DNA from: a virus
Virus record (IMG/VR): IMGVR_UViG_3300024353_000100
Location: 1 to 31,579 of that record
DNA: 31,579 bases
Direction: 5' to 3' (one strand)
Position numbers and translations under genes: made by a program. Positions 1 through 31,579 of this stretch are shown here, piece by piece. The notes under the pieces are model-generated. The model ran no database searches and had not been told where the DNA came from. It was given only the letters and a program-made list of their open reading frames with translations. Numbering within the stretch: the stretch's first letter is position 1; each line of letters begins with the position of its first letter.

Positions 1-303
1 CGTAGTGAAAGTACAGTCGCCGATGTCCAGAAACGGCCGCATTCGCCCGCCATTGTACCGAATCGGATCATTGCTATAAACATCTTCGGCCTTTCTGTAA
101 AATAGTACCGCCCCGCTTGCATTCACTTCCTTTATGACCATGATGTCATCCTGAGCTGAAGGATCGAAGCGGATCGAGGAGACCTTGAGCCCTCCCAGGT
201 TTACGGCATCCTTGAGATCCGTACACTCGACTGCCCAGTCCCAATCGGCATCGAGGCCGGTGATCTGAATGAATTTGCCACTGAATTTTGTCGTGTTTGG
301 CAT
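1..303 (-). CDS. Unknown small phage protein, 3' end outside window
   Basis: The reading frame is open from an ATG at 303 to the left edge (101 codons, no stop), so the C terminus is missing. The start follows a strong ribosome-binding site (AAAGGAGGA, then 4-5 bases). The visible protein begins MPNTTKFSGKF and has alternating hydrophobic and polar residues, typical of a beta-rich fold, with two cysteines (in AVECTD and GDCTF). I do not recognise the family. It is the first gene after the terminator at 490-531 and the repeat array at 395-486, so it probably opens a new transcription unit. A small virion or capsid-associated protein is plausible from style and location, but this is inference. 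Confidence 0.75.
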   Translation of the reverse strand, partial: MPNTTKFSGKFIQITGLDADWDWAVECTDLKDAVNLGGLKVSSIRFDPSAQDDIMVIKEVNASGAVLFYRKAEDVYSNDPIRYNGGRMRPFLDIGDCTFTT

Positions 304-325
304 GACTTCCTCCTTTTTATATTTT

Positions 326-388
326 GCCATTAAGGCACAAAGGCACTAAGGTTAAATATTTTTCTTTGTGACTTGGTGTCTTGGTGGC
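326..388. repeat. Palindromic intergenic repeat, family A copy 1
   Basis: A 63-bp imperfect inverted repeat: the left arm begins gccattaaggcacaaaggca and the right arm ends gacttggtgtcttggtggc. Each arm is built of degenerate 7-8 bp units of the type CACTAAG / CTTGGTG. The same element recurs at 16422, 17269 and 25691. It lies between the 10-bp repeat array and the ribosome-binding site of the leftmost gene, so any transcript entering that gene from upstream could fold it into a long hairpin. Confidence 0.85.
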
Positions 389-394
389 TGCTAA

Positions 395-486
395 TTAATA
401 TTTGTTAATTTATGTTAATAAGTATTAACTTTGGTTGATATTTGTTAACATTTAGTTGATATTTTATTGACATTTATTGACATTTA
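395..486. repeat. Nine tandem 10-11 bp AT-rich repeats (iteron-like)
   Basis: Nine consecutive units start at 395, 405, 415, 425, 435, 445, 456, 467 and 477, all fitting TTRAYATTTR loosely. The last two are identical (TTGACATTTA). The spacing is 10 bp, with two units of 11 bp, close to one helical turn, so a protein bound to each unit would sit on one face of the DNA. Units at the right end are best conserved and those at 405-434 most diverged. The array lies between a terminator and the start of the leftmost gene. A multi-site operator, an origin-type iteron set or a low-complexity expansion are all possible. Confidence 0.8.
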
Positions 487-489
487 TAA

Positions 490-531
490 AAAAAGGCCTC
501 CCCGGGCCTGGCGCCGGAAGGAGGCCTTTTT
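490..531. terminator. Strong bidirectional hairpin terminator
   Basis: A perfect 12-bp stem: AAAAAGGCCTCC (490-501) pairs with GGAGGCCTTTTT (520-531). The 18-base loop can form a further CCGG/CCGG stem. The A-run before and T-run after the GC core give a U-tract on either strand. It lies downstream of the giant gene and the 46-codon ORF, and ends the ejection-protein transcription unit. Confidence 0.85.
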
Positions 532-538
532 ATTATGT

Positions 539-570
539 GCTGGCTTATTGGGTACCCTCAGCCAGCTTTT
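539..570. other. Stem-loop with palindromic GGGTACCC apex
   Basis: GCTGGCT (539-545) pairs with AGCCAGC (560-566), and GGGTACCC lies in the loop. Four T follow on the plus strand only, so as a terminator it would act weakly and on plus-strand transcripts. On the minus strand it is the first of two hairpins met just before and including the strong terminator. Its arm contains the stop codon (547-545) of the open +1 frame that continues from the 46-codon ORF. Confidence 0.55.
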
Positions 571-585
571 GTGCTCTTAGGGGCT

Positions 586-654
586 CTGCAGGATCTCGCA
601 TGGTCCAGGAAGCACCTCCGAACCATCGCGTCCAATAGAGGGCATGACCTGCAG
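586..654. other. Nested inverted repeats, possible structured RNA
   Basis: An outer stem CTGCAGG (586-592) / CCTGCAG (648-654) encloses an inner stem CGCATGGT (597-604) / ACCATCGCG (622-630) with one bulged C. The stretch is clearly more GC-rich than its AT-rich surroundings. It does not fold as a tRNA. It may be a structured 3' untranslated region or a small RNA on either strand. Part of the structure could also be incidental to a protein-coding sequence, since the minus +1 frame is open throughout. Confidence 0.4.
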
Positions 655-665
655 CCAACCCTGGG

Positions 666-806
666 TTATTTCTTAACGATTTCTAACGATTTCTGAAAAT
701 CTTCCTTACATTCCTTGATAAAATCGTCTACTTCCTTATCACTGAATCTTACCCGAGTCGGTGGAATTCTCTTCCTTAGCTTGCGTGTGATCTCGTCTGG
801 TGTCAT
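666..806 (-). CDS. Small 46-residue ORF, charged helical protein
   Basis: ATG at 806, TAA at 668-666. The product begins MTPDEITRKLRKRIPPTRV and ends KSLEIVKK. It is lysine- and glutamate-rich, apparently helical, and has no cysteine, membrane segment or known motif. The ribosome-binding site is weak. A TTGACA box at 843-838 lies 17 bases from GAGAAT at 820-815, which could make it a nearly leaderless transcript. It follows the giant gene by 57 bases and precedes the terminator. After its stop, in the context AAA-TAA-C, the +1 frame stays open for another 40 codons (to 545) and gives a protein-like, tryptophan-rich sequence. The gene may therefore be longer by frameshift, or a broken remnant. 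No function is assigned. Confidence 0.5.
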   Translation of the reverse strand: MTPDEITRKLRKRIPPTRVRFSDKEVDDFIKECKEDFQKSLEIVKK

Positions 807-814
807 GGCTTATA

Positions 815-843
815 ATTCTCTTAGAATCCCTTCATTTTGTCAA
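815..843 (-). promoter_or_regulatory. Possible sigma-70-type promoter
   Basis: On the minus strand a perfect TTGACA (843-838), a 17-base spacer and GAGAAT (820-815, four of six consensus bases). It lies in the gap between the giant gene and the 46-codon ORF and would start transcription about 2 bases before the ORF's ATG. The -35 match is exact. The -10 match is mediocre and the surroundings are AT-rich, so a chance match is possible. Confidence 0.35.
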
Positions 844-863
844 TTCTTTTTTAATTAAATGAA

Positions 864-3800
864 CTAAGCAGTAGGTTCTCCTCTAATCAATTGTCTTCTA
901 CGTGCTCGCAACATCATCTTCTTGATCCTGCTTCGCACCTTTTTCCTCGCATTCTTGATGATTGCTGTCAGTAAACGGAGCCTGCGGGACTCGGGCAATT
1001 TAGCCCATCGGCCTGAAATAACGGTGGCGGAAAGCTTCCTGCGCACCATGGCAGACGAATCATCCAGATATTTCTCATATTGCTCCCTGGTCATCTCATA
1101 ACTGATGCCACTGATCATCAAATGCCTGCTTGGCGGAGCCATATGCAATACATCTCTTTTTACCATATCCTCGATTGCCTCAAAAACCACATCCTTCTCA
1201 GGGCCTTTCGCCCGCACAATAGGAGTTTCGATACGTGGCCTCCATGCCTTGTGGACCGCAGCACCCATTGAGTGCATCATGGCAGTGAGACCATCTTCCT
1301 CGCCCTGGAGATATCTGATAAGATGGCCAAGTTGAATGGGCTGCATATTGACCACCTGGTTGACAGTAATGGAGGGCAGGGCAACAAAGAATCCCTCTTT
1401 TTGCTCGTAGGCGGATTTCTTTATCGTCTTCCCGGTCTTGAATAATTCACCCACAGCGGTAAAGGGCCGCTCTGCCCAATCCGATCTGGAGCCCAGGGCA
1501 CCGATGATCCTCATCATAGGGGAGCCTTTATGCTTGATCAGGCGGGGGGGATTAATAAGCTTGAGCGGATCAAAGAAATGTCCACCCAGGCTGAATGTCA
1601 TACGCTGTCCTTCGGTATCGATTCCGAGCATTCTGTAGAGCTTGCTCACCTCCAGCTCTGTCCATCTAAACTTGTTCCACCTGTTTGAGAACATCTGCTC
1701 TTCAAGGAATTCATCGGTCTCATCCTTGCCATTGAGGAACATCTGGGCGAGAATAGTGATCGCTGCAATCCGGAATATCACCCTGCCCCAGAATTTCCGG
1801 TAGATCTTATCCAGGCCGGCGGGCGGGGCAACATCGCCCATGAATTTGCCAATAGTCTTATTTAGCCCCGGGATCATGCCGGAGACGGTCCTGAAATTGG
1901 ATTCCGTCCAGTCAGGGGCCAGCAAGAGAAGCCGAAACATATTCTGAAGCGTAGGATTTCTTCCCATGCGCGGGAGATGGAGACCACCGAAGTCGGCATT
2001 GATCAAGCGGGCCACGTTTTCTGCGATCTTATCAGGACTGGGGGGCATGGGCGATACACCCTGCGTATATCTTTCCTGCTCTTTCTGGAGCTCGTGGGCA
2101 TATTCAATGACAAAAGCCTCTGCCTTCAGCCCTGCAAAGAATTTCTTGAAAAGGCTATCCGTGAATTTCTGCCGTTTGAATTTCCCGTATTGAATGGCCT
2201 TATCGAGGGGCTCTATGCCCAGATATTGCACCAGGGACTCGGTGAGCCCTTTCTGTTGCCTCAACTCATTTTCTGCCCAATCCTGGAGCTCGCCCAGGGT
2301 GAGCCCATTTTTTATGCCCAGTTCTATATGGGGATGGTTATCCTGGATCTTTGCCAGGCCATCCTTGTAGGCTTTCACGGGGTTTGCCTTTCTCCATCCA
2401 TGATGGACCCCGAAGATCCAGGACCGGGTCCCTGCCATATGGTGGAAGAAACTGGAAAGCAGGATCCATGATTTCAATCCGCTATTGAGACGCAATAGAT
2501 GTCTGACAACCGGTATCTTAAATACCCAGGTATCCGTGGCAGTCATCTTGTTTATCATCTCTGCCAGGGGACCAGGGGCAAACAGGGCCTGCTTCTGAAA
2601 TATCTCGGAGATATCCTTCGGTATGTTTCGCTCGATGCGTTTATAGCCCTTATCCCGGGCAAAGGTATTGGCCTCCACAATGCTGTCAAACGTCTTGACC
2701 GGCTTTTTTGCCTTATCATCTTTGAATACCGACCAGGCTCCCGGGATCCGCTCCGGAGGTGTGGCAAAAAACTTCCGGCCATAGGTATCCACGATCAGGG
2801 CCTCATCATCCCCGAATTCTGCCTCGATCTCTGCCTTTCCTGCCCATCGCCATACGGAAAATCCCGTAGCCTTCAGGGCCTGGTATCCCGGCATCTTTGT
2901 GGTGGAAAACAGCGAATTGCCATTGCTGTCCTTGGTATCGATACCCTTCTGGATAAAAGCCTTGTTTGCAATGATGGTGACCAGATCTGCCATATAACTA
3001 TCATAGCTGCTTGTCAGGCCCTGAACCTTAAGATCATAGCCGTTCATCCATCCATCCAGGATAGTTTCAAAGGTTCGCGGCATGGCAGCCGTGGTAAATG
3101 TCTTGAATCCATAGCCAGTGCCCAGACCCTGAACCTGGTCCTGCTTCTCCTTCGGTAGATTCCAGAGCCTGCGTACGTAATGGTCCCGGTGACTCTGTAC
3201 TACCTTGTGTGTTTTGGCCTTCTTATATGCATCCTCAAAGAGCTCGCCCATATAAGAAGTAAACTCTTTTTGCTGATCGGTGAGATTTAAGGCCCCCTCC
3301 AGCGTCTTGATCTGTTTTTTTATAATCAATTTCTGGCTGGCAGGCGTTTTGGGATCCTTCAGGCGTTCATCTGCCCATTTCCTGAATTTATCTCCCTTAT
3401 CCGGATTGTTTTGAAGATCCCGGTGGACCATCATGGCCCGGTCCAGATTATCGGATGCAATGGAGCGCTTGAGTTTTGGCTGGTATCCGATTCCAAGATG
3501 GATTCGCTTTCTGCTCGGCTTACCTGCAAGTTCCTGAACCTTGAGTTGAAGTTTCCCTACCTCGTTGGTGATCCGGTGCCTGGCCAAATCACCCATCTCG
3601 AAGAGCTTGTTGACAAAAGAGCGATTCTCATGCATGGCCTGTGCTGTATCCTGGCCGGTCTCCTCTTTGACTACGGCATAGAAAGGTTGATCGGCTACTT
3701 TGGTGTCAGCTGGTATCTCTATACTTACCGGTGATTCAAATATTCGGCCCGTTTCGATCCTTTGTACTATTGCCTCGGCCGTGCGAACCCCGAAAGCCTC

Positions 3801-6800
3801 AAGAAGCCGATCGATAAAGTTCCGGATCTTGAGCAGGATCTTGCCTGTAGTGCTTTTGACATCAAAGATTGTGCCTAATTGGGATTCTATCCACAAGGCC
3901 CGGTCCTCTCCGGAGCCGATATGTGCAGGATCAGTAGGAGTAAACTTACCCTGTTTTGTAAGGGCACGGATCTTGTTCTGCAGGATCCGGATGTCCGCCT
4001 TGCTGATAATGCCGGCATCCTCCATGAAGTGGTAGGATTCATGGCTCAATATCCATCGATCGGCCAGATCCCGCCTGAGCTCAATGCGGCCGTCCTCATA
4101 TTTGCCCGCAATCGCCTCACCCGGCTTTCTGGGCCTGCCATAGCCGAGATTAAAGGCCATGGTGTTCTCATCGATTCGGTCAACCGTGCGGATCTCCACA
4201 CTGCCATGATGTTGTGTGGTTACTGTGAAATTGCCTTCAGGAGTCCGGGTAACTTCCTGGCCTCTGAAGATGCGCTGGATATCCTCCAGGGTGGGTAGGG
4301 CTGTGGGGACTTTCTCCATGGCCAGCTTTATTTCCGGCATCAATCCTTTTGCGGCCAGTGCTCTTGCTTCCGATTCATTAACTGCCTTAATTGCTTCAGA
4401 CCTAGTATAGAATTGCCCTTTTTGGTTTATGAAGCCCATGTCGTCATGCATAAGGTGTTGGTGCATTCGCCCTAACTTTACGGTAGGTATTTGATCTATT
4501 ACATCAAGATGAATTTCCCCGGGTCTCCCTTTATAGACCGTTCCGTCTTTCAATCTAACGGCTACTGCCTGGAAGATTCCTTTTTCCATGGCCAATTTAA
4601 GCTCAGGGGTCAGCTCAAAAGCGATTCCTGCGGCTGCCCTACCTTTCTTTCTTGGTACACCAGCCCCTGCCCTCATTTTGCCCCAGATGTCTTCAGGACG
4701 ATAGAATCCTCGTGCGTTGAGGCCATTCCTGATGATAGTGAGCAATCGTTTTAGCTTGAGGAAGATTCTCTTGATGAAATTGGGAGCATCCTTGATTGAC
4801 TTAGTATTTACCATATATTCTGCGAAGGCATCGGCCTCAGATTCAATTGTCTTGAAATATGGGTCTTTGTCCAGGCGTGTCCGATCTTTAGCAGAGATCA
4901 TCTCATTTCTGAATCTCTCATAAAGTTCATGCAAGGTAGTATGTTCTAGCTGCTTCAGGTTGCGTCCGGGCAGGGCGAGGACAATTGACGTTTCCATGCC
5001 TTCGACCCTATGCGTCCCCAGAATCTTACCGGCAGTAACTCCTTCTTTTTCCCATCGTGTAAGGGCGCCTTCTACCTGCTTGGGATCAAATTCTGCTAGA
5101 CTTATATATGGCTTGACTTTTAGCCTGAGTTCACTGGCAAGATCCTTAAAGGTGGATTTTTCCAACCATCGAGGGAAGTAAACCATCTCAATAAGATTGA
5201 CATCTCTCTGCTGCTGCTTCGTGAATTTATAACCTTCTGGCCGGGCGGCGAGGCTGGGCTCCACTGAAAAGCTTGTGCCTGTGCCTTCCCTAATGATCCA
5301 CTCTTCCCGGGGAATAGCTTCGCCATAATAAGGCGGCAGTATTTCACGCAACTCAGGCGTAAGATCTTTACGCATAGCAACTTCACGAGCTTCGATTTCA
5401 CCCGCAAGGCGTTTATATTTCTGTACTGCCTCAAGCGGCCCGATTTCCTCTAACTCTTGATATTCCTTGACCACCGCAAGTTTTTTGTCCATCAACCTAT
5501 TGTAAACTGCTGGATTATCAATATTTTCTTTCAAGGCCATATTGTATTGATTAACGGTGTCCATTAAGTCCCACATACGTTGTCTATACTTTGAGACAAA
5601 TTGCCCAGGCATCCCCCCTCTCGCAAATCCTTCAATTACCTGGATGGCATGTTGGATTTCGTGGATGACCTGATCTTTTGCTTGATTAAGATTCTTTGCT
5701 CTAATCTCAATCGTCCCTTTTTCGGGTGAGTAAGATGCTCCTGGTTTTAACCCTTTTGTCAGGAGATTGAGTTCACCCAATTCCATTTTAATGGGTATTT
5801 TTTTGAGCTGCGGATATGCTTTAAACAGTGCAGGATGAACTAAAAAGTCAATTAATTTTATTCCCTCCTCAAAATCGAAAGAGTCAATGGATAACTCCTT
5901 TATTTCAGCCGTAATCTTCGCCCTACTATCATCAATCTCAAACCGCCATTTCCCCTCAGCCCCTTTCATCCATCCTGTTTCTTGCCAAACGGCCTCCTCA
6001 TCTTTACCCTTGGCAAGCATCTCCCGGGCTTTAGCGAGGGCACCTGTGGGGGCTCCTATGGCTTTTTCTCCCGCCATGGCAAGCTTGATTTCATCCTCTG
6101 GCACCCAAGGAGAAGGGCCATGCTTTTTTATATTTTCTTCGATAAGAGTTTTGACTTTTTCTTGGCCTTGTCTGTTCAAAATATCCCATGCGGAATCCTT
6201 AGCCTTTTCCTGCGTAGGATGATGGCCCGTAATCTGTAGTCCCGTTGTCGCCTCACTGATAGCCCACGTCTCATCGTCTAATTTGTGTATGAAAGTATCC
6301 AGCCACGGGGCTACTTCTATCTTTTTGCCCTTAACTGGTACATAACCTTCTTCATCAGGCATTTTCTTATAATACTGCCCCGGTATTGCTTCCAGCTCCG
6401 GCACTTCCTCAACGGCTTTGTTTGTTTCCCTCAGCTGGTCGTCGATCTCGTCCGCCCTCTTGCGCAGTTCTTTGAGTTTGCCCATGTGTTCAAACTCGGG
6501 ATTATCTTTAAGCCATTTCGTGAGATCAGCTCTTTTTTTTGTTTGCTTTTCAAGCTTATATTGCCTCTGTGTTAAGTCTTGGTCTAGCTGGTCGATTACA
6601 TTGTTTATCTTTGTCATGTATGCTGAGACAGCACTTTCCTCGCTTGTATATGCAGTAGGATTTTTAGCCCAAAATCGCATTAAGCTTTTGCCACCTTCAA
6701 CTGCTGCTTCTACTTCGCCATCAAAGTCCTTGCTTTGCCTGATGTTGAATTTAAGACCTCGATATGAAAATAAAGGCATAGGCCCTATTGTTCCTTTTAT

Positions 6801-9800
6801 TTGCGCTTCAAACTCAGTCCCGAATGCCTTTACAAGCTCTTTGCCGGCCTCTTTTTTATCGGTGAAAATACCGTCTTTAATACCCAAATCTGGAATTGCA
6901 TGGAATTTGATTGAAAAGTCTTTATCCTCCGGTTTAGATTCTCTTACTTTAAGGTCAACTTCTAGGGCATCAAGCTGTTTCTGGTACATCGCTCGATAAT
7001 TTTCCGCCTGGTCTATCTCTTTCTGGGTCCGATACCTCTGATCTCTCCATCCCTGGTGCATGACATGATACTTTGTCAAATCAGATTCGACCTTGACTTT
7101 CTCCATGACAATAGGGTTATCGGCTGCAATGGCTTTGGCCGTAGCATAATCAATTACGGTTTTGCCGATATCCTCAATGGTATCCAAGCCCCCCTTCATG
7201 GCCTGGCCGATAAATCTCGCCTTATTCTCTAAGAGCTGCCACCTGTAAGCATCAAAGGTACTCTGAGTGACATAACGATACACCCCCACTTCCTCATTGT
7301 CATTGCCAGGTCTTAAGGCCCTTCCGTCTCTTTGCTCCACACTTGCCGGGGTCCAGGGAGCATCAAGATGATGAACGGCTACTACCTTGTTTTGAACATT
7401 CATGCCTTCGCCCATTTTCTTACTGCTTCCCATGAGGACGCGAACTTCACCCTCCCGTACCTTTTGAAATAAGGTCATTTTTTGATCATCCTTGGGATAG
7501 TCATGGATAAAGGCTATTTCTTCCTTTGGTACACCTAGCTCAAGAAGCTTATCTCTTACATCATAATAGACATTGAATACCCCTTTCCTGGGAGTGGAGA
7601 AATCACAGAATAAAAGCTGCGTAGACTTTGCATCTGTAGTAGACCTGTAGATATTAAATACCTTATTGACCATGAGATTAGCTTTGCTTTCAGGATTGTC
7701 GGGCAGGGTAGGGTCAATCAACCTCATATCGAGAGCCGCTTTCGTGCCATCCAACGTAACTACCAATGCATTGTCGTCTCTCGGGTCAACCCCTCCGGAT
7801 CTGATTTCTTTCATGCGAGCTTCAAGACCGTTGACATATTCTTTTTGTTCCGGAGAAATATCAGCCTTTATAATTTTGGGTTTTCCGTCCTCAAGTTTTG
7901 GCACTGGTAAATGAGGCAAGTCTTCGGAATGCAAAACATCAGCAAAATCGCGGAAAAGTGTGGAGAGTTGATCCATATTGACAAAATTCCTGAATCGGGT
8001 ATGTACTCTGAAACCAGCTCCGGTAGGGGTTACTTCCAACTCTGCTGCAATCTCTCCAAACGTGCCTGCCCATGCATCGAAATTGTGGATGTTAAGCTCT
8101 TTCAACGCATCCATATCGAGATATCTTTGTATTGTATACATCTCTGCCATGGAATTAGAGATAGGTGTGCCGGTTGCGAACACCACTCCACGGCCATTAT
8201 TGAGACTGGTAAGGTAACGACTTTTTAAAAACAAATCAGTCGTTTTCGCCACATCGGAAGACTGGACACCTGCAACCCTGGTCATTCTCGTGGCAAACCA
8301 GAGATTTTTGAAGTTATGGGATTCGTCAATAAACATATAGTCCACGCCCAGCTCTTCAAAGGTGACGCCCGTATCTTTCTCTCCGCCTGCAAGAAGCACT
8401 TGCAATTTTTCGTCAAGCCGCTTCTTGGCTTTCTCAAGCTCTTTGACTGTCCGGCTTTTTTTCGGCCGTCCGTATCCTACTTCTTCAGACTCTTCAGCGT
8501 GGATTGCGTCCTCAAGTTCTGCCAGCTGGGATCTGATAAAATCATTCTGCACCTTTTTACTGATCGGCAATTTCATCATGTTCGGATGGCTGATAACGAT
8601 CGCATCCCAATCGCCGGTAGTAATCCGGGCCATAAATTCTTGTCGTCTCTCCGGGGTAAGGCTTTTCTCTTCTGGTACGAGAATCTTGGCAGCAGGATAG
8701 AATTTCAGAAATTCAGCCTCCCAGGACTTGAGTAAATGCTTGGGAACGACAAACAGAGGTTTCTTTGCAAGACCCAGACGCCTTAATTCCATGGCCGCCG
8801 CCGTCATTGAAAGCGTTTTGCCGGAACCCACGACTTGAGCAAGCAGCGTGTTTTTGCCCTGGACAATGCGCCAGGTATTATCTTTTTGATGAGCCCTGAG
8901 TGAAACGCCCATGGCCATGCCGGGCAAACGATCAGGTAGATGGTCCCCAGCATATTTCCTTAACCTGATGTTATTGAACTTTTCATTATATATCTTGGCA
9001 AGATTATCCCTGCGCTCTGTATCTTCCCAGATCCAGCGCTCAAATTCTTCCTTGATTTCTTGCTGTTTTGCCTGGGCAAGCAGGGTCTTCGACCTATCGA
9101 TAACCCTTCTCTCCTGGCCCTCGACTTTGACCGTAACATATACGGTGGGTATTTTGAGGTTTAAAGCATCACTTACAAGGCTTATGGCATCTACGTCGGG
9201 GATGCCCCATTTCTGTTCGTTCAATACATCATTGATTCCGACTCGCCCCTCTTCTTTCTCCAAAACCCATTGCGACGTGGCAGATATGTACCGGGGTTTA
9301 TAACCTCTTGCTTCAAGGAGATGGAATAGAAAACCTTCGATATCTTTTTCAGGGATCCAGTTGGCACCTAATCGGGCAGTAATTTGAGACGGCATTTTGT
9401 CTTCAGGTTGTACTTTTTTGAGGGCTGCTACATTTTCTTTATACTTGGGGTCTATCTCTGCCGCTGCCTCAGCCGCCTCCAGTTTTGTGCGAACATTGCC
9501 CGAGAGATATTCTTCAGCCGTCTGCCACCCGTTTTTCTCAGGATCCAGAAAGATAAGGCCCTTTAGCTCTTCCTTTAGTGTTCCCTCTGACTTCCCGGAG
9601 ATCTTGCTCATGTGCGCAAAATCGATCCGTCCCCTGTCAAAAACCGTTGCAATTAAAGCATCCTCAGCAGTTTCAACCTTCTCGACAGGGATATACTTAG
9701 CCATGGTACGCTGACGAAAGATGTCCGCCTTGGTTGCGGTCTTCTTATCGGCATCCCAATGCTCGAGAGAAAGAAGAAGGGGCCTATCCGGATCCCCCTT

Positions 9801-12800
9801 AAAAAGTCTAACATTTGTATTTTCATGGATAGGCCCATATTTCTTAACAAAACTATCATAGAGCTTGTTGAGTTCCTTCAAATCGGATTCAAGTAGCTCT
9901 TCTTTGTTCTCCAGTTGGTTGTGTAACGTCCCGCGGGTTTTATCTCTAAGGTTAATGAGGGTCTTCATCCTGATCATATCAGTCTTGCTTAACTTGACGA
10001 CCAGCGTTTGCGCCACTCCCTCTATCACCTGTTTCTGATAAATGCTATCGCCCTTAGCAAAATAAGCAAAATTCTTGATGTGCTCAGGAGCCGGCACCAT
10101 ATCGGCGATTTTAGGTCCCTCTGTGGTCGCCTTGTGCCTTATCTTCTCATAAAAACCTTGCTGCATGGTTTCTATGGCCCCTTTCAGGGCTTCACCAAGA
10201 TCACGGCCGTCGGACTCTAAACCGGCCCTCTGGTAATGCAGCTTGTCCCGTACGATCTTGCCGAGCTGCATATTAGGGTTATTATGGAAATATTCATTGA
10301 TTGGAAAGCTGTCGCCTTCTTTAGTCTCCCAGGCCAGCGCATCTTGCCAGACAACTCCTTTCGGTTTTTCTCCTTCTTTGAGCTTTCTCAGGAAGATAAT
10401 GTCGGTTGTAACCTCGGTATTGGCAATCTTCTTAAAGGCATTGCTGGGCAGACGGATAGCGCCGATGAGTTCAGCACGTTCGGCAATGTATCTCCGGATC
10501 CTCTTGTCCTTCTTATTCATCATTCCAGCCGATGTGATAAAGGCAATCAGACCATTGGGACGCACCTTATCGAGGGATTTGGCAAAGAAGTAATCATGGA
10601 TGAAAAACTTTAGCTTGGCATAATCAGGATCAAATACCTTGTAATCCCCAAAAGGTACATTAGAAATGGCGAGATCAAAGAAGTTGTTAGGCAGTTTAGT
10701 TTCTTCATATCCCTGAATCCGGACATCTGCATCGGGATAAAGAAGTTTCGCTATCCTGCCCGAAATTGAATCAAGCTCGATTCCAACCAGCTTGGTTCTC
10801 CAATCGCCAGGCATACGGCCAAAAAAGTGACCTATCCCCATGGATGGTTCTATAATCCGACCACCATCGAAGCCCATCCAATTCAGGGCATCATATATGT
10901 GATTCATCACTAAGGGAGATGTAAAATGAGCATTAGGTGTGCTTTTACGTGCGGATTCGTATTCTTCCTCGGTAAGCAGAGCTTCCAGTTTTTTAGCTCG
11001 CTTATCCCAGGGTGTCTCCCTCCAGGCAGGAGATTTAAAGACTTCAGATAGACCACCCCACCCCACATACTTAACCAGCGTAACTTGCTCTTCGGGGGTT
11101 GCTGGACGGTTTTCGCCTTCGATTTTTTTCAGGAGATTGATCGCTGCGATATTGCGATCGTATTTGGCAACCGGGCCACCCTCTTCTAGGGCGTCGGCGT
11201 CGGTGATTCGGTAGTTTCTTCCAGAAGAGTGTTGACGGCCAAGCTCGGCTGGTCTTCCTCGCTCGGGAGAAGGACGTATCTTTCCTTCACCATCTCCCAG
11301 GCCTCGTGTTCCTTCAGGCCGTGATCTGATATCAGATTCACCATATCCTCCGAAGTCCTCTCCTCGACGTGCAGGAGGGCGTTCTCCAGGAGCCCTTTCT
11401 TCTCTAGCTCCCGGTACATGTTCGGGCGGTGCTCCTTCCAATGGCTCTTCGCCAGGTTCCCGTAATATCCGAGGTTTTTCTTCGGCACGTTCTTCTACCT
11501 CTTTTTCTTTAATTATAGGCTCTTTTGGGGGCTTTGTCAACTTAAAATTCATGGCCGAAAAATGCCGCCCTCCATCAATGCTTAAATCCTGATTTCCATG
11601 AGAATCTGTATTGATATGAGTGACCTTGCCTGTAAATTCAGCCGTAGTAGGGGCATCAAACCCGCCTCGCACTGTTACATAATCACCTATCTTAAAAACA
11701 GTAACTTCGGGTTCGGCTTCTTCTTTAATTTTTTCAATGGCTTTCGGCTTAGGCTCCTCTGCCTTCTTGCCTGTGATGGTGGTTACTGCTGGGCTGGGTT
11801 TTTTCTCAGCCGGGACCTCTTCTTTCACCTCTGCCACCTCAAGCGGCTTTGACTCAAAGAGTATCCACCGTCTCTTTTCTTTATTCCAGATCTTGGAAAT
11901 CTGATCCTCTCTGACATTTTCTTTACTGACAAAGACATCTTTTGACTTTGTAACCTCTATCAAAAACCTGCTTCCTTTCTGCATTTCCGATTGATCGCTG
12001 GTTAACATTCTTACATTTTTTACAATACCGGTTCCACCGGTCTTTACCTTAATCTTGACGCCTTCTTTGGGGATCTCGGATACAGGTTCGATCTCTTCCT
12101 CTGCCTTTTTCCCGGTGATCGTGGTTACGGCTTTGGCTGGTTTTTTCTTGGCGGGTTTTTCTTCCTCAAGCTTTCCCAATTCAGGATAATCGGGATGGGA
12201 AGTGATTTTGCCTTCTCTTATTGCTTTATCTACCTCTTGCCAATGATATTTAACTGCATTTCTTGTACGGTCTCCCTCAAGTCCAGTTAAACGTCCATAT
12301 TCAACTTTTTCACCAGTATCTAATCTGGTCTTAACATTTTCCCAGTCTGCTCCATAATCTTCAACATATTCCTTTAATGTTTTTTTGTAAGGCTCTTTAG
12401 CTTTTGCCTCTGGGATAGGCTTGGGCTCTTCAACTTTTTCTTTGACTGGGACCACCTTTGGGGGCTTCTCCGGCGTCTCCGGTATCTCAATGCCTTCTCT
12501 TTTAAGTCCCTCAGCCATTACTTGAGTGCCTTCTTTGGGACCACTTTCGATATTATACATGGCAACATGGTCGCCTTCAGGGGTTTCCTGCCACGCCAAG
12601 AAAGATGCAGTGGGCTTTTCTTCAACCTCTTCAATCTCTTCTTCCACTGGCGGAGCGACTTCCAGAGGCTCTTCAAAGATCTCTTCAGGCTCTTCAACTC
12701 TCTCCGGAACTATCTCTCCGGTAATCTCTTCAGGTAGCACTTCCTCTTCCGTTTCCGGAACCTCTTCAGCCGTTGCCTCTTCCTCAATCATCACCTGGTC

Positions 12801-13832
12801 AAGCAGATCCGAGGCATTCTTTCTGATTTCCTCCTTTTCCGAGATTTCTTCCTGTTCAGCCGCCCTCTCTTTAAGGGCGGGCTCCTCTCCGATATCCTTG
12901 ATCAAGTCGGCATTGTCCGGTGAGCCTGATTCTCCGATAGCGATCTCTTCTTTCTTTTCCGGCTCAACGCCATATCTACCCACTGTGACCGCAACACCGC
13001 CGCCAAGGGTGGCACCAATAATACCGGCTTCGATCAAACGGCCGATATTTTCAGATAACGTTTGATCCGGCTTGTGGCCCAGTTTCTCCACATAGACATT
13101 CACGGCCTCCTGAGCTACTTCCGTAGTGCCTTCAACCCAAGCCCATCGGACTATTCTCCTTATGACCCGAGGACCACCCATCTTATCCAGAAACAATGCC
13201 TTGAATGGCAAGATCTCAAGGATGCCATTGACCACACCCACTGTGAGGCCTTCCATTGTAGCGATCTGCTCAATCTCCTGATCGCTGTATCCCTGGCCGG
13301 CCATCTCTTTTTTTGCCTGGTTATAGGTGTAACCGGCCTCCACGGTGAATGCACCACTCCAGCCCGCGGCCAACGCCACAGTTTTTATCGCCTTTGCACC
13401 CCAGCCAAAAAGTTTTGCAGCTTTCATGGCGCCAAGCCCGGGTAGCATCATGGCCGCCATGTTGGGAAGGTTTTCACCCACGCTTCTTGCCCACCATCTC
13501 CAGTCCGCCAGCCGTTCCGGATGCTCCCAGATAGTGCCCTCCTGGAGATATTCAGGCCTACCCAGGGATTCTCGCTGGCCTATCTCTTCCCAGTATTCCC
13601 GGGCGGTCTTGCCTCCGGGGATCCCCAGCATCTCCGCGGTCCCGCCGATAGCGCCCAATGTGCTTACAGCTCCGGCTCCTAATGCAGATACCGTTTCCTC
13701 CAGGAAGCCCCGCTCTCCTTCGGCAGGCTCAAGGCTTATATCTGCCTGGCCAAGGCTTAAAGTTCTCTTGCCTACTTCTTCTCCTTTTAGCCCTTGTAAC
13801 CAGGTATCGAATTCATTTAGTGATTTAAACAT
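864..13832 (-). CDS. Giant polyvalent protein: methylase-helicase (DarB-like) with zincin-like modules
   Basis: 4322 residues. Hydrophobic glycine/alanine-rich segments (about 45-72, 121-165, 194-215, 266-286) are followed by long Glu/Pro/Lys linkers and an SH3-like stretch (about 711-765). The N6-adenine methylase has motif I EPSMGIGHFFG at 995 and SNVPF at 1057, in place of the usual NPPF/Y. The SNF2-type helicase has VGSGKT at 1668-1673, DESH at 1836-1839, ATGTPISNS and QRDGR at 2167. After a coiled coil come HEIQH (2724), HELYE (2968) and HESYH (3264). The C-terminal module (about 3400-4150), with PRMGRNPTLQ and APDWTESN, resembles large polyvalent-protein-associated domains (LPD23 and LPD38 types from memory). 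The family includes DarB of phage P1, which is injected and protects DNA from restriction. Position after the nozzle and coiled-coil genes fits an ejected internal protein. The ribosome-binding site is poor. Residues about 782-883 are an Arg/Pro/Gly-rich stretch that overlaps another ORF in the +1 frame. Confidence 0.85.
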   Translation of the reverse strand: MFKSLNEFDTWLQGLKGEEVGKRTLSLGQADISLEPAEGERGFLEETVSALGAGAVSTLGAIGGTAEMLGIPGGKTAREYWEEIGQRESLGRPEYLQEGTIWEHPERLADWRWWARSVGENLPNMAAMMLPGLGAMKAAKLFGWGAKAIKTVALAAGWSGAFTVEAGYTYNQAKKEMAGQGYSDQEIEQIATMEGLTVGVVNGILEILPFKALFLDKMGGPRVIRRIVRWAWVEGTTEVAQEAVNVYVEKLGHKPDQTLSENIGRLIEAGIIGATLGGGVAVTVGRYGVEPEKKEEIAIGESGSPDNADLIKDIGEEPALKERAAEQEEISEKEEIRKNASDLLDQVMIEEEATAEEVPETEEEVLPEEITGEIVPERVEEPEEIFEEPLEVAPPVEEEIEEVEEKPTASFLAWQETPEGDHVAMYNIESGPKEGTQVMAEGLKREGIEIPETPEKPPKVVPVKEKVEEPKPIPEAKAKEPYKKTLKEYVEDYGADWENVKTRLDTGEKVEYGRLTGLEGDRTRNAVKYHWQEVDKAIREGKITSHPDYPELGKLEEEKPAKKKPAKAVTTITGKKAEEEIEPVSEIPKEGVKIKVKTGGTGIVKNVRMLTSDQSEMQKGSRFLIEVTKSKDVFVSKENVREDQISKIWNKEKRRWILFESKPLEVAEVKEEVPAEKKPSPAVTTITGKKAEEPKPKAIEKIKEEAEPEVTVFKIGDYVTVRGGFDAPTTAEFTGKVTHINTDSHGNQDLSIDGGRHFSAMNFKLTKPPKEPIIKEKEVEERAEEKPRILREPGEEPLEGAPPEHVPGAREERAPGERPPARRGEDFGGYGESDIRSRPEGTRGLGDGEGKIRPSPERGRPAELGRQHSSGRNYRITDADALEEGGPVAKYDRNIAAINLLKKIEGENRPATPEEQVTLVKYVGWGGLSEVFKSPAWRETPWDKRAKKLEALLTEEEYESARKSTPNAHFTSPLVMNHIYDALNWMGFDGGRIIEPSMGIGHFFGRMPGDWRTKLVGIELDSISGRIAKLLYPDADVRIQGYEETKLPNNFFDLAISNVPFGDYKVFDPDYAKLKFFIHDYFFAKSLDKVRPNGLIAFITSAGMMNKKDKRIRRYIAERAELIGAIRLPSNAFKKIANTEVTTDIIFLRKLKEGEKPKGVVWQDALAWETKEGDSFPINEYFHNNPNMQLGKIVRDKLHYQRAGLESDGRDLGEALKGAIETMQQGFYEKIRHKATTEGPKIADMVPAPEHIKNFAYFAKGDSIYQKQVIEGVAQTLVVKLSKTDMIRMKTLINLRDKTRGTLHNQLENKEELLESDLKELNKLYDSFVKKYGPIHENTNVRLFKGDPDRPLLLSLEHWDADKKTATKADIFRQRTMAKYIPVEKVETAEDALIATVFDRGRIDFAHMSKISGKSEGTLKEELKGLIFLDPEKNGWQTAEEYLSGNVRTKLEAAEAAAEIDPKYKENVAALKKVQPEDKMPSQITARLGANWIPEKDIEGFLFHLLEARGYKPRYISATSQWVLEKEEGRVGINDVLNEQKWGIPDVDAISLVSDALNLKIPTVYVTVKVEGQERRVIDRSKTLLAQAKQQEIKEEFERWIWEDTERRDNLAKIYNEKFNNIRLRKYAGDHLPDRLPGMAMGVSLRAHQKDNTWRIVQGKNTLLAQVVGSGKTLSMTAAAMELRRLGLAKKPLFVVPKHLLKSWEAEFLKFYPAAKILVPEEKSLTPERRQEFMARITTGDWDAIVISHPNMMKLPISKKVQNDFIRSQLAELEDAIHAEESEEVGYGRPKKSRTVKELEKAKKRLDEKLQVLLAGGEKDTGVTFEELGVDYMFIDESHNFKNLWFATRMTRVAGVQSSDVAKTTDLFLKSRYLTSLNNGRGVVFATGTPISNSMAEMYTIQRYLDMDALKELNIHNFDAWAGTFGEIAAELEVTPTGAGFRVHTRFRNFVNMDQLSTLFRDFADVLHSEDLPHLPVPKLEDGKPKIIKADISPEQKEYVNGLEARMKEIRSGGVDPRDDNALVVTLDGTKAALDMRLIDPTLPDNPESKANLMVNKVFNIYRSTTDAKSTQLLFCDFSTPRKGVFNVYYDVRDKLLELGVPKEEIAFIHDYPKDDQKMTLFQKVREGEVRVLMGSSKKMGEGMNVQNKVVAVHHLDAPWTPASVEQRDGRALRPGNDNEEVGVYRYVTQSTFDAYRWQLLENKARFIGQAMKGGLDTIEDIGKTVIDYATAKAIAADNPIVMEKVKVESDLTKYHVMHQGWRDQRYRTQKEIDQAENYRAMYQKQLDALEVDLKVRESKPEDKDFSIKFHAIPDLGIKDGIFTDKKEAGKELVKAFGTEFEAQIKGTIGPMPLFSYRGLKFNIRQSKDFDGEVEAAVEGGKSLMRFWAKNPTAYTSEESAVSAYMTKINNVIDQLDQDLTQRQYKLEKQTKKRADLTKWLKDNPEFEHMGKLKELRKRADEIDDQLRETNKAVEEVPELEAIPGQYYKKMPDEEGYVPVKGKKIEVAPWLDTFIHKLDDETWAISEATTGLQITGHHPTQEKAKDSAWDILNRQGQEKVKTLIEENIKKHGPSPWVPEDEIKLAMAGEKAIGAPTGALAKAREMLAKGKDEEAVWQETGWMKGAEGKWRFEIDDSRAKITAEIKELSIDSFDFEEGIKLIDFLVHPALFKAYPQLKKIPIKMELGELNLLTKGLKPGASYSPEKGTIEIRAKNLNQAKDQVIHEIQHAIQVIEGFARGGMPGQFVSKYRQRMWDLMDTVNQYNMALKENIDNPAVYNRLMDKKLAVVKEYQELEEIGPLEAVQKYKRLAGEIEAREVAMRKDLTPELREILPPYYGEAIPREEWIIREGTGTSFSVEPSLAARPEGYKFTKQQQRDVNLIEMVYFPRWLEKSTFKDLASELRLKVKPYISLAEFDPKQVEGALTRWEKEGVTAGKILGTHRVEGMETSIVLALPGRNLKQLEHTTLHELYERFRNEMISAKDRTRLDKDPYFKTIESEADAFAEYMVNTKSIKDAPNFIKRIFLKLKRLLTIIRNGLNARGFYRPEDIWGKMRAGAGVPRKKGRAAAGIAFELTPELKLAMEKGIFQAVAVRLKDGTVYKGRPGEIHLDVIDQIPTVKLGRMHQHLMHDDMGFINQKGQFYTRSEAIKAVNESEARALAAKGLMPEIKLAMEKVPTALPTLEDIQRIFRGQEVTRTPEGNFTVTTQHHGSVEIRTVDRIDENTMAFNLGYGRPRKPGEAIAGKYEDGRIELRRDLADRWILSHESYHFMEDAGIISKADIRILQNKIRALTKQGKFTPTDPAHIGSGEDRALWIESQLGTIFDVKSTTGKILLKIRNFIDRLLEAFGVRTAEAIVQRIETGRIFESPVSIEIPADTKVADQPFYAVVKEETGQDTAQAMHENRSFVNKLFEMGDLARHRITNEVGKLQLKVQELAGKPSRKRIHLGIGYQPKLKRSIASDNLDRAMMVHRDLQNNPDKGDKFRKWADERLKDPKTPASQKLIIKKQIKTLEGALNLTDQQKEFTSYMGELFEDAYKKAKTHKVVQSHRDHYVRRLWNLPKEKQDQVQGLGTGYGFKTFTTAAMPRTFETILDGWMNGYDLKVQGLTSSYDSYMADLVTIIANKAFIQKGIDTKDSNGNSLFSTTKMPGYQALKATGFSVWRWAGKAEIEAEFGDDEALIVDTYGRKFFATPPERIPGAWSVFKDDKAKKPVKTFDSIVEANTFARDKGYKRIERNIPKDISEIFQKQALFAPGPLAEMINKMTATDTWVFKIPVVRHLLRLNSGLKSWILLSSFFHHMAGTRSWIFGVHHGWRKANPVKAYKDGLAKIQDNHPHIELGIKNGLTLGELQDWAENELRQQKGLTESLVQYLGIEPLDKAIQYGKFKRQKFTDSLFKKFFAGLKAEAFVIEYAHELQKEQERYTQGVSPMPPSPDKIAENVARLINADFGGLHLPRMGRNPTLQNMFRLLLLAPDWTESNFRTVSGMIPGLNKTIGKFMGDVAPPAGLDKIYRKFWGRVIFRIAAITILAQMFLNGKDETDEFLEEQMFSNRWNKFRWTELEVSKLYRMLGIDTEGQRMTFSLGGHFFDPLKLINPPRLIKHKGSPMMRIIGALGSRSDWAERPFTAVGELFKTGKTIKKSAYEQKEGFFVALPSITVNQVVNMQPIQLGHLIRYLQGEEDGLTAMMHSMGAAVHKAWRPRIETPIVRAKGPEKDVVFEAIEDMVKRDVLHMAPPSRHLMISGISYEMTREQYEKYLDDSSAMVRRKLSATVISGRWAKLPESRRLRLLTAIIKNARKKVRSRIKKMMLRARRRQLIRGEPTA
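11186..11488 (-). CDS. Nested ORF in +1 frame of the giant gene, TnpV-like small protein
   Basis: A complete 100-codon frame with GTG start at 11488, preceded by GAGG nine bases upstream, and TAG at 11188-11186. It reads like a conserved globular protein: NLAKSHWKEHRPNMYREL, then KGLLENALLHVEERT, then HEAWEMVKERYVLLPSEED. The W-K-E-H-R-P-x-M-Y-x-E-L pattern resembles the TnpV-type small proteins of transposons and phages; this is recalled, not searched. By my count only 24 of 100 codons end in A or T, unlike the A/T-ending codons common nearby. The giant frame across the same bases is low-complexity Arg/Pro/Gly/Glu. Either this is an expressed overlapping gene, or a gene was inserted in the linker of the giant gene and is read through out of frame. 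Confidence 0.6.
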   Translation of the reverse strand: MPKKNLGYYGNLAKSHWKEHRPNMYRELEKKGLLENALLHVEERTSEDMVNLISDHGLKEHEAWEMVKERYVLLPSEEDQPSLAVNTLLEETTESPTPTP

Positions 13833-13855
13833 CTTGATTTCTTTTTAAGGACTTC

Positions 13856-13887
13856 GCCACAAAGGCACCAAGACACGAAGGTTTATT
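13856..13887. repeat. Half copy of palindromic repeat family A
   Basis: Only the left arm is present (begins gccacaaaggcaccaagac), without the complementary right arm. It fills the gap between the coiled-coil gene ending at 13883 and the giant gene, and lies just upstream of the giant gene's weak ribosome-binding region. Confidence 0.75.
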
Positions 13888-15337
13888 TAAAGAGAGATCT
13901 CAGATTAATAATCCCTCGCTGTCCGCGACCTCTTCGTTTATGCTCGGCAATATCTTGCTCCAGCATTTTCTTCCGTCCAGCCTCGAACGCTGGAATTTTA
14001 ATTGAAATCACTTCCCGTTTTTTTATGAAATCGAGTTCCGCTTGTACTCTGGCCTGTTGCTCTGTTATATCGGGGTTCAGTTCCTTTATCTTCTTGGCCT
14101 CTTTTTTTATTTTTATCTTATCAGCCGGCGTGAGCATTTGCGTTTGCAGGCTTAATTTATCGAGTTCCTCCTTGGTTGCTGCAGGCCGTTCTCGCTCTTC
14201 CGGTTTAGGAGAAACTTTTTTCTCTTTCTTTTTGACTGGTTCTATAGCTTTCTGTTTCTTTTTCGCTGCTTTCTGAGCAATTTTCAGATGATGATCTATT
14301 AAACTGTTAGCACCTTTTATGTCTCCGGCATTTATCTTATTGCCCACCCGTTTTTTTACCATCTCAACATTAATGTTTCTGAGTTTCATCCCCTCCAATC
14401 GATTAAGCTTGTCCATGATATCACTATAATCTTCTTTTCCTGTTTCCTGTTTGCCGGCTTTTCTCTTTAATTCCTCAAGATTCAGGGATCCCCGGCTCAG
14501 CGTATCCAGATAGTCATCCACAAATCCCTTCTCAAATTTCCTGTAATCGTTTCCGTATCGCTTCTTCACATCATCGGTCAACCCCTCCCAGTTAAGCATT
14601 GCCTCCTCCTTGATCTCTGAGAGTTCCTTAGGTGTAAGTTTTTTCTTCCCTTTATCCATATAGTCAACCAACCGTTTCAGATTGTTGGTCCTGTTGTAAA
14701 GGGTGTCATACTGGCCTTCCAGGATCGTTTTTTGATTTGGAGTAAGGTCTGGATTCTTCAATTCTTCGTTTAGGGCCTGCAGCCGGTCGATATTGCCGAG
14801 GAGAGCGAATTTAAAGTTCATGACAGGGTTTTTTCTGAGATCCTGGATCTGCCCATGTAAGTCCCTGCGTCTCATGACGGTTCCGCCAGGATAAGAGCTC
14901 AGAAAGATTTCCTTCTGTGTGGGGCTCAATCCTGAAATCCCGGCCCAATCTTCCACGGTCTTCTCTTCATTGAGCCAGTTTTGTTCTCCCTCAAGGGCCT
15001 CCTGTTTCTTTCTCTCGGTCTCTGCCCTGAATCCGGTGAGTTCCTCGGTGGCTTTTCTGCCACGTGAAATCTCGGCAAGCCGCTGTTCCTCCAATCCTAG
15101 TCGCTTTCCTCGAAATCGCTCCTCGGATGCAAGCTTGGCAAGATCAAGGCCGGTAGTGAGCTTTTGTTTTTCTCCCTCAAGCTGTATGGCTTCTCTCTCG
15201 GCACTTATCTGGGCTAAAGTCAGCTTCATCTTAGATTCCTGGATCTTCTGGCCGACATAATCATTCATAATGTCCCGCAGGGTGAGTCGGGTCTTCTCCA
15301 GGGCCTGGGGTACCATTGTATAGGGATTTGCTACCAT
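13883..15337 (-). CDS. Coiled-coil internal virion (ejection) protein candidate, 484 residues
   Basis: Start ATG at 15337 with GGAG six bases upstream. Nearly all alpha-helical: charged heptad-like helices at about 10-130 and 200-330, a lysine-rich linker (about 350-385) and a basic tail ending RGQRGIINLRSLFK. Residues 59-69 (KLTTGLDLAKL) echo the TG-x-x-LA motif of the two upstream neighbours. There is no signal peptide, membrane helix or enzymatic motif. Its position directly before the giant polyvalent gene and after the nozzle matches the internal-virion-protein genes of podophages, so a structural role inside the capsid, with release during DNA ejection, is likely. No specific family is recognised. 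Confidence 0.75.
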   Translation of the reverse strand: MVANPYTMVPQALEKTRLTLRDIMNDYVGQKIQESKMKLTLAQISAEREAIQLEGEKQKLTTGLDLAKLASEERFRGKRLGLEEQRLAEISRGRKATEELTGFRAETERKKQEALEGEQNWLNEEKTVEDWAGISGLSPTQKEIFLSSYPGGTVMRRRDLHGQIQDLRKNPVMNFKFALLGNIDRLQALNEELKNPDLTPNQKTILEGQYDTLYNRTNNLKRLVDYMDKGKKKLTPKELSEIKEEAMLNWEGLTDDVKKRYGNDYRKFEKGFVDDYLDTLSRGSLNLEELKRKAGKQETGKEDYSDIMDKLNRLEGMKLRNINVEMVKKRVGNKINAGDIKGANSLIDHHLKIAQKAAKKKQKAIEPVKKKEKKVSPKPEERERPAATKEELDKLSLQTQMLTPADKIKIKKEAKKIKELNPDITEQQARVQAELDFIKKREVISIKIPAFEAGRKKMLEQDIAEHKRRGRGQRGIINLRSLFK

Positions 15338-15354
15338 GATAAACTCCGTTTATA

Positions 15355-15398
15355 ATTTTCGATTTTAGATTGCCGATTGCCGATTGACTATTGACAAT
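15355..15398. repeat. Simple intergenic repeats, families B and C
   Basis: TTTTCGATTTTAGATTGCCG runs into three GATTGMC-type units (gattgccgattgccgattga) and then ctattgacaattt. The 7-8 bp period fills the whole 62-base gap between two coiled-coil genes. The same units recur at 23596, 24572, 24896, 26694 and 29372. Confidence 0.7.
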
Positions 15399-15399
15399 T

Positions 15400-16404
15400 T
15401 CAAACTATCTCAGTGTTAAACCTTATATATGATCTCCTCTTTGAGCCGATAACATCACATAGAAGAATAAAGACGCATGTGATACAGATGGCCGTATTTG
15501 AGGGCCTGGACTTTAGCTCATCGAAACCCCAAATACCCAATTGCCAGCGTGCGAATGTGATAAGGTTATCCACCAAATGTCGTTTGATTAATCTTTTGAT
15601 AGATCGATATCTTGTCATAAGGGGCACGATTTTCTCTGCTATGATATAGTATCCTCTCAATGTAGTTGGTGAGAGAAACAAATCGCGGTATTCCCGCGCA
15701 ACCTGTACTTCATAGGAATCCGGAGCCGTGGCTGCCGTAATGATAATACAACCTTCGCCCTCTGTAGCAAATGCCTCCACCAGGCCGACACCTGCGCCGA
15801 TAGCAGTACCCCAACCAGGGGCAATGATCGTGCCTTGACCGGCCCTGCGTGCAACCAATTCCGTACCCTTCCATGTGGCCTCATCACCACCATATTCCTC
15901 ATGCATTTTGCTTGCCAATGGCTGGCCATATTTCTGGCCGCCATACTCAAGTGCTAGTACGCCGGCACCTTTAAGATAAGGGCTAGTGCCTCCGGTCGTT
16001 GCTCCACCTTCAACCGCGGGAGCGGCCCCAGAAACTGGTACAGCACTGCCGCCTCCCTCCGCTGATACGGTTGCAAGTGAAGTTGTCGTGGCTGGAGCGG
16101 CCGGTCTCGACTTTTGGTATAGATAAGCCCCGCCCATTCCGAGTGTGGCCAGATTTATGCCGGTGGATACCTTGGCCTGTTTCTTGGACTCAGCCATCTG
16201 CTCTCTTGCAAGGCCCATCTCCTTTTCCGAAATCTCTTTTTCCATCGCGAGACTCTCCTTTTGAAGATCGATATCTTCTTTGCGCTCAACAGATGCCCTA
16301 TATGCCGGTGATTGGGCAAAGAGAACATCGGCCAGAGAGATCCGTGGCTTTTTGCCGGTGACGGCAGCGGTTTGCGGGGTGTATAGGGTGCTAAGGTTGA
16401 TCAT
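15400..16404 (-). CDS. Internal virion protein candidate with CFI-box-like C-terminal domain
   Basis: I chose ATG at 16404 because GGAGG lies five bases upstream; an in-frame TTG at 16416 would swallow that site. 334 residues. The N-terminal half is a charged coiled coil (about 38-80), ending in the motif STGINLATLG (80-89), which matches the 165-residue neighbour. An Ala/Gly/Thr/Val-rich linker (100-145) and a glycine-rich hydrophobic stretch (190-213) follow. The C-terminal part begins CIIITAATAPDS (219-230) and continues VAREYRDLFL (235-244), a C-[FI]-I-x-T-A pattern with a downstream R-x-[FY]-R-D, as in 'CFI-box-CTERM' domains. The biochemical role of that domain is unknown to me. Context suggests an internal or ejection protein. 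Confidence 0.75.
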   Translation of the reverse strand: MINLSTLYTPQTAAVTGKKPRISLADVLFAQSPAYRASVERKEDIDLQKESLAMEKEISEKEMGLAREQMAESKKQAKVSTGINLATLGMGGAYLYQKSRPAAPATTTSLATVSAEGGGSAVPVSGAAPAVEGGATTGGTSPYLKGAGVLALEYGGQKYGQPLASKMHEEYGGDEATWKGTELVARRAGQGTIIAPGWGTAIGAGVGLVEAFATEGEGCIIITAATAPDSYEVQVAREYRDLFLSPTTLRGYYIIAEKIVPLMTRYRSIKRLIKRHLVDNLITFARWQLGIWGFDELKSRPSNTAICITCVFILLCDVIGSKRRSYIRFNTEIV

Positions 16405-16421
16405 GGCTTCCTCCAATGCTT

Positions 16422-16492
16422 GCCACTAAGACACAAAGACACTAAGGTTTTAAGATTTAATTATTTTCTTTGTGACTTCGTGCCTTGGTGGC
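16422..16492. repeat. Palindromic intergenic repeat, family A copy 2
   Basis: A 71-bp imperfect palindrome beginning gccactaagacacaaagac and ending cttcgtgccttggtggc, with an AT-rich centre (taagatttaattatt). It occupies the gap between the 165- and 334-residue coiled-coil genes. Confidence 0.85.
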
Positions 16493-16499
16493 AGATTCT

Positions 16500-16997
16500 T
16501 TATGTCGCCTCAAATCCGTATGAGGACCGCAATCTCTGATGCCAGGAACGTTTGATATGAGGCACGAGGAGATCACTCAGATCCTTCTGATATTGTCGCT
16601 TTAATCCCATGAGTTCATCTATGGCCTGTATGCGTTTCTCGGTCAGTGCCTCTTGCTTCTTTGCTTCCTTGATCTTGATATGTCCACCCCAGCCTGTAAG
16701 GGCCAGATTTGCTAAAGAGATCCCGGTGGCCCATTTGCCTTGGCGGCGGGCCTCACGCAAACTCTCTTTTTTTAATCCAACCCTTTCGCCTGCCTGGCGG
16801 CCTCTCTCTTTAAGGCGTTCTCTACCCATCTCCCGGCTGGCTTCGGCGGATTTTGCCTGTTCCTCTTCGCCTGCCTTGGCAGATATATATTGTAGGGTTA
16901 TATCCTCGGTAGGGGCAATGGCCCGCACATCCTGCGGCGTGGCCATGACCCTGCGCAATGCCCGCCCATAATAATAATCCGTTGCACCGTTCATCAT
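16500..16997 (-). CDS. Short coiled-coil internal virion protein candidate, 165 residues
   Basis: Two consecutive ATG codons at 16997 and 16994 follow AAGGAG at 4 or 7 bases; the first is used here. The protein is rich in Glu, Arg, Lys and Ala (about 40-90, a likely coiled coil). A hydrophobic stretch follows, ATGISLANLALTGWGG (90-105), which aligns with STGINLATLGMGG in the next gene including the preceding GL-[KA]-[KR]-E helix. A further helix and a basic C terminus end GFEAT. The start overlaps the stop of the upstream 53-codon membrane gene by four bases (ATGA), indicating translational coupling. Size, helix content and position resemble small internal core proteins of podophages. No database family is recognised. 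Confidence 0.75.
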   Translation of the reverse strand: MMNGATDYYYGRALRRVMATPQDVRAIAPTEDITLQYISAKAGEEEQAKSAEASREMGRERLKERGRQAGERVGLKKESLREARRQGKWATGISLANLALTGWGGHIKIKEAKKQEALTEKRIQAIDELMGLKRQYQKDLSDLLVPHIKRSWHQRLRSSYGFEAT

Positions 16998-17155
16998 CTA
17001 TCTCCTTTTTTACCGAATATGAATAGTAACCCGCCAACCACTATATGCGCCCATACAATAACGCAGCCCAAATCACTTGTTCCGAGGTCAGTCACTATTC
17101 CACCCGTCATGCCCATGAATATAATTACAAGGCCGAATCTTTGAAATAGATCCAT
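16994..17155 (-). CDS. Tiny two-helix membrane protein, 53 residues
   Basis: ATG at 17155; TGA at 16996-16994 overlaps the next gene's ATG. Two hydrophobic segments, FGLVIIFMGMTGGIV (7-21) and CVIVWAHIVVGGLLFIF (31-47), are joined by a short acidic turn (TDLGTSDLG), with a basic end KKGDR. This is a helical hairpin topology. Small two-helix proteins among phage structural genes are often holins or virion membrane proteins, but no lysin gene is next to it, so the role stays open. The ribosome-binding site is weak (GAAGG touches the start, GGAG lies 14 bases away). The overlap with the following gene and the well-formed hydrophobic pattern support it as real. Confidence 0.65.
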   Translation of the reverse strand: MDLFQRFGLVIIFMGMTGGIVTDLGTSDLGCVIVWAHIVVGGLLFIFGKKGDR

Positions 17156-17179
17156 CCTTCAATAGCTTTCTCCTTATCC

Positions 17180-17210
17180 GATTATCATGATTACCACGAT
17201 TATCAGATTA
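17180..17210. repeat. Simple 9-bp intergenic repeat, family E
   Basis: Tandem units GATTATCAT, GATTACCAC, GATTATCA and GATTA upstream of the tiny membrane gene. Together with the palindromic repeat at 17269-17344 they make up most of the 196-base gap between the nozzle-type gene and the membrane gene. No ORF or clear promoter was found in the gap. Confidence 0.65.
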
Positions 17211-17268
17211 ATTTCCCCACCATACCATCCCGCCATACCCAGGCAATCAAGCCACCCTCAATTTTCTC

Positions 17269-17344
17269 GCCACGAAGGCACTAAGGCGCGAAGTTGTTTG
17301 TATATATCTAATTGTTTTTCTTTGTGTCTTGGTGTCTTAGTGGC
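17269..17344. repeat. Palindromic intergenic repeat, family A copy 3
   Basis: A 76-bp imperfect palindrome from gccacgaaggcactaaggc to gtgtcttggtgtcttagtggc's last bases, with an AT-rich centre. It lies immediately downstream of the stop of the 1237-residue tail gene, where it could act as a transcript-end hairpin. Confidence 0.85.
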
Positions 17345-17351
17345 AAATTCT

Positions 17352-20300
17352 TCACGTATCCTCCCGTATGACCTTATATTGCATATTCCATCCCAACACT
17401 CGCACACCTTTACTCTCACTGGAGGTGCTCACGGAAAACTCGATCCTATGGGACCATCCCTGAAGATTCAGGTTCTGCGTTGCCCTGGTATGCCGGTTGC
17501 TTCCGTCTGCATCAAGGGCAGTCAATTTAGTGATGATGGCACTCGTATCATTTTCATCCTGAACCAATACATCCTCACCTAGTGTGGCTGTCAGGCCGTC
17601 TCCTGAGATGGAGACAATATCGTATGTACCATCATTAGCTGTGCCACCCGAAACTGTAATCTCATCGCCTGCGTTGAAACCCGCAGTGTTAAAGTTTCCT
17701 CCAACGGTGACAATGGTATCCGGGGATGCGGTCTTGGAGAACGTGATGTCAGAAACCCCGATAATCCTGGCGCCAAACAATGTAGTGGCAGATGCAGAGC
17801 CATCCTTGTAGTGCTTGATGGTCACGGCTACATCCTCGGTTGTGGAGATACATGCCAGCTTGACCCGCCTGATCTCCGTGTAATCGAACATATCCCCGGT
17901 GGGGATAAGATCCGCACCCGCAACCTTCTGGGCAATGGGATTGCCGTCCCAGTCTGTGCCATGCTCCAGTCGCATCATATGGCCGTTATCCCGGAGCCCA
18001 TATAAATATTCCGCCCCGTAATCATCCGCTACGCGAAATGCGGCCTGGGGATAGGCATCCGAGCCTGCCGGGACCTTGACAAACCATTTTTTTCTCACCA
18101 GATCCAGGCAAAGACAGACATTGCATGTGGTCTGCCCGGAGCCGGAAGGAATCCAGAGATTGTATTCCATGTTATCCGGATCCACCTTCCCGTGTGATTT
18201 ATCGATCGCGGCATAATTGATACACCGGGCATCGGTCTTGTCAAAATAACATCTGATCTTCTTTCCTATTGTAGGCACGAGCACCCCGGCATCAAAGATC
18301 ACCGGGCCTATGTAGGAGAGCCAGATGGCAATGTTTCGCACTGCTTCAGCGCCTATGTCATATCCAACCTCCGCAGTATCCATCGTCTCAGAGGCAGGAC
18401 ATCCTATGATGCTCGAGATCTGATGTATCTGCCAGTTAGTTACATCATAGCCGATTAAAACATAGGTCTCTGTGGACTTGGTAAAGATCCCCGTGGTATA
18501 GATAGATGATCCGAAACGGTTATAGATCTCGCAATATGCGCTGAGATCCTCACTCCCGCCGAAATATAGCGGCCCCCTGGAGCCAAAAGAACTATCCTCT
18601 CCGTTGAATACGGATGTGGTGTTGGCCATGCCGTAATCGACCCGGTTGCCTTCTTTGCCATCCACAAATCCGCACAACAAGGGCCGGTTTCTGTACTGGG
18701 CAGGAAATTTATAGCCCTTGATGGTTCTCTGTGCGGGGATTCCCATAACGGTATCAATGACTACTTCTGCGGGACCACCCTCTGTGCCTGTAAGCGTTCC
18801 ATCCACTGAAATTTCATAGTAATAAAGATTTTTCCCAAATAAGGTTTGTCTGAATTCATCTTTTTCATCTGGCGGCTTCCAGCTTAATATCCCGGTTCTA
18901 TTGAAAGACTTATTCACGCCTTCCGTACCGGGAAGCCCATACGTGCTATCGGATTGTCCTTCGCCAGTATTGTATTGTGCCCCATCCCACCATCCGATTC
19001 TCATTTTTACGCTATTCGTATTTATAAGATCGGCTATCATCTCAAAACGAATTGCCGACATGCGTTCCTCAAATCCAACTATTATCGGATTATTTACATC
19101 AAGTGCATCAATGACGGCACCAACAGGATAATCCGTATATGAAGGCAAAAGTACATCCATGGTGTAGTCTTTATAATCTCCGGTTCCAGCAGTATCCTCC
19201 GGCAATTTATAGGTAAAAGCATATCCGCTATCAGCGTTGTACCAATCAGCGGAGGCATTGGTGTCTACGTAATAATGGGGAACCCTGGTAAAGATGGCAC
19301 CTGCGGCATTCTCCGCCGTAAATGTCGCCCCTGCAAAATAGGCTGTCATACCACCGTTTAACAGGTAGGTTAAGGTATAGGTTCCATCATTATTCGTTGT
19401 TCCTGTGACTACAACGCTATCTCCTGGTCGAAAGCCGGCCCATTGGAAATTATCTCCTTCATTTACCAATTGAATTTTGGTTACATCTGCCCCATATGCG
19501 AAGCCAGCCCAAGAGGGATAGAAACCCACAGCGGGAATTGAGGTCTTCGCTGTAACTGTGCGGACCAGGGCATTTGCTGTTATTTCAGTGCCTATTTGCA
19601 GATTCCCATAATCTATCGCATTCACTTCGTGTATGTACGAATAACCATGGCCGTATGGTACTGAGCCGGATTGCACTGTTTTAATCACGCCATCGCTGTT
19701 TGTTGAACTCGCAGCCGCAGTGCGCCCTCTCGTTACTTGGAAGCTTATCGTTGGCCTATAAACCCCATCCCAGTTGTCCGGGATATTCTGAAATGGTGCA
19801 TCTACGGTAATATGATAGATTTCAGCACTTCCGGCTGATAGTTCAAAAACATAGGCGTAAAGATATAGCCCCTCAAAGTGAAGCGGCCTAGCCGATCCAT
19901 CGGTAGATGTAAATGAGAAAGTCCCGGTTTGTTTCATCGCTCCACTACCATTATCGGTTCCGTCCGAGGTACCGGCGGTAGATACAAGAGCCGTTCCATC
20001 CCAAAATTTGCAAGTGAGTGTGGCCGAGCCTGTAGCGTTTACAGATTTTAAGTAATATTTAAATGCCTGAGCAGGTCTTGTGGTGAGAATAATCCATTTA
20101 TTTCCTGGTGTATCTCCATCGATGGAAACTATCTGGTCTTCGGTCTGAAGAGCATTATTAACTTTTTCGGTATGGTCCTTGGCATCTATATGGTAAGGTT
20201 TGTCTGCGACAGTAATTTTTGCACTTGTATTGGCTTCAGCAGTAAGCACGCCTGTTTCGAGCGTAAGGGTTCCGGCGGCAACGCCTGTTAATACAAATTC

Positions 20301-21065
20301 AGCATTATTATTCGCTGATAGTGTAACAATGATTTGATGACCGACTTTAAACCCGGCAGTTATAAACCCTGAACCGCCATCAGTAATGGTATCATCTCCG
20401 GCCCCGCCATCCACAAAGCTAATATCGGTTGCCCCGATAATAGTTGGGACATAGAACGTGAAAAATCCCGCACAGCGGCTCTCTACCCCGGCATAGATGC
20501 AGGATTCCTTCTCATTGGTGTATGCTATATAGCCCTGGGGATAGGGCGAAAACCGGCCCAGACCCGCTCCCGCTGCATCCGTGTGCAGGACACTTGCCTG
20601 AAAATCACCCTGGGATGGAATTGTCGTGCGATTCTCTTTTACTGCGGATAGGGACAAACCGGTGTTCTCTGCCTGGACCAGGACATATGATTTAACTGCG
20701 TATGGGGTGCGAAGCTGTATGCCGCTGCGGCCTTTAAGATATGTGGTAAGTGCAGTCGTGTTGATCTTGGTATAGCCATTTACACCCTCAAGGCCGAAAT
20801 CCTTATACCGGTAATTCTCAAGAACGGAGAAATTCTGCTCCCCGATCTTCAGCGGATCCTCGCTCGGATCCCACTCGCCGATAAAAAGAAACTGCTTGCG
20901 CATCAGGTCGATATTTTCCGTTTGAGGCATGCCCAGGGTGAAGAGATTGGGTTTTCTCTCTGTTGTTATGATCTCCGTATCCTGGCCCTCAAGGATTTCG
21001 AGCGGAAAAGCGGGCGGCTTCCTTTCCGGGATCACTATTTCTTTGGGTTTTTTGTTATCAGCCAT
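17352..21065 (-). CDS. Large beta-rich tail protein, nozzle (tail tubular B) position
   Basis: 1237 residues, ATG at 21065. After a proline/lysine-rich N terminus (KPKEIVIPERKPPAFP) the protein is almost entirely beta-type, rich in Gly, Thr, Asp and aromatic residues, as are podophage nozzle and tail tubular B proteins. Three copies of an Ig-like module are visible at about 207-284, 522-592 and 1098-1179. Each has an A-G-F-x-x-G-[DH] turn; copies 2 and 3 also share N-D-G-T-Y. Residues about 730-1000 (VNKSFNRTGILSW, PAQYRNRPLLCGFVD, TYVLIGYDVTNWQIH) look like propeller-type strands. The gene follows the adaptor genes and precedes the ejection genes, as expected for a nozzle. A surface spike fusion is an alternative. 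Only 14 bases separate it from the preceding gene, and the ribosome-binding site is poor. Confidence 0.7.
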   Translation of the reverse strand: MADNKKPKEIVIPERKPPAFPLEILEGQDTEIITTERKPNLFTLGMPQTENIDLMRKQFLFIGEWDPSEDPLKIGEQNFSVLENYRYKDFGLEGVNGYTKINTTALTTYLKGRSGIQLRTPYAVKSYVLVQAENTGLSLSAVKENRTTIPSQGDFQASVLHTDAAGAGLGRFSPYPQGYIAYTNEKESCIYAGVESRCAGFFTFYVPTIIGATDISFVDGGAGDDTITDGGSGFITAGFKVGHQIIVTLSANNNAEFVLTGVAAGTLTLETGVLTAEANTSAKITVADKPYHIDAKDHTEKVNNALQTEDQIVSIDGDTPGNKWIILTTRPAQAFKYYLKSVNATGSATLTCKFWDGTALVSTAGTSDGTDNGSGAMKQTGTFSFTSTDGSARPLHFEGLYLYAYVFELSAGSAEIYHITVDAPFQNIPDNWDGVYRPTISFQVTRGRTAAASSTNSDGVIKTVQSGSVPYGHGYSYIHEVNAIDYGNLQIGTEITANALVRTVTAKTSIPAVGFYPSWAGFAYGADVTKIQLVNEGDNFQWAGFRPGDSVVVTGTTNNDGTYTLTYLLNGGMTAYFAGATFTAENAAGAIFTRVPHYYVDTNASADWYNADSGYAFTYKLPEDTAGTGDYKDYTMDVLLPSYTDYPVGAVIDALDVNNPIIVGFEERMSAIRFEMIADLINTNSVKMRIGWWDGAQYNTGEGQSDSTYGLPGTEGVNKSFNRTGILSWKPPDEKDEFRQTLFGKNLYYYEISVDGTLTGTEGGPAEVVIDTVMGIPAQRTIKGYKFPAQYRNRPLLCGFVDGKEGNRVDYGMANTTSVFNGEDSSFGSRGPLYFGGSEDLSAYCEIYNRFGSSIYTTGIFTKSTETYVLIGYDVTNWQIHQISSIIGCPASETMDTAEVGYDIGAEAVRNIAIWLSYIGPVIFDAGVLVPTIGKKIRCYFDKTDARCINYAAIDKSHGKVDPDNMEYNLWIPSGSGQTTCNVCLCLDLVRKKWFVKVPAGSDAYPQAAFRVADDYGAEYLYGLRDNGHMMRLEHGTDWDGNPIAQKVAGADLIPTGDMFDYTEIRRVKLACISTTEDVAVTIKHYKDGSASATTLFGARIIGVSDITFSKTASPDTIVTVGGNFNTAGFNAGDEITVSGGTANDGTYDIVSISGDGLTATLGEDVLVQDENDTSAIITKLTALDADGSNRHTRATQNLNLQGWSHRIEFSVSTSSESKGVRVLGWNMQYKVIREDT

Positions 21066-21079
21066 CTGTCGTCTGTCGT

Positions 21080-22291
21080 CTATCTTTCCTTGCTCATCGC
21101 CTTATCCAGGAGCTTCATCATCTCCCGCGTATCTACGCCGCGCTCATAGAGATCCTGGCGCTGAAACAGGAGATTCCTCAGATAGATCTTCACTATTATC
21201 CTTGCGCTCGCATATTTTCGGGCCTTGATCAGGGCACGATAAAGAACATAGAGCACAGCATACAGGCGATATTCGATCGGGATATTACATATATCATCGG
21301 TCAGCTTGGAGAAGAGTACCGTCACATTCTTGCCTGCATTTGCCTCGTCACACACCGGATAAAATCCGAGCCTGCCGGCAAAATCATAATAGAATTCCGG
21401 AGGGCCTGATTTCATCTCCGAAGCATGGCCGATCTGCCGGGGATGAATCTTCATAAGGCCTTTGTCTGGCTCAGTAGTTGTATAGAATTCTATATTGGTA
21501 ATCTCATAACCCCCGATTCCAGCCTCGAACGAAAGGTATCCAATATCATAGTCACCCCACGTAATCGTCAATTCGTCCAAAGAAGTATAGTCAGCATCTC
21601 CCACGAGTACATCGTCGTTAGTATCATAAAGCGCAACTACAAACGGCCCACTGCCACCGCCCTCAGCTGCAATAGTCAACCTAATCTTCGTCGGTCTATA
21701 GCTCTCTACCCACGTGCGTAGCTCATCTAAATACCCAATTGGATTCTCCGGGGCAAACACCCACTGAGAGCCGTCCCAAACTGGCTGATCGGTACCATAC
21801 ATACCAAGGGGATAAGTTTCCCAATTTGTATTATCAAAATGCTGAATCCAACCCGGACCACCTCGCAGACACGCATAGATTTTGATGCAACCGCTCGGTT
21901 TGGCATATTCCAGTTGATTCTCTACCAGAGTAATAACGTCCGATGTCTCGTAACACAGGGCCTTGCTTGAGATATCCATGCATGCCTGCTTCTTCCAGTT
22001 TTCGATCTCATCATCACCGAAGAGCAATGCACTGGGCTCGGCCAGCAATGCCCGGACATATGCGGCTATATCCGACCATGTGTCCGTGACAGTTATTACA
22101 GCTGTTCCGCATGCGGTGGGATCGGCAATCAAGATATTGGTCCGGCCGATAGTGGTAGAATTTTGGAGCGTGAATCCTGTGCCTGCCACGGTCCAGATGA
22201 ATGGCGGACATCCGCCTGTAACAGTGATCGTCTTCTCTTCACTCCTGTCGATTGTTTCCGGGTTACCGGCATCGTATGCAAAATCGGCCAT
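21080..22291 (-). CDS. Adaptor-like neck protein with two extra beta domains, 403 residues
   Basis: I chose ATG at 22291, which has GGAG eight bases upstream. A longer in-frame GTG at 22351 lacks a site and overlaps the preceding gene. Residues about 15-70 form an Ig-like domain (GGCPPFIWTVAGTGF, CGTAVITVTD). Residues 73-142 and 277-398 match the 208-residue protein at 22955-23581 segment by segment: MDISSKALCYE, LEYAKPSGCIKI, IHPRQIGH, SGPPEFYYDFA, LGFYPVCDEA, LRNLLFQRQDLYERG. Between them a beta-rich block (about 143-277: WIQHFDNTNWETYPLG, SLDELTITWGDYD) interrupts the shared fold. The shared helical fold suggests a head-tail connector; the insert would project from the particle and could bind a surface. 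Specific function is inferred. Confidence 0.75.
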   Translation of the reverse strand: MADFAYDAGNPETIDRSEEKTITVTGGCPPFIWTVAGTGFTLQNSTTIGRTNILIADPTACGTAVITVTDTWSDIAAYVRALLAEPSALLFGDDEIENWKKQACMDISSKALCYETSDVITLVENQLEYAKPSGCIKIYACLRGGPGWIQHFDNTNWETYPLGMYGTDQPVWDGSQWVFAPENPIGYLDELRTWVESYRPTKIRLTIAAEGGGSGPFVVALYDTNDDVLVGDADYTSLDELTITWGDYDIGYLSFEAGIGGYEITNIEFYTTTEPDKGLMKIHPRQIGHASEMKSGPPEFYYDFAGRLGFYPVCDEANAGKNVTVLFSKLTDDICNIPIEYRLYAVLYVLYRALIKARKYASARIIVKIYLRNLLFQRQDLYERGVDTREMMKLLDKAMSKER

Positions 22292-22319
22292 TTCTATTAC
22301 TCCGCCTCCGGCGGATTCA

Positions 22320-22553
22320 TCACTTCCGGTCAGGGTCTTCTTTTGCCCCACCGGACGTTTGCGAACTCTTTTTTTCTCCGGGCTTCAGGGACTCGCCTGA
22401 GTCTTTTTTTTTAACCTTCCCGTTAAACAGACATGCTAAATACTCACGGATATCCTCCTGAGTGAGGTTCTCCCTTTCCATAACCTTCATCAAGGTGAGT
22501 GCATCCTGAAGAAAGCCCCTTGAAAATACTTGTAATTTAGAAAGATCTTTCAT
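22320..22553 (-). CDS. Small helical protein of the neck cluster, 77 residues
   Basis: The ATG at 22553 overlaps the upstream stop as ATGA, so it is preferred over the in-frame ATG at 22565. Residues 1-45 are amphipathic helices (KLQVFSRGFLQDALTLMKVM, then NLTQEDIREYLACLF); the rest is a lysine/serine-rich disordered tail (KVKKKDSGESLKPGEKKS). The first part could form a small helical bundle. No family is recognised. The tight coupling between two neck-protein genes suggests co-translation with them and perhaps a minor virion or chaperone role. Confidence 0.6.
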   Translation of the reverse strand: MKDLSKLQVFSRGFLQDALTLMKVMERENLTQEDIREYLACLFNGKVKKKDSGESLKPGEKKSSQTSGGAKEDPDRK

Positions 22554-22942
22554 ACACATTCCCATTCATAGTAAATCAACTGTGTATTCTTATAAACATT
22601 ACATTTCGGTCCTGCATAATCTATATATGGAACTAAGAAATCACCCCAATCATCATAATAAGATATACAGGAATCGCATGGCCAGCCTCCACAACCGTCT
22701 CCTCCTTCATTGCACATATTTGGACCCTCGCAGTGCGTTTGATCTCCCCCAGCATCCGCACAAGTATCATTGTAAGTGCCAAGTTTGGCTAAAGATTGAT
22801 ATTGCTTTTTATTCCCTTGTATAAGTTCCCAGGTCGAGCCACCATCTCCCGTTGTGCCCTTGCCAGGAAGAACGCAAGCATTGTTTTGCTTAAGAACCCA
22901 TCCTCCAGTCGTGCATCTGACGTATCCTGTTACAGTTGGCAT
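22550..22942 (-). CDS. Cysteine-rich protein (10 Cys), 130 residues, unknown
   Basis: ATG at 22942, 12 bases after the stop of the first adaptor paralog; TGA overlaps the next start. Ten cysteines are present, six of them in a Gly/Asp-rich core (about 68-95: DTCADAGGDQTHCEGPNMC, CGGWPCDSC). There is no signal peptide, and the spacing is not that of a simple zinc ribbon. The opening PTVTGYVRCTTGGWVLKQ and closing TQLIYYEWECV look like beta strands. Phage proteins normally fold in the reducing cytoplasm, so a disulfide- or metal-stabilised spike or fibre-like virion protein is unusual. It sits between the two adaptor paralogs. The ribosome-binding site is weak. I do not recognise the family. 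Confidence 0.65.
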   Translation of the reverse strand: MPTVTGYVRCTTGGWVLKQNNACVLPGKGTTGDGGSTWELIQGNKKQYQSLAKLGTYNDTCADAGGDQTHCEGPNMCNEGGDGCGGWPCDSCISYYDDWGDFLVPYIDYAGPKCNVYKNTQLIYYEWECV

Positions 22943-22954
22943 TACGGTTTCAGA

Positions 22955-23581
22955 TTAATCCTTTACAGTTACGGTCCGGTCCGCGAGTTTCATCATATCC
23001 CTGTAGTCCTGGCCTCGCTCCTGGAGATCCTGCCGGTGAAACAGGAGATTATTCAGGTACATGGTCAACACATTATTGGCATTGGCATACATTTTATCCT
23101 TGAGTAACCCGCGATAAAGGCCATAGAGAATGGCATAAGGCTGATATTCATCCGGAAAGGTGGCATCCACTATGCTGTCCACTTCTTTTGCACCCAGGAC
23201 ACCCACTTTTTTTGTGGCACTGGCCGCATCGCACACAGGATATATCCCTATCTTTTTGGCAAATTCATAAAAGAATTGCGGCGGCCCGGAAGTTGTGGAC
23301 CCGAGGTGGCCGATCTGCTTGGGCTCAATTCTATACAAACCCTTATTCTCGAATCGACAGGATATGACCTTGATAATGCCGGTTGGCCTGGCATATTCGA
23401 GTATACCCTCGACCAATGTGAGCTCTTGAGATCCGTCCTCGCAGCATAGGGCCTTGGATGAGATATCGATGGCGGCCTGATCGATCCAGTTATTGACATC
23501 GGTGTTGTCAAAAAACCCGGCTGCCGCCTCATTGAACAGGGTCCGGATCTCGGTGTGGATATTTGCCTTTGTCAGTGCCAT
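22955..23581 (-). CDS. Adaptor-like neck protein, 208 residues (compact paralog)
   Basis: ATG at 23581 with GGAG seven bases upstream. A mostly helical protein. Its N-terminal half (MALTKANIHTEIRTLFNEAA; NWIDQAAIDISSKALCCEDG) resembles small head-completion or tail tubular A-type adaptors. The second half has SGPPQFFYEFAKKIGIYPVC, PDEYQPYAILYGLYRGLL and LNNLLFHRQDLQERGQDYRD. The closely related 403-residue protein two genes downstream has the same segments with a domain inserted after about residue 75. I infer a ring-forming connector beneath the portal; the family name is not certain. Confidence 0.75.
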   Translation of the reverse strand: MALTKANIHTEIRTLFNEAAAGFFDNTDVNNWIDQAAIDISSKALCCEDGSQELTLVEGILEYARPTGIIKVISCRFENKGLYRIEPKQIGHLGSTTSGPPQFFYEFAKKIGIYPVCDAASATKKVGVLGAKEVDSIVDATFPDEYQPYAILYGLYRGLLKDKMYANANNVLTMYLNNLLFHRQDLQERGQDYRDMMKLADRTVTVKD

Positions 23582-23595
23582 GGTTCTTCTCCGTC

Positions 23596-23638
23596 TTAGA
23601 TTTAGATTTTAGATTTTAGATTTCCTTGCCTTTGTGGC
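23596..23638. repeat. Family B repeat joined to a truncated family A arm
   Basis: ttagatttagattttagat (tandem GATTTTA units, 23596-23623) is followed by ccttgcctttgtggca, which equals the right end of the palindromic A repeat. It fills the gap between the two adaptor-type genes. Confidence 0.65.
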
Positions 23639-23642
23639 ATGA

Positions 23643-24560
23643 TTAATATCGTCCGCGATACCGGCCGCCCTGGAGTCTGGCCTGAGCCCGCTCAATGCGC
23701 GACCGGTTTATCTCCTCTGCAAAGATTCCGCCGATCACGGCTGCATCTTTCAGTTCTCCTTTAGGGATCTTAAATATGGATGCTGCACCCGCAGCAATGG
23801 CCTTGCACACCCTGGATGAAAGCCGCCAGAAGGCATAATCCGAAAACACAGGGGAGGGCATGCAGACGTAGGGCACGGTTATGATGTAGGCTGCAGTTCC
23901 GGAAGGAGCATCCAGTACCAGTTGTTTTTCGGCTGCAGGCTGGATGATAAAGGCATCACTCACTGTCCAATCATTGTTGGTACCCTGAAAGAGTGCAGCA
24001 ACCAGCTTCGTGGCACTCGTGACAGAAAGCACATAACCGGTTGACTTATCCGTGGTATTGTGAATAATATCCCTGGGATACACCCTGTTTGTGGAGGTAA
24101 AGAGCAGGCCGTCCTCCTCAACCTCAAGAACACATTCTCCGCCTGATTTTGCGCCGTTTTTAAATGCGGTGCCCTCGATAAGGGATTCTTTGTCCGCCTT
24201 GTCAATGATTGCGAATCTGCCGGGAATATCCTTGTTATCGGTGAGATTTGTCTTGAAGAGTTTCTCGTAGGTGGTCTTCAGGGGCCACGAATAGGTACTG
24301 CCGTCATAGAACTTGACAAAGAACCGCCCATTGCTGTTTTTCATATACAGATCGATAAAATCCGAGGGAAGATCATATGCCTGTTTATCCTCCGCAGTGG
24401 TAATATCCACCGAGGCATGGAGCATCCTGGTCTCACGGCAGAAAATAGCCACTGCCATATCCAGGCATTCATAGATCCTGCGCTGGTTCGCCTGAATATC
24501 GGATGGTGCGGCTTCATCGAGAAAATCCAGGACTTCCCTGGTTAGTTTTTTGCCATCCAT
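23643..24560 (-). CDS. Head-tail adaptor candidate, 305 residues
   Basis: ATG at 24560 with GGAGG five bases upstream. The N-terminal helices (REVLDFLDEAAPSDIQANQR, IYECLDMAVAIFCRETRML) and the following DLPSDFIDLYM stretch are typical of phage neck proteins that dock under the portal. The middle (about 75-230) is beta-rich (FFVKFYDGSTYSW, AAYIITVPYVCMP). The C terminus is helical and ends in an Arg-rich tail, ARLQGGRYRGRY. The position after the capsid block and before the two adaptor-like paralogs supports a connector role. A tail tubular A-type assignment is possible but not proven from sequence alone. Confidence 0.7.
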   Translation of the reverse strand: MDGKKLTREVLDFLDEAAPSDIQANQRRIYECLDMAVAIFCRETRMLHASVDITTAEDKQAYDLPSDFIDLYMKNSNGRFFVKFYDGSTYSWPLKTTYEKLFKTNLTDNKDIPGRFAIIDKADKESLIEGTAFKNGAKSGGECVLEVEEDGLLFTSTNRVYPRDIIHNTTDKSTGYVLSVTSATKLVAALFQGTNNDWTVSDAFIIQPAAEKQLVLDAPSGTAAYIITVPYVCMPSPVFSDYAFWRLSSRVCKAIAAGAASIFKIPKGELKDAAVIGGIFAEEINRSRIERAQARLQGGRYRGRY

Positions 24561-24571
24561 AGGAACCTCCG

Positions 24572-24600
24572 GTTATTGACAATTGATAATTGACAATTAA
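24572..24600. repeat. Simple intergenic repeat, family C
   Basis: attgacaattgataattgac: tandem 8-bp TTGAYAAT units just upstream of the 305-residue gene's neighbour. The unit matches the repeats at 15384 and 26694. Confidence 0.65.
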
Positions 24601-24885
24601 CTAGACCTTCTTCTGTGCATCCTTTATGGCATCATCCAGGGTAACCTTTTTCTCAGGTGGTACGATCTTGAAGGATTCCAATTCTATACTGAATCTCTTT
24701 CCTTTATCCCACTGATCATTTTTATCGCTTATGGATTTTACTCTTCCCTTGGCAATAACTGTGACATTTTCATTGATGTTCACATTCTCAAAGCCTTTGG
24801 GCTGGACTTTATCCTTTTCTCCGAAATTAAAACTAACACTCGGTTTTTCTTTATATTCTTTCATCGGTTGTGCCTCCGTTAACAT
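24601..24885 (-). CDS. Unknown small protein of the capsid block, 94 residues
   Basis: I chose ATG at 24885, preceded by AGGAG five bases upstream. An in-frame TTG at 24909 would read through the adjacent simple repeat. Residues about 17-78 look like a small beta barrel (VSFNFGEKDKVQ, NVTVIAKGRVKSISD, RFSIELESFKIV). The tail is helical, KKVTLDDAIKDAQKKV, and resembles the last residues of the scaffold (PVSLDDAVESSLEERR). The KGRVKSIS / FSIELESF pattern suggests an OB-like or single-layer capsid accessory fold, which is an inference. No enzyme motif. Confidence 0.65.
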   Translation of the reverse strand: MLTEAQPMKEYKEKPSVSFNFGEKDKVQPKGFENVNINENVTVIAKGRVKSISDKNDQWDKGKRFSIELESFKIVPPEKKVTLDDAIKDAQKKV

Positions 24886-24895
24886 TTTCTCTCCT

Positions 24896-24929
24896 AAATC
24901 GAAAATCAAAAATCACAAATCGAAAATCA
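24896..24929. repeat. Simple intergenic repeat, family B
   Basis: aaatcgaaaatcaaaaatca followed by caaatcgaaaatc, tandem 7-8 bp units, in the gap between the 94- and 54-residue genes and ending next to the ribosome-binding site of the former. Confidence 0.7.
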
Positions 24930-25094
24930 TTACAGCCCCGGAGGATCCTTATCCGGTCCGTACGTAAAATCATCTACGTCTTTGCCGCAATGGGGGCACC
25001 GCTCCGTATCCTCATACATTTGGGCGTCTTCGATATAGATCGCGCCACAAAAAGCACAGACGCGAACCGGCATGTCTATGATGGGACCTGACAT
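24930..25094 (-). CDS. Small zinc-ribbon protein, 54 residues
   Basis: ATG at 25094 with GGGGA seven bases upstream, TAA at 24932-24930. Two C-x-x-C knuckles, VCAFCG (12-17) and RCPHCG (32-37), 16 residues apart, make a classical zinc ribbon. The rest is short and acidic (TYGPDKDPPGL). Very small zinc ribbons are common in phages and usually bind nucleic acid or a partner protein; the target here is unknown. It lies 11 bases after the stop of the 188-residue gene and is clearly part of the capsid operon. Confidence 0.75.
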   Translation of the reverse strand: MSGPIIDMPVRVCAFCGAIYIEDAQMYEDTERCPHCGKDVDDFTYGPDKDPPGL

Positions 25095-25105
25095 AAAACA
25101 ATCCC

Positions 25106-25672
25106 CTAAAAACTCTCGGCTGCCGTTTTCTCTGCTGGGCCAGGATCAGACTTTGTGTCTTCCTCATCACCCGGTAGTACCGATTCCGCCTCAAGTTTCT
25201 TGTAGCGATAATTGCCGATCTCAATAATGCTTGCCTTACCCCACCAATCGGGTCTCCCATCAGGAGAGCATTCAAACCAGGACATGGGCTCTGACCATGC
25301 ATCTTTTTTGCGATCGGTGAGAAGCCGCCTGATATACTGGGCCGCATCCAGATCGCTGACACTTCCCATAACCGCTTCAAGCCCATCCTGTCTGGCCTCC
25401 TGTGCCTTTCTACGGTCTGCGTAATATTTCTCAGAGATTTGCTTACCGGTGCGATCCCACCAGGCCTCTGCCAATTTTTTCTGGTTTGCGTCACTGATGA
25501 TTTCAAATTCCTCTTTATCCTTTACCGGAGACCCATCCTTGTATCCGTAGATGCCATTGTGATGGAGATAGATCTGGTTTCCGTCGCTCTCCTGCCATGA
25601 CCGGATGATGTGAACGGCCCGTAAACCAACCTTGCCGTCCTTACCGACTTCCTTTACAAATAATTTCTGCAT
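25106..25672 (-). CDS. Unknown protein of the capsid operon, 188 residues
   Basis: ATG at 25672 with GGAG six bases upstream. The N-terminal half is beta-rich (LRAVHIIRSWQESDGNQIYL, HHNGIYGYKDGSPVK). The middle is helical (ANQKKLAEAWWDRTGKQISE). A Trp-rich stretch follows (DAWSEPMSWFECSPDGRPDWW), then NYRYKKLEAE and an acidic, proline-containing end. There is no enzymatic motif and the family is not recognised. Its place downstream of the capsid accessory genes, with close spacing to the zinc ribbon, suggests a virion or assembly role. Confidence 0.65.
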   Translation of the reverse strand: MQKLFVKEVGKDGKVGLRAVHIIRSWQESDGNQIYLHHNGIYGYKDGSPVKDKEEFEIISDANQKKLAEAWWDRTGKQISEKYYADRRKAQEARQDGLEAVMGSVSDLDAAQYIRRLLTDRKKDAWSEPMSWFECSPDGRPDWWGKASIIEIGNYRYKKLEAESVLPGDEEDTKSDPGPAEKTAAESF

Positions 25673-25690
25673 GTCTCACTCCTTACTTTT

Positions 25691-25762
25691 GCCACTAAGA
25701 CACTAAGACACTAAGAAAAATAATTAAAATTTTAAACCTTCGTGACTTAGTGCCTTTGTGGC
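25691..25762. repeat. Palindromic intergenic repeat, family A copy 4
   Basis: A 72-bp imperfect palindrome beginning gccactaagacactaagaca and ending gacttagtgcctttgtggc, with an A/T-only centre. This is the most regular copy. It lies between the capsid decoration candidate and the 188-residue gene, and could act as a transcript-processing or 3'-end hairpin. Confidence 0.87.
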
Positions 25763-25776
25763 AGGTTTTGTTGTTG

Positions 25777-26121
25777 TTACTCGCCAACAAAGAGCATTCT
25801 CAATGTCACCGCTGCCGGTGTAGTAACTCCACCTGTGAGCTCGGTGCCGGCGTTATAGATCCTGATTGTATGATTGGTCCGATCAAACTTATGAACATAC
25901 CCGCTTGCCGAGGCTTGCTCGATCAGGCCCACATCGATCACCTTGAGAAAGCCGAATTTCTCCTTGGCCGGTAAGGGGACACCACCGGTCGGATATGTCA
26001 ATACCCCATCGCCGAATGTGAGATCTGCAAGGGTGACATTTTTCTGCAATGCCCCATGGCCGATATCCCTTTTATCCACGGGAACGCTGATCACTACATC
26101 AGTAGCTACTAAATCTCCCAT
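25777..26121 (-). CDS. Capsid decoration (cement) protein candidate, 114 residues
   Basis: ATG at 26121 behind AAAGGAGAAAGACT. A compact beta-rich protein without cysteine: VATDVVISVPVDKRDIG, VTLADLTFGDGVLTYPTGG, FGFLKVIDVGLIEQ, HTIRIYNAGTELTGG. Size, beta content and position two genes after the major capsid protein are typical of decoration or cement proteins. The -TYPTGG-x-PL- stretch is reminiscent of small capsid proteins seen beside N4-gp56-type capsids (from memory). The exact family is not assigned. Confidence 0.65.
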   Translation of the reverse strand: MGDLVATDVVISVPVDKRDIGHGALQKNVTLADLTFGDGVLTYPTGGVPLPAKEKFGFLKVIDVGLIEQASASGYVHKFDRTNHTIRIYNAGTELTGGVTTPAAVTLRMLFVGE

Positions 26122-26141
26122 AGTCTTTCTCCTTTCTTTTT

Positions 26142-26220
26142 AGGTTCTGGGTTCACGGTTCTGGGTTCACGGTTAAACCGGTGAACCCTTGAACCGTTGA
26201 ACCTTTGAACCTTTTTTTGG
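26142..26220. repeat. Inverted/tandem intergenic repeat, family D, terminator-like
   Basis: Tandem GGTTCTGGGTTCACGGTT units on the left can pair with AACCGTTGAACC-type units on the right around a central AAACCGG. Seven T follow on the plus strand. It occupies the gap between the two capsid accessory genes. It is mainly a repeat; a terminator role for minus-strand transcripts is unlikely because the T-run is on the wrong side. Confidence 0.7.
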
Positions 26221-26679
26221 TTATGCCGTCTGAACCATATCCGTCAGATTGGTCTTGGTCTCCGGCAGATAAGCGACGAGCAGGAATGGCTTTACGTGGC
26301 CCGTAGGGGTTCCGCCCGATGCCTTTGCAACCAGTTCCACAACGACCTCTTCACCGGGCTCAAGGATATCGCCCATCTCGGCCTGGTCATACATGACTTT
26401 GCCGGCTGCTGTGGTGGCCAGGACAAAATTGGCCACATCGCCATCACCCCGGAGTACATCGCTGCCCGCAGTGGGCCGCTTGTCATATTTGACAACCGGG
26501 GTTACCGTACCCGCACAGACCTCCGTTACTACCAGTCCTGCAAGCAATACTTCGCACTTAAAGGGAATCACGAATGATCCCATATCCCCTACGGCCTGAT
26601 CGAGATCGAGGCCCTCGCCATCGTCATAGTCCACGTGTTGATGCAGGGGAAGTGCAATTGGCTCATTTGATCTCAACAT
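26221..26679 (-). CDS. Capsid accessory protein candidate, 152 residues
   Basis: ATG at 26679 behind GGGAGG. Beta-rich and acidic: MGSFVIPFKCEVLLAGLVVT, GTVTPVVKYDKRP, EEVVVELVAKASGG, VKPFLLVAYLPE. The pattern (two edge strands, a GDGDVANFVLA loop and a PGEEV turn) looks like a jelly-roll or beta-sandwich head protein. It directly follows the major capsid protein gene. Either a head decoration or a minor capsid protein is likely. Not assigned to a named family. Confidence 0.65.
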   Translation of the reverse strand: MLRSNEPIALPLHQHVDYDDGEGLDLDQAVGDMGSFVIPFKCEVLLAGLVVTEVCAGTVTPVVKYDKRPTAGSDVLRGDGDVANFVLATTAAGKVMYDQAEMGDILEPGEEVVVELVAKASGGTPTGHVKPFLLVAYLPETKTNLTDMVQTA

Positions 26680-26693
26680 GATTCTATCCTCCC

Positions 26694-26739
26694 ATAATTA
26701 ATTGATTATTGATTATTGACTATTAACAATCGTCAATTT
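26694..26739. repeat. Simple intergenic repeat, family C
   Basis: ataattaattgattattgat followed by tattgactattaacaat, tandem 8-bp TTGAYTAT units, between the capsid gene and its first accessory gene. A short inverted repeat (tccgc/gcgga near 26742-26756) follows. Confidence 0.7.
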
Positions 26740-26765
26740 AGTCCGCGTCTGGCGGATGAAAACCA

Positions 26766-27737
26766 TTAAGTATCATCTGACGCAATCCGCACGATCTTGG
26801 CCAATCGATCCGTGGCTACCGGAAATTTCACACCAAAGGCTACGGTCCCGTACCAGGCAACCGCATGCCTGCGGCCAAAATCACCCTGATAATTCGGTTG
26901 TGCTCGAAGATGCGGAAATTCGATCTCTATCCGGGCTACGGCATCTTTGCCAAAAATAACAGCTTCACCGAGCACATTTGAGGCACCCACGGAATTAGAA
27001 AGGGCACTCTCATTGGTTACCTCAACCGCGCGGATACTCTCCACCTGGCCTATCTCGCCACGATAGATATGATCACCCTTGCGCAGATACAGGTTCCATG
27101 CCTCGATACACTTATCACTCCTCAGACCTCTCAAGGCTTTTGTAGAGAGAAGTCCGATAAAGTGCTCACCCTCGTAGAAGGGAACATGTAGATCCTTGAT
27201 CATGTAATCCCTGATCGCAGAGAGATGATTCTTGGTCAGGTTGTAAGTAGCCTGCACGGATGGCGTGCCATCAACATCCCATGTACCACCTGTCAGGGAG
27301 GTCGGGATAAAGATCACTTTTGCATCCGTACCAACAAATTCCGTTGCCGCGGCTACGTCCATGGCCTGATTCATTTGATCCATAAGGGCTTCCTGGGCAC
27401 CATCCTTGGGATTGAACTTCGAGAGCTGTTTTGCAAGATCCGTATATTCAACGCCCCGGCCCCATTCCTTGATGGTGATCTGCTTTTTACCCATGGTGAG
27501 TTGATCGATAGGGACCCGAGTGTGCTCCTCAAGCTGTGCCGATGTCGGATCGGTTAAGGGTTTATAATAGATCAAGGTGATAGACTCACCCATCCCTTTA
27601 CCGTAAGAGTCTTCCTTCTTGGTAAAGGGAACAAATTTGAACGCCCGGGCGGCAACCTTTAACAGCTGGCCCGAGAGCGCATGATTCTTATAGACGCCCG
27701 TTGCAGCGTCAAATGTCCAAGTAAATACTTGACCCAT
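26766..27737 (-). CDS. Major capsid protein, N4-gp56 type
   Basis: 323 residues, ATG at 27737 with GGAGG nine bases upstream. The order of segments fits the N4-gp56 family of HK97-fold capsid proteins: an N-terminal arm (VFTWTFDAATGVYKNHA), KKEDSYGKGMGESITLIYYK, PLTDPTSAQLEEHTRVPIDQ, then KKQITIKEWGRGVEYTDLAK, AQEALMDQMNQAMDVAAA, and late beta strands RAQPNYQGDFGRRHAVAWYG and TVAFGVKFPV. Family members have about 300-400 residues. It lies 17 bases after the scaffold gene. The recognition is by pattern, not by search. Confidence 0.85.
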   Translation of the reverse strand: MGQVFTWTFDAATGVYKNHALSGQLLKVAARAFKFVPFTKKEDSYGKGMGESITLIYYKPLTDPTSAQLEEHTRVPIDQLTMGKKQITIKEWGRGVEYTDLAKQLSKFNPKDGAQEALMDQMNQAMDVAAATEFVGTDAKVIFIPTSLTGGTWDVDGTPSVQATYNLTKNHLSAIRDYMIKDLHVPFYEGEHFIGLLSTKALRGLRSDKCIEAWNLYLRKGDHIYRGEIGQVESIRAVEVTNESALSNSVGASNVLGEAVIFGKDAVARIEIEFPHLRAQPNYQGDFGRRHAVAWYGTVAFGVKFPVATDRLAKIVRIASDDT

Positions 27738-27754
27738 GACTTATATCCTCCGTG

Positions 27755-28780
27755 TTATATCCGTCTCTCCTCAAGCGAACTTTCTACGGCATCATCCAGG
27801 GACACAGGCTTGACTTCATCGGTCTCAACTGTGGGTTTTTCCTCAGCACCTTTCCCCAGGGGCAAAGCCGCCTCTTGCTCTTTCTTGGTCTTATCCTCAG
27901 CAGCCTCTTCCAGGCCCTTCTGAAAGCCCTGCTTATGGAGACCCAGATAATTCTTTGTCTTGTTGATAGCCCAGTCGATCTGCTGATCAAAATTCATGGG
28001 CTTGCCTTCTCCATCCTCTGTAGGGGTCTGCTGACATATCAGCTTGAAATACTCATCTTCAGGATCCACGTCTGCCTTTTTGGCGAGTTCCTTGACATGG
28101 TTCTGTGCGTCTGTTGTCTGATCGGTTTCTGTCGTTGCCCCTTCTTCTGTTCCCGATGCTCCGGGATGTTCACGAATGAATTCTCTGATATCCCCGTCTT
28201 TTTTTGCCCAGATTTTTGCAACATCCTTCTGATACTCGTCATCATCCGGATCCAGTTCCTCAATTGCCTTGAGGGCCTCTTCATTTTTATCTACGGCAAA
28301 TTCATTAAAATCCTTATCTGCCTTTTCTCTCTCTCCCTTGAGCTTTTCAGCATCCTCAAGTTCCTTGATTCTTTCTCTGGACTTTTTGAGGTCTTCATCA
28401 CCCTTGGTCTTCTCGCCCTGCAGGGTTCGGTAACCATCCTCAGCCTTCTCATGGTCTTCAAACTGCTGGGCAGGTTTTTCCTCTTTTTTGATCTCTGGTT
28501 TCTTAGCAGGTATCTCCTCTTCTTTTTTCTCGGGAGTTTCCTCCTTCACCTCTTTAGCGGGCTTTTCATCCGCTTTTTTTTCTTCGACTTTCTTTTCGGG
28601 GTGTTCAGGCTCTTCTTCCTCTTTCTCTTTTTTTGCAGCGATGGACTCGTCCGGTGTGGGAGTTTCTCCAGGAGTAGCGGCAGCCTCTTTGAGTTCTCCG
28701 TCAAACTTCACCTGGCCTTCTTCCATGACCTTATCAAGATCCAACGTAGTCTGCTCTTCGTCTTTCTCTTTCTCAGCCAT
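27755..28780 (-). CDS. Scaffolding protein candidate, 341 residues
   Basis: ATG at 28780; a GTG at 28783 is an equally possible start behind the strong AAGGAGGT site. The protein is highly charged and low-complexity (Glu/Lys, many EEK and PEKK runs to about residue 110), then helical and coiled-coil (KSRERIKELEDAEKLKGERE). The C-terminal half is acidic and ends LDDAVESSLEERRI. Acidic helical proteins directly before the major capsid gene are the scaffolds of many podophages: they nucleate the procapsid and leave it before or during DNA packaging. It is the first gene after the terminator at 28831-28890, so it probably has its own promoter. Confidence 0.75.
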   Translation of the reverse strand: MAEKEKDEEQTTLDLDKVMEEGQVKFDGELKEAAATPGETPTPDESIAAKKEKEEEEPEHPEKKVEEKKADEKPAKEVKEETPEKKEEEIPAKKPEIKKEEKPAQQFEDHEKAEDGYRTLQGEKTKGDEDLKKSRERIKELEDAEKLKGEREKADKDFNEFAVDKNEEALKAIEELDPDDDEYQKDVAKIWAKKDGDIREFIREHPGASGTEEGATTETDQTTDAQNHVKELAKKADVDPEDEYFKLICQQTPTEDGEGKPMNFDQQIDWAINKTKNYLGLHKQGFQKGLEEAAEDKTKKEQEAALPLGKGAEEKPTVETDEVKPVSLDDAVESSLEERRI

Positions 28781-28830
28781 CACTCATATACCTCCTTAAG
28801 GTTGTTGAGTTTCACCCGCCTTAGCGGGGT

Positions 28831-28890
28831 GCCAAAAAAAACGGGCTCTTACCATTGATTCCGGCGCCGGTAAGAACCCGTTTTTTTGGC
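28831..28890. terminator. Strong bidirectional hairpin terminator
   Basis: Long near-perfect arms: GCC-A8-CGGG-CTCTTACC (28831-28853) pairs with GGTAAGA-ACCCG-T7-GGC (28869-28890), with a 15-base loop containing CCGGCGCC. Transcripts from the portal side end here, which separates the portal/zinc-ribbon genes from the scaffold-capsid operon. Confidence 0.88.
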
Positions 28891-28947
28891 TTATTTAACC
28901 CGGGGGCATCGCCCCTGGACTTTCTAATAATTGATTTCTTTATGTAA

Positions 28948-29361
28948 TCAGCTTAACTTTCTCCTTATATAAATTTGCGTAAAACACGACCCACAATCCT
29001 TGCATTCTTCACCAAATGCGGATTTATCACGCTTATCCTGTGGCTGCGCACAAGAAGAAGAGCATTTTGGAACAACGATGGTGTATGTACTGCCGCAATT
29101 CTCACAATGCACGATTTTTCTTTCAATTGCACTATTGTCTACAGTGATATCTATCGAATTAGAATCATGAATATAAAACCGACATTTACCAGATTCATCG
29201 TATGGTAGTGTAAGCCAGCCTGCCTGGTTTTTTTTCATAAAAATATTGATGACAGGAAACCTCCTGGGGTTCTGCCGATCGGCAGAGTTACAAAGCAATC
29301 CACGCTCATAGAATACGCAGGTTCTGCATTTCCTCGGGTGGCAGATATTTACTTTCTCCAT
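28948..29361 (-). CDS. Cysteine-rich zinc-ribbon protein, about 137 residues
   Basis: I chose ATG at 29361 (GGGG six bases upstream). The in-frame ATG codons further upstream, at 29367 and 29415, lie at or inside a simple DNA repeat, so the MSDFRFLILDFRF extension is an artefact of that repeat. Cysteine groups: CHPRKCRTCVFYERGLLC near the N terminus, CENCGSTYTIVVPKC and ECKDCGSC near the C terminus. The C-terminal groups look like zinc ribbons and the first resembles a four-cysteine metal site. It ends just before the terminator. Function unknown; metal- and possibly nucleic-acid-binding by inference. Confidence 0.7.
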   Translation of the reverse strand: MEKVNICHPRKCRTCVFYERGLLCNSADRQNPRRFPVINIFMKKNQAGWLTLPYDESGKCRFYIHDSNSIDITVDNSAIERKIVHCENCGSTYTIVVPKCSSSCAQPQDKRDKSAFGEECKDCGSCFTQIYIRRKLS

Positions 29362-29371
29362 ACTCATCCCC

Positions 29372-29410
29372 AAATCGAATCGAAAATCCAAAATCAAAAA
29401 TCTAAAATCA
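29372..29410. repeat. Simple intergenic repeat, family B
   Basis: aaatcgaatcgaaaatccaa followed by aatcaaaaatctaaaatc, tandem 7-8 bp units between the 103-residue and zinc-ribbon genes. Translated on the minus strand it makes the spurious DFRFLILDFRF leader. Confidence 0.7.
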
Positions 29411-29719
29411 CTCAAACTGTCTTTGATAAATTTGGTTAATCGCCTTCTTTGCCAGATTCTCCTTATGCTTCACATCGCTTAATATCTTTTCATATGCCCT
29501 TGCTTCCGGATCATCGGATACCAATTTCAATATCCTTTTCTCCAGTTTCTTGGCAATGAGACCGATAAGCAATTGCCCTTCCTCAGAGATAACAACATTG
29601 ATAAACTCGGCCTGCTTTCTCAGGCTTTGCTCTTTCTTTTGCTCCCGCTCCGCCTTTTTAGCCTCCACGCTATCGATCGGTTTTTGCTTCACAGGATCTA
29701 TATCAGGACCTTGTTCCAT
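29408..29719 (-). CDS. Small helical protein next to the portal gene, 103 residues
   Basis: ATG at 29719 directly after the portal stop, with GAGG five bases upstream. The N terminus is charged and proline-containing (DIDPVKQKPIDSVEAKKAER); two long helices follow (SLRKQAEFINVVISEEGQ, LLIGLIAKKLEKRILKL; YEKILSDVKHKENLAKKAIN). No cysteine or enzyme motif. It is probably translationally coupled to the portal protein. It may be a small assembly factor or core protein; no family is recognised. Confidence 0.65.
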   Translation of the reverse strand: MEQGPDIDPVKQKPIDSVEAKKAEREQKKEQSLRKQAEFINVVISEEGQLLIGLIAKKLEKRILKLVSDDPEARAYEKILSDVKHKENLAKKAINQIYQRQFE

Positions 29720-31579
29720 TTATCCCTCTTTTTTGTTTTCCGGTTTGGTTATTGCCTTCACAGCCCGGCTTTTATCCTCAATGGTCTTCACAGCCCCATC
29801 CTTCTCGATCGCGTCGATCTTCTCTGCCAGCTCCGCAATGCCCAGGGCCTCTTGGAGCTCCTGGAGCTTTTCAGCGGCGTCTATCTGCTTGGCCTGGGCC
29901 ATTTGCATCTGTAGATCGATGATCTTGGCCTCATCTTCGGTTGCAATGACATTTTCATCTTCCAGATTCACCCTGGTCTCGATAGCTTTTAATACTTGAT
30001 ATGGTTTAATATATGGTGCAAAGCGCGGTCTTTCGGCCAGGGGAATGATCACACTTTTTAAATTCACCAGGGTCTCATTCTCTTTGAGCAATGCCTGGAT
30101 CCCGGATATATGAAAAGTACCGTCAAACCTCGGTACGCCACTCACGCCATTTTTAGCCTCGGGATTGGGACTAATGCCGTATTCAAGCAGTTCCTCTTTT
30201 GTAAATATCTGCTCATAGTCTCTATAACCGGCATGGGCCTCTACAATCTCCTGGCCGGCACTCACCGCAGCAATAGCTCCACCTTCGGTGTTATCTCCCA
30301 TGAGCCCAAAGACGCCCATGGCCTGGTTCAGATTCATGGCAGATTCCCTGTAGGTTATATCCTTGCGATATCCGGGCAGTCCCTGGACGGCATCGGTTAC
30401 AAATGATCCTCTCTGATAGAGTTGATCATAATGCTGGGCATTTGCGAGGACATCACTGGTCCTGGACCGCCGCTGCTCAATGCGTATGGCCTGCTGGCCC
30501 TGCCCTGTTGCCTTGGTCAGCACATCCTTACCCGGCCATGTCTCGGCATCGTCCGGATCTACCAGGGCATCGATATTGATCTCCTTTGGTGGATTGACAA
30601 TCCATTGCATGTAGTCCTGATGAAGGCACATGATGTTGTTCATTGCCTCCCATATACTCATGATACCCTCAAGCAGGCCCCTGCCACCATGGCGCAGGAT
30701 ATTGGGCAGGGGAGAGAATGAGATCCCGGGCCAGCGCAGCGTGTTGTAAGGTACTGCCTTTGGTAACTGGATCACCCTTCCGCCCGCAAAGGTATATGTT
30801 GCGGAGGGCAGTAAAAGACTACCCTTTGGATCGAGTACAATACCCCAGAACTCACTGGTTAGAATGAGCTTTCGGAATCTAGACCGCTCCCAGGTCATAT
30901 CCTTGCGCGCATTGATGGCTTCTTTTGTGGTAAATATATTGTCATCAGGGCTATGACTCTCCATCTGCTGGACCCGGCCCACATCAAAATATCTTCCGGC
31001 CTTCTCACCTTTCTCAAGCACAAAATAATCAAGCCACTCCTGATGAATCCAGTACATACCGGACTGCGAATCCCGGGATAAGGCATCGGACTCGCGCTGT
31101 ATCTTCCAGGGCTCAATAAGGCTGTATTGAAGCCCTTTTCCGGGTACCCACCTGGGGATCATCTCCTGGCTGATACCTACGGCAAGGGCCATGACTGTCG
31201 CATCCGTAAAATTCAATATGAAATTGGCATGTTGCTCATTGAGCTGAAAATCCATGACTTTCTGCCAGAAATCGCCCGCATTCTTGTTCTTTGTGTTTTT
31301 GATGCTCAGAAACTTTGGTGAAAAAGCCTTCCTGACAGCCGCTGCGCCATATTGAACAGTCTCAAAGGGTTTTGGCACAATAATCCGGGCCTGCCAGGGC
31401 TCTTTATCGGCGTAGCTTAGCGGTTCTTTTTCATTGTATACATCCCAACAATCCTTCTGGACCTTTCTGATCAGCCTCTGCTCTTTGACGCTTTTGGTCA
31501 TGCAATCCATACCGTAATCGACAAAATGCTTCTCATCCTCGCCTGCATAGCGCCGGGCTGCGTCTTGCCGTTCCTTTTC
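29720..31579 (-). CDS. Portal protein, 5' end outside window
   Basis: The frame stays open for 23 codons upstream of the ATG at 31510 to the window edge (EKERQDAARRYAGED...), so the true start is outside; 619 codons are visible. Hallmarks: EPLSYADKEPWQARIIVPKP and PWKIQRESDALSRDSQ near the start, KDMTWERSRFRKLILTSEFW, a hydrophobic PLPNILRHGGRGLLEGIMS then IWEAMNNIMCLHQDYMQW, GLPGYRKDITYRESAMNLN, and an acidic helical C terminus (LQMQMAQAKQIDAAEKLQEL). This resembles the large portals of podophages with N4-gp56-type capsids. The portal forms the 12-fold ring through which DNA is packaged and ejected. Confidence 0.82.
   Translation of the reverse strand, partial: EKERQDAARRYAGEDEKHFVDYGMDCMTKSVKEQRLIRKVQKDCWDVYNEKEPLSYADKEPWQARIIVPKPFETVQYGAAAVRKAFSPKFLSIKNTKNKNAGDFWQKVMDFQLNEQHANFILNFTDATVMALAVGISQEMIPRWVPGKGLQYSLIEPWKIQRESDALSRDSQSGMYWIHQEWLDYFVLEKGEKAGRYFDVGRVQQMESHSPDDNIFTTKEAINARKDMTWERSRFRKLILTSEFWGIVLDPKGSLLLPSATYTFAGGRVIQLPKAVPYNTLRWPGISFSPLPNILRHGGRGLLEGIMSIWEAMNNIMCLHQDYMQWIVNPPKEINIDALVDPDDAETWPGKDVLTKATGQGQQAIRIEQRRSRTSDVLANAQHYDQLYQRGSFVTDAVQGLPGYRKDITYRESAMNLNQAMGVFGLMGDNTEGGAIAAVSAGQEIVEAHAGYRDYEQIFTKEELLEYGISPNPEAKNGVSGVPRFDGTFHISGIQALLKENETLVNLKSVIIPLAERPRFAPYIKPYQVLKAIETRVNLEDENVIATEDEAKIIDLQMQMAQAKQIDAAEKLQELQEALGIAELAEKIDAIEKDGAVKTIEDKSRAVKAITKPENKKEG

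Follow-up and report, generated by a model that had tools for sequence, protein, structure and literature searches.

Organization of the locus

We analysed a stretch of 31,579 bases (the window), which is a complete IMG/VR virus record and a piece of a larger phage. On its minus strand, we found genes for a portal, a scaffold-like protein, the major capsid protein, small structural proteins and SU10-type adaptors, followed by a 1,237-aa structural protein, three small proteins, a giant gene and a terminator-like hairpin (Table 1). The giant gene is the final gene of this co-oriented virion block. Its placement after the structural and small proteins and before a terminator-like stem agrees with the first-pass annotation, and its open frame is uninterrupted, as expected for a single 4322-residue chain.

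The protein upstream of the small genes had been called a nozzle, but the 1,237-aa product matched only PHROG 1236 'head protein'. The three small proteins had been described as coiled coils. By eye, only the 484-aa and 165-aa proteins are charged and helix-like throughout; in the 338-aa protein, a stretch rich in Gly and a C-terminal part of another character interrupt the picture, and the description was not confirmed for all three. The segment GCIIITAATAP...EYRD of the 338-aa protein is unlike a coiled coil and may resemble a CFI-box-type C-terminal domain. No family match was found for the 484-aa protein in profile searches, including PHROG.

Between the giant gene and the terminator, at about 666-806 on the minus strand, there is a further open frame of 46 codons (MTPDEITRKLRKRIPPTRVRFSDKEV...). 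At 21080-24560, minus strand, matches to the SU10 adaptor family fall in two or three adjoining genes, suggestive of an adaptor duplication.

Table 1. Features of the window; residue numbers refer to the giant protein.
Feature	Position	Strand	Evidence or remark
Terminator-like hairpin with T run, 3' of the giant gene	494..519	-	stem 519-494
Giant gene, DarB-like polyvalent protein, 4,322 aa	864..13832	-	open 4,322 codons, uninterrupted
C-terminal tail, residues 4199-4317; candidate loading tag	882..1238	-	
C-module, residues 3376-4198	1239..3707	-	
First codon (T3976) after the intein-like insertion point of G003 and G020, between LLAPDW and TESNFR	1907..1909	-	
Conserved zincin segment, residues 3163-3368, HESYH at 3264	3729..4346	-	
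HEIQH zincin motif, residues 2724-2728	5649..5663	-	
LPD23, residues 2586-2640	5913..6077	-	Pfam E 3e-20
DarB-like methylase-helicase cargo, residues 784-2480	6393..11483	-	PHROG 10089 'DarB-like antirestriction', E=0
SNF2-type ATPase, residues 1644-2176	7305..8903	-	GSGKT, DESH, ATGTP, EQRDG intact
Adenine N6-methylase core, residues 969-1162	10347..10928	-	motif IV NVPF
E/K/P-rich linker, residues 300-780	11493..12935	-	composition
N-module, residues 1-290: helical, Gly/Ala-rich, two moderately hydrophobic segments	12963..13832	-	
484-aa charged helix-rich protein, adjoins the giant upstream; candidate ejection partner	13883..15337	-	
338-aa protein; candidate ejection partner	15400..16416	-	
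165-aa charged helix-rich protein; candidate ejection partner	16500..16997	-	
1,237-aa structural protein	17352..21065	-	PHROG 1236 'head protein'
Major capsid protein; defines the virus lineage	26766..27737	-	
Portal-like protein (PHROG connector); query for further lineage members	29720..31510	-	

Domains and motifs of the giant protein

A domain search by segment, set beforehand, returned a methylase, SNF2 and an LPD domain as expected. The matches to N6_Mtase (residues 1079-1162), SNF2-rel_dom (1646-1843), ResIII, Helicase_C (2094-2176) and LPD23 were all above the Pfam cut-off, and the SNF2-type ATPase is fused C-terminal to the methylase. Methylase motif IV reads NVPF, of the NPP(Y/F) type expected for an EcoKI/TaqI-like N6-methylase, and is identical to that of P1 DarB. 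These domains, the PHROG 10089 match and the intact motifs bear out the proposed DarB-like N6-methylase and SNF2 helicase. In DarB-like dyads, an LPD36 domain with a GxG(G/A/S) motif precedes the methylase; the window giant has a GWGG directly before its methylase, and the Pfam search gave no LPD36 match.

The zincin-like sites claimed earlier were recovered as two canonical HExxH motifs (residues 2724 and 3264), against 0.13 expected by shuffling. A third HE site, HELYE at 2968, is non-canonical. An HExxH occurs at the place matching residue 3264 in G001, G002, G014, G020 and G021. The HExxH sites are predicted zincin-like metallopeptidase motifs. C-terminal LPD38/LPD39 domains gave no Pfam match at E<=1 in the window giant; the E values for the giants of Burkholderia phage JC1 and Klebsiella phage LASTA were 2e-33 and 9e-65. 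With disparate domains in one chain beside virion genes, HExxH zincin motifs and LPD23, the protein has the features of a polyvalent protein.

A perfect sigma70 consensus (TTGACA-17-TATAAT, 11540-11512, minus strand) lies just before the methylase module. We consider this candidate internal promoter a probable chance occurrence, since 3/300 synonymous shuffles reached 12/12, no start codon downstream has a ribosome site, and the isolates do not carry the site.

The N- and C-modules

The N terminus had been described as membrane-like. We found two 19-mers above Kyte-Doolittle 1.4 in the N-module, at residues 190 and 266 (one more lies at 4014), and the structure prediction set beforehand for residues 1-290 gave helices only (AF2, mean pLDDT 63). 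The membrane-like character is moderate, and the hydrophobicity is modest. The N-module is common to seven of the nine relatives compared, with 48-77% conservation (alignment A4); it is absent from G001 and G010, and G005 and G009 hold fragments.

No direct tblastn match to the N-module was found in GenBank phages. Its profile matched the N-terminal region of the Vibrio phage VvAW1 giant (hhalign E 1e-7), more weakly that of the JC1 giant (2e-4), and the lineage members G010 (3.6e-5) and G001 (4.4e-5), compared with 0.045 for the best of 59 control windows. The top structural matches in BFVD were first fragments of large polyvalent proteins. Similarity to coliphage N4 gp50 was marginal (E 0.0027), and none was detected to T7 gp16 or P22 gp16. 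The N-terminal domain of N4 gp50 goes into nanodiscs (PMC12633501). This precedent makes a membrane role of the N-module plausible, in line with the earlier proposal that it could help the protein to cross or line the inner membrane, but the similarity to gp50 is weak.

Two other approaches to the N-module were set aside. Structure matches in the PDB (best Z 5.8) were unrelated helical bundles and uninformative. An E..TE..Q motif was seen in N-modules, but about 1.8 occurrences are expected by chance over the full set, and profile comparison was preferred. PDB sequences searched with the N-module and C-module profiles gave nothing relevant.

The C-module is 51-62% identical to its relatives (alignment A3, in which one row is a 570-aa MAG fragment), and we found no Pfam, PDB-sequence or GenBank-phage match. 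This module, described earlier as virion-type, is conserved in the virus lineage, but no named virion family was matched. The structure prediction set beforehand for this module yielded no confident fold (AF2 from seven sequences, pLDDT 50), and BFVD matches of the model, at TM about 0.2, were set aside. In hhalign, comparisons with the C-terminal ends of other giants did not rise above the controls, with the exception of VvAW1 (0.006) and the deeper relative G022 (5e-4).

The giants at L022 1086-4874 (G003) and L091 637-15111 (G020) contain an intein-like insertion that starts with C and ends in ITGN before T. Both insertions are at one point, between LLAPDW and TESNFR, in the block where conservation of the C-module is highest.

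Exchange of parts among related giants

Relatives were found with the C-module, the N-module, the capsid protein and the portal as queries. The close relatives have capsid proteins 66-93% identical to that of the window. In these IMG/VR relatives the virion genes are retained and the slot is again occupied by a giant, but the parts of that giant are swapped.

The methylase and helicase are missing from three of the eleven complete giants, where other domains replace them. In G010 (capsid protein 83% to the window), we found Zeta and RadC together with different N- and C-modules. The cargo of G003 (capsid protein 76%) comprises 2H, PRTase and ART domains, with the same N- and C-modules as the window at about 60%. 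In G017 (portal 65%), an N-module of the LASTA type (28% over 411 aa to that of LASTA) is combined with a SAM methyltransferase, RadC and the C-module of G010; the SAM methyltransferase is 71% identical to one in G001.

The N- and C-modules also vary. G001 has window-type cargo and C-module with another N-module that is common to G020 and G021, and G004 has a window-type N-module and another C-module. Since the G004 record contains no capsid or portal gene, it was placed by its N-module, its tail and its homologue of the 1,237-aa protein. In G015 (L041 598-5965), two genes with small genes inserted between them encode what is elsewhere a single giant: a 1,412-aa protein bears the N-module alone, and a 3,976-aa protein bears the cargo and C-module. 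On the tree, supported branches place the methylase-helicases of G000 and G001 with a human-gut phage contig and apart from the six other lineage members. This indicates at least two entries or exchanges of the module.

In G016 (MAG OS_PC_MetaG.mb.36, Proteobacteria), lineage portal, capsid and giant-tail genes were seen on several contigs (C131, C149, C150, C278 and C494). The bin is a weak hint to a proteobacterial host, or phage contigs were binned together.

A C-terminal tail retained by all complete giants

A tail of about 110 residues is the only segment found in all 11 complete giants of the lineage. The 11 are records of a single database and virus lineage, and they were counted once the pattern had been seen, with only three later records as a check. 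The tail profile was built from eight giants, and the remaining three (G017, G020, G021) were found afterwards. For two giants with foreign C-modules, the leave-one-out E value was below 1e-30. The MAG fragment L038 also ends in the tail. Tested record by record, the tail occurs once per record, at the C terminus of the giant and nowhere else in the records searched. As judged from the sequences, the new observation here is that the giants of this lineage swap nearly every part and retain one small C-terminal tail.

Outside the lineage, tblastn found no tail in 50,697 GenBank phage records, and the profile did not find it in the JC1, LASTA, 8P, VvAW1 and P1 DarB sequences. The window tail alone as query gave no match among viral contigs. 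More distant portal relatives (46-48%) have no detectable tail; one of the distant relatives, G022, carries a complete giant of 2,990 aa that lacks it. Among themselves, the tails are 32-47% identical and share invariant PI, PPS, G, M, Y, Y, S, AR and R. The invariant residues at this low identity indicate that the protein sequence of the tail is under selection. In ten-residue steps from residue 4200 to 4309, the AF2 pLDDT of the tail was about 62-88.

Proposed packaging, injection and anti-restriction

The window giant sits in the ejection slot after the structural genes, the same place as in VvAW1, JC1, LASTA and the phage 8P. CsCl-purified virions of JC1 yielded 51 unique peptides of the homologue gp69 (4,515 aa; PMC9144972), and DarB of P1 belongs to the phage head and bears its capsid signal at the N terminus (PMC9024508). 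Because of its homology to these two proteins, packaging and injection of the window giant are well supported, although for the window phage the case is one of homology. From the intact catalytic motifs and the homology to P1 DarB, we infer an anti-restriction role of the methylase-SNF2 unit, partly in line with the earlier idea of anti-restriction built into the virion. Taken together, the giant is very probably an ejection protein of the particle that is injected with the DNA and bears an anti-restriction methylase-SNF2 machine.

In this model, the giant would be the last and largest member of the internal (ejection) protein set of a phage of the short-tailed type, made late alongside the virion proteins and held in the capsid, most likely via its lineage-specific tail. 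On infection, it would exit through the phage tail as loosely linked domains, and its helical N-module may reach the cell envelope or anchor there, by analogy with the proposal for N4 gp50. The ATPase would then move along the entering DNA and the N6-methylase would mark adenines, shielding the DNA from type I-like restriction. Proteolysis by the HExxH sites may divide the chain into units.

Three other accounts of the giant were weighed. Its length could be an assembly artefact or a chimera, given that the window is one uncultured virus record, but uninterrupted homologous giants of 3,187-4,831 aa in independent records and proteins of 3,640-5,145 aa in isolates refute this, and we give it practically no weight. 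The giant could also be a late intracellular enzyme of DNA modification or replication that stays out of the virion and methylates progeny DNA ahead of packaging; replicating DNA is a conceivable substrate for a methylase-SNF2 pair, and packaging in the window phage is argued from homology. We regard this as improbable in view of the same-slot homologue in JC1 virions (PMC9144972) and of P1 DarB as a head protein. Moreover, the shared frame bears quite different enzymes in G003, G010 and G017, and its purpose is therefore not DNA modification as such. A more serious possibility, though short of an even chance, is that the methylase-helicase arrived recently as a moron in a structural, T7 gp16-like inner-membrane channel protein, with the channel essential and anti-restriction secondary. 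The three of eleven giants that lack the methylase-helicase show that the module is dispensable for the frame, and its presence in two separate clades on the tree points in the same direction. However, similarity of the N-module to T7 gp16 or P22 gp16 went undetected, which decides little, and the moron account is compatible with an injected anti-restriction giant.

For the tail, its retention amid the exchange of all else is what a docking or loading signal might look like. We tentatively propose it as a virion-loading tag, at somewhat less than even probability. Such a C-terminal tag would differ from P1, since the capsid signal of DarB is N-terminal (PMC9024508). A bolder version, to which we assign a slightly lower probability, is that the tag is portable: any enzyme set between an exchangeable envelope-reaching N-module and the tail would be packaged and injected, and the slot would be a cargo-swappable delivery system. 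Alternatively, the tail may be conserved only as the neighbour of a lineage-shared recombination junction. It forms the extreme 3' end of the gene, and exchange upstream would spare it regardless of what it does. We find this unlikely, though close behind the portable tag, because the tails keep invariant residues at low identity, and the above-average AF2 confidence suggests a folded unit.

Loading and injection of phage proteins of 400 kDa and larger are poorly understood, and the loading signal is known for few giants. Giants of closely related virions that share one short tail separate what loads from what acts, and the tail is one named segment for testing loading. Anti-restriction appears as one of several interchangeable payloads in the same slot. 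If the portable tag is real, DarB-type anti-restriction would be one cargo, and Zeta, RadC, ART and SAM-methyltransferase domains would be others.

Comparison with known systems

The window giant is a DarB-like polyvalent protein, a known kind, and the idea of a giant ejection protein is not new. Very large putative ejection proteins have been noted, for example Pavtok gp27 (PMC8402733). In Iyer et al. 2017 (PMC5512222), such giants are described as polyvalent proteins, with many unrelated enzymatic domains, zincin and LPD domains beside late genes, as in the window, and the methylase-helicase dyad is proposed to modify injected DNA; a lineage-wide C-terminal tail was not found in the parts of that paper covered here.

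The methylase-helicase module is common to 116 GenBank phage records. In JC1, LASTA, VvAW1 and 8P, the giant follows virion and ejection-type genes. One of the closest known systems is gp69 of JC1, found in virions (Bcep22-like, PHROG 10089), whose methylase-SNF2 cargo is 34% identical to that of the window over 1,693 aa. Both giants have an HExxH after the helicase, weakly homologous N-modules and the last place in the virion block. In contrast, JC1 has an N-terminal SLT transglycosylase, LPD3 and LPD38, which the window giant lacks, and the latter has LPD23, an unnamed C-module and the tail. The giants of LASTA and VvAW1 carry a methylase-helicase 36% identical to that of the window in the same slot, with C-modules of no detectable homology to its own. 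VvAW1 shares a homologous N-module, whereas LASTA differs in having SLT and LPD39.

P1 DarB shares the NVPF adenine methylase and the SNF2 ATPase (32% over 189 aa, E 7e-23) and, according to the literature, protects DNA in cis. It differs in its length of 2,255 aa and in having no such N- or C-module; its capsid signal lies in the first 30 residues, and it requires other Dar proteins. The virion RNA polymerase gp50 of coliphage N4 is likewise a giant ejection protein of the beads-on-a-string kind, in which a helical N domain that inserts into membranes is joined to an enzyme and a C domain (PMC12633501). We liken the layout of the window giant to this one, although the enzyme of gp50 is an RNA polymerase and the sequence similarity is only marginal.

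Follow-up and report, generated by a model that had tools for sequence, protein, structure and literature searches.

The DarB protein of phage P1 belongs to the head and shields injected DNA from type I restriction in cis (PMC5512222), and the DarB-like protein of Burkholderia phage JC1 is associated with the virion (PMC9144972). An overlapping gene is absent from the published account of DarB-like proteins (Iyer et al. 2017, PMC5512222), in the text of which the word "overlap" does not occur. TnpV (PF14198) is known as the product of a standalone transposon gene, in Tn4451 and Clostridial mobile elements; for Tn4451 TnpV, a role in excision has only been postulated, from homology with lambda Xis (PMC3158075). 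The nearest published precedent for the arrangement reported here, involving a different protein, is the ShiLan element, an HNH gene that lies out of frame in a phage methylase gene as a sporadic homing insertion without a Shine-Dalgarno sequence (PMC11855218). A description of the present overlap was not found in open-access papers on nested or overlapping genes with DarB, on TnpV or on polyvalent proteins. Embedded Rz/Rz1 spanin genes offer another example of a small phage gene that lies entirely within another gene, in a different frame. This nesting, described in the JC1 paper (PMC9144972), is of the same kind as that found here, although the spanin proteins and their function are unrelated to those of the present pair.

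We analyzed a 31,579-nucleotide stretch of viral DNA (IMG/VR record IMGVR_UViG_3300024353_000100; here called the window), in which the gene for a giant DarB-like protein contains a small TnpV-like ORF. The features of the locus are as follows.

864..13832, minus strand: giant host gene for a 4322-residue DarB-like methylase-helicase polyvalent protein (phrog_10089, 1569.5 bits; N6_Mtase, SNF2-rel_dom, Helicase_C and LPD23)
11498..11501, minus strand: GAGG Shine-Dalgarno site of the nested gene, 9 nucleotides 5' of the GTG (duplex -7.1 kcal/mol)
11495..11497, minus strand: in-frame TAG that closes the nested frame 6 nucleotides 5' of the GTG
11186..11488, minus strand: nested TnpV-like gene, 100 codons plus stop, GTG start, +1 to the giant gene
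10230..11132, minus strand: start of the N6-adenine methylase part (NYRITDADALEEGG...), directly downstream of the overlap
7305..8897, minus strand: SNF2-type helicase part, residues about 1646-2176 (domain match)
5913..6077, minus strand: LPD23, a large polyvalent protein associated domain, residues 2586-2640 (72.1 bits, cut-off 27)

The fusion of an N6 methylase to an SNF2 helicase, together with the LPD23 domain and the match to phrog_10089, places the giant gene in the DarB-like polyvalent class of P1 DarB. Elsewhere in the window, the minus-strand segments 26766-27737 and 29720-31510 match phrog_1357, a family of major head proteins, and phrog_332, a family of head-tail connectors; the window thus belongs to a phage morphogenesis module that lies upstream of the giant gene.

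A first-pass annotation of this DNA had described a 100-codon ORF in the +1 frame with its own GTG, GAGG site and stop, and we recovered exactly this ORF at 11488..11186 on the minus strand, wholly within the giant gene. Before its conserved part, the nested frame offers a single ATG, GTG or TTG start, namely the GTG. The annotation had also read the nested frame as coding-like, with about 76 of 100 codons ending in G or C, and this held (GC3 76%): G+C per codon position is 0.60/0.33/0.76 in the nested frame against 0.76/0.60/0.33 in the giant frame over the overlap, so that it is the nested frame that resembles a coding frame. The giant frame there had been called an Arg/Pro/Gly/Glu linker, in keeping with its composition (17.5% Gly, 14.2% Ala, 12.3% Arg, 11.0% Glu and 8.2% Pro). 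Order-promoting residues make up 10% of the giant frame over the overlap versus 28% downstream, and this scarcity, with the composition, marks the stretch as a flexible linker.

The length of the ORF was dropped as evidence for a gene, since shuffling showed it to be no greater than expected by chance. When the giant linker was recoded synonymously, 24% of the versions left the +1 frame open over 98 codons or more, and when the codons of the giant gene were shuffled, 63% of the shuffles contained a +1 run of at least 102; a longer +1 run (109) exists elsewhere in the real giant gene. The above-chance evidence for the nested ORF is its homology and its conservation in relatives. On those sequence comparisons, we regard it as very probable that the stretch is an ancient, selected overprinted gene pair, a judgment that concerns the existence of the gene and not its function. 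One frame would supply a low-complexity Arg/Gly/Pro/Ala/Glu linker joining the N-terminal part of the giant protein to its methylase-helicase, and the +1 frame would be a separate gene, encoding a small helical TnpV-like protein from its own Shine-Dalgarno site and start inside the giant mRNA. The TnpV sequence would have come first, the giant linker being its out-of-frame reading; this history is likely because TnpV is also known as a standalone gene and the nested product is predicted to fold.

The identification of the product as TnpV-like agreed with the Pfam search, in which it scored 30.9 bits against PF14198, above the curated cut-off of 27, over profile positions 20-86 of 111. Against a profile of nested relatives from which the window had been left out, it scored 86 bits (E 1.8e-25), and it also matched the end of phrog_938. 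Its nearest relative, from a Eubacteriales metagenome-assembled genome (MAG), is 53-56% identical and itself scores 39.1 bits to PF14198. The predicted structure comprises four helices and no strands (mean pLDDT 80). Searches of the PDB by sequence and by fold returned no relative of the product or of the predicted structures, and a viral structure library gave a single significant match to the fold, Q8W6J4.

Canonical TnpV is likewise helical, and several of its members also lie +1 in a methylase-helicase gene; the window copy differs from the standalone transposon gene in its nested position. The phage type and canonical TnpV have in common an N-terminal core (KEH..xxY..L...G.L...L). Their C-terminal parts differ, that of the phage type reading EAWEMVRExYLLLPxE, and most phage relatives of the product fall below the Pfam cut-off. 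In a tree, the phage type formed a separate, well-supported group, and nested and standalone canonical TnpVs were interspersed. Direct comparison of the phage-type profile with that of canonical TnpV alone aligned 47 columns only (E 7.5e-4, probability 26%); a comparison with the A4 profile was discarded because A4 mixes the two types. What links these types is their Pfam scores, a common host gene and a common frame, the direct profile comparison being modest.

Scans for near relatives with the product sequence alone found none, an alignment of relatives being required, and tblastn and blastn searches of plasmids with the window product gave no matches. The first-pass annotation had named an absence of homologues from every database as evidence against its reading; homologues exist. 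In phages, tblastn placed it in 19 records of about ten phages, and 16 of these records annotate a DarB-like, methylase, helicase, PLxRFG or transglycosylase gene at the locus. All of the phage records carry the TnpV-like ORF +1 to the giant gene, with a conserved ATG start (MNL[NQ]NW), and the ORFs end shortly 5' of the methylase or of a short inserted domain. Phages with the nested ORF include Itty13 and Pavtok. We combined the ten phages with 52 IMG/VR loci from an alignment-based scan. In all 62 loci of this first set, the TnpV ORF was in the +1 frame and the giant frame had no stops across it, compared with 2-9 stops in the third frame; the giant frame remained open for kilobases wherever the contig allowed, except upstream in phage PBC5. 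Genomes from GTDB added 36 loci. Where the methylase lay in the locus (27 loci, in genomes or MAGs labelled Pseudomonadota, Verrucomicrobia, Planctomycetaceae, Chlorobiaceae, Fibrobacter and Eubacteriales), the ORF was +1 and the methylase frame open across it in every case; the other nine, whose loci contain no methylase, resemble remnants or standalone copies.

The +1 overlap occurs in phages and prophage-like loci of Proteobacteria, a cyanobacterium, Verrucomicrobia, a planctomycete, Chlorobi, Fibrobacter and Firmicutes, a distribution which means that the ORF is not a foreign gene newly inserted into this phage; the first-pass annotation had suggested insertion of a small foreign gene into a tolerant linker. 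An overlapping gene pair that can be traced over so many phyla is rare and could be used to study the co-evolution of two frames. Four loci (L087, L106, L109 and L111) are apparently degraded, retaining the TnpV-like ORF with the giant gene gone or mostly gone.

Canonical TnpV was found in the same position. In the gut phage contigs MT835532, MT835923 and MT836981, TnpV (87-129 bits) lies +1 inside a giant methylase-helicase ORF, about 1.2-1.9 kb 5' of the methylase. TnpV was present in 45 of 118 Clostridia genomes. Among 30 Clostridial loci examined, eight were intact and nested in the +1 frame, two had a broken host frame and about 20 were standalone, with no methylase gene nearby, indicating that TnpV does not need that gene. 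Three of the four top plasmid matches were nested.

This widespread and conserved protein is absent from phage annotation, gene callers retaining the giant frame only. At least one RefSeq plasmid shows the reverse: on the Monoglobus plasmid NZ_OY725736, TnpV is annotated (locus 3022-3354), but the SNF2 gene is made to begin at 5271 in a frame that is open from 2160, so that the annotated start is about 1000 codons late. The record of the Pseudomonas phage Itty13 annotates an opposite-strand hypothetical gene (locus positions 2860-6321) and neither the giant nor the nested gene.

The protection afforded by P1 DarB and the virion association of the JC1 protein make a role for the small protein as a partner at DNA entry plausible. 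The TnpV-like protein may, with some uncertainty, be an accessory protein that works alongside the methylase-helicase as DNA passes into or out of the cell. A stronger form of this proposal, which we put forward just as tentatively, is that the DarB-like class of phages and conjugative elements is mostly a two-protein locus, in which the ancient overprinted TnpV acts at DNA entry, regulates the DNA-protecting megaprotein or is its obligatory partner, and has been kept in the +1 frame of the same gene across phyla. The nested position forces co-inheritance and so is not itself evidence of interaction. The overlap gives the small TnpV protein a testable setting, in anti-restriction and in the DNA entry of phages and conjugative elements.

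TnpV could instead be an Xis-like protein, controlling the directionality of recombination in integrating elements, that sits in the giant gene as a way of saving space and has no part in the function of its host, and the postulated role of Tn4451 TnpV in excision (PMC3158075) points that way. A tyrosine integrase or serine recombinase was present in 16 of 19 tested records, all of them records with the nested ORF, which would fit a mobility role, and a standalone TnpV in a Streptococcus phage adjoins two recombinase genes. The Xis fold is a winged helix. The models of the TnpV-like proteins are helical, that of the window having no strands, and are thus unlike it; in addition, both recombinase types occur (serine in JC1, tyrosine in others), and these normally need different factors. 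We consider a mobility role unlikely on balance. An argument against an Xis role from a lytic lifestyle was dropped, as most of the tested records carry a recombinase.

Under the favored reading of an overprinted pair, the small protein would be made by internal initiation, and the sequences around the start are consistent with this. The start codons of the nested ORFs occupy one conserved position. For 48 nested starts of relatives, the mean Shine-Dalgarno duplex was -6.9 kcal/mol, versus -2.6 for 1902 other +1-frame ATGs (p 1e-24), and several lineages have an in-frame stop two to three codons 5' of the start. In the window, the TAG 6 nucleotides 5' of the GTG means that the nested frame could be entered from upstream only within two to three codons. 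These strong Shine-Dalgarno sites and stops just upstream favor internal initiation over programmed frameshifting, in which a +1 shift at the linker would give the N-terminal part of the giant a TnpV tail and there would be no separate small protein.

The case that comes closest to frameshifting is the Sinorhizobium phage PBC5 (NC_003324), in which the giant frame is interrupted by a shift of one base shortly before the TnpV ORF (about locus 3730-4000), so that the annotated CDS runs into the TnpV frame and ends there. In our reading, Q8W6J4 is this CDS, and if so, the viral library's one close structural match is a fusion of this kind; the shift may also account for the odd tail of phrog_938 and for Q8W6J4 standing alone. 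However, PBC5 stands alone, and its giant frame is broken, which may reflect an error in sequencing; what is conserved among relatives is a start codon and a Shine-Dalgarno site, with TnpV-frame stops two to three codons upstream in the window and several phages. Programmed frameshifting is therefore highly improbable.

In order to avoid selection by TnpV, we fetched 83 loci by the methylase alone. These were the best-scoring loci and hence the nearer relatives of the window methylase, and a few of the contigs were also in the first set. A +1-nested TnpV-like ORF within an open giant frame was present in 72 of the 83 (70 by profile HMM search, and L177 and L209 by PF14198 and direct reading), and none of the 83 had a TnpV-like ORF in the +2 frame. 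The prospect that relatives of the giant would carry stops in the +1 frame, raised in the first-pass annotation, was thus not borne out in these 72 loci. Some of the remaining loci, such as L186, have +1 ORFs at the same place that are too diverged to call. Among distant DarB-like genes, weakly similar +1 ORFs were seen in the Burkholderia phages JC1 and BcepIL02 and the Pseudomonas phage USP_25, and no such ORF was seen in the fecal phages L064 and L068 or in Escherichia phage D6. Bacteroides phage BKO1-TP3 and Pseudomonas phage 8P have +1 ORFs of about 80-90 codons at the same linker, just before the methylase, without clear similarity to TnpV; these are possibly very diverged or different overprinted genes. 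In L156, one of the 83 loci, a TnpV gene with its own GGAGG (7380-7776) follows a giant gene truncated inside a helicase motif. We rejected this as an example of a separated partner gene, as it looks like a TnpV-bearing element inserted at the truncated helicase.

This prevalence also bears on whether the ORF is a homing-type insertion, that is, a selfish gene out of frame in a phage methylase gene. The ShiLan element is a published precedent (PMC11855218), and as in the window, its gene is hidden in another frame of a phage methylase gene with the host frame kept open. In contrast, ShiLan is sporadic, encodes an HNH endonuclease and is reported to lack a Shine-Dalgarno sequence (PMC11855218), whereas the system described here is near-universal, being present in 72 of 83 loci, is TnpV-like and has a Shine-Dalgarno site. 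The domain search found no endonuclease domain, HNH included. A homing origin is thus scarcely credible.

For 13 closely related pairs, largely independent of one another, we compared substitution in both frames. The giant gene showed lower synonymous divergence over the nested ORF in all 13 pairs, and the pooled values were 0.038 over the ORF and 0.294 in the flanks, a drop of about 8-fold (Fisher p 3e-84). When calculated by segment along the gene, the difference was 0.035-0.042 over the ORF versus 0.26-0.44 in neighboring segments, with sharp edges at the ORF. The two clearest Clostridial pairs gave 0.00 versus 0.14-0.18 and 0.15 versus 0.66-0.79. The comparison of the window with its nearest giant, in L146 (72% methylase identity), is near saturation and points in the same direction (0.43 versus 0.69-0.88). 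The nested frame itself had a pN of 0.021 and a pS of 0.155 (pN/pS 0.13), which shows it to be under purifying selection. Its synonymous sites change less than flanking ones, and the giant frame probably constrains them in part.

The first-pass annotation had left a choice between a real overprinted pair and a readthrough relic. The synonymous comparison in both frames and the open frames of relatives argue for the former. A relic or chance ORF, whether left by an insertion that has since decayed or produced by chance from G+C-rich codons, would be compatible with an ORF length that is not unusual for the giant gene, but with a nested pN/pS of 0.13, the synonymous depletion, and a conserved start, Shine-Dalgarno site, frame and position, its probability is negligible. 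The two frames also co-diverge (Mantel r 0.81). We rejected co-divergence as a sign of interaction, since any nested gene must co-diverge with a host from which it cannot separate.

Two further observations concern the window. A weak second TnpV match lies in the giant's own frame at 6444-6617 on the minus strand (19.6 bits in the genome search and 14.4 in hmmscan, below the cut-off) and is probably a chance helical match. Long ORFs also occupy the same bases on opposite strands at 27755-28783 (minus, 342 aa, without a PHROG match) and 27752-28858 (plus, 368 aa).
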